Shown piece after piece: positions 1-64,000 of a stretch of 64,000 nt of DNA. Both the position numbers and the translations under genes were made by a program. This DNA is from Arenibacter aquaticus (GTDB taxonomy: Bacteria > Bacteroidota > Bacteroidia > Flavobacteriales > Flavobacteriaceae): positions 441,135 through 505,134 of the forward strand of contig NZ_RQPJ01000003.1 of the NCBI RefSeq assembly GCF_003957295.1, given 5' to 3'. Numbering within the stretch: the first letter of the stretch is position 1; each line of letters begins with the position of its first letter. The notes under the pieces were generated by a model. It made no database searches. It worked only from the letters and a program-made list of their open reading frames with translations, and was not told where the DNA came from.

Positions 1-115
1 TGCCCACCATATCGCCCATTTGCTCCCCAATACTGTCCGGATAGGCGTTCAGCATCACCCCGTTCATAAGTTGATCTTCGCTATTGGATTGCAAACTGTT
101 TTTTTGGTCAAACAT
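1..115 (-). CDS. Probable GH13_18 sugar phosphorylase, 5' end only (partial)
   Basis: The first 38 codons of a gene that runs off the left edge are readable on the minus strand, starting at an ATG at 113-115. The visible peptide contains the stretch GVMLNAYPDSIGEQMGDMVG. That resembles the N-terminus of sucrose-phosphorylase-type GH13 enzymes, which typically open with a LITYPDSLG or LNAYPDSIG strand. Such enzymes split sucrose or a related glucoside with phosphate to give glucose 1-phosphate. The gene lies 47 bases downstream of the sugar kinase on the same strand, so the two probably form an operon in which the kinase phosphorylates the released hexose. A later in-frame ATG at 65-67 is an alternative start. 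The family call rests on a short N-terminal match and is inference. Confidence 0.45.
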   Translation of the reverse strand, partial: MFDQKNSLQSNSEDQLMNGVMLNAYPDSIGEQMGDMVG

Positions 116-162
116 AAATATTTGCCGTTAACTATATTCTCTGTATTCCGGACAATGCGGTT

Positions 163-1101
163 CTATAAGATCTTGGACAACAGATCCATGTCATCAGGAA
201 AGTTTCCCACATACTGCAGTTTTAAAGCTGCTAGGTTCAACCCCACTTTTAAACATTGCTCCAGGGGTTTTTCGTTTAAATAAGCAAACAAAAACCCGGA
301 CCAAAAAGCGTCTCCCGCCCCCGTAGCATCCTGTATTTTGTTCACCTTAAGGGCCGGTAAATTAATAATGCCCTGTCCGTTTTGGGATAGCTTTACCCCC
401 TCACTACCAAGGGTTAAACATACAGTTCCCACCCCTTCTGAATGAAAAAAATTAAAGATCTCATCGTGGGACAAGCTTTGTCCGAACAAGCGTTGCATAT
501 CGTCCTCACTAATCTTCACCAAGGGGTTAAATTTACAATATGCCTTAATAATCCGAAGTGCTTTATCCTGACTCTCCCAGAGTTTATTGGCATAATTTAG
601 GTCTATACTTAAAGTACATCCTAAATTAAAGGCTTCTTCCGCCATTTTTAAAATAGTAGCCTGTGCAGGTTCCTTACTAAGGGCAAAACAGCTGGTATGA
701 AATATGTTGGTCTTTTCTAAGGTGCAAACCGTAATTTGGTTTTCAGCAATATGACAATCGGCATAGCGGAAGGGTAGAAAATCAGGGGTATCAACTGTAC
801 GGGACACAAAAATCACCGTAGTTGGGGTGTCTTGGATTTTTCTAATGAAATCTACATTTACATTGGCTGCTCTTAGCTTATTTAAAATATAGTCTCCAAA
901 GCCATCCTCTCCCACAGTGGCAACCAAAGCGGCATGCAATCCCAATCTGGCTGCATTCATGGCCACATTGGATGGGGATCCTCCAACATATCTATGATAA
1001 TCCCGAGTGTCATTGATTAGTGCTCCCTCTTGATGACCAATGAAATCTATTAGTACTTCCCCCACACAAAGTATGTCTATTTCCTTAGTGCTACTTTCCA
1101 A
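163..1101 (-). CDS. PfkB-family carbohydrate kinase, fructokinase-like
   Basis: A 312-residue ribokinase/PfkB-family kinase, expected to phosphorylate a hexose such as fructose with ATP in the cytoplasm. The N-terminal ILCVGEVLIDFI strand and the YVGGSPSNVAMNAARLG substrate-binding signature (about residues 38-54) are present. So is the C-terminal DATGAGDAFWSGFL signature with the catalytic aspartate. No ATG lies upstream in frame: the ORF opens after a TAA at 1138-1140 and the best start is TTG at 1099-1101, directly before the conserved fold. It precedes the GH13_18-like phosphorylase on the same strand and faces the LacI regulator gene, fitting a sucrose or glucoside utilisation operon. 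The exact sugar is inferred from neighbours. Confidence 0.8.
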   Translation of the reverse strand: MESSTKEIDILCVGEVLIDFIGHQEGALINDTRDYHRYVGGSPSNVAMNAARLGLHAALVATVGEDGFGDYILNKLRAANVNVDFIRKIQDTPTTVIFVSRTVDTPDFLPFRYADCHIAENQITVCTLEKTNIFHTSCFALSKEPAQATILKMAEEAFNLGCTLSIDLNYANKLWESQDKALRIIKAYCKFNPLVKISEDDMQRLFGQSLSHDEIFNFFHSEGVGTVCLTLGSEGVKLSQNGQGIINLPALKVNKIQDATGAGDAFWSGFLFAYLNEKPLEQCLKVGLNLAALKLQYVGNFPDDMDLLSKIL

Positions 1102-1617
1102 ATTATATTGGTTTTTCCGGTCAAAGTTTGTGTTGTTTTAGTCCAAAATGATACCCATTAGGTACTAATAATTTTGTTTTAATGGCTGTGTGATGACCAT
1201 GATATTTATCTTAAATCCTGGCGCTTCTGCTTGGTTTCTTCTTCTAAAATATCAGTCTGTGAATCATCTAAATACAGTAGTATTAAAATGTACAATGGTA
1301 AAGAGTAAAAGAGCTAACATAGTGCTACCACTATATCAACTCTAATTACACTACACTTGAAAAATCAACCAACCAACCAATAAAATTTATATCATAGAGC
1401 GTGGCATACGGCACATAATTTGCCCACCCGCTCATTTAAAAGTAATCAGGTTCAAAAAAATAATTCCTCCTTCAAAATTCCCTACACCTCAAATTCCCTA
1501 CTTGTAATTTGTGATAGTGCTGGCATCTAGGGACTACTCAATACCAACATGGTAATTATTTGCTTTTACTATACCGCAATTTAAATCCTGTTCATTACAA
1601 TAATTGGATTTTTTTAA
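1102..1617. other. Intergenic region between kinase and LacI genes
   Basis: About 500 AT-rich bases with no credible ORF separate the divergent kinase and regulator genes. It must contain the promoter of the kinase-phosphorylase operon. I saw no further copy of the 16-base operator found at its right-hand edge. Confidence 0.6.
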
Positions 1618-1654
1618 TCGAAAACGTTTTCGATATCAACGAAAACGTTTTCGA
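1618..1654. promoter_or_regulatory. Tandem LacI-family operator palindromes
   Basis: A perfect 16-base palindrome TCGAAAACGTTTTCGA occupies 1618-1633. A second copy of its 14-base core, CGAAAACGTTTTCG, occupies 1640-1653. The two centres are 21 bases apart, about two helical turns, so dimers would bind the same face of the DNA. A central CG in an A/T-flanked palindrome is the classic LacI/GalR-family operator form. The sites lie 50-85 bases upstream of the regulator start, so autoregulation and control of the divergent kinase operon are likely (inference). Confidence 0.8.
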
Positions 1655-1702
1655 ATTTCATTTTTTTATTATCTTTATATAAGAAAATTCATCAATTTAC
1701 CA

Positions 1703-2728
1703 ATGAAGCCTGTAACCCTAAAGCAAATAGCAGAGCAACTGAACATTTCTGTAACTACCGTATCCAAAGCACTTAAGGATTATCCGGATATCAGCAAAAA
1801 AACAAAGGCAATGGTTAAGGAATTGGCAAAGACCCTTAACTACAAACCCAATGCTTTTGCGGTAAACCTAAGAACCAAGGAATCCAAAACCGTTGGCCTT
1901 ATAATCCCCGAAATTGTCCATCATTTTTTCTCTAATGTCATAAAGGGTATAATTGCGCAGGCAGAAAAAAAAGGCTATTTGGTAATTATTCTACAGTCTA
2001 ACGAATCCTACGAATTGGAAAAAAAACAAATTGATCTACTTCTTAGGCAACGGGTAGATGGTATTTTGATCTCCTTGGCCAACGGTTCTGCCGAATTTCA
2101 TCATCTAAACGAAGTCATGGCACAGGACAAACCATTGGTGATGTTCGATAAGATCGCGAAAATTGTACAATGCTCCAAAGTAATCATTGATGATAGAAAA
2201 GCAGGCTATGCGGCCACACAACATCTTATAGATACGGGTTGTAAACGTATAGCCCATTTTAGGGGTGCCTTATTGCCACAAAATTCCATCGACCGCTTTC
2301 TTGGCTATAAAAAGGCCTTGCTAGACAACAATATGCCGTACGACCCTTCCATTGTCTATATCTGCCAATGTGGTGACAGAAGTTTTGAAGAAGGCCGTGA
2401 AAACGCCAAACAACTATTAATGGATCACGACGACGTGGACGGTATATTTATCAATACGGACCTTGTTGCCATAGGGGCCATAACCGAATTCAACGAACAA
2501 GGTGTTAAGATTCCAGAAGACATTTCCATTGTAGGGTTCAGTAATTGGTTTATGTCCTCGGTGATCTCCCCTTCCCTGACCACTATAGACCAACCGGGAT
2601 ATGAAATGGGAAAAACAGCCTTTAAACAACTCTACAAGGAAATTCAACAAAAGAAAAAAAACAAAGCCATAACACACAAACAGATTGTACTGGATACCGC
2701 ACTTGTAAAGCGCGCATCTACCAAATAG
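1703..2728 (+). CDS. LacI/GalR-family transcriptional regulator
   Basis: A 341-residue LacI-family repressor. The helix-turn-helix starts immediately at the N-terminus (VTLKQIAEQLNISVTTVSKAL) and is followed by the hinge sequence LNYKPNAFAVNLRT. A periplasmic-binding-protein-like sugar domain begins at KTVGLIIPEI. I chose the ATG at 1703 rather than an upstream in-frame ATG at 1604. The extra 33 residues would be non-homologous and would read straight through the operator palindromes. It lies divergent to the kinase and phosphorylase genes and likely senses a sugar or sugar phosphate from that pathway. The ligand cannot be read from sequence. Confidence 0.9.
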   Translation: MKPVTLKQIAEQLNISVTTVSKALKDYPDISKKTKAMVKELAKTLNYKPNAFAVNLRTKESKTVGLIIPEIVHHFFSNVIKGIIAQAEKKGYLVIILQSNESYELEKKQIDLLLRQRVDGILISLANGSAEFHHLNEVMAQDKPLVMFDKIAKIVQCSKVIIDDRKAGYAATQHLIDTGCKRIAHFRGALLPQNSIDRFLGYKKALLDNNMPYDPSIVYICQCGDRSFEEGRENAKQLLMDHDDVDGIFINTDLVAIGAITEFNEQGVKIPEDISIVGFSNWFMSSVISPSLTTIDQPGYEMGKTAFKQLYKEIQQKKKNKAITHKQIVLDTALVKRASTK

Positions 2729-2851
2729 ACAACTGGCTAAATGCAAGGATAACCTAATTCCTTGCCTAAATCTTCAAAATTACATTCGCTCCAAACCCAA
2801 ATGCCAATCCAAAAATTGCTACATACCTTTTCAGATCCCCAATTATGCCAT

Positions 2852-3754
2852 CTACCCAACATTTCTTGACCCCTCCCTTTCTGGCCCAAAAGCCTTCCAG
2901 GTCTTTTTGCTTACCATAACCACCAAGAAACAAAGGAAACCAATAAGCAATCCTACCAAAAACTCACCTACTATGGCCGGCAATGCCTCTATCCAATGAT
3001 GAAGAAAATCTAGATTGTGTACAAAAATCCCACCTGCTACCAGAACTAAGGCAATGGTTCCAATGACCGATAAACTTTTAACAACTATAGGCAGTGCGGC
3101 AACAAGAAACCTTCCTATACTATCGGATACACTGTGCTTCTTGCCATTCCATTCAATAAGCCTTAGGCCCAAATCATCCATCCTCACTATCATGGCCACA
3201 ATTCCATATACCCCTACTGTTGCTACAAGTGCTATTATGGTCACCACTACTATCTGGGTCGCAATTGGCTGTTCTACCACAGTTCCCAGTGCTATGATCA
3301 CTATTTCTACAGAAAGGATGAAATCGGTAACTATGGCCGACTTAATTTTTTCCTTTTCCAATAGTAAGATTTCCTGCTTTCCCAAGTTGGTCTTTACCTT
3401 CCCTGATTGTGGCTTATGTTTGGGTGCTAAAAAATGATAAATTTTTTCCGCACCTTCATAGGCCAGGTAAAGTCCGCCCAACAACAGGATTATGGTGATG
3501 GCCAAAGGTAAAAAAGCACTGAGCAAAAAGGCTACAGGTAAAATAATCAACTTGTTTAATAAGGACCCTTTGGTAATGGCCCACAGTACTGGAATTTCCC
3601 TTGATGATACAAAACCGGATGCTTTTTCTGCGTTTACCGCCAAATCATCCCCCAAAATACCCGCTGTCTTCTTACCTGCTATTTTGGTCATTGCCCCTAC
3701 GTCATCCATCAAACTGGCAATGTCGTCCAATAACGCAAAAAATCCTGATGCCAT
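2852..3754 (-). CDS. DUF808 (YedI-like) inner-membrane protein
   Basis: A 300-residue multi-pass membrane protein. It opens with MASGFFALLDDIASLMDDVGAMTKIAGKKTAGILGDDLAVNAEKA, a conserved start typical of the DUF808/YedI family. Several hydrophobic helices follow: LIILPVAFLLSAFLPLAI, IITLIALVATVGVYG-like segments, and a C-terminal VGLLIGFLCFLVVMVS helix. The length matches the family. The molecular function is unknown. It is a single-gene unit reading towards the LacI gene, with no visible functional tie to its neighbours. Confidence 0.85.
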   Translation of the reverse strand: MASGFFALLDDIASLMDDVGAMTKIAGKKTAGILGDDLAVNAEKASGFVSSREIPVLWAITKGSLLNKLIILPVAFLLSAFLPLAITIILLLGGLYLAYEGAEKIYHFLAPKHKPQSGKVKTNLGKQEILLLEKEKIKSAIVTDFILSVEIVIIALGTVVEQPIATQIVVVTIIALVATVGVYGIVAMIVRMDDLGLRLIEWNGKKHSVSDSIGRFLVAALPIVVKSLSVIGTIALVLVAGGIFVHNLDFLHHWIEALPAIVGEFLVGLLIGFLCFLVVMVSKKTWKAFGPEREGSRNVG

Positions 3755-4124
3755 ATCTACACTCTTTTAGTTCTTTAATAAATTGGATAGCCTTTCCTCA
3801 CTTACCCCACTAACCGCAACCTTAGCCACTTATTTCCCGCAAATATATTTATAATTCCTACATCTACATTTCAATTGCAACAATAGGTCTTTTTAATAAG
3901 AATAAAAGTCTCTAAAACGTCTTTTGTTGCCCCATTTCCCTTATCGCTTTCCATATGAAGTGGCAATAGGTTGCCCTTAAGGACCCACTACTTTTCTCCC
4001 TTGATAGTGCAGTAGATAATTCCAACAATTTCTTAAACCCCATTATTTAATTTAATAAGTTAGTATAAGAATGGTAAAAGCACCTTTATTTTATTACTAT
4101 TGATGATCTTTGGTCCCCTAAACT
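3755..4124. other. Intergenic region upstream of tamB-like gene
   Basis: About 370 bases between divergent genes (DUF808 on minus, TamB on plus). It is AT-rich and holds no supported ORF, RNA gene or clear hairpin. It presumably contains both promoters. Confidence 0.5.
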
Positions 4125-7100
4125 ATGAATAAGGACAAATCCAACTATCGATTCTTAAAATGGACCGCCAAAGTGCTCTTGGTGCTTGCCAGTTTGTTTA
4201 TCATTTTGGTACTTTTTATTAGAAGCCCCTGGGGACAAAATATAATTGTTACCAAGGCTACTGCTTTTATTGCCGATAAGACTAAAACCAAAGTTGAACT
4301 GGAGCGACTCTATATTACGTTTTCCGGGAATGCCTATTTGGAAAAGCTTTATCTGGAAGACCAAAAAGGAGACACACTCCTTTTTTCAAATAAGCTTGAA
4401 GCTAACATTGCCCTTTCTCCCTTATTGTTCCAAAACAAATTAAACTTACAGTCCCTGGAATGGGATGGCCTGCGCGCTTATATAAGTAGAAAAGCTGATT
4501 CTGATAAATTCAATTTCGACTTTATTGTGGAGGCACTGGTTTCCCAAGACCCCTCCACCCCACCTACCCCAGAGGCTAAGCCTATGGACATAAATATTGG
4601 GACGGTTAAATTATCCGACTTTATAATTGACTACCAAGATGCATACCTAGGTATGGATGGTAATCTTAATTTAGGGCACTTGTTCTTACGTGCCAGGACC
4701 ATAGACCTAAATACCCAACAATTTAACCTGAAGGACCTAGAACTATCAGACACTGCCATTTCATATAAACAGTCCAAGCCTATTGTTTCTGAAAATGAGG
4801 AACCTAGTTCCCTTCCCCTAGTTGGAGTTAACCATTTAAAACTAAACAATGTCCGAGCCAATTATATCTCCATACCTGATAGCCTAAGAGCCAATATCTC
4901 TCTGGGCGATTTTATACTAAAGCTTCCAAGGGCAGACCTAGAAAAGAAGGACGTGGACATACGGATGCTATCCTTAAAGAACACTGATGTAGCCCTTAAT
5001 TTTCTAAAAACACAACACAAACAGCAGGATTCCATCAGTAGTACTCAAGAAAAAATTGACTTTAAATGGCCTGAAATGTTTCTTAAGGCAGATAAATTAC
5101 TTTTGGAAAATAATACTTTTCTGTTTCACTCCAATCATAATACCGCTTCAGAAGCTCAATTTAACCCTAACGATCTTCTTCTTTCCAATATTAGTTTAAG
5201 GGCCAACAACCTCAATTACCATCCCAAAAAAATAGGTTTAAATTTGGACGGATTGTCCTTTACGGACAAAAGTGGCTTTAAGCTTCAAAGACTAGGTTTT
5301 AAGGCCAGGGTTAACGACAATACCGCAAGCATTTCTGAACTGGAGTTACGGACAAATAACAGTTTGTTGGCCGCCGATCTACAAATGGAGTATGCGTCTA
5401 TAAATCAAATGATGCGTTACCCTGAAAAGACATCGATAGACCTACAAATCCCTAAGCTAAGCCTAGCTGTGCAGGATGCATTCTTTTTTCAACCCAACCT
5501 AAGTGAGAACCCTTATATTTCCAGTGCCCAACAGCAACCGTTTACCGGAACCTTAAAGGCAAAAGGCACAGTTAATGAGATGGATCTCCCCAACCTGAAA
5601 TTTGAGTGGGGCAGCAGTTCATTGGTAGCCGAAGGCCAAATTTCCCAACTTATGGAAACCGATTCTATCCGCTTTAATTTCCCAACCCTAAACGCTTCTA
5701 CCACAAGGAGCGATATGGAACAATTTATTTCCATAAAAGACTCCAGCATTGTACTGCCCAAGACAATTTTGGTACAGGCCAAAACCCATGGTAACCTAAA
5801 AGATATTTCTGGGGAGGCATTCCTGAAAATACCGGAAGGCACAGCCCAACTAAAGGGACGTTATACCCAAAAAGACCAGATCAACTTTAACGGGAACCTA
5901 AAAGTGGATAGCCTGCAATTGGGGCAATTAATCAAAAATGATGCCCTAGACATAATAAGTCTTAAAGTTAAGGCTTCAGGAAGTGGCAACAGCCTTGAAA
6001 CATTAAATGCAGAATTTGAATCGGACTTCACACAACTGAAACTAAAAGATTACGATTTCTCCAATCTGAAATTAAAGGGAAATATGGAAGACGGGCACGG
6101 TACTATCAACTTACAATTTAAGGATGAGAACCTAAATTTGGATTCTAAAACAAAATTGACCTTTAATCCCAAGAATTCCAAAGCCTCACTAAACTTAAAT
6201 GTTATTGGTGCCGACCTGCAGGCACTGGGTATCACCAATGAGAACATTAAAGCTGGATTGGACGTGATAGCAAATTTTGAGGGCAATATGAACAACTATG
6301 CCCTAGATGTTCAAATGAACAATGGTATAGCCGTGTATGACAGTCAGCAATATCAAATGGGCAATATCAAGCTTAGCTCCAAAATAGACTCTCTTAGTAC
6401 CAGTGCAAAGATTAATAGCGATTTTATGAATGGTAGATTCACATCCAATGCCTCACCAAAGGGAATCAATAAAGCGCTTGGTCAGCAATTCAAAAATTAT
6501 TTTCAAGATACCATAAAAGTACCCTCCGCATCAGATTCGGTAAAACTTGAAATGAACCTGAACATACATCCCAATGCTCTAATTACCGAGGTCTTTTTAA
6601 GCGATTTGGACCAAATGGACTCCATTCGTGCAAATGCCAGCTTTGACGCCACAACCCAAAACATAAAGGCTACTTTACATGTACCTTATGCCAAATACAA
6701 GGATATTACTATGGACAGTCTAACCCTATCCATTATAGGGGATTCTACCAACCTGAATTTTACTGCCGGACTTGTTAATCTCCTAGCAGACCCGGTACAT
6801 ATAAAAAAAACATATTTGGAAGGGATTTTAAAGAACAAGGAATTACAATTGGATTTTAGTTCATGGGACGAAAAGGAAAAAGTAATGCATATTGCCTCTA
6901 ACTTGAAACTTGCCAAGGACACCACTGTGCTCCAAATAAAGCCTAATGGCCTCCTGTTCAATAAAAAGGAATGGGAGATCCCTCATGACAACCAGATAAC
7001 TTTTGCTCCTAACCACTTAGGTTTGAAGAATGTAAATTTAATCAGGAATTCCCAACAACTAAGATTTGGCAGCGGCCATTCCAGTTCAGAAAAAAAACAG

Positions 7101-9113
7101 CTCTCCATAAACTTCGAGCAATTTAGACTGCAAACCTTCCTGAGCCTGCTTAACCCGGACTCCCCTATTGCTAGCGGATTGGTCAACGGGAATCTTACCA
7201 TAGAAAATCCCTACGGAGCTACAGGAATAGTGGCCGATTATAAAATTAATGACTTGGAAGTAATGCAACACCCCTTGGGCAATTTATCCTTATCAGCCGC
7301 CTCCAAATCCGCAGAACAATATGATTTTAGTCTGGCCCTAAAAGGCAATGGAATAGATACTGATTTAAATGGTGATTTTACGGCAGCAAAAACCGGGGCC
7401 CAACTAAACTTGGATTTGGACATAAACAGAATAGCTCTGAATGTGCTGGAAGGGTTTTCCTTTGGAGCATTGAAAAATACCGATGGATATCTTTCCGGAA
7501 AAATAGATGTTTCAGGTACCACCACTGCCCCACAATACAACGGTAACATTAGTTTTAATGAGGCCGAGTTTAATGTGACCGCATTAAATGCTAATTTTAA
7601 CATAGGGCAGGAAACCTTAAAACTTGATACGGCCGGACTCTATTTGGACAGTTTTGATATAACCGATGCCAATGGGAATAATTTTGTTTTGGACGGCTCC
7701 GTGCTCACAGAAGAAATGCTAAACCCAAAATTTGACCTCAGTCTCAACGCCAAACAATTTCAATTCCTTAATTCCACGAAAAAAGACAACGAATTGTTCT
7801 ACGGAAATGCTAGTTTGGATGCGGATATTACCGTAAAAGGTGATCTAAATCTTCCCATAATAAACGGAAAATTGCGTGTACGCGAAGGTACAACGGTGAC
7901 CTATGTTGTTCCAGAATCGCAATTGGATGTGGAAGAACGTGAGGGCGTAGTTGTTTTTGTAAACCGTCAGCGTCCCGATGCAATACTCACCAGAAATGAA
8001 ACGGAAGAAACTACAACTTTCTTTAGGGGCATGGATGTAAAAGCTATTTTGGAAATAGCCGATGATTCCAAATTCAATATAATTATTGATGAACGAACTG
8101 GAGACAACCTTCAAGTTTCTGGAAATGCCTCCCTTAATCTTAATATGGAACCAAATGGTAGGATACAACTCACGGGCAGGTATAAGCTAAACTCCGGTCA
8201 TTATGAGACCAACCTCTATAACCTGGTTCAAAGAAGGTTCCTTATAAACCCCAATAGCACCATTAGTTGGCAGGGCGACCCTACAGATGCCAAAATGGAT
8301 GTTACTGCGACCTATAAGGTAGAAACTTCTGCCGCTCCCCTTATGTCCAGCGTAGTATCAAGTGAGGATATAAGCGTAACCAGCAAATACCGTCAAGTCC
8401 TTCCATTTTTGGTCTATTTACATGTAGATGGGGAATTATTGGAGCCAAAATTGTCTTTTGGGCTGGATATGCCAGAAGATGAGCAGGGGTCCTTGGGCGG
8501 TGCGGTGTACGGACGAGTCCAACAATTGAACCAGCAGGAGGCCGAACTGAACAAACAGGTTTTTTCCCTCTTGGCCTTAAATCGCTTTTATCCAGATTCG
8601 GGAAGTGATGGCAGCACTGGTGGTACCGCGGCCATTGCAAGGGATAATGTGAACAAAGTATTGTCCGGGGAATTAAACGCCTTTTCAGATAAGATATTCG
8701 GACAATCGGGGTTTGAGCTGGACTTTGATCTGGACAGTTTTACGGACTACCAGGGCGAGAGTCCCCAAGACCGAACCCAATTAAACATCAATGCCCAAAA
8801 GAAATTGTTTAACGACCGCTTGATCGTAACCGCAGGAAGTGCTGTTGATGTAGAAGGGAGTGCGCAGCCAGGACAGGAAGAAACCCCTATTATTGGCAAC
8901 CTAAGCATAGAATATTTACTTACAAAAGACGGCCGCTATAGACTTAAAGGCTTTAGAAAGAACGAGTATGAAAACATCATAGACGGACAATTGATCGTTA
9001 CCGGGGTAGCCCTTATCTTTAATAGGGAATTTAATAGGTTTAGTGAATTGTTCAACCCCTTGAACAATTCCCAATCTGAGGAAGAAAAGGATAAAGAAGA
9101 AATAAAAGAATGA
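4125..9113 (+). CDS. tamB: TamB-like translocation and assembly module protein
   Basis: A 1662-residue envelope protein of the TamB/AsmA-like superfamily, thought to bridge inner and outer membranes and assist outer-membrane protein or lipid transport. A single N-terminal membrane anchor is visible (VLLVLASLFIILVLFI, about residues 16-31). It is followed by an AsmA-like start (residues 50-130) and a long region of repetitive beta-strands. The C-terminal TamB domain (DUF490) includes LDFDLDSFTDYQG and a stretch of alternating strands before a charged tail. Its stop codon overlaps the start of the downstream TamA-like gene by four bases (ATGA), so the two are translationally coupled and almost certainly partners. 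The length is normal for Bacteroidota TamB. Confidence 0.88.
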   Translation: MNKDKSNYRFLKWTAKVLLVLASLFIILVLFIRSPWGQNIIVTKATAFIADKTKTKVELERLYITFSGNAYLEKLYLEDQKGDTLLFSNKLEANIALSPLLFQNKLNLQSLEWDGLRAYISRKADSDKFNFDFIVEALVSQDPSTPPTPEAKPMDINIGTVKLSDFIIDYQDAYLGMDGNLNLGHLFLRARTIDLNTQQFNLKDLELSDTAISYKQSKPIVSENEEPSSLPLVGVNHLKLNNVRANYISIPDSLRANISLGDFILKLPRADLEKKDVDIRMLSLKNTDVALNFLKTQHKQQDSISSTQEKIDFKWPEMFLKADKLLLENNTFLFHSNHNTASEAQFNPNDLLLSNISLRANNLNYHPKKIGLNLDGLSFTDKSGFKLQRLGFKARVNDNTASISELELRTNNSLLAADLQMEYASINQMMRYPEKTSIDLQIPKLSLAVQDAFFFQPNLSENPYISSAQQQPFTGTLKAKGTVNEMDLPNLKFEWGSSSLVAEGQISQLMETDSIRFNFPTLNASTTRSDMEQFISIKDSSIVLPKTILVQAKTHGNLKDISGEAFLKIPEGTAQLKGRYTQKDQINFNGNLKVDSLQLGQLIKNDALDIISLKVKASGSGNSLETLNAEFESDFTQLKLKDYDFSNLKLKGNMEDGHGTINLQFKDENLNLDSKTKLTFNPKNSKASLNLNVIGADLQALGITNENIKAGLDVIANFEGNMNNYALDVQMNNGIAVYDSQQYQMGNIKLSSKIDSLSTSAKINSDFMNGRFTSNASPKGINKALGQQFKNYFQDTIKVPSASDSVKLEMNLNIHPNALITEVFLSDLDQMDSIRANASFDATTQNIKATLHVPYAKYKDITMDSLTLSIIGDSTNLNFTAGLVNLLADPVHIKKTYLEGILKNKELQLDFSSWDEKEKVMHIASNLKLAKDTTVLQIKPNGLLFNKKEWEIPHDNQITFAPNHLGLKNVNLIRNSQQLRFGSGHSSSEKKQLSINFEQFRLQTFLSLLNPDSPIASGLVNGNLTIENPYGATGIVADYKINDLEVMQHPLGNLSLSAASKSAEQYDFSLALKGNGIDTDLNGDFTAAKTGAQLNLDLDINRIALNVLEGFSFGALKNTDGYLSGKIDVSGTTTAPQYNGNISFNEAEFNVTALNANFNIGQETLKLDTAGLYLDSFDITDANGNNFVLDGSVLTEEMLNPKFDLSLNAKQFQFLNSTKKDNELFYGNASLDADITVKGDLNLPIINGKLRVREGTTVTYVVPESQLDVEEREGVVVFVNRQRPDAILTRNETEETTTFFRGMDVKAILEIADDSKFNIIIDERTGDNLQVSGNASLNLNMEPNGRIQLTGRYKLNSGHYETNLYNLVQRRFLINPNSTISWQGDPTDAKMDVTATYKVETSAAPLMSSVVSSEDISVTSKYRQVLPFLVYLHVDGELLEPKLSFGLDMPEDEQGSLGGAVYGRVQQLNQQEAELNKQVFSLLALNRFYPDSGSDGSTGGTAAIARDNVNKVLSGELNAFSDKIFGQSGFELDFDLDSFTDYQGESPQDRTQLNINAQKKLFNDRLIVTAGSAVDVEGSAQPGQEETPIIGNLSIEYLLTKDGRYRLKGFRKNEYENIIDGQLIVTGVALIFNREFNRFSELFNPLNNSQSEEEKDKEEIKE

Positions 9114-11434
9114 GAAGTCCCACACCAATTAAAACATACCCGCTTATAATAATTGTGCTCGTCTTGGCATGTCTGTACTCCTGCAGTGTTGGCAAATATA
9201 TCCCAGAGGATGAAAGCCTATATACCGGTTCCAATATTGCTATTTCATTTAACAAAGAAGTAAAGAACACTAAATATATAGAGCAGGAATTACAAAATCT
9301 ATTGGAGCCACAACCTAACTCAAAAATACTGGGCATGAGACCAGGCCTGTATTTCCATTATAAGGCCCAGAAAAAAAGGCCCGGATTTTTAAACCGGTGG
9401 CTCAACAAGAAAATTGGGGAGGAACCTGTTTACCTGTCGGATGTAAACAAACAACGGGTAGAGAAGCTAATGTTGAACAGGTTGGACAACCGTGGATTTT
9501 TCTACAGCAAGGTATTCCCAGAGATAGATAGCAGTCAAAAGAAGGCGGCAATCAAATACAACATAAGAGTCCCTAAGCCCTATACTCTTGAAAAATTTGA
9601 GCTGGACAAAGACTCTTTGCCCATCTATGCAGATATTGAAAAAGCTTTGGAGGAAACCCAAATAAAGCTTGGTGACCGATTTGATCTAGAACTGATGAAA
9701 TTTGAAAGGGAGCGGATAGATCATGTACTTAAACAAAGGGGGTATTACAATTTTAACCCAGAATTTTTGATTTTTGAAGCCGATACCAATCGCTATGATA
9801 ACAAAAAAACCGACCTTTTTCTAAGGTTGAAAAAAAATGTTCCAAAAAAATCACTTATCCCCTATACCATTGATTCCATAGCGGTTTATCCCAACTACTC
9901 CATAGATACCGATAAAAAGGATACACCCAAACCTTATGAATTAAACGGCATTCATTTCTTTCAGAAGAAGGAATTTTTCAAACCTAAAAAACTGGAGCCC
10001 TATATCCTGATGGAGCTAGGTGAAAAATATAATTCTGAGGTTGCCAGGTTAACCAGCAACAGACTTTCGGCCCTTGGGAATTATAAGTTTGTAAATATTC
10101 GCTTGAATATGAAAGATACTGTGGAGGTAGACAGCACAGCTTCCTTGTACGCCGATATAATGCTATCACCCTTGACAAAAAGATCGTTAAGGGCACAATT
10201 ACAGGCGGTAACCAAATCCAATGGTTTTGCTGGTCCTGGATTGTCACTCACCTACAACAATAGAAACCTCTTTAAGGGAGGGGAAACCTTGAGTATCACA
10301 GCTAACTTTGCTTATGAGACACAACTTTCGGGAGGTGAAAAAACCGGTCTTAGCAGCATAGCCGGTGGCCTTAAGGCAGATCTGATCTTACCCAGGCTAC
10401 TGCCCTTTTCCCCCAAGCAGTTTAAATATGCCGTGCCCAAAACGAAAATAAGCCTTGGAACCGATTTCCTAAAACGAACCAAGCTATATACCCTTGGTTC
10501 TTTCAATACTTCCTTTGGCTATACCTGGAATGCCAATAGATATGTGTACCATGAACTTAATCCTATAAGTGTTAATTACGTAAAGCTGTTCAATACCACC
10601 GATGAATTCAACACTATATTGGACAATAATCCTTTTTTAAAACAGAGTTTCGACCAACAGTTTATTGCCGGACTCAATTACAACTTTACCTATAATGAAC
10701 TGGTAGACAACGACAATAAACAGCCGATATTTCTCTCTACAAGTGTTGATATAGCCGGGAATCTGTTACATCTAATAGGGGGATCCGATAAAACCGTTTT
10801 TGGAATGGAATATGCTCAATATGCCAAGGCGGATATCGATTTTCGCTATTATTTTAAATGGGGCAAGGAACAAGCCCTAGTGAGTAGACTATATGCAGGA
10901 TGGGGCATACCTTATGGCAACTCCTCTACCCTACCCTTTGTAAAACAATTTTTTTCGGGTGGCCCATATAGTGTAAGGGCATTTCAAATACGCTCATTGG
11001 GTCCAGGAACCTTTAATTCCGTCGAAGATGGCTCCTCGTCTTTCTTCGATCAGTCTGGAAATCTGCGATTGGAGGGTAATTTAGAATATAGATTCCCTAT
11101 ATGGTCCTACCTGAAAGGAGCGATTTTTGCCGATGCCGGAAATGTATGGTTGACCAATGAAATTGAGATAGCTGAAGATGAACCTGCCGAAAGCAGGGAA
11201 TTCAACGAAGAATTGTTTGCCAAAGGAAAGTTTGGTAGTAATTGGACCAAAGAGCTGGGTATTGGTGTGGGATTCGGCCTTAGAGTAGACATCCAAAGCT
11301 TTGTATTGCGCTTTGACCTTGCCTCCCCATTACAAATCCCTTACCTCCCCGAAGGAGAACGCAGCAATATTCCATTTTTTAATGGGGGTAGTGACAACAT
11401 CACTTTCAACTTTGCCATAGGATACCCTTTTTAA
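9110..11434 (+). CDS. TamA/BamA-family outer-membrane lipoprotein (TamL-like)
   Basis: A 774-residue Omp85-family protein. The N-terminus carries a lipoprotein signal ending in LYSC (lipidation at Cys25), so it is a lipidated BamA/TamA relative, a form known in Bacteroidota. POTRA-like domains fill roughly residues 90-370. A C-terminal beta-barrel of the bacterial surface antigen type begins near residue 380 (SNGFAGPGLSLTYNNRNLFKG). It includes GGPYSVRAFQIRSLGPG, the family's conserved R-containing loop, and ends in an aromatic F. It overlaps the tamB-like gene by four bases, which supports a two-protein envelope assembly module. Its role as TamB partner is family knowledge plus context. Confidence 0.88.
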   Translation: MRSPTPIKTYPLIIIVLVLACLYSCSVGKYIPEDESLYTGSNIAISFNKEVKNTKYIEQELQNLLEPQPNSKILGMRPGLYFHYKAQKKRPGFLNRWLNKKIGEEPVYLSDVNKQRVEKLMLNRLDNRGFFYSKVFPEIDSSQKKAAIKYNIRVPKPYTLEKFELDKDSLPIYADIEKALEETQIKLGDRFDLELMKFERERIDHVLKQRGYYNFNPEFLIFEADTNRYDNKKTDLFLRLKKNVPKKSLIPYTIDSIAVYPNYSIDTDKKDTPKPYELNGIHFFQKKEFFKPKKLEPYILMELGEKYNSEVARLTSNRLSALGNYKFVNIRLNMKDTVEVDSTASLYADIMLSPLTKRSLRAQLQAVTKSNGFAGPGLSLTYNNRNLFKGGETLSITANFAYETQLSGGEKTGLSSIAGGLKADLILPRLLPFSPKQFKYAVPKTKISLGTDFLKRTKLYTLGSFNTSFGYTWNANRYVYHELNPISVNYVKLFNTTDEFNTILDNNPFLKQSFDQQFIAGLNYNFTYNELVDNDNKQPIFLSTSVDIAGNLLHLIGGSDKTVFGMEYAQYAKADIDFRYYFKWGKEQALVSRLYAGWGIPYGNSSTLPFVKQFFSGGPYSVRAFQIRSLGPGTFNSVEDGSSSFFDQSGNLRLEGNLEYRFPIWSYLKGAIFADAGNVWLTNEIEIAEDEPAESREFNEELFAKGKFGSNWTKELGIGVGFGLRVDIQSFVLRFDLASPLQIPYLPEGERSNIPFFNGGSDNITFNFAIGYPF

Positions 11435-11520
11435 GAGTCATCCCATTCACCTTTCCGGTTCCAGAACCTAAACTTACCCCAAAAAATATCATGGAAAGTT
11501 AATTACCTCATGGCAAGCCT

Positions 11521-11540
11521 GTCTGCCCATAAAGGCAGGC
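11521..11540. repeat. Hairpin repeat, copy 1
   Basis: GTCTGCC (11521-11527) and GGCAGGC (11534-11540) form a 7-base stem with one G-T wobble around the loop CATAAA. It is related to the hairpin 200 bases downstream (pattern GTCTRCC, short CA-rich loop, GGYAGRC). It may be a small dispersed intergenic repeat; this is inference. Confidence 0.45.
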
Positions 11541-11739
11541 CCTCAAGGCATTGAAGGGATTCTTATTTAAGATTTTGACGCCCTCCTCAACTGATACGGG
11601 CGGGTAAATGCCAGAGCACCTGTCTGCGCCAGGTAGGTTGAAGTCTCGATTATCGAGTAAATGTGTCAAAAATGAATTTCTTAGAATCAATGAACACCTT
11701 AAACAATACGTAACTTTATGATAGTTAAATTATTAACCC

Positions 11740-11758
11740 GTCTACCCAATAGGTAGAC
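11740..11758. repeat. Hairpin repeat, copy 2, just upstream of csbD
   Basis: GTCTACC (11740-11746) pairs perfectly with GGTAGAC (11752-11758) around loop CAATA. It ends 17 bases before the csbD start, so besides being a repeat copy it would lie in the leader of that mRNA and could affect its stability or translation. Confidence 0.5.
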
Positions 11759-11775
11759 CTAAAAAATAAAGTACA

Positions 11776-11961
11776 ATGAACAACGATCAATTGGAAGGAA
11801 AATGGAAGCAAGTGAAAGGACAGTTCAAACAAAAATACGGTGATATTACAGACGATGACCTTACCTATTCAGAAGGCAAGTTTGATGAAATGATAGGCCG
11901 TTTACAGGAAAAAACCGGTAAGAAAAAAGAAGAGCTAAAAGAAGAAATAAGCAACTTGTAA
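11776..11961 (+). CDS. CsbD-family stress-response protein
   Basis: A 61-residue, highly charged helical protein of the CsbD family. The signature NNDQLEGKWKQVKGQFKQKYG at the N-terminus and the EGKFDEMIGRLQEKTGKKKEELKEEI segment are diagnostic. Family members are abundant cytoplasmic proteins induced by general stress; the biochemical role is unknown. The gene is monocistronic: a hairpin precedes it and a strong terminator begins 22 bases after its stop. Confidence 0.9.
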   Translation: MNNDQLEGKWKQVKGQFKQKYGDITDDDLTYSEGKFDEMIGRLQEKTGKKKEELKEEISNL

Positions 11962-11983
11962 GAATTTGTGAAAGTTCCCCCCT

Positions 11984-12018
11984 AAATAACCCCAATCCTA
12001 GGATTGGGGTTATTTTTT
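11984..12018 (+). terminator. Rho-independent terminator of csbD
   Basis: A perfect inverted repeat of 16 bases per arm, AAATAACCCCAATCCT against AGGATTGGGGTTATTT (11984-12015), is followed by a run of T. This is a textbook intrinsic terminator for the upstream csbD transcript. It is nearly symmetric and could also serve transcription arriving from the right. Confidence 0.92.
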
Positions 12019-12133
12019 TGTTTAAGGCCATTATCGGGTTTTAAACATATTGTAATATCATATATAAAGAAACCAACTTTAAAATGCTGTTCCTATAATC
12101 TTATTCAATTAAGTGACTAGGTAACAAGGGGTA

Positions 12134-13156
12134 TTAAAGTTGTTCTCCTTGTTCTTTGGCGTATTCTTTTTTGTACATACGTACAATGATAAGAAAAAGA
12201 CTAAGAAGCAGAGGTCCAAAAATTAGGCCTATAAATCCAAAAATGGGTACCCCCACAATTACACCTATAAGGGTAATCAATGGATGTACGTTATCCAATT
12301 TTTTAAGCACATAGAGGCGAAACAAATTATCTGTAGACCCTACAATAACAAAACCGTAGATCAAAATACCCCAGGCCTGAAAGGTATTACCAGTGGACAG
12401 GGCCAGTATAAAAACGGGCGCTATACCCAAAAGGGCACCAACAAAAGGGATCATAGACCCTATGGTTACAATTACTGCCCAGAAAACGGGGGAATTAATA
12501 CCAAATATTAAAAACCCTATTAGTGCTATAACTCCTTGGGCTAGAGCCACCAAGGGAATCCCCAGGGCATTGGATCGGACCATGGCCCTGATTTCCTCTC
12601 CAATTATCTTTAGATTATCCTTGCTAATGGGAATATACTCGAATAGGGATTCCCGCAATTCCCTCCTGTTGGTCAACATATAAAAAAGCATGAAATACAT
12701 AATGGCTACAGCAATAAAAATATTAAAGGTGCCCCCGGCAAAGCCCTGAAGGTTTTTGGATAGCCAGGTAGATACGGCGTTGGCATCTATTTGGGAGGTA
12801 ACATCATATCCAAACTGATTTTCCAATTTGGCCATTTGGGTTTCTACCGCAGTAATCACTTTTTCAGAATTCTGAACGGCACTTTCCACCTTATTCCCCA
12901 GCATTAGAACAATACCAGAAATAGGCAATAAGATACCAACAAAGGACACTATAAGCAAAAAAGTGGCCGCCACATTGGGCAGCCATCCTTTTTTTACCAG
13001 CTTTGCCATGGGCTTGCGCAATAGCACATAAAAGGTTATTGCGCCCAAAACCCCAGAAAAATAAGGTAGTATTGCCTGAAATATTATGCCTCCAAGCAGA
13101 ATAATGAGAAGTAATATAAAGATTTGACGGATAATTTTAGGGTCAATCTGAGACAT
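12134..13156 (-). CDS. AI-2E family transporter (PerM/YdiK-type permease)
   Basis: A 340-residue integral membrane protein with about eight hydrophobic segments, including IFILLLIILLGGIIFQAIL at residues 11-29. The family's signature C-terminal half is present (ALAQGVIALIGFLIFGI, then PFVGALLGIAPVFILAL and FGFIGLIFGPLLLSL). The family includes permeases annotated as autoinducer-2 exporters and Na+/H+ antiporters, so the substrate is not predictable from sequence. It reads towards the csbD terminator and is followed upstream by the VOC gene in the same direction, 46 bases apart; co-transcription is possible. Confidence 0.85.
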   Translation of the reverse strand: MSQIDPKIIRQIFILLLIILLGGIIFQAILPYFSGVLGAITFYVLLRKPMAKLVKKGWLPNVAATFLLIVSFVGILLPISGIVLMLGNKVESAVQNSEKVITAVETQMAKLENQFGYDVTSQIDANAVSTWLSKNLQGFAGGTFNIFIAVAIMYFMLFYMLTNRRELRESLFEYIPISKDNLKIIGEEIRAMVRSNALGIPLVALAQGVIALIGFLIFGINSPVFWAVIVTIGSMIPFVGALLGIAPVFILALSTGNTFQAWGILIYGFVIVGSTDNLFRLYVLKKLDNVHPLITLIGVIVGVPIFGFIGLIFGPLLLSLFLIIVRMYKKEYAKEQGEQL

Positions 13157-13202
13157 ACGCTTTGTTAATCAGTATTATTAACTGTAATTTAATCAATTAG
13201 GA

Positions 13203-13604
13203 TTACAGATCACAATTGACCATCCAGTGAATTCCAAATTTATCTGTACATCGGCCATACATGGCCCCCCATTCTTTTTCCACAAAGTTGTGATTAACCT
13301 GACCGCCATCGGAAAGTTTGCGAAATAACTCTTTAGCCTTTTCCCGCTGATCCATATCTATAGCCATATGAATTTTATTACCATTGTTCAATGGTGTATC
13401 GGGTGCTGCATCATAAGCCATTAATTTTATGCCTTTCCCCTTTAGCTCTGCGTGCTGCAGTTGATGTCGGTACGATTCGGGAATATCCATTTTAGATTCT
13501 TCATAGGTTTGCTTATTTACTATCTCGGCATCAAAACAATCTGCATAAAAATTCAATGCCTTTAAACAATCTCCTGAAAATGCCAAATAAGCTTGTACGT
13601 TCAT
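13203..13604 (-). CDS. VOC-family protein (PhnB/glyoxalase-like)
   Basis: A 133-residue vicinal-oxygen-chelate protein of the PhnB-like subgroup. It starts MNVQAYLAFSGDCLKALNFY and ends with the typical KEWGAMYGRCTDKFGIHWMVN strand, where the W-G-x-x-Y-G-x-x-x-D-x-F-G-x-x-W pattern is diagnostic. The ATG at 13602-13604 is preferred over an upstream in-frame start, because the fold begins immediately there. Members bind a metal or small molecule; no substrate can be assigned. Confidence 0.85.
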   Translation of the reverse strand: MNVQAYLAFSGDCLKALNFYADCFDAEIVNKQTYEESKMDIPESYRHQLQHAELKGKGIKLMAYDAAPDTPLNNGNKIHMAIDMDQREKAKELFRKLSDGGQVNHNFVEKEWGAMYGRCTDKFGIHWMVNCDL

Positions 13605-13974
13605 TTTTATTTTATTTTTAGGTTCAAACACAATGTATTGTATAAACAGCAATCCAATTTGTGCAATCCAATTTTATTTTATCTCGAATAAATAACGGGG
13701 CTTGGCGTGTACCCAGAACCCAATAATAGGAATCGACCCAAGGGTCGAGGCATTGAACCTGGATCCTGCAGAAAAAGGCGGGATTAGTTCAACTTTCAAT
13801 TTTCAGTGCGTCCTACTGACTTCTCAAAATTGAGTTTCACTAATAAAAACCCCAACTATATAAAAAAGTAACCCGTCTGCATAAATTATTGGTTCATTGA
13901 CAATTAAGGTTTTAAGATTGGCCAAAAAAGAATTATCTTGTATAGGCTTACTATTCTTTAAATAACCACGACCG
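13605..13974. other. Intergenic region between divergent VOC and response-regulator genes
   Basis: About 370 bases with no supported gene. A short inverted repeat, TCGACCC/GGGTCGA (13733-13748), is visible, but the arms are separated by only two bases, so it is not a good hairpin. It might be a protein-binding site. Confidence 0.4.
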
Positions 13975-14424
13975 ATGACCGCTAACAAAAAACCAATAAA
14001 AATCTACCTTGCCGATGACGACGAAGATGATCTTATGCTATTCTCGGAGGCATTGGAAGAACTGCCCATAAACTGTAAAATGTACAATTTTAAAGATGGC
14101 ATATATTTGATGGGCCAACTAATGGTCAAAGAAACCCCATTACCAGATTTAGTCATCCTAGATATAAATATGCCATTGATGAACGGTGCTGCCTGCCTGT
14201 TAAAAATTAGGGAAACCGAGCGTATTGGTTCCTTACCTGTCATTATTTATTCCAACTCCTTTGAAAAAAGTGAAGTGGAGAGTTTTAAAGATATGGGAGC
14301 CAGTGGGTACCTACAAAAGCCCAACTCCTTTAATCTACTTAAGACCTTATTGTACAAGTGCATCCAGCCATATGCGCAGGGAAATTACCAGAAAACGACC
14401 AACAACTTTGTTATTCAGGTGTAG
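13975..14424 (+). CDS. Stand-alone response regulator (CheY/Rcp1-like receiver)
   Basis: A 149-residue single-domain receiver. The acidic pocket (LADDDEDD, residues 13-19), the phospho-acceptor Asp63 in DLVILDINMP and the conserved Lys115 in GYLQKPNSF are all visible. No output domain follows, so it probably signals by protein-protein contact downstream of a histidine kinase that is not in this window. Such Rcp1-like regulators are common in Bacteroidota and often serve phytochrome-type or PAS kinases. It lies alone, 123 bases before the YihY gene on the same strand. Confidence 0.88.
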   Translation: MTANKKPIKIYLADDDEDDLMLFSEALEELPINCKMYNFKDGIYLMGQLMVKETPLPDLVILDINMPLMNGAACLLKIRETERIGSLPVIIYSNSFEKSEVESFKDMGASGYLQKPNSFNLLKTLLYKCIQPYAQGNYQKTTNNFVIQV

Positions 14425-14547
14425 GCAATAAGAGGATCTCTATTATCCTTTAAATTAAATAGGGTTAATATTTAGTGTTTTTAAGTTACAGAATTCGGGT
14501 TTATTCTGCTATGTTGTTGTTTAAAGATCTATTTAAAAATAAAAGAC

Positions 14548-15465
14548 ATGGGCAGCAATACGCAAGAAAAGTTTTCCCTAAAAGCCTTACCAGGTTTGAT
14601 AATTGACACCTATAAGTCATGGATGTCCCACGACCCATTTAGGTCTAGTGCCGTAGTCGCCTATTATGCCATCCTTTCCCTACCTGCTCTTTTGGTCATC
14701 ATAGTAAATGTTGTAGGAGCCGTTTGGGGCACAGAAATTGTACAGGGGAAACTAACCGAAGAATTCTCCATGGCATTGGGCAGTGATGCGGCAACATCCA
14801 TACAAGGAATGATAGCCGAAACACAGAACGAGCATAAAAGTACACTCTCCTCCATTATAGGGGTTGGGGTACTGTTGTTTGCTGCAACTGGAGTGGTCTA
14901 TCATTTAAAAATATCATTGAACGCCATTTGGAGGATAAAATCGGATCCCCAGGCCAAAATAAAAAAAGTGGTCTTGGACCGTATGCTAAGTTTTGCTTTT
15001 ATACTGGCCATTGGCTTTCTATTGCTTATCAGTTTTATGGTAACGGCAGCCATATCGGTATTAAACGACTTTATACGTCAGGTCTTGCCCGATATTTTGC
15101 TCTATGTGGCCTATGGGATCGATTTTCTGATTTCTATAGCCATCATATCGGTACTTTTCGGGCTAATGTTCAAATACTTGCCCGATGCCAATGTAAAATG
15201 GCCATCGGTAAGGATTGGAGCCGTCATAACAGCCTTATTGTTCGTCCTGGGAAAATCGGCCTTGGGATATTATTTCGGACAGGCCGAACCCGGGTCCACA
15301 TACGGTGCCGCTGGGACCGTTGTATTAATTCTATTGTGGGTATCCTACTCTTGCCTGATCCTTTTTTTTGGCGCCGAGTTTACCTATAATTATGCGGAGC
15401 GTTTCGGATCTGGCATAGAACCCAATAGCAGGGCGGTAGCCACTTCCAACCCCAAAACCACCTGA
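14548..15465 (+). CDS. YihY/virulence factor BrkB family membrane protein
   Basis: A 305-residue membrane protein of the YihY/BrkB family, historically misnamed ribonuclease BN. Six hydrophobic segments are visible, including SAVVAYYAILSLPALLVIIVNVVG near residue 33 and FILAIGFLLLISFMVTAAISVL. The family motif AAGTVVLILLWVSYSCLILFFGAEFTYNYA occurs at about residues 255-285. The function is unknown for the family. It is followed by more than 600 non-coding bases and marks the last housekeeping-type gene before the polysaccharide locus. Confidence 0.85.
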   Translation: MGSNTQEKFSLKALPGLIIDTYKSWMSHDPFRSSAVVAYYAILSLPALLVIIVNVVGAVWGTEIVQGKLTEEFSMALGSDAATSIQGMIAETQNEHKSTLSSIIGVGVLLFAATGVVYHLKISLNAIWRIKSDPQAKIKKVVLDRMLSFAFILAIGFLLLISFMVTAAISVLNDFIRQVLPDILLYVAYGIDFLISIAIISVLFGLMFKYLPDANVKWPSVRIGAVITALLFVLGKSALGYYFGQAEPGSTYGAAGTVVLILLWVSYSCLILFFGAEFTYNYAERFGSGIEPNSRAVATSNPKTT

Positions 15466-16077
15466 TAAAACCTTAGTTAGGACAGGAATTTTAAAATCTA
15501 TAAGACCCTCAGGGCAAATAAGTTTGTCCTTGATGAAGGGTGTAACTATATATCAAAGGGTTTGCTCCTATTAAGGTCTGGTTTTCTTCTTTAAATATCT
15601 GTCAAGAACGGTTTAGCAGCTCTAAAATCTTAAAACCTAACTACAATGTTAAGTTAATGTATATTCCAACTTATTGTGCAGAAAAGGTATTGATTTAATA
15701 GGAAACCCAGGGCCGCATTTATTTTACTACTCTGGCTAACAAGTCTTAGCATCCCACTTTAACTGGGTAATTAACACCAGGCCATACTACTTTTAAGGTG
15801 AAATTTCTCTGTAACCACAACTTCCAATATTAAATTTTAATAATGTATTGATTAAGGTTTCTTTAACAATAACAATGACCTTTTTTAACATGCATTTAAA
15901 TTTTCAATTTTGCGCCTTGTAAGAAAACCTGAAAATTAAATGAGCTATATATGACCTAAAACTCTCCAGAAAAGCTGTAACCCTAAAAGTACTTTTTGCC
16001 TTTAAACTGTAGTATACGGCAGAGAAGTATAACATTCAAAACAAAAAATCAAATTCAAAACTCTATTTATTTTTATT
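15466..16077. other. Long non-coding region upstream of first susC
   Basis: About 610 AT-rich bases with no convincing ORF or RNA gene. It marks the boundary between the housekeeping segment and the polysaccharide-utilisation locus. It must carry the promoter and long leader of the SusC/SusD operon. I could not pick a confident promoter by eye. Confidence 0.5.
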
Positions 16078-19000
16078 ATGCCAAACCCTCCACGGAACAT
16101 TAAATGTTCGTATTCAAAATCACAAAGGACAAATATTAGTTCGTTGATTTTACTAGTATTCGTTGCTCTGTATTCTAACAGCCATGCACATGTAAACAAT
16201 GATATTAATAACTATGTATATGATGCGTATCAGCAAACAGTATCAGGTAAGATTACAGATAGTTTAGGAGAACCGCTCCCTGGAGCGAGTATTTTGGAAA
16301 AAGGCACCTCTAACGGCACAACAACCGATTTTGATGGTAATTTCTCCATAGAGGTAACAGATGAAAATGCCGTTTTGGTCATTTCATATATTGGATTCAC
16401 TACACAAGAAGTCAGCTTAAACGGAGACGCTAAAATCTCGGTAACATTATTGGAAAACGCCGCTGCCTTGGCCGAGGTTGTAGTTACCGGATATACGTCA
16501 GAAAGAAAAAGTGATCTAACTGGAGCCGTCGCTATTGTTGATATGGGCGATGTAGTAAGCCAACCTGTTGCCAGTGTCGACAATATGCTACAAGGCCAGG
16601 TTTCCGGTGTTAACGTCGTAAGTTCAGCCTCTCCTGGTGGCCCTAGTAGCCTTAGAATTAGGGGATATAGCACGATACGAAATAACGATCCACTTTATGT
16701 AATAGATGGTGTGCCTACAACTTCAGGCATCAACCTTATCAACCCAAATGATATTGAGTCGCTTCAAGTATTAAAAGATGCTTCATCATCCAGCATCTAC
16801 GGTTCCAGGGCCGCAAATGGTGTTGTAATAATTACTACCAAAAAAGGTAAATCAGAGGAAACAAAGGTCTCGATCAACATGCATTCCGGTATTCAGAATA
16901 CTACTAATTTACCAAATAATCTAAGTGCACAGAACTATGGAAATGTATATTGGCAAGGTTTTGCCAATGATGGAATAACACCTGCCCATGCCATATATGG
17001 CAACGGTACTTCTCCTGTAATTCCTGATTTTTTAGATGCTGAAAACACAATTCCTTCCGCTAACACGGATTGGGTCGGTGAAATTTTTGATCCAGCAATT
17101 ATCCAATCTTATAACATAAGTTTGGCCAAAGGAGGTGAAAAGTCCCATAGTATGTTCTCATTAGGTTATTTTGATCAAGAAGGAACCTTGAAATACACAG
17201 ATTTTAGTAGAATTACCACACGTTTGAACTCGGATTATAAATTGTTCAATGACGTTGTAACAATAGGCGAAAACCTAACCGTTGCTTACTCCAAAAGTGT
17301 TGGAACCAGTACTAATTCATTGTTGGGGAATGCCGTTTACGATGCCTTTAGAATTCCAAGTATAGCTCCAGTTTATGATATTAATGGAGAATTCACCGGT
17401 TATCCATTATCGGATACTCAAAATCCGTTAGGTAATTTATACCGAAATAAAGATAATGTTGAAAATAAGGTACGTGTATTTGGTAATGTATTTACCGAAA
17501 TTCAACTTTATGAAGATTTAAAATTCAAAACTAATTTTGGACTTAATTACACTACATCCGATAGAACCTCATTTAGTCCCACTTATAAGGAGCCAAACCC
17601 ACAGCGAGTAATCAATAGTTTATCTATCAGAAATAATAAGCAGTTCGACTGGGTTTGGTCTAATACCTTAAATTACACAAAAACTTTTGCTGATAGGCAC
17701 AATTTTAGTGCCTTAGTCGGGATGGAAAGTATCGAAAATCTATATGAAGTTACTACCGCTTCTATTGATGATCTACCTACCAATGAACTAAACATTAGAA
17801 TATTAAATGCAGGTGACCAAGGCACACAAACCAATAGCGGGGATAAAATAGAGTACTCCTTATTTTCGTATTTCGGTAAATTAAATTATACCTACGATAA
17901 TAAATATTTGTTTTCCGCTACCTTGAGACGTGATGGTACTTCTAAATTATTAAATAATAGATGGGGTACTTTTCCTGCACTATCAGCGGGTTGGAAAATA
18001 TCGGAAGAGAATTTCTTTAATAAGGAAGGGGCTTTGTCCAACTTAAAATTACGTGCTGGATGGGGTGTAACAGGTAATCAAGACATCCCTGCTTACCAAA
18101 CACTATCTGGATATAGTAGTAATCCGTATTATTCCAATTACGCCATTGATGGAGCTCAAAACAGTACACAAACTGGTTTTACTTTATCCAGAATTGCGAA
18201 CCCGGATTTAAAATGGGAAACAACTACACAGATCAATGTTGGTTTGGATTTTGGTTTTCTTAAGGATGCCTTGACTTTTTCTGCGGATTACTTTTATAAA
18301 AACACAGAAGATTTATTATTGTTTAAAACCTTGGCACCAGATCAAGCAGGTTTTTCCAATAGTGGTCAATGGCAGAATGTTGGTGAGATGGAAAACAAAG
18401 GTTTTGAATTTACCGCGGATTATCAAAGTGATCGTGCAAAAGACTTCAACTATAATATAGCTGTTAATTTCTCTGTTATTGATAATGAATTACTGTCATT
18501 AGGGGAAGGCATAAATTTTATAGAAACAGACCCTGGGGTTTTACATAGTGTAAATTTTGACCAGAATACCTCAAGAACTGCAGTTGGGCAACCAATAGCT
18601 TCGTTCTACGGCCATGTGGTAGAAGGTATCTTTTCTTCCGATGCCGAGGCGGCTTCCAGTAATCAGCCAAGTGCCGTTGCTGGGGATTATAGGTTTAAAG
18701 ACATCAATAACGATAATGTTATAGATGATCTTGATCGTACTTTCATTGGTTCTCCGCATGCAGATTTTACATATGGCATTAATTTCACTGCCAATTATAA
18801 AGCACTGGATTTAACATTGTTATTTCAAGGTTCCCAAGGAAATGATATTTATGATTTGTCGCGATACTATACCGATTTTTTCAACTTGGCCAACTATAAT
18901 AAGAACGATCGTATTCTAAATGCGTGGACACCACAAAATACGAATACCGATTTAGCTAGAGTTTCTTTAAATGACCCAAACAACAATATTAGACCATCTT

Positions 19001-19275
19001 CTTACTACGTACAAGATGGTTCATTCTTACGTCTAAAAACCTTTCAATTGGGCTACACCCTTCCTGAAAATGTAGCTGAAAAAATAAGAGCTTCGCGAAT
19101 TAGAGTTTATTTGGAAGCATACAATTTATTTACCATAACAGGATACGAAGGTTTGGATCCGGAAATTGGTTTACAGAATTACGATTCCGATGATCGCAAC
19201 CTGGATATTGGCGTAGATAGAGGTATATACCCAAGTTCACAGACATTTACTTTAGGTCTTAATTTCAACTTCTAA
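16078..19275 (+). CDS. susC: SusC-like TonB-dependent outer-membrane transporter (pair 1)
   Basis: A 1065-residue SusC/RagA-family TonB-dependent transporter that imports oligosaccharides across the outer membrane. After a hydrophobic export segment ([13 protein letters not shown], about residues 21-33) comes a CarboxypepD_reg-like domain (residues 54-125, [17 protein letters not shown]). It is followed by the plug with [22 protein letters not shown] and the SusC hallmark [27 protein letters not shown], then the barrel ending in an aromatic F. It is 12 bases upstream of its SusD partner. It faces the P450 operon convergently, so these genes share a locus but not a transcript. Confidence 0.95.
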   Translation: [1065 protein letters not shown]

Positions 19276-19287
19276 AAAAATATTAAA

Positions 19288-20940
19288 ATGAAAAATATAG
19301 TCATATTATTTGCCTTAATTGGGTTATTGGTCTCCTGTAGCGATGAGTTCTTGGAAAAAGAACCATTTGGAGAGCTAACAGACGGTCAGGTTGAATTACC
19401 AGAAAATATAGAATCTTTGGTAATCTCCGCCTACAGCATATTAAATGGACAAGGTAATGAAGCCTCCAACGCATTTAACTCGCCCGCTTCCAACTGGAGT
19501 TTTGGCGATGTGCTTTCTGATGATGCCTATAAAGGTGGTGGCGGTACAGGTGACCAAAACCAAATTCACAGAATGGAAATTTACAATATTGACGGACAAA
19601 TTATTGATGTTGTTCAAAAGTGGAGTGTACTTTATGAAGGGGTTTATCGTGCAAATACCGTCTTAAAGGCTTTAAAAAATACTACAGATTTTGATGAGGC
19701 TACCAAAACCCAACGCGTTGCTGAAATGCGTTTTTTAAGAGGTCATTTCTACTTTGAACTTAAGAAACTGTACAATAGAATCTCCTATACGGATGAGGAT
19801 GGAAATTACTTGTCCAACACCCAAATTACTCCGGAAGAAATTTGGACAAAAATAGAGGAAGATTTTAATGCAGCCATTGCCGTTTTGCCGGAAACTCAAG
19901 CAGATCCAGGCAGACCAACCAAATACGCGGCATGGGCTTACTTGAGTAAAACTTATTTATACCAGGGAAAATGGCAGTTGGCCAGTGATGCTGCAGACGA
20001 AGTCATTTCTAAAGGAGGTTATAGTTTAACGCCTAATTTCAGTGAAATATTTATACCGGAAAACGACAATGGAGAAGAAGTTGTTTTTGCAATTCAATAT
20101 TCAATTAATGATGGTTCTCCCAGTAATTATAATGGATCCATTGGTGATCGTTTAATGCCTCCTGGGGGGCCTAGATATCCGGCATACGGCTTTTTACGTC
20201 CTTCTCAGAATTTAGTAAATGCCTACAAAACGGACGTTGATGGAATGCCAATACTAGGAAATGTAGATCTTACCGAAACCGATAATGTAGACCCAAGATT
20301 GGATGTTACCATTGGACGACCAGGGATTCCTTATAAAGATTTAGGGATCAACTATGAAGAAAGTTGGGCTAGGGATTTAGCTACTTATGGCCCATATGGC
20401 CCTAAGAAAAGGGTGATTTCGGCAAATCATCCCGATTATTTACCATCTTGGCCTTATGTCACAGCTGCCAATTACAGTATTATTAGATATGCCGATGTTT
20501 TGTTATGGAAAGCAGAAGCAGAAATAGAGTTGGGCAATTTGGAAGAAGGGAGAACTTATATAAATATGGTAAGAGAGCGGGCAAAAACGGGCTGTTATAT
20601 TCAAAACCTAGAAGGCACTGCAAATGCGGCCAATTACATGATCGACACCTATAATGATCCCTTTGATTCAAAAGAAGAAGCTACGATTGCTTTAAGAACG
20701 GAACGTCGTTTGGAAATGGCACACGAAGGTCATCGCTTTTTTGATTTAGTAAGATGGGGTATTGCAGCAGATGTTATAAACACCTATTTAGAAAAGGAAA
20801 AGATTGCTAGAGGCTTTTTAACCGGTGCTACCTTTGTTGCAGGTAAGCATGAATATATGCCAATACCTCAATCCCAAATTGATGCTGGTGGCAAAGATGA
20901 AAGTGGCAACCCACTCACCACCCAAAACCCAGGTTATTAA
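19288..20940 (+). CDS. susD: SusD-like surface glycan-binding lipoprotein (pair 1)
   Basis: A 550-residue SusD/RagB-family lipoprotein that caps the SusC barrel at the cell surface and captures oligosaccharides. The signal ends in a lipobox LLVSC with Cys17. Tetratricopeptide-like helices carry MRFLRGHFYFELKKLYN near residue 148. The C-terminal SusD signature is clear: LLWKAEAEIELGN, LRTERRLEMAHEGHRFFDLVRWG, then ending in QNPGY. It follows susC immediately and is closed by a terminator 28 bases after its stop, so the pair forms a two-gene operon. Confidence 0.95.
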   Translation: MKNIVILFALIGLLVSCSDEFLEKEPFGELTDGQVELPENIESLVISAYSILNGQGNEASNAFNSPASNWSFGDVLSDDAYKGGGGTGDQNQIHRMEIYNIDGQIIDVVQKWSVLYEGVYRANTVLKALKNTTDFDEATKTQRVAEMRFLRGHFYFELKKLYNRISYTDEDGNYLSNTQITPEEIWTKIEEDFNAAIAVLPETQADPGRPTKYAAWAYLSKTYLYQGKWQLASDAADEVISKGGYSLTPNFSEIFIPENDNGEEVVFAIQYSINDGSPSNYNGSIGDRLMPPGGPRYPAYGFLRPSQNLVNAYKTDVDGMPILGNVDLTETDNVDPRLDVTIGRPGIPYKDLGINYEESWARDLATYGPYGPKKRVISANHPDYLPSWPYVTAANYSIIRYADVLLWKAEAEIELGNLEEGRTYINMVRERAKTGCYIQNLEGTANAANYMIDTYNDPFDSKEEATIALRTERRLEMAHEGHRFFDLVRWGIAADVINTYLEKEKIARGFLTGATFVAGKHEYMPIPQSQIDAGGKDESGNPLTTQNPGY

Positions 20941-20967
20941 GCAATAGGATTAATTGTATTGCCAGTG

Positions 20968-21003
20968 AAAAAGGGAGTGGGATTAATTCTACTCCCTTTT
21001 TTA
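20968..21003 (+). terminator. Terminator after susD (pair 1)
   Basis: AAAAAGGGAGT (20968-20978) pairs perfectly with ACTCCCTTTTT (20991-21001) around a 12-base loop, with further T after it. The A-rich left arm makes it usable in both directions, which suits its place between the convergent susD and esterase genes. Confidence 0.88.
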
Positions 21004-21136
21004 ATTAAGGGAATATTTACTATTCTTTAATATCATAGAGCTACAAATAAAATGAATTAAATATAATCGGGGAAAATCCAAGGATGATTACCTGTTTCCT
21101 GCCAACTATGATCTAAGCTACCTGTACACTCAAGTT

Positions 21137-21937
21137 CTAGTCAATCTGCTGGTCAAAAAAACTTAAAGTTTGTTTCAAATGCCTCTGCCAATACGGCCAT
21201 TCGTGCCCCCCTTCAAATTCTTCGTAGGTATGGACTATTTTTAGTTCTTGCAGTTCTTTGTGCAATGTCCTATTGGCTTCCAAGAGGTCATCACTTGTAC
21301 CACAATCAAAGCGTAGGGCAGGCAATTGACCTTGTTGTTTTTTTATTAGGTCGATGACGTTTTTGTCCGAATCACCTATTTCGTAGGAAGCAAGGGGCTC
21401 TTCTACAAAGGCGGCCATCTGCTCAAACCTGGTTATGGCACTGTGGGCCGAAATAGCCTTAAATTTATGGGAAAATTGCCCTCCAAGCATCAAGGCACCA
21501 TATCCGCCCATAGACAATCCCCCAATACATAATGGGGAGTTTTTGGTTGCTCCGGCCATAGTTTCAATTATGGCCTCTGGAACATCGGACACAATCCACT
21601 TGGCAAAGTCTTTTTCCCTATGGGACAAGTAGCCAGAACCATCACCCCAAAGTCCGTCCGAAGGCATGGCAATAATGGCAGGACGTATATCGCCCTTATC
21701 CATTAATCTTTTTGCCGTAATATGCGCACCACCTTTCATGGACCATGACCAGGAGCTGCCGTATACGCCATGTAAAAGTATATAGATCGGGAGGTCCCTA
21801 TGATTTGCGGCGTTTTTTGGTACAAAAAGACAGATATCTCCCCTACCCTTCAAGTTTTTTGTTTTGATGGTTAAAAACCTCAGTTCATCATTTTCGTAGG
21901 CTTTATCGGAAAGTTCAATGGTTCTAAATTTGCTCAT
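21137..21937 (-). CDS. S-formylglutathione hydrolase-like serine esterase
   Basis: A 266-residue alpha/beta hydrolase of the esterase D/tributyrin-esterase family. The nucleophile elbow GLSMGG (Ser142), an acid in CGTSDD (Asp216 or 217) and the histidine in EGGHEWPYW (His245) form a full catalytic triad. YILLHGVYGSSWSW gives the oxyanion region. No export signal is seen, so it is cytoplasmic. It ends the P450 operon, 9 bases after the zinc alcohol dehydrogenase. The likely role is hydrolysis of an S-formylthiol to formate, completing disposal of formaldehyde released by demethylation. An alternative is carbohydrate ester hydrolysis; the operon context favours the former. Confidence 0.75.
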   Translation of the reverse strand: MSKFRTIELSDKAYENDELRFLTIKTKNLKGRGDICLFVPKNAANHRDLPIYILLHGVYGSSWSWSMKGGAHITAKRLMDKGDIRPAIIAMPSDGLWGDGSGYLSHREKDFAKWIVSDVPEAIIETMAGATKNSPLCIGGLSMGGYGALMLGGQFSHKFKAISAHSAITRFEQMAAFVEEPLASYEIGDSDKNVIDLIKKQQGQLPALRFDCGTSDDLLEANRTLHKELQELKIVHTYEEFEGGHEWPYWQRHLKQTLSFFDQQID

Positions 21938-21946
21938 ATCCTAAAA

Positions 21947-23065
21947 TTAATTGAAAACTATTACACCCTTTGCATTTTTTCCTTGGAGCATATCGTCCAA
22001 TGCCTGATGTAAATCTTCAAGTTGATATTCCCTACTAATCATCTGATCCAATTTTAAATCCCCCTTTTTGTATAATCGCATCAATTTTGGAAAATCAATT
22101 TCAGGGCGACATTTTCCGTATAAGGGATTGATGTATATTTTGTCCCATTCAAAGAGTCGCATATCAACCGTAATTTCTTCTTCAATGCCGCTTACTTGTA
22201 CCGCCGTTCCCGCATTCCTGATCATGGCCAAGGGTGCAGCTCCCAAGGAGGGGATTGCAGTACATTCAAAAGCGTAATCGGCTCCTCTCCCATCAAACAT
22301 TTTCTTTACTTTTTCCGCTACCTGGGCAAGTCCCGTATCGGTTCTATCGGCCAAGATAACATCGGTGGCACCAAATTGTTTGGCCAATTCCAGTTTATTT
22401 GGATTTATGTCTACCGCTAAAATACTTGCAGCACCGGAAATTGCGCAGGCGTTGATGACGTTCAATCCAACACCCCCACACCCCAAAACCACTGCAGAAC
22501 TACCGGCTTTTAGTCGGGCCGAATTCACTACAGAACCGTAGCCCGTCATCACCCCACAGCTGACAATACTGGCGGCTGAAAAGTTTAGATTCTCATCATC
22601 AACCTTTACCAAAGCCGAGGCTTTTACCAGGGCATATTCACTAAGTGTTCCAATATTAAAGGAACGCTCTATGGGTCTCCCCTTCCATTGGGTACCTTCC
22701 AAATGGGCATGCCCAGGGGTATAGCCATTTCCTCCCGCAACAACGGGAGAATTATTCTCGCAAATATGCTGATTTCCTTCCTGACATTGGAAACAGCTCA
22801 TACATGGAGTGGCCCAATTAAAAATAACTTGGTCTCCCTTCGCAAGGTTGTTAACGCCTGCCCCTACTTTTTCAACGATACCTGCCCCCTCGTGTCCCAT
22901 AAGCACAGGCTTGCCCCAAGAAAGGGAATCGTAATCGGTATGGCATAGGCCTGCTGCCTTCATTTTCACCACTACCTCATCTTCAAGGGGTTCCCCAAGG
23001 GTAACATGGTCTATAACAAATTTTCCATCGCCGGTGGCTATTGCACTCTTTGAAATTATGGACAT
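21947..23065 (-). CDS. Zinc-dependent alcohol dehydrogenase, class III-like (formaldehyde oxidation)
   Basis: A 372-residue medium-chain dehydrogenase. Catalytic zinc ligands are visible as Cys41 (GLCHTDYDSL) and His58-Glu59 (GHEGAG). The structural zinc cluster is Cys88, Cys91, Cys94 and Cys102. The Rossmann motif VVLGCGGVGLNV lies near residue 194. Length and layout match class III ADH / S-(hydroxymethyl)thiol dehydrogenases. Its position between ferredoxin reductase and an S-formylthiol-hydrolase-like esterase, in an operon led by a P450, points to oxidation of formaldehyde or its thiol adduct. Direct thiol-independent activity is also possible. Published work on algal demethylation links such ADHs to formaldehyde removal. 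Confidence 0.8.
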   Translation of the reverse strand: MSIISKSAIATGDGKFVIDHVTLGEPLEDEVVVKMKAAGLCHTDYDSLSWGKPVLMGHEGAGIVEKVGAGVNNLAKGDQVIFNWATPCMSCFQCQEGNQHICENNSPVVAGGNGYTPGHAHLEGTQWKGRPIERSFNIGTLSEYALVKASALVKVDDENLNFSAASIVSCGVMTGYGSVVNSARLKAGSSAVVLGCGGVGLNVINACAISGAASILAVDINPNKLELAKQFGATDVILADRTDTGLAQVAEKVKKMFDGRGADYAFECTAIPSLGAAPLAMIRNAGTAVQVSGIEEEITVDMRLFEWDKIYINPLYGKCRPEIDFPKLMRLYKKGDLKLDQMISREYQLEDLHQALDDMLQGKNAKGVIVFN

Positions 23066-23100
23066 ATTTTCCTTTTAATTTTTAAGGGACATCAACACCT

Positions 23101-24357
23101 TTATTTATTCGCCAATAGATGTATTGGCTTAAATTCCACTGCTGGGTCCGCCAGTTTTTCCTTATTAATTTTGTTGCCGATTTTAATAAATTTAGTGCCG
23201 TATACATAGGCCTTGGCATTGTTCACGGCATCAACGGCAAGGAGACGATCTCCCCTGAAATACCAAGCGGAAAAACATTTCTCCTTATCGGCTTCCCTCC
23301 GTAAAATTAGTTGGTCATATCCATTTGACAAACCTACCATCTGTAGTTTTACGTCATATTGATTAGACCAGAACCAGGGAATGCTATCGTATCTTGTTTC
23401 TTTTCCACACATGGCAGCGGCCGCCACTTTTGCCTGATCCACTGCGTTTTGAACTGACTCCAACCTTACAAAACGACGGTAATGTGGGTTATAATGAAAG
23501 GTACAATCCCCAATAGCAAAGATATCATCATCCAAGGTCTTGGCAGTTTCATCCACTTTTATACCGTTTTCAATGATGAGTCCGGCCGAGGCCGCCAATT
23601 CTGTATTGACAAGTATCCCTACACCAACAATGATAATATCGGCGATATAACTGGTTCCATCATCACATTTCACCACATTTTCTTTAGTATTGGTGTCAAT
23701 AGCGATTACATTCTTATTACTGAAAATAGCAACGCCATTTTCAGCGTGCAGATTTTGAAAGAAGGCGGACATTTCCGGTGCGGTAACCCTGGCCAAGACT
23801 CGATCTTCACGTTCCAATACCGTAACCGAAGCTCCTATTTTTTTTAAAGAGGCAGCAGTTTCAAGACCTATAAACCCTCCCCCAATAACAATTACCCTTT
23901 TATTATCACTTGCCGCCAAGCAGGTTCTAATGTTGGTCACATCGGCAGCCGTGCGCAGTGGGAAAATATTATTTGAAGACATTAAACCGGGAATTGGCGG
24001 TATAATAGGGCGGGCTCCAGTAGCTAGGACCAATTTGTCATAACTATGCTGCGTGCCATCATTGAGAACAACCTGCTTTTTCTCTCTTTTGATGGCGCTT
24101 ACCTTAATCCCCAGTTTTAGGGTTATCCCTTCCTTTTCATAACTCTCGGCAGATTTCAATAGGTTTTTATCAATGTCATCATCACTTGTTAGATATGTTT
24201 TGGATAAAGGGGGGCGATGATATGGAAGCAAGGGATCGGCATCATATAAGATGATATTGCCCTCCCAACCTTCGCGCCTTAATGCAAAGGCAAAATTCAC
24301 CCCTGAATGGCTTGCGCCGATAACGACGCATATTTTACTGTCCTTGATTTCGGTCAT
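23101..24357 (-). CDS. NAD(P)H-dependent ferredoxin reductase for the P450
   Basis: A 418-residue FAD-containing reductase of the putidaredoxin/rhodocoxin reductase type. The FAD-binding motif VVIGASHSGVNFA (residues 11-23), ATGARP (112-117), the NAD-binding VIVIGGGFIGLETA (155-168) and the second FAD motif AIGDC (281-285) occur in canonical order. A C-terminal reductase domain ends the protein. It transfers electrons from NAD(P)H to the 2Fe-2S ferredoxin encoded 15 bases upstream, which feeds the P450. The three-gene spacing shows a dedicated class I bacterial P450 redox chain. Confidence 0.92.
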   Translation of the reverse strand: MTEIKDSKICVVIGASHSGVNFAFALRREGWEGNIILYDADPLLPYHRPPLSKTYLTSDDDIDKNLLKSAESYEKEGITLKLGIKVSAIKREKKQVVLNDGTQHSYDKLVLATGARPIIPPIPGLMSSNNIFPLRTAADVTNIRTCLAASDNKRVIVIGGGFIGLETAASLKKIGASVTVLEREDRVLARVTAPEMSAFFQNLHAENGVAIFSNKNVIAIDTNTKENVVKCDDGTSYIADIIIVGVGILVNTELAASAGLIIENGIKVDETAKTLDDDIFAIGDCTFHYNPHYRRFVRLESVQNAVDQAKVAAAAMCGKETRYDSIPWFWSNQYDVKLQMVGLSNGYDQLILRREADKEKCFSAWYFRGDRLLAVDAVNNAKAYVYGTKFIKIGNKINKEKLADPAVEFKPIHLLANK

Positions 24358-24372
24358 TATTGGAGGTGTAAA

Positions 24373-24681
24373 TTATTTGGCAACCCTTAGGACCACTCCG
24401 TCCAAATGATCCCCTATTTCCAACTGACAGCACAAACGACTAAATTCGTCGGCATTATCGTCCAGTTCCAACATATCAGCTTCTATTTCACTTGCTGTAC
24501 CTGTTTTTTTCATATCCTCAGGGCTAACATGAACGTGGCAGGTAGCGCAAGAACAAACACCCCCACAATCGCCGTCTATTCCTTTTACTCCGTTCTCAAC
24601 GGCTAAGGCCATAACGGATCCTGAGCTTCCTTCTAAGGTAATACTTTCATTATCACTTGTAATAAATGTGATCTTTGCCAT
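24373..24681 (-). CDS. 2Fe-2S ferredoxin (adrenodoxin/putidaredoxin type)
   Basis: A 102-residue plant/vertebrate-type 2Fe-2S ferredoxin. The cluster ligands follow the adrenodoxin pattern C-x5-C-x2-C with Cys39, Cys45 and Cys48, plus Cys85 in SRLCCQLEIG. Two additional cysteines (43 and 84) sit beside the ligands. It lies between the P450 and its reductase with 15-base gaps on both sides. It is the obligate electron carrier to the P450. Confidence 0.93.
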   Translation of the reverse strand: MAKITFITSDNESITLEGSSGSVMALAVENGVKGIDGDCGGVCSCATCHVHVSPEDMKKTGTASEIEADMLELDDNADEFSRLCCQLEIGDHLDGVVLRVAK

Positions 24682-24696
24682 AATCGACTTTATATT

Positions 24697-25857
24697 TTAG
24701 GTTAATTTATTAAACTTTACATTTATTCGGTCGTATCCCACCTTTCGCTCAAATTCATCTAGAGACTCAATGTTTTCCTTGTAGTCCTGAATCTCTATGG
24801 AACCTACTTTGGTTGCCAACGTATTTAATAAGATTTTTAGTATTTGTCTGGCATGGGTTGCACCAAGACAGTTGTGATGACTAAAACCAAAACCTACATG
24901 TGGGTTTATTTTCCGGTCCAGGACAATCTCATTGGGGTTTTCAAATACGGCGGCATCCCTATTGGCAGAGGCCCAACATAAGGATACCCGAGTATCTGCT
25001 TTAATGGCATGCTCACATACTGCAGTGTCTTCCGTTACTACACGGCCCATTTGGGTCAAGGGAGAAAAGTATCGTATAAATTCCTCTACAGCCTTTCCTG
25101 CAATCTCGGGTTCCTTACGGAGGCGCTCCAGTGATTCTGGATACTCAGCCAGATAGGCAATGGAATTTGTAACGGCATTGATAACGGTATCGCGCCCACC
25201 GGCGAAAGTGAGTACCATAACCCCTTTCACCTCTTCCTTGCTAAGTTTTCTACCTTGAAAATCAGAAGATAGCAATACAGAATACATATCTTCCCCGGGT
25301 TTAGCAATGGCGCGTTCTATCTGCTGGTCTATATAATCATAAAGAATGTTGGCCTTATCCGCATCCAAGGCTTCCCCTTCACTTCTAAAAACGTGGGTGC
25401 CCCAGGATATCCAAGTTTCGGATTCCGAAAAAGGAGTATTGAGCAATAATGTTAAAGCCCTTGATTGTAGTGGCAGTGCAAATTGATTGACTACCTCTAC
25501 CCTATCATTATTCAAACATTCATTCACCAAAGATTCTATTTGTTCCTTTAATTTTTCTTGATATTCAGCCTGTAACGGACGTTTAAACCAAGGCTCCACT
25601 ATAGCCCTATATTCCCCGTGTACGGGAGGGTCCACCTCAAATGGAATTTGACGGGTGTCGCGAATATTCACCTCAGAAGGTACAACGATACGCCCCGGTT
25701 GGGCAGCAGATTGAAAAGTTTTGTAATTATGTGCTGTCTTTCTAACATCTTTGAGCCGCAATAGCATGGTTACCGGATCGTCCTGGTCATTCAATTTGCC
25801 AAAACCTTTTTCCACCCTCGCTTTTTCAAAGGGATCTGGTAGTTCACTTTTTTCCAT
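24697..25857 (-). CDS. Cytochrome P450, probable O-demethylase of methylated algal sugars (CYP236-like)
   Basis: A 386-residue soluble bacterial P450 with no membrane anchor. The I-helix oxygen-activation motif AGGRDT lies at residues 219-224 and the ExxR motif at 259-262 (EFIR). The heme loop FGFSHHNCLGATHAR has the axial Cys330. It starts a five-gene operon that encodes its complete redox chain and two formaldehyde-processing enzymes. Marine Bacteroidota are known to use P450s of the CYP236 type with the same neighbours to demethylate 6-O-methyl-D-galactose from porphyran, giving D-galactose and formaldehyde. Assignment to that family is inferred from context and general sequence; another methyl sugar is possible. 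Confidence 0.85.
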   Translation of the reverse strand: MEKSELPDPFEKARVEKGFGKLNDQDDPVTMLLRLKDVRKTAHNYKTFQSAAQPGRIVVPSEVNIRDTRQIPFEVDPPVHGEYRAIVEPWFKRPLQAEYQEKLKEQIESLVNECLNNDRVEVVNQFALPLQSRALTLLLNTPFSESETWISWGTHVFRSEGEALDADKANILYDYIDQQIERAIAKPGEDMYSVLLSSDFQGRKLSKEEVKGVMVLTFAGGRDTVINAVTNSIAYLAEYPESLERLRKEPEIAGKAVEEFIRYFSPLTQMGRVVTEDTAVCEHAIKADTRVSLCWASANRDAAVFENPNEIVLDRKINPHVGFGFSHHNCLGATHARQILKILLNTLATKVGSIEIQDYKENIESLDEFERKVGYDRINVKFNKLT

Positions 25858-25895
25858 AATACAATTCTTGATTCTACATTAATTAAAGGTAATTC

Positions 25896-25956
25896 CCAAT
25901 AGTGATACAAAATTGGCAATAATATAATCCCAATAAGTAACCATTTATGACCAATA
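25896..25956. promoter_or_regulatory. Candidate AraC-type operator repeats
   Basis: The 206-base divergent gap between the P450 and AraC genes carries CCAATA three times on the plus strand (25896, 25930, 25951) and its complement ATTGG at 25912. The copies at 25930 and 25951 extend to CCAATAAGTAACC and CCAATAACTTAAC and are exactly 21 bases apart. Direct repeats at two helical turns are the usual form of AraC-family binding sites. Binding by the adjacent regulator is inference. Confidence 0.5.
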
Positions 25957-26063
25957 ACTTAACTATTCTGTTTTTCATTTGTCAATTATCTGTAATTTAG
26001 GGTAAAATAAATCAATTAGTAAGGTTATACAGTCTATAGTTATTCCAAAATTTCAAGTAAATT

Positions 26064-26906
26064 ATGAAGCCGATCCTTGAACCCATTCCTTTTAATAAAC
26101 AACAAACCATTAAAGGATTTCACTACGTTGACAAGGATTTTGCAACCCCATGGCATTTTCACCCCCAACACGAACTTACCTACATAGAATCCAGTGTAGG
26201 AACAAAGTTTATAGGGGATCATGTTGGGCCATATCAGCCTGGGGAATTGGTACTTTTACGTTCCAATCTGCCCCACTGTTGGACTAACCACAAACAGCAG
26301 CTGTCAGATTCAAGATCGCTAGTGATACAATGGAACAAAGGTATCTTTGGAAAGGCGCCGGAACTTGCAGCTGTTTTTGAAATGTTAAAAATGGCTTCCA
26401 AGGGTATTATGTTTGATGCAGAGGTAATAGCCGTTGTTTTGCCACAACTTAAAAATATGATGCAATTAAAGGGACAAGGTCTATATCTGGAATTATTGTC
26501 CGTTCTTATCACGTTGTCCACAAGTTCGTATAAAACCCTATCGGTATCTAGCTTTGAGGAAGACTTGCCTACGGAATACGGTACCCGTATGACCAAAATT
26601 CATGATTTTGTGGGGGCGCATTACCACCGAAAAATATATTTGAAGGAATTGGCAGATTTGGTAAATATGTCCGAGCAATCCTTTTCACGTTTTTTTACAA
26701 AAATGATGGGGCGTTCTTTCTTTACCTTTTTAAACGAGTATCGTATTAATGTTGCGGCAAGAATGTTAGTGGATTCGGAGGCTTCCGTTTCCCAAATTGG
26801 TTTTGCCTGTGGCTATGAATCCCCTCCTTTCTTTTTTAAAAAATTTAAAAGTATATTCAAGGTTTCTCCCGCAAAGTATAGAAAAACATATTTGGGCCAA
26901 GTCTAA
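26064..26906 (+). CDS. AraC-family regulator divergent to the P450 operon
   Basis: A 280-residue AraC/XylS regulator. The N-terminal cupin sensor contains the metal-like motif WHFHPQHELTYIESSVGTKFIGD (residues 31-53) and PGELVLLRSNLPHCW. The C-terminal double helix-turn-helix (about residues 185-280) includes IYLKELADLVNMSEQSFSRFF and ends with the family signature ISQIGFACGYESPPFFFKKFK-type sequence and SPAKYRK. It is divergent to the demethylase operon across a gap with 21-base repeats. It most likely senses a sugar or methyl-sugar and activates the P450 genes. Confidence 0.9.
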   Translation: MKPILEPIPFNKQQTIKGFHYVDKDFATPWHFHPQHELTYIESSVGTKFIGDHVGPYQPGELVLLRSNLPHCWTNHKQQLSDSRSLVIQWNKGIFGKAPELAAVFEMLKMASKGIMFDAEVIAVVLPQLKNMMQLKGQGLYLELLSVLITLSTSSYKTLSVSSFEEDLPTEYGTRMTKIHDFVGAHYHRKIYLKELADLVNMSEQSFSRFFTKMMGRSFFTFLNEYRINVAARMLVDSEASVSQIGFACGYESPPFFFKKFKSIFKVSPAKYRKTYLGQV

Positions 26907-27167
26907 AATATGGACTGTTGCCAGGAAAGTTATAATGCCTCAACATTCAATTTTTGCTGCTACCCTCCGCTCTTCAAGACCAACAAGTAAGTAGCAATTT
27001 ACGGGTTATTAAGTTGATTATCAATAGGTTTATATCCTATTAAAAAATTCAAAAAACCATTTGTTGCAGAATTTGGAGCATACGGAATTTTCAGATTAGA
27101 GCCTTAAGTTGGTATTTACTCAATCCAATACAGTGAGTGCAATAAGCTCCTTTTTTTAAAATAAAAA
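26907..27167. other. Upstream region of the GH29 pseudogene with conserved 13-mer
   Basis: About 260 non-coding bases. It contains ACCATTTGTTGCA at 27056-27068, 112 bases before the ATG of the GH29 pseudogene. The same 13-mer occurs 113 bases before the intact paralogue at 33775. This suggests a duplicated regulatory site. Confidence 0.5.
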
Positions 27168-27835
27168 ATGGTGGGTATAAAAAAATTGTAATACTGGGAT
27201 CGATCCTGTTGGTTGATATCATGTATAACAGAGAAAAAGATGGTGGCCGAAACGTTCCCTGAGGTAGTAAAACATTTTGAGTCTAACTGGAAGTCTATCT
27301 ATAAAAAAATTACAAATATCCCGAATGGATTGGCAATGATAAGTTTGGTATTTTCATACATTGGGGAGCATATAGCGTACCCGCGTTTGGCTCAGAATGG
27401 TATCCTCGACAAATGTATATGGATACAGCAACCTTTTTCGCCCAACTTAAATTGGGAAAAAAAGGGCCCAATGCCACGTACCTACATCACAAAAGGACTT
27501 GGGGCGATCAAAAAGAATCTGGTTATAAGGATTTTATACCCATGTTTAAAGCAGAAAAATTTGATGCCGCCGCCTGGATAGACCTCTTTAAAAAATATGG
27601 AGCCAGATATGTTGTTCCCGTTGCAGACCATCATGACGGTTTTGCCATGTACATATCCAATACCACAAGATGGAATGCGTATGACATGGGACCCAAAAGA
27701 GACGTACTGGGGGAGCTATTTAAGGAAGGCCGAAAGCAAGGTCTAAAAATGGGGGTCTCTCCCCATTTCGCCTTTAACTGGTCTTTTTACAACAAAAAAG
27801 ATAAGTTTGATACTACGGACCCTGAATACTGGACC
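27168..27835 (+). pseudogene. Truncated, frameshifted GH29 alpha-L-fucosidase/galactosidase
   Basis: This is a decayed paralogue of the GH29 gene at 33775. From about 27325 to 27831 the translation matches residues 52-221 of the intact enzyme almost exactly (for example GYKDFIPMFKAEKFDAA and MGPKRDVLGELFKEGRKQG). The upstream part ending in HFESNWKSI is in another frame. Adding one A to the A7 run at 27303-27309 restores the expected YKKNYKYPEW reading. A second A7 run at 27179-27185 similarly breaks a hydrophobic leader that begins at the ATG at 27168. Homology stops abruptly near 27831, before the catalytic nucleophile region, so the protein cannot be active whatever the frameshifts mean. 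Confidence 0.88.
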
Positions 27836-28518
27836 ACTTTTTTTATACCTAAAGTGTCTATGTCCGTATTCTGAAGGTTTATATTTTGGCCATCAGCACC
27901 TTTAAGCTGCATTAAATATTCAACTTCTCCGGAAGGAAATAATTGATCAAATTTTAAATTTCTGCCATTGGTAATGTACATAGATGAGCCCGCACTAGGG
28001 TTTATATCAAAATGTAGCTTTTCAAAACTCCTATAAATAACATCGTCTATGACAATTGCGGGGCGATTATCCTGGCCCCTTGGTTCCATACTTACATTTT
28101 TCACTGTTAAGCCTTTACCGTGCCTTAAATACATTCCATAAGACGGCAGCGGCCCAAAAAACAATTGCTCAGGGTAACGCGCTTCATCCTCAGGAATATT
28201 TTGGCCATGTCCCTGCAATTCAAAAAGGTTTCTTCCTGTCAATAACATCGCTCTACTGGGTATGCAAGTGGCTCCGGAAAAAGAGCCCATTAAATAACCA
28301 TTGTCAAAGGAAATACCATCTGCGGCAAGGGCATCCATATGGGGAGTCTGCAGCTGCATGCCTCCCAAACTGTGAACCCCGGAAAATCGGTGGTCATCCG
28401 TGTAGATTACCAAAACATTTGGTTTTTTGTTTTTTTTCCCCTGTGCGGAAACCGGCCCTACCGAAAAGGCACAGAGAAGGGTTATGAATAATTTAAGAAC
28501 GGTTTTTATATGGTTCAT
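27787..28518 (-). pseudogene. Chimeric ORF: sulfatase N-terminus fused to GH28-like C-terminus
   Basis: A 243-residue open frame joining fragments of two genes. Residues 1 to about 115 are a sulfatase with a signal peptide, the DD metal motif (VIYTDDHRF) and an intact formylglycine site, ATCIPSRAMLLTGRN (Cys85). From about residue 116 the sequence becomes the C-terminus of a GH28-like beta-helix enzyme: YPEQLFFGPLPSYGMYLRH and RPAIVIDD match the same region of the intact gene at 30223. The last 15 or so residues are simply the antisense of the GH29 pseudogene. Both parent families have a YPE motif at the join, so recombination at short homology is plausible. The protein lacks most of the sulfatase fold and is very unlikely to work. 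Confidence 0.88.
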
Positions 28519-28633
28519 TTCTTTCTGGTTTACTTTTTTAATGCATTGGGCAGGTAAAGTGGTGCCAAATAATTAAGTATGAACTTTTATTACTTGGCAA
28601 ATACTTTATTCTTTCCAGTTTCTCTTAAAATTG

Positions 28634-30196
28634 TTATTCGGATATAATCTTAAAGGCAAAAGCATGGTCACCTACTTTTTCATGGGGCAATTGAATACGG
28701 AGCCCCTTGTCCCCTACTTTAAAGTCCAATGGCTTTTTATAGCCCAGTAACTCAATTTTCTTAATATTCTTTGAATAGTATTTATTGTCTTTTTTTAAGG
28801 TGGTTATGAGCATCTCGCCATCAGCGGGCCAATCCAAGGCAATGGCGTACAAGCTACCCTCTTTGGTCGTAAAGCGAATATCTTTAGAGGTATTATCCGG
28901 ATTACTACGTTCGCTCAAATGGCCTTCAACCACCTTGGTCCCGCCTTCACCGTATACCGCAAATGTTCTTGTGCCATATATAGCCTCCCCATTTACCCTT
29001 AGCCATTGTCCCATTTCCAAAAGTCGTTCCTTTACAGGTTTGGGAATTTCACCGTTGGCTTTGGGGGTAATATTTAAAAGTACCGCCCCATTTTTACTAA
29101 CCACATCTACCAAAAAATCTACCAGCCTATTGACGGATTTATAATCTGGATTCTTGATATGGCTCCAAGAATTCCAATCGATGGAATCATCTGTTAACCA
29201 GGGAAAGTCTTTTTTCTCGCTCATCCGGGCCCGTTCCAAATCCAAAACGGCACTGCCTTTGGCAAAATCATAGAACTTATAGGTAGAGACTACCTCTTGT
29301 TTTTTCTTAGCGGCCTGATTGTAATAATATTCTAGGAATTCTTTACGATATGTTTCTCCAATGACATCCATTTTATTGTCGAACCACACCAAATCGGGAT
29401 CGTATTTGTCAATAATTTCCTTTAGCCTGTCCAACCATTCCTTATTAAAGTTTTCGTCGGCAAGGGGATAGTATTTTTTAATTCCTGCATCAATATCATG
29501 TGTTGAAGGAGGGTATTGAAAGTCGCCCTTTTTCATTTTAGGTCCGTATAGGCCTGCATATTTGGGGTCACTGGCGTCCGTAGTTTCATCCCAAGTAGGA
29601 TACCAACCCAAGAGCCATTGCCTATGAAAGGTGGCAATAAATTTCATATCCCTTTTTCTGATCTCATGTGCCAGTTCCCCCATAATATCCCTTTTGGGAC
29701 CCATTTCTTTAGCGTCCCACGAAGTAAGTTCACTATCCCACATAGCAAAGCCATCTGCGTGTTCCGAAACAGGCCCGGCAAATTTTGCCCCAGCTTTTTC
29801 AAAGAGATCGGCCCATTGGGCAGCGTCAAATTTTTCTGCCTTGAACATGGGTATAAAGTCTTTATAGCCAAAATCCTTTAAAGGGCCGTATGTCGCTACA
29901 TGATGTTTATAGTATTCACTGGCCTCGCCGTTCTTTGCTTCTGGATTGTTTTTATGTACATACATCCAATGGGAATACCATTCATTTTTGAATTCAGGAA
30001 CGGAGTAAGGCCCCCAGTGACAATAAATACCAAACTTGGCGTCCAAGAACCACTCAGGTGTCTTGTGCTGTTTTAGGGACTCCCAATCGGCCTGATAGCT
30101 AATATCTTGCCCTCTATTTATCTGTATTCCCAACAAGGTTAGTATACCCAAGAAATACCATTTGGTTGCAGATGGTTTTAGTTTGTTGAATTGCAT
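28634..30196 (-). CDS. GH29 alpha-L-fucosidase family enzyme
   Basis: A 520-residue retaining exo-glycosidase of family GH29, which removes terminal alpha-L-fucose, or alpha-L-galactose in some marine members. A signal peptide is visible (YFLGILTLLGIQINRGQ, residues 14-30). The N-terminal (beta/alpha) barrel includes FGIYCHWGPYSVP (55-67) and AGPVSEHADGFAMWDS. The nucleophile Asp273 sits in DPDLVWFDNK. A C-terminal beta-sandwich follows. It is the third gene of a minus-strand operon after the sulfatase and GH28-like genes (gaps 6 and 26 bases). All three are exported and probably act in sequence on the same oligosaccharide. The choice between fucose and galactose cannot be made by eye. Confidence 0.9.
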   Translation of the reverse strand: MQFNKLKPSATKWYFLGILTLLGIQINRGQDISYQADWESLKQHKTPEWFLDAKFGIYCHWGPYSVPEFKNEWYSHWMYVHKNNPEAKNGEASEYYKHHVATYGPLKDFGYKDFIPMFKAEKFDAAQWADLFEKAGAKFAGPVSEHADGFAMWDSELTSWDAKEMGPKRDIMGELAHEIRKRDMKFIATFHRQWLLGWYPTWDETTDASDPKYAGLYGPKMKKGDFQYPPSTHDIDAGIKKYYPLADENFNKEWLDRLKEIIDKYDPDLVWFDNKMDVIGETYRKEFLEYYYNQAAKKKQEVVSTYKFYDFAKGSAVLDLERARMSEKKDFPWLTDDSIDWNSWSHIKNPDYKSVNRLVDFLVDVVSKNGAVLLNITPKANGEIPKPVKERLLEMGQWLRVNGEAIYGTRTFAVYGEGGTKVVEGHLSERSNPDNTSKDIRFTTKEGSLYAIALDWPADGEMLITTLKKDNKYYSKNIKKIELLGYKKPLDFKVGDKGLRIQLPHEKVGDHAFAFKIISE

Positions 30197-30222
30197 ATAT
30201 TCTTTTTTGAATAGTTCAATTG

Positions 30223-31617
30223 TTAATTTATATTGATTTGTGATACAGGAACCAATTTGCGGTTCGCACGGACACCATTAATTTCTGCGTGTAGTACATC
30301 GTCCAATACTATTGGGTCCCGTAGATCCTTATTTAAAACAATTAGGTTGAAATTGTCTATGACCAGTCCATCAATATGTCGCGCGTAAATCCCCGAGGCA
30401 GGCAGGGTACCTACCAAACTGAACTCTGGCCACCATCCATTAAGCACTTCTTGTGTATATTCCTTTATTTCCAATTTATTGGCATCTTCCGCCGTTCCTC
30501 CTCCGGAAACCCCAAATTGAACATCCTTTATGGAGATGTCCTCTATACGATGTCCTGGAAATCCGGTCAGGAAGAAGGCCGAATTTTTATCTAACATGGA
30601 ATTATCCACTACCACGTTGCTAAAGCTAAAATTGTGCATTCTTTTTAAAGGTTCCAGCTCGCCTTCAGGAGTTTCCATAGAGGCCCTTTGTTGGGTGAAG
30701 GACATAAATATAGGCCGTGGCACGTTCTCCATAACCAAATTACTAAAGACCATATTCTTCATTTCACCTCCTTCATTCTGTTGAATTTTGAGTCCCGAAT
30801 CCTGAATATTCTTGAAAGTACAGTTGGTTACGGTGACCGATTCTATATTGCCCCTAGAGAGTAGGCCTATGCGCATACCGCCCCATTTGGTGCTAAAATG
30901 GCAATTGCTAACCGTGATATTTTTACAGGGCCTGTCTGGTCGTGAAGCCTGCAGACAGATGCTATCATCACTGTTATCAAAATTGCTATTGACAACGCGA
31001 ACGTTAGTACATCCGTCAAAATCCAAGCCATCACCATTATTGTTTACCCGGCTTATAATATTGATGCCGCTTACACTAATATTATTGCAATATAACCAAG
31101 CTGAGGTCCATGCCGCCGGATTGATCAAGGTGATATAGCTCAGGTGAATATCGGTTACGTTCACAAACCTGACCATCATAGGACGCCCTCCATTGGCCTT
31201 GGTAAAGTTCTTTTGGTGGCCGTTCCCATCTATAGTCCCATAGCCTTCTATGGCAATGGAGCGGGCATCTTTCGCGAATATCAGGCAACGATCCATATGA
31301 GGTTCGTTTTTATACATATTTTTATGGGTGTCTGCGCTATAGTCTTGGTAATTTGGACTTCCTAAGAGTACGGCACCGTTTTCTACGTGCAGGGTTACAT
31401 AATCTTTTAAATAGATGGTTCCGATCAAAACGGTTGTTCCCGAGGGTATAAGTACCCTGCCACCGCCATTTTGAGTACAGGCGTCGATAGCGCTTTGCAC
31501 TGCACGGGTGTCCAAAGTAGTCCCATCCCCTTTGGCTCCATAATCCAATACATTGAAGTCCTTGGCCAGCAATGACAAAGGAAGATAGATCAGAATAACA
31601 AGAATTAATCTTTTCAT
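30223..31617 (-). CDS. GH28-like right-handed beta-helix glycosidase, atypical active site
   Basis: A 464-residue exported beta-helix protein. After a signal peptide (residues 1-18) comes the pectate-lyase-superfamily start FNVLDYGAKGDGTTLDTRAV. The GH28 core follows with DGLDFDGCTNV (Asp196 and Asp199) and the paired acids in DNSDDSICLQAS (Asp217, Asp218). The usual G-H-G motif is replaced by KWGGMRIG (244-251), so the conserved histidine is absent, and the R-I-K motif reads LKI. GH28 hydrolyses galacturonic acid linkages, but these substitutions and the sulfatase/GH29 context suggest a different substrate, perhaps a neutral galactose or fucose linkage (inference). A truncated relative survives in the chimeric ORF at 27787. 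Confidence 0.8.
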   Translation of the reverse strand: MKRLILVILIYLPLSLLAKDFNVLDYGAKGDGTTLDTRAVQSAIDACTQNGGGRVLIPSGTTVLIGTIYLKDYVTLHVENGAVLLGSPNYQDYSADTHKNMYKNEPHMDRCLIFAKDARSIAIEGYGTIDGNGHQKNFTKANGGRPMMVRFVNVTDIHLSYITLINPAAWTSAWLYCNNISVSGINIISRVNNNGDGLDFDGCTNVRVVNSNFDNSDDSICLQASRPDRPCKNITVSNCHFSTKWGGMRIGLLSRGNIESVTVTNCTFKNIQDSGLKIQQNEGGEMKNMVFSNLVMENVPRPIFMSFTQQRASMETPEGELEPLKRMHNFSFSNVVVDNSMLDKNSAFFLTGFPGHRIEDISIKDVQFGVSGGGTAEDANKLEIKEYTQEVLNGWWPEFSLVGTLPASGIYARHIDGLVIDNFNLIVLNKDLRDPIVLDDVLHAEINGVRANRKLVPVSQININ

Positions 31618-31623
31618 GTTTTA

Positions 31624-33312
31624 TTATTTGGGTTCAATGATCAAACCCCTTTCTGCTTCACTGTCTGCGGTGTACCGCAGTACCATTGGAGCATCTTCCC
31701 CCCTAGCCAATTTTATTTCCCGTTCCCATACCAACCTCATCTTTTCCAGTTCTTCGGTGTAGGCATCGTCCATCGCCAAATTGGTAGTCTCGTCGGGGTC
31801 GTTCTTTAAGTTAAAGAGTTCTTCATAAACCGCTTGTTCCCCGTTTAAAGGGCCTTCCACAAAATCCCGGTATAAGGCTATGTCCGGGTCGTGGACCTGA
31901 TATAACATACTGTTTATATTTATACCCATTGCTTTGGCGGTTGCTATTTTTTTATTCGCGGATAGATTTTCATTCTTGTAATATCTTATGTATTTCCATT
32001 CCATGTCCTGTACCGCTTCGCATCTTGGGTTGCCAAATTGGGTAGACCATAAATTTTCGGTAAAGAGAAATGGCCGCACTGCAGTTTGGGAGCCAGAAAG
32101 TATGCCGCCTAAATCTTTACCCTGATAGCTATCAGGAATGGCAACATTGGCCATTGTCAACATGGTTGGGGCAATATCGATACTTTGCACCAAGGCATCG
32201 GAAGTTTTTCCACGAGTAGATTTTTTTGATTTGGGATCAAAAATAATCATAGGTACATGGGTCGTAACCTCATAGCAAAATGCCTTACCTCCAAGACCGA
32301 ACTGCCCCATAAAAAGTCCGTGGTCCGAAGTGAATACTAGGACCGTATTCTTATTCAGTTTCTGATCTTTCAAGGTTTTTCTAAGTTGTCCTACCAAACG
32401 ATCTATTCCGGTCATGGCCTCCATTTGCCTTATGTAGCGCTCTCGATAGCCTTCGGGGGTGTCTACATAATTATAGCCAAGCTGTCTATCGTTGGCGCGA
32501 TGTATTTCTTTTGGTAGTTTGGGATCTTTAATGTCTTTTCTGGCCACATAGTTTTTGGGCAGGGGAATATCCTTATCCCGATATAATGTCTTATAGATGT
32601 CATCATCGGAATCCCGCATCTCCATACTTCCCGTACCCGCTCCATGGGGAAGATTAAAACATACCGATAACATAAAGGGTTTATCAGCTGGGCGTTGATC
32701 AATGAATTTTAATGCTCCTTTCAATTTTTGCTCGTTAGACAGAAAATCATGTATGCCCTCCCCCACTACTTCAACTTGGGTATCCATTTTTGCATCTTTG
32801 AAAATCGTATGTCGTTCCTTAGGGTAGAAACCCAAATGCCCATGTCCGGCATACCAATAGTCAAAGCTTTTTTCCATCATACCACTATCATAACCCCCAT
32901 TACCTACAGGCACATGGTTTTTACCTATCCATCCGGTGTAATAACCATTGTCACGCATAACCACTGGATACGTATTTTTCCAACCCTCCTCAGACAAACT
33001 GGTTCCCGAATTAAAATTCACACCGTGTTTGCGCTCAAATTGGCTGGTGAGTATACTTGCCCGGCTGGGAGTACAAATGGCACTGGTAATATGGGCATTG
33101 GTAAAAAGAATACCGTCTTCGGACAATTTATCCAAATTTGGTGTTTTTACAATTTCATTTCCTGTGCAGCCCATCATCCCATATTGCTGGTCATCCGTAA
33201 GGATGAATATAAAATTAGGCCGTTCCTGTGCTAGCGATTTGGCAAAGGGGATCGTTAATAGTAAGACTATAACGAGCAATTTGAAAGCTCTGGTTGACTT
33301 ATTTTTTTTCAT
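31624..33312 (-). CDS. S1-family formylglycine sulfatase
   Basis: A 562-residue exported arylsulfatase-type enzyme that removes sulfate esters from a polysaccharide. Signal peptide residues 1-29; the metal-binding motif FILTDDQQYG (residues 36-45); and the formylglycine site AICTPSRASILTS with Cys80 are visible. The second metal motif FTSDHGLFMGQFG occurs at about residue 330. It leads the minus-strand operon followed by the GH28-like and GH29 genes with a 6-base gap. Sulfatase activity requires a maturase, which is not in this window. The S1 subfamily and the sulfate position are not assignable by eye. Confidence 0.92.
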   Translation of the reverse strand: MKKNKSTRAFKLLVIVLLLTIPFAKSLAQERPNFIFILTDDQQYGMMGCTGNEIVKTPNLDKLSEDGILFTNAHITSAICTPSRASILTSQFERKHGVNFNSGTSLSEEGWKNTYPVVMRDNGYYTGWIGKNHVPVGNGGYDSGMMEKSFDYWYAGHGHLGFYPKERHTIFKDAKMDTQVEVVGEGIHDFLSNEQKLKGALKFIDQRPADKPFMLSVCFNLPHGAGTGSMEMRDSDDDIYKTLYRDKDIPLPKNYVARKDIKDPKLPKEIHRANDRQLGYNYVDTPEGYRERYIRQMEAMTGIDRLVGQLRKTLKDQKLNKNTVLVFTSDHGLFMGQFGLGGKAFCYEVTTHVPMIIFDPKSKKSTRGKTSDALVQSIDIAPTMLTMANVAIPDSYQGKDLGGILSGSQTAVRPFLFTENLWSTQFGNPRCEAVQDMEWKYIRYYKNENLSANKKIATAKAMGININSMLYQVHDPDIALYRDFVEGPLNGEQAVYEELFNLKNDPDETTNLAMDDAYTEELEKMRLVWEREIKLARGEDAPMVLRYTADSEAERGLIIEPK

Positions 33313-33774
33313 TTTCTATTAAGTATTTCGGTTTAAAAGTTAGTTCCTCCTCTGGTATTTGTTTCGGAGACCTAAGTAATTTAATATTGAAGGCACCGCC
33401 AACCAAAAAATGAAGTTGATATATTGATGTGAAATTCCATAATTATTTTCTGACCTGGGACAACAAATTATTCAAATGGTGCAACAGATGATTTATTCTA
33501 CTGCATAAAAGCAATATTACCTCCAAAACATATTGACTTTCAGTAGTTTTAGTTCTTGTCCATTTTGGTCCACATTGAAATTAGGAAAGTTGCGATCACC
33601 ATTTTAAATGGGGTGAATTGACAAAAATTGATAAAAAAACACGCAGTTTTAAGAAACAAGAACCATTTGTTGCATCAATTTAAACATTAGTAGCTAGCCC
33701 TCGTGGGCAAAATTTGGAATTTAGCATCGTTATAACGCAGATATCGTTATGCATTAACATTAAATGATTAAATT
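33313..33774. promoter_or_regulatory. Divergent promoter region between the sulfatase operon and GH29 gene
   Basis: A 462-base non-coding gap. ACCATTTGTTGCA lies at 33662-33674 (113 bases before the plus-strand GH29 gene), and a near copy of ATTTGTTGCA lies in inverse orientation at 33480-33489 (TGCAACAGAT). Additional repeats include CGTTATAACG (33728-33737) and a second ATCGTTAT at 33743. The arrangement fits a bidirectional control region for both transcripts; the binding protein is unknown. Confidence 0.5.
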
Positions 33775-35322
33775 ATGACCCGGAAATTCCCACTCCTATT
33801 GGTTTTAGGACTAATAGTAATAGGTGCTTGTAAGACAGATAAGAAAGTAGAACAGTCTATTGCCAAGACCAACGAAACCTCTCCCAAATTTGAACCCAAT
33901 TGGGAGTCTATCAAAAAAAATTACAAGGACCCAGAATGGTTCAGCAATGATAAGTTCGGTATTTTCATCCACTGGGGCGCCTATAGTGTTCCTGCCTATG
34001 GTTCCGAATGGTATCCTAGACAAATGTATATGGATACTGCAACATTTTCGGCTCAGCTAAAATTGGGTAAAAAAGGACCCAATCCTACTTACCTACATCA
34101 CAAAAAAACGTGGGGAGATCAAAAAGAATTTGGATATAAGGACTTTATTCCAATGTTTAAAGCGGAAAAATTTGATGCAGCGGAATGGATAGATTTATTT
34201 AAAAAATCGGGAGCCAGATACGTAGTTCCCGTTGCCGATCACCATGACGGTTTTGCCATGTATAAATCCAATACCACTCGTTGGAATGCCTATGATATGG
34301 GACCCAAAAGAGACGTTCTGGGTGAGCTTTTTAAAGAAGGGCGTAAACAGGGCCTTAAAATGGGCGCCTCCTCCCATTTTGCATTTAACTGGTCCTTTTA
34401 TAATAAAAAGGACAAGTTTGATACCACTGATCCGGACTATGCCGATTTGTATTCCAGTAAGGGAAAAAATTTGAAAGAGCCGGTATCGGATAAGTTTAAA
34501 CAGCGGTGGTGGGATCGGACAATAGATCTAATTGACTCATATCAACCAGATATATTGTATTTTGACTTTTATGTAGATATTGAAGATTTTGCAGAATTAC
34601 GCCCAAAATTGGCAGCTTATTACTATAATAAAGGTGTAGAATGGGGTAAAGAAGTACTAATCAATGATAAGAACTTTGGCCACGAAGCTTTTCCTGAAGG
34701 CACTGTAATCTATGACTTGGAACGTGGAAAACTTCCTGGAATTAGAAAACTGCCCTGGCAGACCGATACTTCTATTGGCAAGAACTCTTGGTCCCATGTT
34801 ACTAATTGGGATTCTAAAACCGCCAATCAACTAATTGATGATTTAGTTGATATTGTTTCCAAGAACGGTAATTTATTATTAAATGTTGGCCCAAAGGCAG
34901 ACGGAACTATTCCAGATGACCAAAAAGAGATTCTCTTGCAGATAGGTGATTGGCTTGCGGTAAACGGGGATGCCATATATGATACCAGATATTGGAAAAC
35001 ATTTGGTGAAGGTCCTACAGAAGTGAAGAAAGGACACCATTCTGAAGGACAAAATAAAGAGTTTACTGGGCAGGATATCCGTTTTACCAAAAAAGGCGAC
35101 AAGCTGTTCGCCATTATGTTGGCATGGCCGGCAAATGGGAAAATTAATATCGAATCCTTGGGAAGTAAAAGTGAATACGCTAAAGATATTACAATTAAAG
35201 AAGTTCGTTTATTGGGCAGTGATGCCAAATTGAAGATTAATCAATCCGAAGATGGTCTTCTAGTTGATAATTTAGGTGAAAAATCAGGAGAATTTGCCCA
35301 TGTGTTGGAAATTAGCCTATAG
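33775..35322 (+). CDS. GH29 alpha-L-fucosidase family lipoprotein
   Basis: A 515-residue GH29 enzyme. The lipobox IGAC (Cys19) shows it is lipid-anchored, unlike the other two intact GH29 proteins here. FGIFIHWGAYSVPAYGSEWYP (residues 61-81), VADHHDGFAMYKS (153-165) and the nucleophile Asp264 in DILYFDFYVD match the family. Length is normal. A closely similar truncated copy lies at 27168, so this gene family expanded locally. It is expected to act at the surface or on the periplasmic face, removing terminal alpha-L-fucose or alpha-L-galactose. It is closed by a strong hairpin 35 bases downstream. Confidence 0.92.
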   Translation: MTRKFPLLLVLGLIVIGACKTDKKVEQSIAKTNETSPKFEPNWESIKKNYKDPEWFSNDKFGIFIHWGAYSVPAYGSEWYPRQMYMDTATFSAQLKLGKKGPNPTYLHHKKTWGDQKEFGYKDFIPMFKAEKFDAAEWIDLFKKSGARYVVPVADHHDGFAMYKSNTTRWNAYDMGPKRDVLGELFKEGRKQGLKMGASSHFAFNWSFYNKKDKFDTTDPDYADLYSSKGKNLKEPVSDKFKQRWWDRTIDLIDSYQPDILYFDFYVDIEDFAELRPKLAAYYYNKGVEWGKEVLINDKNFGHEAFPEGTVIYDLERGKLPGIRKLPWQTDTSIGKNSWSHVTNWDSKTANQLIDDLVDIVSKNGNLLLNVGPKADGTIPDDQKEILLQIGDWLAVNGDAIYDTRYWKTFGEGPTEVKKGHHSEGQNKEFTGQDIRFTKKGDKLFAIMLAWPANGKINIESLGSKSEYAKDITIKEVRLLGSDAKLKINQSEDGLLVDNLGEKSGEFAHVLEISL

Positions 35323-35356
35323 CATTGTTAAGTTGATTAGTTGAATTAGTATTTGT

Positions 35357-35384
35357 TAGAGCGCACTTGTCCGAGTGCGCTCTA
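35357..35384 (+). terminator. Hairpin terminator after GH29
   Basis: TAGAGCGCACT (35357-35367) pairs perfectly with AGTGCGCTCTA (35374-35384) around loop TGTCCG. The T tract is short (ATTTAGATTAG), so it is a strong stem with a modest tail, and partial read-through to the dehydrogenase gene is possible. Confidence 0.78.
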
Positions 35385-35573
35385 TTTAGATTAGTATACC
35401 TCTTCCTATAGGGTTAAAACTTAATAAGACCAATTATTACACCAAGTTGATGTATTAGTCCCCATAGAAATGCTATAAAAAAATAGTTTTAAAGTTTAAA
35501 AATATGACACTGTTTCGATAGATAAATTAAGATAATCTAAAATAAAAGAACAGTTAACCTAAAAAAAGATAGA

Positions 35574-36590
35574 ATGAATTATATAGTTTGTGAGAAACCA
35601 GGAGAGTTTATTTTAAAAGAAAAGGATGCTCCAGCCAAAATTAAAGGAGAAGCCTTATTACGCGTCAAGAAGGTGGGTATTTGCGGAACGGACTTACACG
35701 CTTATGGCGGTAACCAAGCTTTTTTTACCTATCCCAGAATTTTAGGGCATGAACTTGCTACGGAGATCTTGGAGATAGAGGAGAACGATAAAGGCCTAAA
35801 AAAGGGTAACAATGTAGTGGTGATGCCTTATATAAGTTGTGGTACATGTGTCGCATGTAGAAACGGTAAAACCAATTGCTGTACCAACATTGCCGTACTG
35901 GGAATCCACACTGACGGTGGAATGCAGGAATCCATATCCGTTCCAATAGATTTGTTGATCCCGGCCCAAAACCTAAGCGATAATCAAATGGCGGTGGTGG
36001 AACCTTTGGCCATTGGGGCACATGCCATCCGCAGGGCCAATCTTAAAAAAGGAGAAACCATCGTGGTGGTAGGATGTGGGCCAATAGGCATTGGAATATT
36101 AAAATTGGCACAGATTGCCGGAGCAAAAGTGATTGCCATTGATATGAACCAAGGTAGATTGGATTATGCCAAAGAAAAGATCGGGGTAGATCATATTGTA
36201 ATGGGCGGTAAAGATGCTGTAGAACAAATAAGGGAAATTACCAATGGCGATATGTGTGCCGTGGTTTTTGATGCTACGGGACACAAAGGTGCCCTGGAAT
36301 CTGGCCCTGACTATATGTCCCATGGAGGACGCTATGTCCTTGTTGGACTTTCCAAGGGAGAGCTCACCTTTGTGCATCCGGCCATACACGCCAAGGAGTC
36401 TACCATCCTTTGTAGTAGGAATGCTACTTTGGAAGATTTTGAAAACGTCATTTCAATTCTAGAAAAAGGACAATTTCCTATTGATTCCTTTGTTACCCAC
36501 AATGTACCCTATACGGAGATGATAGCCAATTTTGACCATTGGGTAGATCCAAAAAATGGAGTTATAAAGGCTATGGTAGATTTTTATTAA
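35574..36590 (+). CDS. Zinc dehydrogenase, L-galactonate 5-dehydrogenase (LgoD/YjjN)-like
   Basis: A 338-residue medium-chain zinc dehydrogenase. It is strikingly similar in layout and wording to E. coli LgoD, which oxidises L-galactonate to D-tagaturonate. Shared marks include GICGTDLHAYGGNQAFF (residues 35-51), YPRILGHE (53-60) and the terminal-third SRNATLEDFENV. The catalytic zinc ligands are Cys37 and His59-Glu60, and the structural cysteines Cys89, Cys92, Cys95 and Cys103. VVGCGPIGIG binds NAD. The enzyme is cytoplasmic. It starts a run of L-sugar catabolic genes (FucX-like dehydrogenase, FucP-like transporter, mutarotase). An alternative is a dehydrogenase in the 2-keto-3-deoxy-L-fuconate route. 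The L-galactonate assignment comes from remembered sequence similarity. Confidence 0.7.
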   Translation: MNYIVCEKPGEFILKEKDAPAKIKGEALLRVKKVGICGTDLHAYGGNQAFFTYPRILGHELATEILEIEENDKGLKKGNNVVVMPYISCGTCVACRNGKTNCCTNIAVLGIHTDGGMQESISVPIDLLIPAQNLSDNQMAVVEPLAIGAHAIRRANLKKGETIVVVGCGPIGIGILKLAQIAGAKVIAIDMNQGRLDYAKEKIGVDHIVMGGKDAVEQIREITNGDMCAVVFDATGHKGALESGPDYMSHGGRYVLVGLSKGELTFVHPAIHAKESTILCSRNATLEDFENVISILEKGQFPIDSFVTHNVPYTEMIANFDHWVDPKNGVIKAMVDFY

Positions 36591-36832
36591 TGCCCCGAAG
36601 CGTTTGGAACGCTGAGTGAGGTTTTCATTTGCCAGTAATGGTATATGCCCCTTGCGAACATTACACGCATGGGAATGCTAAGATTATAAAATTGGAAAGT
36701 AGAAAGGACCATTACGGTGAGAGTAACGGTTTAGGGATATATCAGAACTTTTACTGTCACCCATTATTTTTGGGATAGACACTAAAAAGGTCAAGGATTA
36801 CTTTTGGATAATTAACCAACAATATAAAATAG

Positions 36833-37630
36833 ATGGATTTAGGATTAAATGATAAAGTGGTTGTGGTAACTGGTGCCGCTGGAACTAAAGGGAGTATAGG
36901 TGAAACTATTGTACAAGCCCTTGCGAACGAAGGGGCGATACCTGTAATAGTGTGTAGAAACGATAGAGGTTATGGCTATGAAAAGGAACTTCAGGAAAGG
37001 GGGTTGGATGCCATCTTCGTTAAGACAGATCTATCCGATCCGGCCCAAATAGAAAAAGCGGTAAAAATAATTGGCGAAAAGTACGGGCGTATAGATGCCC
37101 TTATCAATAATGTTGGGGTCAACGATGGTGCCGGACTTGATGCTTCCATTGAGGATTTTATGTATTCCTTAAAATTGAATTTAGTAAGTTTCTTTGCCAT
37201 GACAAAATACTGTTTGCCCTATCTTATCAAAGCCAAGGGCAATATATTGAATATAGGATCCAAAGTTGCATTAACAGGCCAGGGAGCTACTTCCGGATAT
37301 GCAGCTTCCAAAGGGGGAGTGTTGGGTCTTACCCGTGAATGGGCGGTAGACCTAATTAAACATGATATCCGTTCCAATGCCATAATCATCGCAGAAAGCT
37401 GGACCCCTGCCTATGACAATTGGATCAAAACCCTGGACGACGGAGCCGAAAAATTACAATCCATCGTCAAGAAAATACCCCTCGAAAATCGAATGACAAC
37501 TCCCCAGGAAATTGCTGATAGCTGTTTGTTCACTATCTCGGATAAATCTTCACATACCACGGGACAGTTCATTTTTGTGGACGGGGGCTACGTACATTTG
37601 GACAGATCTCTATTGACCGATCAACTATAA
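36833..37630 (+). CDS. SDR L-fucose dehydrogenase (FucX-like), possibly acting on L-galactose
   Basis: A 265-residue short-chain dehydrogenase. The NAD motif VVTGAAGTKGSIG (residues 11-23), NNVG (92-95), Ser143 and the YxxxK pair Tyr156/Lys160 are in place. The C-terminal SHTTGQFIFVDGGYVHLDRSL closely resembles Campylobacter FucX and other L-fucose dehydrogenases, which oxidise L-fucose (and the related D-arabinose or L-galactose configuration) to the lactone. It is 12 bases upstream of the FucP-like transporter, so it belongs to an uptake-and-oxidation operon for the sugar released by the neighbouring GH29 enzymes. It differs from isomerase-based FucI pathways. Confidence 0.8.
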   Translation: MDLGLNDKVVVVTGAAGTKGSIGETIVQALANEGAIPVIVCRNDRGYGYEKELQERGLDAIFVKTDLSDPAQIEKAVKIIGEKYGRIDALINNVGVNDGAGLDASIEDFMYSLKLNLVSFFAMTKYCLPYLIKAKGNILNIGSKVALTGQGATSGYAASKGGVLGLTREWAVDLIKHDIRSNAIIIAESWTPAYDNWIKTLDDGAEKLQSIVKKIPLENRMTTPQEIADSCLFTISDKSSHTTGQFIFVDGGYVHLDRSLLTDQL

Positions 37631-37642
37631 AAACTACCCACT

Positions 37643-38977
37643 ATGAACACTACCAATAAAATACCAGTGGTGCGTAGGGAATTATTATTTCCCTTCATTA
37701 TCATCACTTCATTGTTTGCTCTTTGGGGCATTGCCAACGACCTTACCAACCCTATGGTATCTGCATTTAAGAAAGTGATGCCGGAATTGACCAATGTACA
37801 AGCTTCGTTGGTACAGTTTGCCTTCTATTTTGGCTATTTTTTTATGGCCTTGCCTGCCGCACTCTTTATTCGTAAATACAGCTATAAATCCGGTATTATC
37901 CTAGGATTGATTTTATATGCCATAGGAGCATTTTTGTTTTATCCTGCAGCGGCCTATGAAGAATACTCTTATTTTTTAATATCCCTTTGGGTATTGACTT
38001 GTGGCCTTGCTTTTTTGGAAACCACCTCCAACCCATTAGTACTTGCCCTAGGCGATGAGGAAACAGCTACCAGAAGATTAAACCTGGCCCAAGCATTTAA
38101 TCCTATGGGATCATTGACCGGAATGATCATAGCGCAAGTTTTTGTAATAGGAGCGTTGCGTTCAGATGATTACACCGCTGAAGCCTTTAAGGCCTTAGGG
38201 TCTGAAGAATTGGCCGCCATTAGGGAGAATGACCTGGGAATTATCAGTATCCCGTATATTGGTTTGGGAATTGTGGTACTCACTATCATGGCCATAATCG
38301 TATTTACCAAGATCCCGAAAACGGCAGAAGAAGACAAGATGTCGGTTTCAGAATCCTTTAAAAAACTTTTTGCCAATAAAAACTATATAAGAGGTGTTGT
38401 TGCCCAAGCTTTCTATGTGGGCGCACAGATTATGTGCTGGACCTATATTTTTCAGTACGTTGATCTGATGAACCAAGGACGGGCCGAGACCGAACAATTA
38501 ACGGCTACTTGGTTCAACGTAATGGCCATGATATCGTTTCTTACAGGACGGTGGATCGGCACAGCTATGATGAAGAATATAAATCCTTCCAAACTCTTGA
38601 TGTGGTTTGGTCTTGGAGGAGTATTGATGTCCCTAGGGGCGATAGTATTACCCGGCATGGCAGGTCTACTTGCTCTAGTAGGTATTTCGGTCTTTATGTC
38701 CATTATGTTCCCTACCATTTACGGAATTGCCTTAAAGGACATGGGAGATGAGGCCAAAATAGGGTCCGCGGGCCTTGTAATGGCCATTGTAGGAGGTGCT
38801 TTAATGCCAGTACTCCAAGGCAGTATTTTGGACTGGGGAGGGGATGGATTTGCAGATGTAGCGGTACTAGGATTTATTCCGGAAGTAAAATTTTCATTCA
38901 TTCTACCCTTGATTTGCCTGGCCGTTGTGGCTTGGTACGGATACAGTAGTTTTAAAACAAATAATACAATCAAATGA
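37643..38977 (+). CDS. fucP: FucP-type sugar:H+ symporter (MFS)
   Basis: A 444-residue major-facilitator transporter of the fucose-galactose-glucose:H+ symporter family with twelve hydrophobic segments. The diagnostic N-terminal FALWGIANDLTNPMVSAFKKVM (about residues 21-42) and FAFYFGYFFMALPAALF are present, as is FLETTSNPLVLALG near residue 128. The YTIFQYVD-type and GIALKDMG segments match FucP in the C-half. It imports L-fucose, and possibly L-galactose, through the inner membrane. It sits between the dehydrogenase and the mutarotase, overlapping the latter by four bases. Confidence 0.9.
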   Translation: MNTTNKIPVVRRELLFPFIIITSLFALWGIANDLTNPMVSAFKKVMPELTNVQASLVQFAFYFGYFFMALPAALFIRKYSYKSGIILGLILYAIGAFLFYPAAAYEEYSYFLISLWVLTCGLAFLETTSNPLVLALGDEETATRRLNLAQAFNPMGSLTGMIIAQVFVIGALRSDDYTAEAFKALGSEELAAIRENDLGIISIPYIGLGIVVLTIMAIIVFTKIPKTAEEDKMSVSESFKKLFANKNYIRGVVAQAFYVGAQIMCWTYIFQYVDLMNQGRAETEQLTATWFNVMAMISFLTGRWIGTAMMKNINPSKLLMWFGLGGVLMSLGAIVLPGMAGLLALVGISVFMSIMFPTIYGIALKDMGDEAKIGSAGLVMAIVGGALMPVLQGSILDWGGDGFADVAVLGFIPEVKFSFILPLICLAVVAWYGYSSFKTNNTIK

Positions 38978-39318
38978 TGACAAAAAGATATTGTTTTTCC
39001 TGCGATTTAAAGGAAGACCCCCAATTAATAAAGGAATATAAGGAATACCATGCCGCTGGAAACGCCTGGCCAGAAATAACCAAAAGTATCAAGGATGCCG
39101 GTATTGTAGATCTGCAGATTTATCTTACCGGGAACAGAATGTTTATGATCATGGATGTGGACGAAACTTTCGACCCGGTGAAAAAGGCCAAAGCAGATGA
39201 GGAAAATCCAAAGGTACAGGAGTGGGAAGAGCTTATGTGGAAATATCAACAAGCATTGCCTTGGGCCAAAGAAGGTGAAAAATGGGTATCCATGGAACAA
39301 GTTTTCCAATTAGTATAG
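38974..39318 (+). CDS. L-rhamnose/L-fucose mutarotase family protein (DUF718)
   Basis: A 114-residue ferredoxin-like-fold mutarotase of the RhaM/DUF718 family. It interconverts alpha and beta anomers of a 6-deoxy-L-hexose so that the stereospecific dehydrogenase can use all of it. The conserved core EYKEYHAAGNAWPEI (residues 21-35, with His26) and the terminal WVSMEQVFQL are visible. Its ATG overlaps the transporter stop by four bases (ATGA), showing tight coupling. In Campylobacter a member of the same family accompanies FucX and FucP, supporting an L-fucose-type substrate. Confidence 0.85.
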   Translation: MMTKRYCFSCDLKEDPQLIKEYKEYHAAGNAWPEITKSIKDAGIVDLQIYLTGNRMFMIMDVDETFDPVKKAKADEENPKVQEWEELMWKYQQALPWAKEGEKWVSMEQVFQLV

Positions 39319-39338
39319 AACCATTAATATATTATATA

Positions 39339-40835
39339 ATGAAGAAAAAACACCTTATTTTATCCTTAGCTCTATGCGCTATTCCGCTATTGGGTATAGG
39401 TCAAAACAATAAAGAATACCAAGCCAATTGGGAATCCCTTTCACAGCATAAAGAGGCACCAGAATGGTTTAAGGATGCAAAATTTGGCATTTATTTCCAT
39501 TGGGGCGTTTATAGCGTTCCGGCATTTGGAAGTGAGTGGTACCCCAGTAAAATGTATATTAAGGGTACGGCAGAATATGAGCATCATCAAAAAGTATACG
39601 GTAAGCAAAGCACCTACGGTTATCATGAATTTGTACCCCAATTTAAAGCTGAAAAATTCGATGCGGATGAATGGGTTGCCCTATTCAAAAATGCAGGGGC
39701 CAAATTTGCAGGTCCGGTAGCGCAACATCACGATGGATTTGCCATGTGGGACAGTGAAATTAATCCTTGGAATGCTGCAGATAAAGGTCCTAAAAGAGAC
39801 ATTACAGGGGAGTTGGCCAATGCCTTGCGTAAGAATGACATGAAATTGATAACCACTTTTCATCATGCGCGAAACCTTCAGCGAAATGCGGAGAATCCAA
39901 AAAAATGGGGTAATTTTGATAGTCATTTCACGTATGACCCAAGCTATCATACCTCTACTGAAGAGCCAGAATTACGTAAATTATACGGGAACATTCCTAC
40001 CAATGAATTTCATGAATACTGGTCTGCACAGATTAAGGAAGTAGTGGACAAATACCATCCCGATGCCATTTGGTTCGATTCTTGGCTCAATTTTATTCCC
40101 GAGTCCAGGGTGCAGCAGATGTGTGCCCAGTATTTTAATACCGCTAAAGAAAATGGGCAGGAGGTCTTGATTGGATATAAACAATGGGACTTGCCCAAAG
40201 AGGTGGGAATACAAGATATAGAGCAAGGAGGAAAAAGGGATATTACTGAACGGGCATGGATGACCGACATAACCTTGAGCAATCAATCATGGAGCTATGT
40301 TACTGGTCAGACCTATAAACCAGCTCCGCTAGTTATGAGAAACCTTATTGATGTTGTTAGTAAAAACGGTGTGGTATTGTTAAATGTTTCACCTAAGGCC
40401 GATGGAAGTATCCCGGAGGAACAACGAAAAGTATTAGGGGAAATGGGTAACTGGTTCTCAAAATATGGTGAGGCCATTTACAATACCAAGCCCTGGGATT
40501 TATACGGGTTTGGAGATGCGAGTGCAGGAGAAGGACATTTTGGTGGGCAATCGGCTACCGTAGAATACAGTGCCAACGATATTAGGTTTACACAATCCAA
40601 GGACGAAAAAAGCTTGTATCTCATTTTCCTAGGAAAACCAGAAGTGGGCAAGGAAGTTACATTGCGGTTATTGGCAAAACATCGCTACAGTCCGCATTCG
40701 GCCATTAAACGGATTGTTCTTTTGGGGACAGACACCGAAGTGGAATACGACCTGAACGATGAGAATTTTAAATTGATCATACCCGAGGCCCCGATGGATG
40801 AAATTGCAACTGTTCTAAAATTTGAACTGGAATAA
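39339..40835 (+). CDS. GH29 alpha-L-fucosidase family enzyme
   Basis: A 498-residue GH29 enzyme. I use the ATG at 39339 rather than an in-frame upstream start, because the signal peptide MKKKHLILSLALCAIPLLGIGQ begins there. FGIYFHWGVYSVPAFGSEWYP, GPVAQHHDGFAMWDSE and the nucleophile Asp247 in DAIWFDSWLN match the family, and a C-terminal beta-sandwich ends the protein. It resembles the GH29 at 28634 more than the lipoprotein at 33775 in the region around the barrel start. It begins 20 bases after the mutarotase and ends the catabolic operon. Substrate is terminal alpha-L-fucose or L-galactose. Confidence 0.92.
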   Translation: MKKKHLILSLALCAIPLLGIGQNNKEYQANWESLSQHKEAPEWFKDAKFGIYFHWGVYSVPAFGSEWYPSKMYIKGTAEYEHHQKVYGKQSTYGYHEFVPQFKAEKFDADEWVALFKNAGAKFAGPVAQHHDGFAMWDSEINPWNAADKGPKRDITGELANALRKNDMKLITTFHHARNLQRNAENPKKWGNFDSHFTYDPSYHTSTEEPELRKLYGNIPTNEFHEYWSAQIKEVVDKYHPDAIWFDSWLNFIPESRVQQMCAQYFNTAKENGQEVLIGYKQWDLPKEVGIQDIEQGGKRDITERAWMTDITLSNQSWSYVTGQTYKPAPLVMRNLIDVVSKNGVVLLNVSPKADGSIPEEQRKVLGEMGNWFSKYGEAIYNTKPWDLYGFGDASAGEGHFGGQSATVEYSANDIRFTQSKDEKSLYLIFLGKPEVGKEVTLRLLAKHRYSPHSAIKRIVLLGTDTEVEYDLNDENFKLIIPEAPMDEIATVLKFELE

Positions 40836-40909
40836 TTAAAATGGCTTAGTTCATTTTAATACTTTATGGTGAAATCATTCTAATTTGTGGTTTTACCAAT
40901 TGCAAAAAG

Positions 40910-40967
40910 AAAAACGTATCGATATTGGCTAAAATCAATTAGAAGCCTTATTTCGGTACGTTTTTTT
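40910..40967. terminator. Bidirectional terminator between convergent operons
   Basis: AAAAACGTATCGA (40910-40922) pairs with TCGGTACGTTTTT (40953-40965) with one G-T wobble, and GGCT/AGCC pairs inside the loop. Plus-strand T and minus-strand T runs lie on both outer sides, so it can stop transcription from the GH29 operon and from the SusCD/FG-GAP operon. Confidence 0.82.
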
Positions 40968-41109
40968 ATGGCCTATAATCCTTTAACAGTTCTATAACTT
41001 AATTACACACTTAGATTTTTCCATCAAAAGCTCTGTATCTGCTATTTAGATGCTAGGTTTCTTATGATATTTAAACTATTGTAAATAACTGCTTTATAGC
41101 TAAAAGGAC

Positions 41110-44100
41110 TTATTTAACTTCTTTAATTTTTAAGCTATCGTTATTAATGGCAAACAATAAACCGTTTGTTTTTTTATTTGCAAGTTTGATAATGGCCGTA
41201 TTTCTAACATCCCCGGTTATCATTAGCCCACTTTTGTCCGGTTCTACCAACTTAAACCCTTGTGGTCCACCGATCATTACCAAGCCCACACTGGAGTCAT
41301 TTCTTGGGGTTTCTACCTCGGATTGATAGAGATTGCCGGCCACAACCACATCGGGGTATTTATCTCCGTTATAATCAATTTCCTGAAAGGAGTTAATTGA
41401 GGAAAACTGTGCTCTATTGGGTAGGCTATGCATTGCATAGGTACCATCCCCCCTATTTTCAATCCATTGATGTGCAAAGGTTTGGACGGTATAATGCAGG
41501 GATTGTTCCAACATTTTTTCTCCATAAATATCCATAAGGTCCGCATTGGCAAATGATTCAAAGGTTTTAAAGCGTTGCTTAATGGCCGGAACTTGTTGGG
41601 AAGAGCATTCCCTGCCCCGTAATGGCAGTTTGGTGCCGTATTTTTCATAGCTCAGCACAATATCCATACTGCCATTTTCATCAAAATCGTTGGCATAGAC
41701 CTCAAAAGGGGCCTTGTCACTGGCCTTGTACTTATAATTAAGACCTAAGTTCCCAGCCAGATAATCCATATCCCCGTCGGCATCCACGTCCATCTTCTGC
41801 AGCGCATACCACCATCCCCGACTCTTTTCAAAACCCAAATTTTGGGTAACTTCTTCAAATTTATGGCCCATATTCTTAAAAAAGCGAATAGGCATCCATT
41901 CGCCTGTTATGATCAGATCAATATTTCCATCGTTGTTAAAATCATCCCAGAGGGCAGATGTTACTAGACCTGCATCTTGGAGCTCGGGAACAATGTCCGC
42001 GGTTACATCTGTATATCGGAGTGCTTGGTCTATTCCACCATCATTACGGAGTAAATAACTCTGCGCAGGAAATGGATATTTTCCGGGTACTATTCTCCCA
42101 CCAACAAACAGGTCCATATCTCCATCATTGTCGTAATCTGCCGAAACAACTGTTTGGCCACTGGAGGTTATTTTTGGAAGGGAACTGCTTGCCTTTGTAA
42201 ATCCTTTCGGGGTATTTATATACAATCTATCCTGGTAAAACTCCTTGGGTTTTAATTTACTATTGCCTCCGCTTACCACATACAGGTCCAAATCCGAATC
42301 TCCGTCCGCATCAAATAATAGAGCTCCTGTGTCTTCTAGATCAAGCTCCTTATCCCAAGGGCCGGAAAGCATTTCAAATTCACCATTTTCTTTTTGCAGA
42401 TACATTGCTGGTGGACTCCCCGCTGCGTTGCCTACAAAAACATCCTCCAACCCATCGGCGTTAATATCCCCTACCGTCAAGGCCGGTCCAAGTTGGGAAT
42501 TCTTATGGGGCAACAGCGGCTCAAAGGCATAATCGTTATAAAAATCTTCTTCATGAAGAAAATCAATTTTGGAACTATCGGTAATATCCTCGAAAGGTAG
42601 TGGGTGGTCCTCTTTAGTTTCCGAAGCCAAAGGGCTGTTATCATTGTATTCAATTTCTATTGCTTGATCAACGGCTATATTTTGAACAATTTGAAGCTTG
42701 CCATTGGGCCAAAATATTTTTATTTCCTCCACTTGATTTTTAGATCCAAGTCCAAAATGCAAGAGGGGCTCCACACTGGATTGATATCCCCTGCTAAGTG
42801 TTAACTCCTGCTGCTGTATGCTTTCTCCACACTTTACCATTACTTTGGCACCAAGGCCCATTAGGTTCTGGTCTTGTCCTTTTAAGGCGACTTTTAAATA
42901 GTGGTTTCCTGTTTTTTGGGTCTGATTTACGGCTATGGTAGCTGCACCATCCATATTATTAATAACTAGATCTAGGTCACCATCGCCATCCAAATCGGTA
43001 TATGCAAATCCATTGGAAAAGCCCTTTTGTTCCAACCCCCAATCCTTGGTTACATTTGAAAATGAAAAATCACCATTATTTTGGAAGGCAAAATTGGCAA
43101 TGGGCGTACTGGGCATTAGGTTAAAATCAGGATTGCTTTCCCTCCCGAAAAAAGTAGCACTATCATAGGAGGCATTTACGTCATTATTGTTAACATCACG
43201 CTTTACACCGTTGGAGACAAAAACATCTTTATGACCATCATTGTCGAAATCTGCAAAAAGTGCTCCCCAACTCCAGTCGGTTGTTGCCATTCCTGCAAAC
43301 CTCGCAATATCACTAAAGATGGGTTCTCCACCCCTGTTTGGCCCGTTGTTAAGCTGTAGCGAATTTTGCATATATTGATAATTGAACCCCAATTCCACCG
43401 CTTCATAAAATGATTCTGGGTTCATACTGGCCATATTGGTTTTAGATCTTTTGTAATCTGCCGGTGTCATATCTACCTGCAATAAGTCTGTGTATCCGTC
43501 ATTGTTAAAATCAGCGGCGTCTATTCCCATTCCGAACATGGAGGTATGGCGGGTCGCTTTTTGGGATATTTCTTTAAAGGTTCCATCGCCATTGTTCTGA
43601 TAAAGATAATCGGGAACGTTAAAATCATTGGACAAATATAGGTCTACATAGCCATCGTTGTTAAAATCCGTAGCCACCAATCCCAAGGTTAGACCAAAAT
43701 TTTGTACCCCGGCCTCCACGGTAACATCCACAAACTTACCATTTCCTTGGTTCTTATAAAGATGGCCAGAATCTTCAAATTTGTTCTCATCCATCTTATC
43801 CTTATAATATTTGTTTCCCATGCTTACCATAACATTAGGGTAGTTTGCAACAAAGAGATCTAGTAGTCCGTCGTTATCGTAATCAAAAAAAGTAGATTGT
43901 ATGGAAGCTCCGGTGTCGGCTATCCCATAAGATTGGGCACTTTCCCTAAAAGTGTTATTGCCGTTATTGATAAATAGTTGGTTGGCCGTGTTTCCAAATT
44001 TGCCCGAAACACTGAGATAAATATCCAAATATCCGTCGTGGTTTATATCTACCATGGTTGTACCGGAATACCATCGGTCATCTCCCGAAACACCTGCAGA

Positions 44101-44412
44101 TTCGCTAATATCCTCAAATTGCAATCCACCTTTGTTCAGATATAATTTATTGGGAACAAGATTACCGGTGAAATACAAATCGGGTAGTCCGTCGTTATTG
44201 ATATCCCCTACGGAGACACCGGCCCCTAGATATAGATATGGAAAGTCAAAATAGTTGAGGGTGTCATTTTCTACAATGTTATTGGAGAAGTGAATTCCAG
44301 AAGTCGCAGCATCAATTTGAACGAATCCGGTACTGCTCATGGGTTCCTTTTCAGAAGAACAGGAAGCGATGGTCAGGATAAATATAATAGGTAAAACTCT
44401 CAAATACATCAT
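41110..44412 (-). CDS. FG-GAP/VCBS-repeat lipoprotein with UnbV (ASPIC) domain
   Basis: An 1100-residue surface lipoprotein, with lipobox IASC at Cys18. Many FG-GAP-like calcium-binding motifs of the form D-x-[DN]-x-[DN]-G repeat through both halves (DINNDGLPDLYF and DINHDGYLDIYL near the start, DYDNDGDMDLFVGG later), suggesting beta-propellers. A UnbV/ASPIC domain lies in the middle around residues 500-580 (LGLGSKNQVEEIKIFWPNGK). Such proteins commonly follow SusC/SusD genes and may help bind or present glycan; there is no catalytic signature. It is the third gene of the second SusC/SusD operon, 85 bases after susD with a hairpin in the gap. Function is unproven. Confidence 0.85.
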   Translation of the reverse strand: MMYLRVLPIIFILTIASCSSEKEPMSSTGFVQIDAATSGIHFSNNIVENDTLNYFDFPYLYLGAGVSVGDINNDGLPDLYFTGNLVPNKLYLNKGGLQFEDISESAGVSGDDRWYSGTTMVDINHDGYLDIYLSVSGKFGNTANQLFINNGNNTFRESAQSYGIADTGASIQSTFFDYDNDGLLDLFVANYPNVMVSMGNKYYKDKMDENKFEDSGHLYKNQGNGKFVDVTVEAGVQNFGLTLGLVATDFNNDGYVDLYLSNDFNVPDYLYQNNGDGTFKEISQKATRHTSMFGMGIDAADFNNDGYTDLLQVDMTPADYKRSKTNMASMNPESFYEAVELGFNYQYMQNSLQLNNGPNRGGEPIFSDIARFAGMATTDWSWGALFADFDNDGHKDVFVSNGVKRDVNNNDVNASYDSATFFGRESNPDFNLMPSTPIANFAFQNNGDFSFSNVTKDWGLEQKGFSNGFAYTDLDGDGDLDLVINNMDGAATIAVNQTQKTGNHYLKVALKGQDQNLMGLGAKVMVKCGESIQQQELTLSRGYQSSVEPLLHFGLGSKNQVEEIKIFWPNGKLQIVQNIAVDQAIEIEYNDNSPLASETKEDHPLPFEDITDSSKIDFLHEEDFYNDYAFEPLLPHKNSQLGPALTVGDINADGLEDVFVGNAAGSPPAMYLQKENGEFEMLSGPWDKELDLEDTGALLFDADGDSDLDLYVVSGGNSKLKPKEFYQDRLYINTPKGFTKASSSLPKITSSGQTVVSADYDNDGDMDLFVGGRIVPGKYPFPAQSYLLRNDGGIDQALRYTDVTADIVPELQDAGLVTSALWDDFNNDGNIDLIITGEWMPIRFFKNMGHKFEEVTQNLGFEKSRGWWYALQKMDVDADGDMDYLAGNLGLNYKYKASDKAPFEVYANDFDENGSMDIVLSYEKYGTKLPLRGRECSSQQVPAIKQRFKTFESFANADLMDIYGEKMLEQSLHYTVQTFAHQWIENRGDGTYAMHSLPNRAQFSSINSFQEIDYNGDKYPDVVVAGNLYQSEVETPRNDSSVGLVMIGGPQGFKLVEPDKSGLMITGDVRNTAIIKLANKKTNGLLFAINNDSLKIKEVK

Positions 44413-44424
44413 AATACAAAATTA

Positions 44425-44459
44425 GTCGGCGATTGCAATATAAATACTGAATCGCCGAC
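44425..44459 (-). other. Intercistronic hairpin between susD and the FG-GAP gene
   Basis: GTCGGCGAT (44425-44433) pairs perfectly with ATCGCCGAC (44451-44459) across a 17-base loop. Read on the minus strand it is followed by TAATTTTG rather than a proper T tract. It looks like an RNA processing or attenuation element more than a full terminator. Confidence 0.6.
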
Positions 44460-44497
44460 ATGAACAAAAAACTAACTTAATTAAACTACTATGACTG

Positions 44498-46054
44498 TTA
44501 GTATCCAGGATTTTGTTTAAATACTGGATTGGCATCTATTTCGTTCTGTGGAATTGCAATATATTCCCTTCCCGGTTTATAGGAACTGGTACCTGCACTC
44601 TCAGATTTCAATTCTGGTTTGTTTACAATATATTCCTCTACTTTTCCCCAACGCAAAATATCGAAATAACGTGTACGCTCCAGCGTTAATTCTTTTACGC
44701 GCTCATCTTCTATGTCCTGCATGGTCAAGGATGTCAAGGCCGGCATATCAACCCTTGCACGTACTTCGTTAATGGCCTCCAAGGCAGGGGCAGTAGATCC
44801 GTTCAACATAAATTCAGCTTCGGCAAACATTAGTAAGATATCCGCATATCTCAATAACCTTAGATTGTTGCCGGATTGGTGCCAACCACCATCTTGCGAA
44901 CCCGTTTTGTTATCGAAGGTAATATCCAACCACTTGTTTCCCCATACGAAAGATTCTCCTGGGAATACCTCCTGATAGCTTAGATCGCCATATGTCTTGG
45001 AAGAAAGCACTTTACCGTTGTAGGTGGTAGTCTCATCAGTGTCAAAAAACAAGGTTGTATAGGTTCTTGGATCTATTTCATCGTTTACGGTTCTTTCATC
45101 CAAAAATAAATCCAACACCCAATTGTTTATACGCATTCCATCCTGACCTGTAAATCCTCTTGGCGCTATATCGGGGTGAAAGGCTGCACCTTTACCAAGT
45201 CCTGCGTTATCACCTCCCCAACCACTATTGCCATCGGCTACCAACTGTACTTCAAAAAGGGATTCCTTGTTATTTTCGGAAGCTTCAGTAAAGTTGTCGG
45301 CATAATCTTCCATTAACTCGTACCTACCATCCATTATCTTAGCAAACTCGGCCTTGGCCTCCGCATATTTTTCCTGGTACAAGAACACCTTGCCCAAAAG
45401 CCCAGTAGCGGCTCCGTTGGTAACCCTACCTGTCATATCCAAAGGCCAGGAGTCGGGAGCCAGTTGTTGGGCTTCCATTAGGTCGTTTTCTATTTGCGTC
45501 CAAACATCGGCAGGATCGGCCTGTTCAAGAGAATTAGGATTGTCTATATCACCTATCGGAGTGGTGATCAGGGGAACGTTTCTCCAACCGTTCAAGAGAT
45601 TAAAATAATTAAAGGCCCTAATAAAATAGGCTTCCCCCAAAATATTGTTCTTCTTGGTCTGATCCATATCAATATCGGGAACGTGTGCCAATACCTCATT
45701 GGCTCTGGTTACCCCTTGGAACATAGCACTCCATACCCAGAAGGCACCATTACTTTGAGGGACACCGTTAAAAGACCCGGCGGCAGTACGCTCTGATGTA
45801 GCAAATGCATTAACGGTATCTGCCCTGTAATCCGAAAGGAAAATTTCAAATCGGGTATAATACCAAATATGGGTAAACGGACTATATGCCCCTATGATAC
45901 CTTTTGTGGCGTCATCTTCGGTTTTCCAAAAGGATTGTGGGGTAACGGCATTCGGATTCTCTTGTTCAAGAATATCTGTTCTACAACTATTGGTTGTCAT
46001 CATTAACAACAGGAGTGCAGCCAGCGTACTTTTTGATAATATTTTATTTTTCAT
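44498..46054 (-). CDS. susD: SusD-like surface glycan-binding lipoprotein (pair 2)
   Basis: A 518-residue SusD/RagB-family lipoprotein (lipobox TNSC, Cys24). ILGEAYFIRAFNYFNLLNGWRNVPL, LRYADILLMFAEAEFMLN and the C-terminal DERVKELTLERTRYFDILRWG mark the family, and it ends in FKQNPGY. It is encoded 17 bases downstream of its SusC partner, which it would cover as a substrate-binding lid. Sequence around the N-terminal helices differs from the first SusD, so the two pairs likely bind different oligosaccharides. Confidence 0.95.
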   Translation of the reverse strand: MKNKILSKSTLAALLLLMMTTNSCRTDILEQENPNAVTPQSFWKTEDDATKGIIGAYSPFTHIWYYTRFEIFLSDYRADTVNAFATSERTAAGSFNGVPQSNGAFWVWSAMFQGVTRANEVLAHVPDIDMDQTKKNNILGEAYFIRAFNYFNLLNGWRNVPLITTPIGDIDNPNSLEQADPADVWTQIENDLMEAQQLAPDSWPLDMTGRVTNGAATGLLGKVFLYQEKYAEAKAEFAKIMDGRYELMEDYADNFTEASENNKESLFEVQLVADGNSGWGGDNAGLGKGAAFHPDIAPRGFTGQDGMRINNWVLDLFLDERTVNDEIDPRTYTTLFFDTDETTTYNGKVLSSKTYGDLSYQEVFPGESFVWGNKWLDITFDNKTGSQDGGWHQSGNNLRLLRYADILLMFAEAEFMLNGSTAPALEAINEVRARVDMPALTSLTMQDIEDERVKELTLERTRYFDILRWGKVEEYIVNKPELKSESAGTSSYKPGREYIAIPQNEIDANPVFKQNPGY

Positions 46055-46071
46055 GACTTTTTGTTATAATG

Positions 46072-49000
46072 TTAAAATGCAATCTGTAAACCTAGTTGAA
46101 TTGTCCTCGCCGTTGGATAAGCACTCTCATCCACCCCGGAACTAAAAATTCTTCTGGCCGATCTTGTATTTCTACCAACTTCTGGATAGTAGCCAGTATA
46201 TTGGGTTAAGGTAAAGAGATTGGTTGCTGAGGCATATATCCTTAATTTGCTCATTCTCATTTTTTCGGAAAGGTCAGATGGGATGGTATATCCCAACTGC
46301 ATATTCTTTAACCTGAAGTAATCTCCCTTTTCCAAATAGAAATCGGAAGGCCTCCTGTTAAATCCAGGGTCGGTCTGGGTGTTTCTTGGTATATTGGTGT
46401 CCGTATTAGTCGGTGTCCAAGCATTTAATGCATCGGTCAAATATGGACCTTCGGTATCAAAATAACCTCTATATATATTACCGTTCAATATTTTATTTCC
46501 TGCTACCCCATTAAAAAATAAGCTTAAGTCCAAATTCTTGTAGGTAGCGGAAATATTAAGCCCATACTCAAAGTTAGGAGCAGGATTGCCCAAAAACTTC
46601 TGGTCATTTTCATCAATGACCCCGTCAGGGCCACTACCATCTGGACCAGCTATATCCTTAAACTTAAGGTCTCCAGCTTGCGGGTTATTGTTGTCATTGG
46701 CAGCAAGAGCTTCCGCATCGGTCTGGTAAATACCATCAACCACATAGCCAAAGAATGAAGAAACTGGTTGGCCAACATCGGTTTTTGTACCTTTAAGTCC
46801 GTTAGACGTAAATTGTCCTTCAATAATTGGAGTAGCATCCCCTAAGGCGGTTACCTTATTATTTAAGGTAGTGAAGTTTCCGCTTATGCTAAAGGAGAAA
46901 TCTTCATTTACATATTCAGAGTAATTGGCCAAAAACTCAAAACCTTTGTTTTCTATACTCGCCGTGTTAAAAGGAACCCTATTTCCAAAACCTGTATAAA
47001 GAGGCAGCCCCAATTCTACCAGCACATCTTCAGATTTCTTATAGAAATAGTCCATGGTAATGTTCAATTTCTTGTTTAGGGCATTAAATTCCAAACCTAT
47101 ATCCGTAGTCTTACTGGTTTCCCAGGTAATATTCTCGTTTATACCTTTTGTAATTGAGTATCCTGTGGCACGGTTTTGACTTTCTCCTATTGGATATTCA
47201 CTGTTCAGGTTCAATTCTGGACTTAGTGAATAGATAGGTACGTTGTCTGATCCTACCTCCCCATAACTAGCTCTAAGTTTTAGGTCTGTAATGGCAGATA
47301 CATTTTCCATAAAGGATTCGTTACCAATATTCCATCCCAAGGCAAAAGAGGGAAAAGTACCCCACCTCAAATCTTTCTTAAAAAGGGAGGAACCATCCCT
47401 ACGAAGCGTAGCAGTAAGCAAATACCTACTATCAAAAGAATAACTTAACCTACCAAAATAGGACTGAATGGTCTTTGTTAAATCTTGGGAAGGAAAGTTT
47501 ACCTTGTCCTCTGCTGCGGAAGCTACACGTACATCGTTGGAGGGAAATTTTCTTGCCAAGGCTCCCAAGGATCTGGTGTTTGATACCTGATCGGTATATC
47601 CTATTACCGTATTGATATTATGTTTATTGAACTGCTTACTATAGGTTAGGGTGTGTTCTATAAGGGTAGAAAGGAAATTGGTGTTAACCTCGTTCAATTC
47701 AGCAAATTTGTTATTTCCAAAAGTTCCAGCGTTGAAAAAATAAGTAGGGGTAAAGGTGAAATTGTTATTGGCATAATAGTCCAGCCCTAAATTCAGTTTA
47801 TAGGTAAGTCCGTCAAAAACTTCGAAAGACCCAGCTAAATTTCCAAGAACGGAATTTCTGGTAACCGTCCTATCTTCTACTGTGGCCAAGCCTAAGGAAT
47901 TGCTTACATTCCCAACTCCGTAAAAGGAACCAATAGCAACATTATCGGGTTGGTCAGAAGCACTAAAATTCCCCTCATCATCATAAATGGCCATGGTAGG
48001 CAGCAGATCCCTTTCCCTATTAAAGTATGGGTTGGGGTTGTCTATAGTACGGGTTAGACCAATGGTGTTCTCAAGTTTAAACCTACCCATGTTCATCGTG
48101 GCATTTACCCTAGCTGTTGTACGTTTATAATCCGATTGTTTTACTATACCCTCCTGGTCATAATGGTTAAGGGAAAGGCTATAGGTACTGTGTTCATTTC
48201 CACCGTATATTCTGGCGTTGGCATTCATTACCGCAGCCGTACGTAAGGATTCCCTCTGGATATCACTATCTATATTGGGATTAAACTGTGTATCATTAGC
48301 AGGAAATCTTGGGTTGCCATCGTTGTCCCTTGCTCGGTTCACGATATCTGCATAATCTCTGGCATTGGCCCAATCTATATTTTTTACGGATTTTTGAAGT
48401 CCATAACTGTAATCAAGATCTACCTTCATTCCACCGCCTTTTGTTCCTTTCTTGGTCGTTACAATGATAACTCCATTGGCGGCCCTGGAACCATAGATAG
48501 CACTGGCCGAAGCATCCTTTAATACAGAAATACTTTCAATATCACCTGGGTTTAAGGTAGCCATATCCCCTGTAAGCATACCATCTATAACGTATAAGGG
48601 CCCCGCATCGGAAAGGGTACTGGAACCTCGTATGGTCACCAAAGCATTGGCCCCTGGCGAACCTCCATTTGCCTCTACCCTAACCCCAGCTGTACGTCCT
48701 TGTATTGCTTGGGCGGCATCGTTATAGGTAAATTTGTTGATTTCATCACCATCAACCGTACTTACAGAGCCGGTAAGGTCACTCTTCTTTTGGGTACCAT
48801 ATCCAATTACAACAACTTCTTCAAGTTGACTGGCATCCTCTTCCAAGGATACATTTATGGTAGATTTTCCGCTTACGGCCACTTCCTGGGAAACAAATCC
48901 TATGTAGCTTATTACCAGGGTAGCATTGCTGTCTGCCAAAATGGAATAGTTCCCGTCAAAATCGGTTTGTGTTCCGTTGGTGGTTCCCTTTACCAAAACA

Positions 49001-49155
49001 TTTGCCCCAGGTAAGGGTTGGCCGGTATTGTCCGTAACATTACCTGTTACCGTAACCTCCTGGGAAAAAACGAAGGTCGCACTTGTCAACCAAAACAAGG
49101 TAAGTAACCACACCTTGGGTCGGTTTTTTTTCTTAAGCATTTTTAAAGATCTCAT
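46072..49155 (-). CDS. susC: SusC-like TonB-dependent outer-membrane transporter (pair 2)
   Basis: A TonB-dependent SusC/RagA transporter of 1027 residues from the ATG at 49153-49155. The ATG at 49138-49140 is an equally plausible start, while the longest frame starts 28 codons upstream without a signal. A signal peptide (WLLTLFWLTSATFVFSQ) precedes the CarboxypepD_reg domain (VTGNVTDNTGQPLPGANV). The plug carries VIGYGTQKKSDLTGSV and LKDASASAIYGSRAANGVIIVTTKKG, then the barrel ends at QLGLQIAF. It heads a three-gene operon with susD and the FG-GAP lipoprotein. Its own promoter lies beyond the terminator that closes the sulfatase transcript. Confidence 0.93.
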   Translation of the reverse strand: MRSLKMLKKKNRPKVWLLTLFWLTSATFVFSQEVTVTGNVTDNTGQPLPGANVLVKGTTNGTQTDFDGNYSILADSNATLVISYIGFVSQEVAVSGKSTINVSLEEDASQLEEVVVIGYGTQKKSDLTGSVSTVDGDEINKFTYNDAAQAIQGRTAGVRVEANGGSPGANALVTIRGSSTLSDAGPLYVIDGMLTGDMATLNPGDIESISVLKDASASAIYGSRAANGVIIVTTKKGTKGGGMKVDLDYSYGLQKSVKNIDWANARDYADIVNRARDNDGNPRFPANDTQFNPNIDSDIQRESLRTAAVMNANARIYGGNEHSTYSLSLNHYDQEGIVKQSDYKRTTARVNATMNMGRFKLENTIGLTRTIDNPNPYFNRERDLLPTMAIYDDEGNFSASDQPDNVAIGSFYGVGNVSNSLGLATVEDRTVTRNSVLGNLAGSFEVFDGLTYKLNLGLDYYANNNFTFTPTYFFNAGTFGNNKFAELNEVNTNFLSTLIEHTLTYSKQFNKHNINTVIGYTDQVSNTRSLGALARKFPSNDVRVASAAEDKVNFPSQDLTKTIQSYFGRLSYSFDSRYLLTATLRRDGSSLFKKDLRWGTFPSFALGWNIGNESFMENVSAITDLKLRASYGEVGSDNVPIYSLSPELNLNSEYPIGESQNRATGYSITKGINENITWETSKTTDIGLEFNALNKKLNITMDYFYKKSEDVLVELGLPLYTGFGNRVPFNTASIENKGFEFLANYSEYVNEDFSFSISGNFTTLNNKVTALGDATPIIEGQFTSNGLKGTKTDVGQPVSSFFGYVVDGIYQTDAEALAANDNNNPQAGDLKFKDIAGPDGSGPDGVIDENDQKFLGNPAPNFEYGLNISATYKNLDLSLFFNGVAGNKILNGNIYRGYFDTEGPYLTDALNAWTPTNTDTNIPRNTQTDPGFNRRPSDFYLEKGDYFRLKNMQLGYTIPSDLSEKMRMSKLRIYASATNLFTLTQYTGYYPEVGRNTRSARRIFSSGVDESAYPTARTIQLGLQIAF

Positions 49156-49449
49156 AAGTTTAATTGAGTTATTTAGGTTATATAAAAAACAGCTAAAACT
49201 GTTTAGCCAAAAGTAGCTGCAATAGTTTTTTTGCAGCAAAACATATGGTTTAATGAGTAGAATAGATGGTTTGTTTCATCGCCAAATGTCCAATTTTATT
49301 GGGTTTGAAAGTAGGATTGGCTAGACTTGTCCATTTTTTGCCATTGACAATATTTTTGCCCTGAAACAACCTGACCGGAAATAATTTTGACCAGGATTTT
49401 CCTAAATTGTAGTATCTATTATGATGTCTTTTTAGAACCAACTAACAGA
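49156..49449. promoter_or_regulatory. Promoter/leader region of the second susC operon
   Basis: Non-coding region between the sulfatase terminator and the susC start. On the minus strand it includes ATCTATTCTACT near 49253-49264, resembling the ATTTATTCTACT near 33490-33501. The short minus-strand ORF across this stretch has no signature and is taken as spurious. Confidence 0.45.
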
Positions 49450-49495
49450 AAATAAAATTCCCGATCTTAACCGCGAAGAAGTTTAGATCGGGAAT
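49450..49495 (-). terminator. Terminator of the HTCS-sulfatase transcript
   Basis: ATTCCCGATCT (49457-49467) pairs perfectly with AGATCGGGAAT (49485-49495) over a 17-base loop; on the minus strand a TTTTATT run follows. It lies 50 bases after the sulfatase stop and separates that transcript from the susC operon. Confidence 0.88.
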
Positions 49496-49547
49496 GGGTT
49501 TTATCGGAAATATGTACCGATAATATTATTAACTCTTGACTTTGTTT

Positions 49548-51230
49548 TTAATCATTCCAATGCGCATCAATTACTTTTTGTATATGTGGATAATTGGCAT
49601 CGGTTTCGTTTAGATTTTTCCGCAATTGGACCAGTTGTTCCTTTAAGTCTGCAATGACCTCTTTATATTCTGTATCACCGTAAACATTGTTCATCTCCTT
49701 GGGGTCTTTTTTTAGATCGTAAAATTCCCAAGCAGGCGGAGTGTGGTTGGTAAAATCGTTACCCCAACTATCTTTGTTCCAGGTCGCCTTTGGATCATCT
49801 GTATCCACCCAATACTTGCCATAGAAAAATATTAATTTGTAATCTTTAGTTCTAATACCAAAGTGGGCCGGGTTTTGATGACGGTGCGCCAAATGCATCC
49901 AATAGCGATAATAGGTAGCCTGTTGCCAATCTTTGGGCTCTTGTCCTGTTTCCAAAATCTCTTTAAAACTGTGTCCTTGCATATAATCCGGGGTTTTCCC
50001 CCCAGCCAGTTCAATCAAGGTAGGAGCAAAATCCGTATTATTAATAATGGCATCGGTACGGGTACCGGATTTAATGGATTTAGGATATCTCACAAAGAAC
50101 GGCATTCTCATCGCCTCTTCATACATCCATCTTTTATCTATATAATCGTGTTCACCCAACATAAAGCCCTGGTCTCCTGTGTAAACAATAATTGTATTGT
50201 CCAAAAGGTTTTCAGCCTCTAAATAATCTAGAAGACGTTTTACATTATCGTCCACTCCCTTTACACAACGCAGGTACTTTTTTAAATAATCCTGATACAC
50301 CTTACTGGTATACACCTTTTCCTCCTTGCTCATTTGCCATTTAACGTATTCCGATGGAGCTATATCCTCAGCGTTTCTATATTGTTTATACACTGTAGTG
50401 TCGTTCCAATAAATATTATTGGCTTGATGGCGGATCAGGTTACGGTGTGAAACGGAGGATCCAATAATCCTGGTAAGGGAATCGTTCTTGCCTCTGGTGG
50501 CAATAGATCCGTTATTCCCATTGTCATAAAGGCTTTCTGGCTCTGGAATGAAGGTATCGGCCAAGTAATCCTCATAGCGGGGAGCATATTCAAAGTCGTC
50601 ATGAGGAGCCTTGAAATGGTGCATTAGAAAAAATGGCTTATTGGGGTCCCTTTTGTTTTCTAAATAGTCCAAGGTAATATCCATGATTTTATCCGAGGAA
50701 TGACCTTGTGTTTTGACCACATTTTTTGGCCACGGTTTTTCTCCTCTAACCCGAAATTCCGGATCAAAATATTTGCCCTGCCCCGGCAATACCTTATAAT
50801 AATCAAAGGCCGCAGGTTCATCATGTAAGTGCCACTTACCTACTATGGCTGTTTGGTACCCCAATTTCTTCATCTCTTTTGGCAGGTATTGCTTATCCGG
50901 TCCAATAACCCCTTCAAGATCAAGAACCCCATTGGTTTGTGAGTGCTGACCAGAAATAATGGCCGCCCTACTTGGGGTACATATAGAATTGTTCACAAAG
51001 CAATTGTCAAAAATAATTCCTTCATTGGCAATCTTATCCAATGTGGGGGTAGGGTTTAATCCGGCCAATCTACTTCCATATATACCAAAGGCTTGGGATG
51101 TATGGTCATCGGACATGATGTAAATAATATTGGGTTGTTGGGTTGGCGGTGTCTGTGACTTTCCATTCCAGGAAGATAAAATTACTACCAAAAACAACAA
51201 ATAAACTAAACTGCTTTTATGGTTTTTCAT
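49548..51230 (-). CDS. S1-family formylglycine sulfatase
   Basis: A 560-residue exported sulfatase. Signal peptide (residues 1-25), the metal site YIMSDDHTSQAFG (37-49) and the formylglycine site NSICTPSRAAIISGQ with Cys84 are visible. VGKWHLHDEP and the C-terminal VYTGDQGFMLGEHDYIDKRW supply further conserved residues. It lies in the minus-strand series HTCS-sulfatase-sulfatase, 354 bases after the preceding sulfatase, so it may have its own promoter as well. It ends at a strong terminator. Its role is removal of sulfate from the target polysaccharide; the position is unknown. Confidence 0.92.
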   Translation of the reverse strand: MKNHKSSLVYLLFLVVILSSWNGKSQTPPTQQPNIIYIMSDDHTSQAFGIYGSRLAGLNPTPTLDKIANEGIIFDNCFVNNSICTPSRAAIISGQHSQTNGVLDLEGVIGPDKQYLPKEMKKLGYQTAIVGKWHLHDEPAAFDYYKVLPGQGKYFDPEFRVRGEKPWPKNVVKTQGHSSDKIMDITLDYLENKRDPNKPFFLMHHFKAPHDDFEYAPRYEDYLADTFIPEPESLYDNGNNGSIATRGKNDSLTRIIGSSVSHRNLIRHQANNIYWNDTTVYKQYRNAEDIAPSEYVKWQMSKEEKVYTSKVYQDYLKKYLRCVKGVDDNVKRLLDYLEAENLLDNTIIVYTGDQGFMLGEHDYIDKRWMYEEAMRMPFFVRYPKSIKSGTRTDAIINNTDFAPTLIELAGGKTPDYMQGHSFKEILETGQEPKDWQQATYYRYWMHLAHRHQNPAHFGIRTKDYKLIFFYGKYWVDTDDPKATWNKDSWGNDFTNHTPPAWEFYDLKKDPKEMNNVYGDTEYKEVIADLKEQLVQLRKNLNETDANYPHIQKVIDAHWND

Positions 51231-51584
51231 TTAAAGAAGGCTTTTAATTGGATCTATTATTTAATGGAGGAAAAATACATATAACTACTGCTTAAAGGTA
51301 GAAGAAATGTTTTATTTCCTAATACATATGGTTATAACCCATACATCCTACTTCAATTCCCGGAATTATATTTTAAGCTACTGATATAATATAAAAATAA
51401 GAAACAGTAGTATCTAATATTAAATTATGTCCTATTTATTATTTATAAATTATTCAAGCCTTTTGCTGCTTTGTAAGTATCCTTAATAGAGATCATTGGC
51501 TGTTCTTGCATATAGACTTGCATTCTAATTTAAAAAAACAAAGAATGCGGTTACAAAGAAATGAAACAACTTTCTTCATTGCAA
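51231..51584. other. Intergenic region between two sulfatase genes
   Basis: About 350 very AT-rich bases with no supported gene, hairpin or repeat. It may carry a promoter for the downstream sulfatase. Confidence 0.45.
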
Positions 51585-53387
51585 TCAAAGCTTTTCTATC
51601 AAGGTGTAATAGGCCGGTATTTGTTCTCCTCGTTTATTGGTAAACGCACTGAATAATTTAAAACTTCCCTTTTCCAATTCACCTTCTATTTGCGCAAAGG
51701 GCTGCTCAGGATTAACCTTTCCTTCCAGTTTAAGATCGTTCAGCGTGATGGTGGCCTTTATGGGTTGGATGGCCCTACCTTCGGGCAATGTTTTTATATA
51801 GGCTGTTCCTTTTATTTCTTTCGCCGAGGCATTTAGGTTAAGTCCAGATTCTGGAGGATAGCGATAAAGCTTAAACCGATATCTACCACTCTCTTCTACC
51901 TTTATACTGTAGAACCCTTCAGGCAACGCTTTTGCCTCACGAATCTGAACTTGGTTCCACGGAATGTTATCATCGGTATGCATATCGTGCACGGTAATTA
52001 ACGTAGGATTGGCATCGGGATGTCCAAAAGGTATTTCCGCATAACCAATATCAGGTTCTATACTGGTCCACCAGGAATCGTAGAAATCTTGCATTTTCAA
52101 AACTATTTCCGGATACCGGTCTGCCACATTTGTTGCTTGACTAGGGTCGTCCAAGGTATTGTACAGTTCCTTCCCATCTATTAAACGCCAATTTGTAGAC
52201 ATAACGCAGCTATTTCTACCCTTCTCTGGCAATTGATTTCGTTGGGTATCTATTACCAACATTCTGTTTATATTCTTTTCTTGGCCCGTTAGTATTTTGG
52301 CAACGCTGGTTCCGTCCAACGGTTTTTTTTCATTGAATGGTATTCCAGCTAGCTCCGTTAAAGTAGGTAAAAGATCAACATGGGCGGTTAGTTCGTTGTT
52401 TGTAGTTCCCTGTGCTATACTGCCATTGGGCCAACTTATAAAAAAAGGCACCTTATGCCCGCCATCGTAATGGCTGCCTTTTGTTCCTCGTAACCCGGCA
52501 TTGTATCCCATTACTTCCCCATTCTTGCCATAATTTATTCCGGCAGCGGTTCCATTGTCCGTGGTATATACAATGATGGTATTGTCATATAGCTTTCTCT
52601 CCTTTAGATAGGCAACCAGTTTTCCGAAATTGTCATCAATATTGGTTATCATTCCATAAAAACGCCGTTGCAGATCTGTCAATGGCGCATTTTTGTACAA
52701 TTTTGCGTAGCCTTCCGGGACATTAAAGGGGCCATGTGCAGCATTGAGAGGAAGATATAAGAAAAAAGGTTTTTGACCTTCTTCCTCCAAAAATTTAGTG
52801 GCTTCCCTAAACCAAACATCGGTACAATAACCTTCAAATTTTTCCGGATCACCATTGCGGAAATAAGTGTCATCAAAATAATCATTGTTCCAATAATCCG
52901 GGGTTTGGTTTATACCACCCCCTCCGTGATACAGGGCATGCTGAAAACCTCTGTCATGGGGCCTAAAAGGGTAATTGTCCCCCAAATGCCATTTTCCGAA
53001 CATGGCTGTCCCATATCCGTTTTTAGCGAATACTTGGGCAATGGTTTCCTCGTCATCCTTTAGGATAGAACAACCGGCGATGGTATGCCAAGCATTATTT
53101 CTATTGGCATTTCTTCCTGTCATTAAACCTGCCCTGGTGGGAGCGCAGGTAGTTCCCACATGAAAGTTGGTAAGTTCCAAAGAACCTTGGGCAAAAGTAT
53201 CAAGATTTGGTGTTTTTATCCATGGATTTCCGTGGTGTCCCAAATCGCCGTAGCCTTGGTCATCGGCCATTATAATAATCACGTTTGGTTTTGTGGCGAC
53301 TTCATCCTGTGATGGGGCTTTTTCCTTGCACCCAAAGGCTATAAATACACAAAATAATACAACACCCTTAACTAGCATTTTGTTCAT
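51585..53387 (-). CDS. S1-family sulfatase lipoprotein with C-terminal extension
   Basis: A 600-residue sulfatase anchored by a lipobox FGC (Cys20). The metal motif IMADDQGYGDLG (residues 39-50) is clear. The formylglycine site reads GTTCAPTRAGLMTG (Cys81), the CxPTR version of the usual CxPSR, still compatible with maturation. FGKWHLGDNYPF and IVYTTDNGTAAG supply other active-site residues. After about residue 455 a C-terminal beta-rich extension follows (RYRFKLYRYPPESGL), an accessory sequence reported for several arylsulfatase A-like enzymes. It lies 15 bases after the HTCS gene and is presumably co-transcribed with it. Confidence 0.92.
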   Translation of the reverse strand: MNKMLVKGVVLFCVFIAFGCKEKAPSQDEVATKPNVIIIMADDQGYGDLGHHGNPWIKTPNLDTFAQGSLELTNFHVGTTCAPTRAGLMTGRNANRNNAWHTIAGCSILKDDEETIAQVFAKNGYGTAMFGKWHLGDNYPFRPHDRGFQHALYHGGGGINQTPDYWNNDYFDDTYFRNGDPEKFEGYCTDVWFREATKFLEEEGQKPFFLYLPLNAAHGPFNVPEGYAKLYKNAPLTDLQRRFYGMITNIDDNFGKLVAYLKERKLYDNTIIVYTTDNGTAAGINYGKNGEVMGYNAGLRGTKGSHYDGGHKVPFFISWPNGSIAQGTTNNELTAHVDLLPTLTELAGIPFNEKKPLDGTSVAKILTGQEKNINRMLVIDTQRNQLPEKGRNSCVMSTNWRLIDGKELYNTLDDPSQATNVADRYPEIVLKMQDFYDSWWTSIEPDIGYAEIPFGHPDANPTLITVHDMHTDDNIPWNQVQIREAKALPEGFYSIKVEESGRYRFKLYRYPPESGLNLNASAKEIKGTAYIKTLPEGRAIQPIKATITLNDLKLEGKVNPEQPFAQIEGELEKGSFKLFSAFTNKRGEQIPAYYTLIEKL

Positions 53388-53402
53388 TGAACTATCAAAA
53401 TT

Positions 53403-56400
53403 TTAATTGGTTTCCGATTTAGCCTTTGCATCCATTTTCCTAACGTATTCGCTGGGAACAATACCAAATTGTTTTTTAAAGCATTTGGAAAAGTAAGAAG
53501 CTGTATTGAAGCCGGTCATATACATAATTTCCTTTACCGATAGGTCGCTTTGATCAAATAACTGAACCGCTCTTTTTAAGCGTACGTTCCTAATGAACTC
53601 ACTGGAAGACAAGCCGGTAAGCTCTTTAAACTTAAGATAGAGATTACTCCTGCTCAGCCCCATTTCACTTACCATCATCTCTACGTTAAAATCTGTGTTC
53701 ATCATGTGTTTTTCAACAATTTGAATGGCCTGACTCAGGAATTTTTCATCCATGCTCGTAACTGTCACCTCATTTGGCTGAAGTGTAATATCCCTATTGA
53801 AGCGTTTGCGCATCTGCTCACGGCGCTTCACTATATTGGAAAGTTTAAGTTCTAATAGCTCAAAATTGAAAGGTTTTCGCAAATATTCATCAACCCCCAA
53901 TTGTAAACTTTGTACTTCGCTTTCTTGGGATGATTTTGCCGTTAGAATGATAATGGGGATATGACTGGTTTCTTGGTGTTCCTTCATCGATTTACAAAAG
54001 GCTATACCGTCCATAACCGGCATTAATATATCACAGATCACTACATTGGGCATTATTTTTTTGGCCAGTTCAATCCCTTCTTGACCGTTTTCGGCTTCAT
54101 ATATCGCATAACTTTTTGTTAAAATCTGTTTTATAAAACTGCGGATATCCGGATTGTCGTCCACGATCAATAACACAGGTAGTTTGGATCTGGATTTGGA
54201 TATGTTCTCGTCTATTAGGTCATCGTTCAGCCCAATGGCAAAGGATTCCGATTCAGAGGACCTAACTAGAAAGTCGTTGTCCGAAACATCCTTGCAGCTG
54301 ATTTCCTTAATATTTAAATAAGCCTCTTTTTCCATAGGTAACCAAACTTTAAATTTGGTACCATGGTTGGTCTTACTGCTCACTTCAATTCCTCCCTGGT
54401 GCAATTCTATAAGGTTTTTGGAGAAGGATAGCCCTATCCCCATACCTTCACGATTAATGGAACTATCCTCTTTGGCTGTATGAAAGCGTTCAAATATACT
54501 GGAGAGCTTGTCCTTAGCAATTCCCAAGCCCGTATCCTTGACCTGTATGACCACTTGCTTTTGGTTATGGACCATTTTCTCGGAAATCTTAATATGTATA
54601 CGTCCTCCTTTTTGCGTAAACTTAAAGGCGTTGGAAAGCAGGTTGTTTAATATTTTCTCCAAAGCATCGTGATCAAACCAAGTTGTTAATTGGGGATCCG
54701 AGGCATCAATACTAAAATCAATAGATTGTTTATGGGCCATAAACTGAAAGGGTTCCGCTACATCCTTAATGAAGGCTACAATATCGCTATTGCGCATTAC
54801 CAACCTCATTTTTCCTTGGTTTAACTTCCTAAAATCCAATAATTGGCCTACTAGCCGAAGTAGGTAATCGGTGTTTTTGTGCATTAAGGCGTATTGCTCA
54901 GCCAAGGCTTTATTTTCTAATTTACCTACATTTTTCTGTAAATATTCCAACGGACCTTTTATCAGAGTCAAAGGTGTACGGAATTCATGTGAGATGTTAG
55001 TGAAAAACTCTAATTTAATTTTTTGTAGTTCTTCAGATTTTTCCTTTTCAACATGTTCCAACTCCAACTGGTGTTTTTTTGATGTTCTAATAAAGGTATA
55101 CCTGTAGAAGAGCCATAAAAGGGCAAGAATCAAAAGGAAATAGACAACAAAGGCTGTATGGGTAAACCACCAAGGAGGGGCAATGGTCACTATAAGTTGG
55201 GTGGGGGTATCATTCCAAAAACCATCGTTATTGGAAGCTTTTACCTTGAAGGTATAGGTACCCGATTCCAAGTTGGTGTAGGTAGCAAATCGTTTGTTGG
55301 AGGAGGTATAGGTCCAGTCCGTATCAAATCCTTCCAACATATAGGCAAATTGGTTTTTGGAAGGGGCGGCATAGTGCAAGGCCGCAAATTCAAAGGAAAA
55401 ATTATTTTCACCATACTCCAATAATATCTTATTGGTCTTGTTTATGTTTTTGTCTAAAATGACCCTTCCATTGATTTCCTCACCAATTTCAACAGATTTA
55501 TTAAAAATCAATAAATCCGTGATGACCGTTTTGGCCGGAAACTCATTAACACCAATATCTTCTGGGTAAAAGGCATTAAAACCATTAATGCCTCCAAAGA
55601 GCATTTCCCCGTCCAACCTTTTTACACAGGCCAATTCTTGAAATTCGTTATCTTGTAGACCGTCGCTCTCATTATAATTCTTAAAATTTTCGGTTAGTGG
55701 ATCAAATTTAGACAGTCCCTTATTGGTAGATAACCATAGATTGCCGTTGTCATCCTCTAAAATACCCTTAATAACATTGTTGGGCAGGCCATTTTTTTCT
55801 GAATAGGAAACAAAGGAATCCTCCTTACCATCTGTTCCTTTTACCAGTTTATTAAGTCCGCCTCCAAATGTACCGATCCACAAATCCCCTGCATTACTTT
55901 CATACAAAAACAGAATATAATTATGGCTTATAGAAGCGGTATTTTCTGGATCGTTTTTATAGGTTAGGAACTTTGGACGTTTTTTATAACGTTCCTTTGC
56001 AGAGATCATACTTAAACCGTTTCCAGTAGCCAGCCAAATATTGCCCTCGCTATCCTCAAGTATATTTCTTATAATATTACTGGGAACAGAATTGATACCA
56101 TTGTTATAATGAGAAAAAACTTCCTTCTCATATTCTCCTTCATTATTTGTACGCATCCATCTATGCACTCCCGACCCATAGGTACCTATCCATATATTCT
56201 GCTCGGAATCCGTCAACAAACTAAAAACTCCGCCAATAAGGTCTTGGGGTACTAAGTTATTTTCGGAAACCTTGGTTGGGTCGCTAATATCCAATTGAAA
56301 AAGTCCCGGTGAACTCTCAGTGCCTATAAAAAGAACTTTCCTTTTTCCTATTTGTGTTTCCGTTAAGGCAAAGGTCCTTTGAAGTGAGTTGAAATGTTTA

Positions 56401-57635
56401 AAGGAAGAATAGGATCCATTGTCTTTTTTTTTGGTCAACATGTTTAAGCCCCCACCTTCTGTTCCAATCCATAAAGTGCCATTACCGTCCTCGTACATAG
56501 CCCGTATCTTGTCATAACTAAGACTATTGGGGTCGGAGGTGTTTCTAATATGTCTAAATTTTTTTCGCCCTGGGTCAAAAGTGTTCACACCGCCTCCATT
56601 GGTGCCGATCCATATTATTCCCGTGCTGTCCAAGAAAAGGGATTTTATAATATTTTTACTGATACTGGCTGGATTTCGGGAATCGTATACAAAACGGTCC
56701 CAGAATTTTGGTAAATTGTCCCCAGAAGTGTTTTCAAATAGTAAAAGCCCTTCATTGGAGCCTACCCAAATTCGATTTTCATTGTCTACCAATAAAGCAC
56801 TGAAATTGCCATCATATAATTTTTGGAGATTTTCTCCTTGGCCCTTTACCTGAGCAAAAACACCTTGTCCTGTTGCAACCAATAACCGTCCTAAAGCATC
56901 TTCGGTAAGATCGCGAATAGCTGTGTTTGGCAACCCAATGGTATTGGTTATACTTCCAAAGTAATCTTGGCCATTGGCGTCTTTGGCCAGTTTAAACAAG
57001 CCGGATGCGCTACCCACTAATAACTGACTGTTTTTATCTTCGTATATGGTATAAATACTTGTACCGTCCCATCCAGCAATAAATGGAGCCTGTTCCGAAT
57101 TATAATGTTTAAAAACAAAATCCTTGGAAGATAATGACAAATCAACCATATCAAGACCGTTTCTACTTCCTATCCATAGTCGTTTTTTACTGTCTAAATA
57201 AAGGGCAGTGATGTGATCACTGGACAAACTGCCACTATCGTCTTCCTTGTTTCTATAAGAGGTAAATTTACCGGTAGTGGCATTGAAGAAATTAAGCCCA
57301 CTTCCTGTTGTTCCTATCCAAAGATTACCCTCATCATCACCAACTATATCATATATAAGGTTGCTATTGATACTATCGGGTTTTTCGTTGTCCGGGTTGT
57401 AAACTGTAAAACCGTATCCATCATATTTATTTAGGCCATCATGGGTGCCAAACCACATGTACCCAAACTTATCCTGATAAATAGCGTTGACGTCACTCTG
57501 TGACAGACCATCTGTGGTGGTTATATGCTTAAAACTAATAGCTTCTTGGCCATATACTGATATATTGAAGACCAATAATGGTATAACAATGCAGCACAGC
57601 AAGGTAGAAATATTAGAAATTGGCAAAATCTTCAT
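53403..57635 (-). CDS. Hybrid two-component system regulator (HTCS)
   Basis: A 1410-residue HTCS, the usual master regulator of Bacteroidota polysaccharide loci. In order: signal peptide (residues 1-29); periplasmic beta-propeller repeats (DGLSQSDVNAIYQDKFGYMWFGTHDGLNKYDG and many similar, to about 740); a Y_Y_Y domain (FAYMLEGFDTDWTY); a membrane helix (TAFVVYFLLILALLWLFYRY, about 835-855); a histidine kinase (ISHEFRTPLTLIKGPL, His near 880); an ATPase domain (DTGLGIAKDKL); a receiver (LLIVDDNPDIRSF, with the phospho-Asp in VICDILMPVMDG near 1200); and an AraC-type DNA-binding domain ending at SEYVRKM. It senses a released oligosaccharide in the periplasm and activates this cluster. Confidence 0.96.
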   Translation of the reverse strand: MKILPISNISTLLCCIVIPLLVFNISVYGQEAISFKHITTTDGLSQSDVNAIYQDKFGYMWFGTHDGLNKYDGYGFTVYNPDNEKPDSINSNLIYDIVGDDEGNLWIGTTGSGLNFFNATTGKFTSYRNKEDDSGSLSSDHITALYLDSKKRLWIGSRNGLDMVDLSLSSKDFVFKHYNSEQAPFIAGWDGTSIYTIYEDKNSQLLVGSASGLFKLAKDANGQDYFGSITNTIGLPNTAIRDLTEDALGRLLVATGQGVFAQVKGQGENLQKLYDGNFSALLVDNENRIWVGSNEGLLLFENTSGDNLPKFWDRFVYDSRNPASISKNIIKSLFLDSTGIIWIGTNGGGVNTFDPGRKKFRHIRNTSDPNSLSYDKIRAMYEDGNGTLWIGTEGGGLNMLTKKKDNGSYSSFKHFNSLQRTFALTETQIGKRKVLFIGTESSPGLFQLDISDPTKVSENNLVPQDLIGGVFSLLTDSEQNIWIGTYGSGVHRWMRTNNEGEYEKEVFSHYNNGINSVPSNIIRNILEDSEGNIWLATGNGLSMISAKERYKKRPKFLTYKNDPENTASISHNYILFLYESNAGDLWIGTFGGGLNKLVKGTDGKEDSFVSYSEKNGLPNNVIKGILEDDNGNLWLSTNKGLSKFDPLTENFKNYNESDGLQDNEFQELACVKRLDGEMLFGGINGFNAFYPEDIGVNEFPAKTVITDLLIFNKSVEIGEEINGRVILDKNINKTNKILLEYGENNFSFEFAALHYAAPSKNQFAYMLEGFDTDWTYTSSNKRFATYTNLESGTYTFKVKASNNDGFWNDTPTQLIVTIAPPWWFTHTAFVVYFLLILALLWLFYRYTFIRTSKKHQLELEHVEKEKSEELQKIKLEFFTNISHEFRTPLTLIKGPLEYLQKNVGKLENKALAEQYALMHKNTDYLLRLVGQLLDFRKLNQGKMRLVMRNSDIVAFIKDVAEPFQFMAHKQSIDFSIDASDPQLTTWFDHDALEKILNNLLSNAFKFTQKGGRIHIKISEKMVHNQKQVVIQVKDTGLGIAKDKLSSIFERFHTAKEDSSINREGMGIGLSFSKNLIELHQGGIEVSSKTNHGTKFKVWLPMEKEAYLNIKEISCKDVSDNDFLVRSSESESFAIGLNDDLIDENISKSRSKLPVLLIVDDNPDIRSFIKQILTKSYAIYEAENGQEGIELAKKIMPNVVICDILMPVMDGIAFCKSMKEHQETSHIPIIILTAKSSQESEVQSLQLGVDEYLRKPFNFELLELKLSNIVKRREQMRKRFNRDITLQPNEVTVTSMDEKFLSQAIQIVEKHMMNTDFNVEMMVSEMGLSRSNLYLKFKELTGLSSSEFIRNVRLKRAVQLFDQSDLSVKEIMYMTGFNTASYFSKCFKKQFGIVPSEYVRKMDAKAKSETN

Positions 57636-58057
57636 TAGTAAGCCTTAATTTAATACTATTCTAGGACCTACAAGACCAAACTAGATCGTAAAACATAAAT
57701 GAACCAATGTTTTTAAGGTTCAAAATTATAATTTACGGGTTTGTTCCCGTTTAAGAATGTTATAGAGCTAAAGTAGTCATAAACCCTCTCTTGGAATGCA
57801 AGATATGGTCAATATACCAGAACATATGTCCTTTTTTGTGGTATATCTCCCTTATAATGGTATACCGTCACTTTATTTTATCTAAACAGACGATGGTGTT
57901 AAGACAAATAAAGTCCTAATGGATAAGGGATAGTTCTTGAAGTTATATTAATACGTTTTTACATCTGTTACCATTTGATCAGAATTAAATTAGACTGCAT
58001 CAACTTTGGACTGTTGTTACTACTACCACTATTAATGGCTAAAATCAAAATTGTAAA
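57636..58057. other. Intergenic region upstream of HTCS
   Basis: About 420 non-coding bases. It contains GGTATA-type elements: TATACC at 57813-57818, GGTATA at 57840-57845 and the palindrome GGTATACC at 57859-57866. These could be regulatory but are unproven. No gene or good terminator was seen for the sulfatase transcript that ends at 58058. Confidence 0.4.
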
Positions 58058-59527
58058 TCAGTGCTTATTTTTATATTCCTTGGCCAGGGTCTGAAAACCT
58101 ATTTCGACACCATCCAACATTTGCTGGTACAACTCTGGCTTCTCTAATTTAACCCATTCCAATATATCCACGGCAATGGCATGCTCCGGGTGATAAACAT
58201 CGTTCACAGGCTTCATTTTTTTATCGTATTGCAGGGTCTTCTCTCTTAGTTCCCTTAATATTTTGCTATACTCAGGATTGTCCACCAAGTTATTCAGTTC
58301 CTGTGGATCATCTGCCAAATTGTACAATTCCTCGGGCTGTTTATGGGTTTGAAAGAATAATTTCTCTTCTTCATTAAGTTTACCCTCCTCTAATAAACGG
58401 CGCATGACATGCACTGCAGGTCGATAAAATTCCAAGTATGCCTGATGGGTATCGAAAGGTATTTCAGGCCTATCATTTCTTATGTATTTCCATTTTTCAG
58501 AGGTTAATGCTCTTGACTTTTCCTCCACTTCGTCCCAAAGGTCACGTGCGGCATAGACATAATCCCTTTCAAATTTCTTGTCAAACACAGGCTTTCCGGT
58601 CATGTAGTCCGGCACTTTCACTTGCGCAAAATCCAATACGGTAGCAGTAATATCTGTGGCACTTACCACATCTTTTCGTATTTGACCTCCTTTTATCCCC
58701 TTTGGATAATAAACAATAAAGGGAATATGTAGCCCTGGATCGTGCAAATACCCTTTTCCTCGGATGTTACAACGCCCATTATCCCCAATAAAAATCACTA
58801 CAGTGTTATCGGCCATTTCCTTTTCCTCCAATTCCTTAAAAATCATGCCTACCTCATTGTCCAAATATTCTATTTGATCCAAATACTTGGCCCAATCGAG
58901 TCTAATTATAGGATCATCTGCCATAAATTCAGGGAGTTCTACCTTACTAGGATCTACAGGGTGTTTAGACTTCTCTCTCACTTCATCCCACCAATCCCCC
59001 CTATGGCTGGCCTTCAGCTGTATTTGAGCAAAGAAAGGTTGGTCTTCCTTTTCAAAAGTGTCATATTTATCGAATATTCCAAATTTTGTTTTGCCATCCC
59101 AAGGTCCAATAGGCTCATGTTTAAAGTTAGCATCTATTTTGCGGCCTTTGCCCATTACCCCATGATGGCCAAGGATGGTGGTATAACCAGCTTCACGTAA
59201 CCAATAGGTAAAAGGCTTATAGTTTTCGTCCAATGGAACATCCCTGTTACTACGATGGTGATGGGCATTTATTTGCACTTGATGGGTCCCGGTCAACATT
59301 GCGGAACGGCTAGGCGAACAAATTGGATTGGTTACAAAACAATTGTCAAAACGAACCCCCTGTTCAGCCATTTTATTTAGGTTGGGTGTCCTTACCCCTT
59401 TCATCCCATAACACTCCAGATCCAAACTCATATCCTCGGCCATGAGCCAGATTATATTGGGGCTTTCCTGGGCGAAAACCAAACAGTTAAACATCAGACA
59501 TATAGTGGTTGTTACTAATTTATTCAT
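58058..59527 (-). CDS. S1-family formylglycine sulfatase
   Basis: A 489-residue exported sulfatase (signal residues 1-20). The metal motif is WLMAEDMSLDLECYG with an E-D rather than the D-D pair, and the formylglycine site is NPICSPSRSAMLTG (Cys70). HHHRSNRDVP and IFIGDNGRCNIRG are further conserved parts. It is the last gene of a minus-strand operon with two other sulfatases and the GH110-like enzyme, 42 bases after the preceding gene. The E-D variant is typical of a distinct sulfatase subset, so its target sulfate position may differ from its neighbours. Confidence 0.9.
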   Translation of the reverse strand: MNKLVTTTICLMFNCLVFAQESPNIIWLMAEDMSLDLECYGMKGVRTPNLNKMAEQGVRFDNCFVTNPICSPSRSAMLTGTHQVQINAHHHRSNRDVPLDENYKPFTYWLREAGYTTILGHHGVMGKGRKIDANFKHEPIGPWDGKTKFGIFDKYDTFEKEDQPFFAQIQLKASHRGDWWDEVREKSKHPVDPSKVELPEFMADDPIIRLDWAKYLDQIEYLDNEVGMIFKELEEKEMADNTVVIFIGDNGRCNIRGKGYLHDPGLHIPFIVYYPKGIKGGQIRKDVVSATDITATVLDFAQVKVPDYMTGKPVFDKKFERDYVYAARDLWDEVEEKSRALTSEKWKYIRNDRPEIPFDTHQAYLEFYRPAVHVMRRLLEEGKLNEEEKLFFQTHKQPEELYNLADDPQELNNLVDNPEYSKILRELREKTLQYDKKMKPVNDVYHPEHAIAVDILEWVKLEKPELYQQMLDGVEIGFQTLAKEYKNKH

Positions 59528-59569
59528 GATTTATTTTTTATGGTAATATATATTGGTTGAGGCGTGGGA

Positions 59570-60910
59570 CTAAAACTCTGGTACAGCCTTTTTCTCCCAC
59601 CTTTTAAGTTGTTTCTTCATTCTACCTGCTCGATCAACCTCAATGTCTATCAAGTTTGTGGTCTCTCCAATGTCCGTTTTAATATTAAAAAGGTCATAAC
59701 GTCCACTGTGGTATTTTATCAATTTCCAATCTCCGTTCATAATGGCTGTGTACTGATCTTCATAACTTCGAAAGAAATATAGATTACGTTCCTCAAATTC
59801 CTTGCCCTTAAGTAGGGGAACAAGGCTTTTCCCATTAACATCCGGAACATTCACTTTTTTTCCGGCAGCAATCTCTACCAAGGTTGGAAATAGGTCTATG
59901 GATTGTACGGGTACATCACAGTTGGCATTTGACTTGGTAACACCAGGATAATGAATAATAAATGGTACTCGGGCACCCCCTTCTCCCAAGGTATTGCCAC
60001 CGGTTTTACCGCCACTCAGGGGAGCATTGCTAAAATATCCTCCTTGATCGGATAACAGGATGATAACCGTATTATTGGCCAAACTCTTATCATTCAAGGC
60101 CTTTCTTACCTTCCCCACAGACTCGTCCATGGCACTAACCATTGCAGCATATTCGGCATCTTTGCCAGTAAGACCTTCTTTCTCGTACTGTTCTACCCAA
60201 TCTTTCCTCCCTATATGTGGGCCATGTACATTGTAGTACCATAAGGAAAGCATAAATGGTTGGTCTTTATCGTATTCAGAAATGAATTTTTCTGCGCCAT
60301 TGGTCAGTACATCTGTGAGATAGTTCCCTTCTTTTACTTCCGGCAATGGGTTTCCATGCCTAAAGAAAGGCGCATAATAGTCTCCGGGATGCCCATGATT
60401 TCCTGTACCGTATTGAGCGTCAAACCCCTGATGTATTGGGTGGTATTTTTCGCTTCCCAAATGCCATTTGCCAATAAACAAATTATAGTAACCAAATTCC
60501 TTAAGCTTTTCGGCATAGGTAACCTCTTCTAGGGGAAGCCAATTTCTGGAAGGCATTTGTACTGGATCGGTAGGCCAAAGGTTGAATTCGCCACCGGCTA
60601 AATTACTTTTGGCTGCCTTTTCCTTATTATCTATAATGTGGCGAACCATTTGAAACCGTACCGGTTCTTTCCCTGTAAGTAGGGAGGCCCTACTAGGGCT
60701 ACATGTAGGCGTAGCTATATACGCTCTCTCAAAATTGAGGCCTTCTCTTTTTAACTGGTCAATATTGGGCGTATGAAATTTGGGGTTTCTAAAGCCTACG
60801 TCGGCCCAACCATAATCATCTACAAAAAGTAGTACAATATTTGGTTTTTCCTGGGTAAAACTCAATTGGGCCAACACCAAAAAGCCAAGCAACACTATTA
60901 TTCTGTTCAT
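59570..60910 (-). CDS. S1-family formylglycine sulfatase
   Basis: A 446-residue exported sulfatase. I use the ATG at 60908-60910, as the signal peptide NRIIVLLGFLVLAQLSFTQ begins there; an in-frame start further up has no signal. The metal site LLFVDDYGWADVG (residues 27-39) and formylglycine motif TPTCSPSRASLLTG (Cys70) are clear. IGKWHLGSEKYHP and ILLSDQGGYFS add conserved active-site residues. It lies between the PA14-bearing sulfatase and the E-D sulfatase on the same strand. The sequence of tandem sulfatases suggests several sulfate positions on one substrate. Confidence 0.92.
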   Translation of the reverse strand: MNRIIVLLGFLVLAQLSFTQEKPNIVLLFVDDYGWADVGFRNPKFHTPNIDQLKREGLNFERAYIATPTCSPSRASLLTGKEPVRFQMVRHIIDNKEKAAKSNLAGGEFNLWPTDPVQMPSRNWLPLEEVTYAEKLKEFGYYNLFIGKWHLGSEKYHPIHQGFDAQYGTGNHGHPGDYYAPFFRHGNPLPEVKEGNYLTDVLTNGAEKFISEYDKDQPFMLSLWYYNVHGPHIGRKDWVEQYEKEGLTGKDAEYAAMVSAMDESVGKVRKALNDKSLANNTVIILLSDQGGYFSNAPLSGGKTGGNTLGEGGARVPFIIHYPGVTKSNANCDVPVQSIDLFPTLVEIAAGKKVNVPDVNGKSLVPLLKGKEFEERNLYFFRSYEDQYTAIMNGDWKLIKYHSGRYDLFNIKTDIGETTNLIDIEVDRAGRMKKQLKRWEKKAVPEF

Positions 60911-60948
60911 ATTTTCGTAATTTAAAGGATAAAATGAGGCCAAGTACA

Positions 60949-63066
60949 TTATCTAATAAAAAAGACCGATTCTGGAACCTCCTCTTTAGAAAAAGATGGG
61001 CCACTCCAGCTAAGTACCAACCTATTAATTCTATGGTCATCACTCCCATAAAATATTTTTATTGGATGGTAGCCTTGTTTTAACTTGATGGTTCCTTGCT
61101 TTGTAGTCCCATAGGTATAGCCATAATCCGCATCAATAATACTAGCATCATGTATTCTTAAAAAAGTCTTATTTTCAGATTTCACATAAAAGCTATACTC
61201 TCCATCAGCAGGTACTTTGATGAACCCCTGAAAGGAATAAATCTCTTTTCCATTTGTTTTTATATGTTTAAAACTTGGTTTGGCAACAATTCCACTGGCC
61301 TTACTGGAAAGGGAGTGTATTTGTGGCAACCATGGTGCCGCATTGGTATAGGCGCTCCATTTAAGTCCATTTTTTAGACCTATGGCAGCGACAGCCGGAA
61401 CCATTTCTTCGTCATAGGGTCTTTTAGCAGTAGCGTTTGGCATACGGACCTGTAGGACACGTTCCTTAAAAGTCTTTTGCAGTCCTACCATATTTGTATT
61501 ACCAGCTAAATTATTGGCCTGTTGTTTATCGGTTATAACGTTGTATAGTTCAAAGTCATCATTGGCACTTTGTATATTATATCTAAGTCCTACAATATTT
61601 CCCAATCTCATCATCTGCATTTCCTTTCGCAGCCGATTCCGGTTATTGGGTGCAAACTCCTCATAATTCGGGGATTTTTGACTCTGGGAATATTCCACAT
61701 AGATCATACTTTCTTCTGACTGTCCCTCACCGGTGAGGGCCGGAATCAAGGAAACCCCGTCCCCATTGATAGGCGCAGGATAACCAGCGGCCTCTGTAAA
61801 GGTTGGCAACCAGTCATAAGAAATGGAGGGAGAACTAACAATACGGCCGGCAGGGATACGATTGGGCCACCTAGCAACGGTGGGCACTCGCTCTCCTCCT
61901 TCCAAAACATCTCGTTTAATACCATTAAAAGGCCCAAAACTATTAAAGAAATTAGCTTCATAGGGTTCGTTTTCCAGATAGGACTCAATAGAGGGACCAT
62001 TATCCGAACTAAATACCACTAGGGTATTATCATCTATATCCAGATCGGCCAAGAGTTGCATAATATCCCCTACTTGATTGTCCAACCTTCTAGTTGTGGT
62101 GGCATAACGCTTATAAACATTGGGCCAAGATACCTCGGGAGATGATGGATCATTATCATTGTCATAAGTGGCCACATTGTAATCTGGATGTACCCAAGAA
62201 TCAATTTCTCCAGAAGCGGTATTGATCATTTCACCGGGTTTACCTATCCATTGCAGTCCTCCGTTAAGGCCTCTGCCCTCAGGATAAGCTTGGGTGGGCA
62301 ATTCCAATACCGCATGCGGGGTATCAAAAGCCAGGTACAAAAAGAATGGCTGCCCCGCCTCTTGCCCTTGAGTTTGCTCTACGATCCACTTCTTGGCAAC
62401 CGCTGTCCAAAGATCACCTGTATAACATTTGTCCAACCCCTTGCTTACTTCATTTTTATTTTCATAAACTTCCTTGGCTCCCCTATAAAGTCCTTCTTTG
62501 GGGTAATGTTCATGACCATCCACATGGCGCATATAACCGTAATAATAATCGAACCCACGGTTTAGGGGATGGGCAGGCCAGCTATCTCCATTCTCCGACC
62601 ACCTATTAGAACCCATTAAGCCCCATTTTCCTATGGCAGCCGTATTATACCCCACTTTTTTTAGGACATTGGCCATGGTATGATTATCTGTCAAGGCCTT
62701 ATCAAATTGACCATTTCTAACGTTTGCATGTCCTTGGCTCAGACCGGTGAGCAGGGAAGCACGTGATGGGGCACAGACTGGTGCTGCTGCATAATGCTGG
62801 GTCAAAACGGCCCCATCTGCGGCCATTTTGTCCAAATTTGGGGTCAATACCCAGGGTTCACTACGGTCATTTATGTTCTGTCTTTGATTTTGAAAAAACA
62901 CTCCCACATCCCCGTAACCCAAATCATCGGTAAGAATAAATATGATATTGGGCTTTTGGATATGTTGGGCTAATGCTGCATCCTGGCCGTATGTGACCGG
63001 GAAAGCACCAACTAGCATCAACAATGTAAAAAATATGCGTCCGATATATTTGCTGCAGTTGGCCAT
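60949..63066 (-). CDS. S1-family sulfatase with C-terminal PA14 domain
   Basis: A 705-residue exported sulfatase. The ATG at 63064-63066 precedes a typical signal peptide (IFFTLLMLVGAFPVTYGQ); the longest frame starts at a GTG nine codons upstream. The metal motif FILTDDLGYGDVG (residues 43-55) and formylglycine site APVCAPSRASLLTG (Cys98) are clear. After about residue 565 a PA14-like beta domain follows, with FQGFIKVPADGEYSFYVKSENKTFLRIHD and a final VLSWSGPSF. PA14 domains often bind carbohydrate, so this enzyme may be tethered to its polysaccharide. It directly follows the beta-helix gene, 27 bases apart. Confidence 0.92.
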   Translation of the reverse strand: MANCSKYIGRIFFTLLMLVGAFPVTYGQDAALAQHIQKPNIIFILTDDLGYGDVGVFFQNQRQNINDRSEPWVLTPNLDKMAADGAVLTQHYAAAPVCAPSRASLLTGLSQGHANVRNGQFDKALTDNHTMANVLKKVGYNTAAIGKWGLMGSNRWSENGDSWPAHPLNRGFDYYYGYMRHVDGHEHYPKEGLYRGAKEVYENKNEVSKGLDKCYTGDLWTAVAKKWIVEQTQGQEAGQPFFLYLAFDTPHAVLELPTQAYPEGRGLNGGLQWIGKPGEMINTASGEIDSWVHPDYNVATYDNDNDPSSPEVSWPNVYKRYATTTRRLDNQVGDIMQLLADLDIDDNTLVVFSSDNGPSIESYLENEPYEANFFNSFGPFNGIKRDVLEGGERVPTVARWPNRIPAGRIVSSPSISYDWLPTFTEAAGYPAPINGDGVSLIPALTGEGQSEESMIYVEYSQSQKSPNYEEFAPNNRNRLRKEMQMMRLGNIVGLRYNIQSANDDFELYNVITDKQQANNLAGNTNMVGLQKTFKERVLQVRMPNATAKRPYDEEMVPAVAAIGLKNGLKWSAYTNAAPWLPQIHSLSSKASGIVAKPSFKHIKTNGKEIYSFQGFIKVPADGEYSFYVKSENKTFLRIHDASIIDADYGYTYGTTKQGTIKLKQGYHPIKIFYGSDDHRINRLVLSWSGPSFSKEEVPESVFFIR

Positions 63067-63093
63067 AGATTTTAATAAAATTAGTTTAAACAC

Positions 63094-64000
63094 TTATTTA
63101 AATTTTAATTTAGGTTGGGAAGCATCCTTAATAAGAATTTGTTCTGCTTTGCCAGTATATGTATTTTTCTTGAAAATTATATTTTTTGATGCGTTTACCG
63201 TGATGGCCGGATTATCTGGATAGAGCATAGGGAAAGTACCGGAATTGGTAATCGTATTATCTTGAAACAACAAACCATCAACATTGGAAATCTCAAGGAT
63301 TAGATTATCAAATTGACTGAATTGATTATTGGTTATTTCAATATTCTTAAAGGCAATATTGTGATTTTCTTCATCTGTAACAAAACGGATTACCCCCCTA
63401 TTAAAACCGCTATGCTGGTTATCTTGAAAGGTATTGTTCCTAACAATGAGGTTGGCGGCATTGCCAGATTCAAACCAATGACTGCTTTCCACAGGTATTA
63501 GAATAGCTTCCATTTCAGTACTGAAGAAGTTGTTTTCTATCAGGGTGTTTTTAGGGTTTGATATTAATAACCCCCTGGCCCTGTTCCTGCTTATATTGCA
63601 ATTTTGTACCAATAGGTCTGGATACCCCTTTATATTCTCTATTAAATCGCCAACTTTTAAGGTTGCAGGAAGGTCTTCGTTAAAGGTTATTACTTGGTAC
63701 CTGCCATTAATATATTCGGCACTTTTTAGGGTAAGATGCCCATAGGGAAAAAAGGAAGTTTCCAAACGCACCAACCCAATGCTGTCATTAGTTTTTCCAA
63801 TAGTAAAGCCTTGTTGCTGTGCATGTCCCATACGCACCCCAATGCTATTTTTACCCAAGATATCTATGACCTCTTGGTAAGTGCCATGGACATTGGTAGC
63901 ATCGTCCAACTGATTGTTGAAAGTGCAATTTTTTAGAACCACTTTACCCCTACAACCAACAAAATGGGTAGCATCGGCAGTGGTTGAGACCAATCGTCCC
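63094..64000 (-). CDS. Right-handed beta-helix glycosidase, GH110-like (partial)
   Basis: The C-terminal 302 codons of a beta-helix enzyme whose start lies beyond the right edge; the frame stays open to base 64000. The stretch STTADATHFVGCRGKVVLKNC followed by LDDATNVHG resembles GH110 alpha-1,3-galactosidases, in which paired acids in the parallel helix are catalytic. Repeated N-N-x-F type coils follow (LIVRNNTFQDNQHSG). It begins the minus-strand operon with three sulfatases. An exo-alpha-galactosidase would fit a galactan substrate. Other beta-helix families such as GH141 are possible, and the assignment is by remembered motif only. Confidence 0.6.
   Translation of the reverse strand, partial: GRLVSTTADATHFVGCRGKVVLKNCTFNNQLDDATNVHGTYQEVIDILGKNSIGVRMGHAQQQGFTIGKTNDSIGLVRLETSFFPYGHLTLKSAEYINGRYQVITFNEDLPATLKVGDLIENIKGYPDLLVQNCNISRNRARGLLISNPKNTLIENNFFSTEMEAILIPVESSHWFESGNAANLIVRNNTFQDNQHSGFNRGVIRFVTDEENHNIAFKNIEITNNQFSQFDNLILEISNVDGLLFQDNTITNSGTFPMLYPDNPAITVNASKNIIFKKNTYTGKAEQILIKDASQPKLKFK

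Follow-up and report, generated by a model that had tools for sequence, protein, structure and literature searches.

The operon examined here raises the question of what becomes of the carbon that is taken off a methylated algal sugar. It lies in a 64,000-nucleotide stretch of the Arenibacter aquaticus genome (the window, in whose numbering the positions in Table 1 are given), and in it the genes for a P450 and its redox partners are followed by those for an alcohol dehydrogenase (ADH) and an esterase. According to the main text of the study of the orthologous system (Brott 2023, PMC10033563), the conserved ADH is required for growth on 6-O-methyl-galactose, yet it is inactive on every intermediate that the authors tried.

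A probable operon for the demethylation of a red-algal sugar

Open reading frames and Pfam assignments, all six of which lie above the Pfam cut-offs, confirmed what a preliminary description of this DNA had proposed: genes for a P450, its ferredoxin and reductase, a zinc ADH and an esterase in one operon, and an AraC gene in divergent orientation. The intergenic gaps given there were reproduced exactly: 15 bases between P450 and ferredoxin, 15 between ferredoxin and reductase, 35 between reductase and ADH, and 9 between ADH and esterase. The arrangement is not due to chance, because among 397 Flavobacteriaceae genomes 28 of the 42 ADH-esterase loci carry P450, reductase, ADH and esterase on one strand. 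A ferredoxin was called in 27 of these 28 loci (none in L108), and an AraC of the same cluster is present at 34 of the 42.

Table 1. Genes of the operon and its neighbourhood in the window.
Feature	Position	Strand	Size and evidence
P450, 6-O-methyl-galactose demethylase type	24697..25857	-	386 aa; Pfam p450 68.6 bits
2Fe-2S ferredoxin, redox partner	24373..24681	-	102 aa; Pfam Fer2 30.1 bits
Ferredoxin reductase (FAD, NAD(P)H type)	23101..24357	-	418 aa; Pyr_redox_2 227.2, Reductase_C 97 bits
Zinc-dependent ADH, ZoADH/FoADH orthologue	21947..23065	-	372 aa; Pfam ADH_N + ADH_zinc_N
Alpha/beta-hydrolase esterase, constant ADH partner	21137..21937	-	266 aa; Pfam Esterase 63.2 bits
Divergent AraC-family regulator	26064..26906	+	280 aa; Pfam HTH_18 75.8 bits, Cupin_2
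GH29, PRK10083-type zinc dehydrogenase, L-fucose/L-galactose-type dehydrogenase, FucP permease	33775..38977	+	Pfam, NCBIfam
GH29, GH28-type, sulfatase genes	28634..33312	-	Pfam

The P450 matches PDB 6g5o, which we take to be the 6-O-methyl-galactose CYP of Zobellia galactanivorans, with 731.8 bits over residues 1-386, the next protein reaching 151.9 bits. It contains the heme-Cys motif FGFSHHNCLG, its ferredoxin and reductase genes adjoin, and P450s of this sugar demethylase type presumably carry the name CYP236. The surrounding genes fit a red-algal galactan, with GH29 enzymes, sulfatases and an L-galactose-type route. In the latter, the NCBIfam models FucosDh (362.8 bits, cut-off 300) and fucP (505.9 bits, cut-off 280.4) were exceeded; the gene that we presume to be LgoD matches PRK10083 with 201.5 bits, under the cut-off of 376. 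The end-to-end 6g5o match and the galactan-type surroundings support the removal of a methyl ether from a red-algal sugar, as had been suggested, and judging from the sequence the operon very probably acts on 6-O-methyl-D-galactose or a closely similar methyl sugar, released from red-algal galactan, and demethylates it via hydroxylation of the O-methyl group to a hemiacetal. It is a member of an already published cluster, since CYP, redox partners, ADH and esterase are described together in Brott 2023 (PMC10033563). P450 demethylation of 6-O-methyl-galactose has been reported for orthologues.

The ADH and the esterase do not fit the known thiol systems

The ADH, which sits in the CYP operon after the 35-base gap, is an orthologue of ZoADH and FoADH, as judged from its matches to PDB 8h2b (723.4 bits) and 8h2a (636.6 bits). 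The preliminary description had made ADH and esterase a pair that detoxifies formaldehyde, and this did not hold for the known thiols. The ADH falls far under the cut-offs for S-(hydroxymethyl)glutathione dehydrogenase (TIGR02818, 207.4 vs 543.95 bits) and for the mycothiol-dependent dehydrogenase (TIGR03451, 229.4 vs 512.9 bits), and the esterase under that for S-formylglutathione hydrolase (TIGR02821, 33.1 vs 281.7 bits). The main text of PMC10033563 reports that the orthologous ADHs (8H2A, 8H2B) had no activity on formaldehyde alone or as dismutases, and were inactive when formaldehyde was combined with glutathione, mycothiol, bacillithiol, cysteine, CoA, ergothioneine or aromatic thiols, large thiols being considered too big for the site. 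On these published tests and the sequence cut-offs we reject formaldehyde detoxification with known thiols. In the same text, the active site of these ADHs is described as narrow, their preference as the reduction of aromatic aldehydes, and the tested sugars as not used, the authors regarding sugars as unlikely substrates. Deletion of the ADH gene impaired growth on 6-O-methyl-galactose as sole carbon source and left growth on galactose unaffected (PMC10033563).

The esterase had been described as resembling an S-formylthiol hydrolase, which stands as a generic likeness and fails at the level of the specific model. Its predicted structure (AF2, pLDDT 91.1) has an Esterase D-type fold and superimposes on the S-formylglutathione hydrolase 3ls2_A (Z 29.7, rmsd 2.3, 247 aligned), a match that is unspecific because feruloyl esterases score equally; the top Foldseek hits are feruloyl esterases from Bacteroides. 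The motif GLSMGG is conserved in 42/42 esterases. In a crude hydropathy screen for signal-peptide-like N-termini none of the 42 reached 1.8, while six exported-type controls scored 2.53-3.57. The enzyme is probably cytoplasmic, and the screen does not support a secreted CE1 feruloyl or acetyl esterase.

A strict ADH-esterase pair whose oxygenase changes

ADH and esterase occur in an identical set of 41 of the 397 Flavobacteriaceae genomes, and the P450 in 29 of these 41 and in no genome outside them (hand-set E thresholds: P450 1e-60, ADH 1e-80, esterase 1e-40 or 1e-50, PhyH 1e-20 or 1e-40, PhyH2 1e-55 or 1e-40). The two therefore form a strict pair with a wider spread than the P450, which is a new observation. 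The ADH gene is upstream of the esterase gene on the same strand in 42/42 loci, directly adjacent in 37, and the polysaccharide utilization loci (PULs) around the pair vary (GH29/sulfatase, GH38, GH13/GH65).

All 12 P450-less pair genomes contain one PhyH-type Fe/2OG dioxygenase (PhyH), which was also found in 8 of the 29 P450 genomes. Among pairless controls, picked by handle order minus six handles (80-93% complete), it was present in 3 of 39 genomes; the Fisher value for 12/12 vs 3/39, 2.9e-9, ignores the kinship of the genomes and so overstates their independence. PhyH lies directly beside the pair in seven of the 12 and 5.6 kb off in one. It also occurs apart from the pair, in operons of the L-galactose type (L144-L146, L148, L149, L152), so that some of the association may be due to a common diet.

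A second PhyH type (PhyH2) goes with the esterase in soil Bacteroidota. Across 171 genomes of the family of Mucilaginibacter, which we take to be the Sphingobacteriaceae, it was found in 14 of the 16 with the esterase and in 15 of the 155 without, a count that compares PhyH2 with the esterase alone. It lies within 7 kb of the esterase in 12 of those 14. No PhyH2 was found in the esterase genomes G462, where the genome-wide search was for PhyH2 only, and G571.

Arenibacter aquaticus itself has, besides a PhyH gene elsewhere, a second ADH-esterase pair in one gene row with a further protein and its own FAD/2Fe-2S reductase. We call this protein di-iron-like from its motifs and a match to Pfam DUF455 that stays below the cut-off (E 0.0058 and 0.045). 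It gave no PDB sequence match and no NCBIfam match, and a structure predicted from two sequences was uninformative (pLDDT 40.2). Among the 41 pair genomes it was found in G000 alone. A second search covered 63 genomes, which included 11 from the earlier one and were mostly chosen for the pair or PhyH2, with no unbiased control set; it found the protein in G571 alone, 61% identical; there the ADH-esterase pair is on a different contig.

For the best 80 of 336 named esterase loci, which overlap the 397-genome sample, P450, PhyH or PhyH2 was present nearby or elsewhere in the genome for 77 of the 79 that could be checked; the genomes of L177 and L228 yielded none of the three, and no ADH was found beside the esterase in L222, L228, L229 and L251. 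On a tree of ADH-esterase pairs from 83 chosen loci, some genomes entering twice, the oxygenase label changed at least 12 times, compared with 20-29 for shuffled labels; 62 loci took their label from an oxygenase within the retrieved stretch, the 21 without one being uncounted, and 22 of the 78 inner branches have poor support. The oxygenase partner changes, then, and the ADH-esterase pair stays constant.

Fate of the methyl carbon

A constant pair with a changing partner suggests that ADH and esterase are likely a module that finishes the removed methyl carbon and serves several unrelated oxygenases. The comparative evidence favours the broader idea that the pair completes the oxidation of this carbon, with the oxidation more probably taking place before formaldehyde leaves. 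Strict pairing and exchange of the oxygenase point to the hemiacetal as a candidate ADH substrate. In the scheme that we propose, the P450, fed by ferredoxin and reductase, would hydroxylate the O-methyl group and so form an O-hydroxymethyl hemiacetal (R-O-CH2OH). The ADH would oxidize this hemiacetal with NAD+ to a formate ester (R-O-CHO), and the esterase would hydrolyse the ester to R-OH and formate. Little free formaldehyde would then arise, and the NADH spent by the reductase would be regained. That the ADH makes a formate ester from which the esterase frees sugar and formate is a reading we hold tentatively, at somewhat less than even confidence. Formaldehyde hemiacetals decompose fast in water, which counts against the hemiacetal step. 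A review in which hydroxylation is followed by a decomposition step giving formaldehyde (PMC8360166) counts against it too. The narrow site of the ADH orthologues, their preference for aromatic aldehydes and their inactivity on sugars, as given in the main text of PMC10033563, also count against it. The word 'hemiacetal' is absent from that main text.

Formaldehyde could instead leave the sugar and add to a thiol other than those tried, the ADH giving an S-formyl thioester that the esterase hydrolyses. ADH and esterase are the classical pair for such chemistry, the esterase model aligns to S-formylglutathione hydrolases as well as to the other top rows, exchange of the oxygenase is compatible with any formaldehyde source, and the authors allow for another thiol in the main text of PMC10033563. 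However, the orthologues were inactive with all thiols tried there and large ones are reported not to fit, all three sequence models were missed, and in the loci examined the pair goes with sugar-PUL oxygenases and not as a general formaldehyde system, so that we consider this route unlikely.

Still less probable is a spontaneous release of formaldehyde that is taken up by the ribulose monophosphate (RuMP) pathway, with ADH and esterase linked to these loci for an unrelated reason. RuMP genes of Zobellia rise on porphyran, as cited in the discussion of Brott 2023 (PMC10033563), and Arenibacter aquaticus has a match to HPS (TIGR03128) above the cut-off at C16:118899-119507. But such matches occur in only 6/29 P450 genomes, all 29 of which have the pair, and in 7/41 pair genomes (ten further pair genomes have weaker ones, E 1e-15 or better), which makes RuMP unlikely as a general sink in the group; moreover, loss of the ADH is harmful even in a RuMP-bearing organism (main text of PMC10033563).

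We give very little weight to a role in the processing of aromatic groups, with an aromatic acid released by the esterase and aromatic aldehydes as substrates of the ADH. The preference of the ADH orthologues (PMC10033563, main text) and the first Foldseek hits would suit it, but the ADH is needed when 6-O-methyl-galactose is the sole carbon source (same text), an exported-type N-terminus is lacking from all 42 esterases, and nothing aromatic was seen in common to the P450, PhyH, GH38 and GH13 contexts. Least probable of all is that ADH and esterase are the sugar dehydrogenase and lactonase of an L-galactose/L-fucose route, for although many pair loci have L-fucose dehydrogenase, fuconolactonase-like, PRK10083-type, tagaturonate reductase and altronate dehydratase-type genes, these steps already have their own enzymes there, the route is absent from the fetched stretch of many P450 loci and of the GH38 and GH13 loci, and in the main text of PMC10033563 the ADH orthologues are inactive on the tested sugars and the deletion leaves growth on galactose unchanged.

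Returning to the formate ester, Bacteroidota may use an exchangeable module for methyl-sugar demethylation, in which ADH and esterase act via this ester and are combined with three or more unrelated classes of oxygenase (the P450, two kinds of PhyH-type Fe/2OG dioxygenase and the new di-iron-like monooxygenase), each fitted to another methylated glycan; this wider proposal is more tentative still. If it is true, the PhyH and di-iron-like proteins would represent new sugar O-demethylase classes, and they are candidate demethylases for other methylated sugars of algal and soil glycans. A literature search, which mostly did not reach subscription journals, found no paper that describes a PhyH protein as a demethylase of sugars.

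Comparison with known systems

The closest system is the cluster described for Zobellia galactanivorans and Formosa agariphila (main text of PMC10033563), with the same five genes, orthologous P450 and ADH and a red-algal setting. Arenibacter aquaticus is another organism, and differs in having the extra ADH-esterase pair with the di-iron-like protein, and PhyH elsewhere. Glutathione-dependent formaldehyde detoxification (class III ADH and S-formylglutathione hydrolase) uses the same two enzyme classes and the same esterase fold, but the operon enzymes are far below both sequence models and the orthologous ADHs are inactive with glutathione (PMC10033563, main text). Yeast ADHs, according to PMC12572079, oxidize the methanol-formaldehyde hemiacetal to methyl formate. 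This methyl formate synthase activity resembles the proposed step in that an ADH turns a hemiacetal of formaldehyde into a formate ester, although its substrate is a methanol adduct, and sugar and oxygenase operon are absent. Finally, passages of PMC2847961 and PMC4517660 describe the breakdown of MTBE via tert-butoxymethanol and tert-butyl formate, listing a monooxygenase, a hydroxymethyl tert-butyl ether dehydrogenase and a tert-butyl formate carboxylesterase. The substrate is different and the likeness is one of proposed logic, the operon being known here by its gene content, but that logic is the same: a methyl ether becomes a hemiacetal and then a formate ester, which yields an alcohol and formate.

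The operon and its published relatives

Checks of ORFs, Pfam matches and coordinates placed all six genes (P450, 2Fe-2S ferredoxin, ferredoxin reductase, zinc alcohol dehydrogenase (ADH), esterase and divergent AraC regulator) where the preliminary description had them, with the same gaps. The P450 of the window carries the heme-cysteine motif, the ADH its zinc-binding cysteines and the esterase a GLSMGG serine motif; in an alignment of 25 esterases, S142, D211 and H245 are among the columns that never vary, consistent with an intact catalytic triad. In a search of solved structures, 6g5o matched the P450 end to end (731.8 bits, far over the next protein), and the ADH matched 8h2b and 8h2a, deposited as ZoADH and FoADH by Brott 2023 (PMC10033563). 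The available text of that paper reports the combination of CYP, redox partners, ADH and esterase from Zobellia, Formosa, Polaribacter, Maribacter and Arenibacter, so that the window operon by itself adds a new member to a cluster already described. As an operon it is published and typical of its kind; the interest is in the module set out below.

According to the same text, deletion of the ADH impaired growth on 6-O-methyl-galactose and not on galactose, and the ADHs were inactive on formaldehyde, alone or with each thiol tried. The latter result contradicts, in its simple form, the formaldehyde disposal first assigned to this operon. HPS of the ribulose monophosphate pathway (TIGR03128) was over cut-off in 6 of the 29 genomes with the P450; in most of the 29 the removed carbon therefore probably has to go by another route.

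ADH and esterase are one unit

Among 397 Flavobacteriaceae genomes the P450 was found in 29 and the ADH and esterase in 41 each; these two sets are the same 41 genomes, and all 29 P450 genomes lie inside them. Together with a second pair in the window's own genome they give 42 loci, in all of which the two genes share a strand and the ADH comes first. The two genes are directly adjacent in 37 loci, and a gene of ~836 residues separates them in 5. P450 genes precede the pair in some loci, follow it in others and, in one genome (G334), lie on another contig. A hydropathy screen detected an exported-type N-terminus in none of the 42 esterases; four of the 42 ADH ORFs reach the limit of the N-terminus screen, and at least one ADH ORF (locus L095) was given an extended start in the ORF call.

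The oxygenase partner is exchanged

Twelve genomes have the pair without such a P450, and every one carries one gene of the PhyH family (Fe/2OG dioxygenases), found in 8/29 P450 genomes and 3/39 pairless genomes. In seven of the twelve PhyH adjoins the pair and in one it is 5.6 kb off; it is also next to the pair in three P450 loci, and in Zobellia barbeyronii (L153) P450, ferredoxin, reductase, ADH, esterase and PhyH stand in one row. WHQD, the iron-ligand motif, occurs in 11/11 PhyH proteins. Some PhyH genes stand in L-galactose-type loci that are not near the pair; a shared diet may therefore account for part of the link. At L095 and L101 the neighbours of PhyH and the pair are instead a GH38 alpha-mannosidase and a transporter for sugar, which suggests O-methyl-mannose as the substrate there.

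Within the window's own genus, one genome (G212, L090) keeps the pair, 88% and 77% identical; a genome search gave no P450 match, and its PhyH is on another contig. The window's genome itself has a PhyH of the pair-linked group (L141), which follows SusC/SusD and a GlcNAc-2-epimerase-like gene, with no pair in the fetched stretch.

We built a quick-search tree from joined ADH and esterase sequences (83 rows, 62 labelled), scoring loci with both P450 and PhyH as a separate state. Partner labels required at least 12 changes (20 to 29 when shuffled), and P450 versus the rest at least 9 (13 to 25 when shuffled). This indicates that the partner type is inherited but repeatedly exchanged.

With the esterase alignment as query, the genome_contigs collection gave at least 336 relatives, of which the best 80 were used, some from the same genomes as among the 397. 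Of these best 80, 76 have the ADH, and the four without it are L179 (at a contig edge), L222, L228 and L229; the end of the ADH is at most 200 bases from the esterase in 64/76, 2.5-3.5 kb away in 11 and 249 bases in L165. The fetched stretch includes an oxygenase in 49 of the best 80: P450 in 30 (two also with PhyH), PhyH alone in 13 and a second type, PhyH2, in 6. Thirty of the remaining 31 could be searched genome-wide, and 28 had a partner (P450 in 11, PhyH in 7, PhyH2 in 13), two PhyH2 matches being weak (G420 and G421; 48% over part and 43% identical).

For the family of Mucilaginibacter gossypiicola, 171 genomes were searched: 16 have the esterase and 29 have PhyH2, which is found in 14/16 esterase genomes versus 15/155 others; by printed coordinates, PhyH2 and esterase share a contig, within 7 kb, in 12 of the 14. 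The ADH is beside the esterase in 8/9 fetched loci of this family, not in L251. PhyH2 clusters (L202, L247-L250, L255) combine PhyH2, ADH and esterase with varying GH13, GH65, transporter and SusC/SusD genes, contents that may point to a methylated alpha-glucoside or a trehalose-like sugar. In another genome (G462, L259) the pair lies beside SusC/SusD and unlabelled genes; PhyH2 was not matched in the genome, nor P450, PhyH or the di-iron-like protein within the fetched stretch, and a further oxygenase type is possible.

That di-iron-like protein, of 478 residues, precedes the second pair of the window's genome along with a GlcNAc-2-epimerase-like gene and an FAD/2Fe-2S reductase. Its sequence contains two E-x-x-H motifs (ETRH, EVLH); no Pfam family passes the cut-off, DUF455 matching below it. 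At the level of motifs it may be a ferritin-like di-iron oxygenase, a third oxygenase class. Its sole other occurrence among the genomes searched is G571, where a reductase again adjoins it, the pair is on a different contig and a genome search gave no PhyH2 match.

Coordinates of features in the window and its genome (G000)
Feature	Coordinates	Strand
GH29 fragment ORF	window 27413-27874	+
Partial sulfatase ORF	window 27787-28518	-
Stretch with remnants	window 27213-28518	
Hybrid two-component regulator	window 53403-57635	
Second pair, ADH and esterase	G000:C9:612774-614672	
Second pair with preceding genes	G000:C9:612774-618342 (L102:9191-14843)	
PhyH of L141	G000:C4:302482-303366	

Sugar-use setting

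Pfam matches around the operon include three GH29 genes, a GH28-type gene and sulfatases, with an L-fucose/L-galactose-type dehydrogenase, a FucP permease and a PRK10083-type zinc dehydrogenase. Related loci hold the same gene types plus fuconolactonase-like, tagaturonate reductase, altronate dehydratase-type, KDG kinase-like and KDPG aldolase genes, a set compatible with an L-galactose route. A GH29 L-galactosidase is active in a porphyran locus, according to the available text of PMC12316285; together these support red-algal galactan as the food source.

Two window ORFs overlap at the end of the first, which has a GH29 fragment alone; in the second, only residues 33-97 match sulfatase, the rest having no Pfam match. 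The stretch probably consists of remnants, decayed or deletion-fused. Elsewhere, a hybrid two-component regulator with a beta-propeller sensor lies beside sulfatases and probably controls a second PUL of the window.

A possible order of reactions

Interchangeable hydroxylases followed by a constant dehydrogenase and esterase would follow the logic of hemiacetal to ester to acid. We tentatively propose that the oxygenase forms an O-hydroxymethyl hemiacetal, the ADH a formate ester, and the esterase formate and sugar. The predicted esterase fold is esterase D-type, as close to S-formylglutathione hydrolases as to feruloyl esterases. An O6 hemiacetal would have its carbinol three atoms from the ring, as in hydrocinnamyl alcohol; the available text of PMC10033563 reports that the ADHs take hydrocinnamaldehyde and not phenylacetaldehyde, by analogy a weak hint at this hemiacetal as ADH substrate, with benzaldehyde-type substrates accepted too. 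The module data turn the role of the ADH into a directly testable question, and PhyH and di-iron-like proteins become candidate sugar demethylases. Chemistry of this kind is described in the accessible portions of earlier reports: yeast ADHs form methyl formate (PMC12572079), and MTBE users convert tert-butoxymethanol to tert-butyl formate and then to tert-butanol and formate (PMC2847961, PMC4517660).
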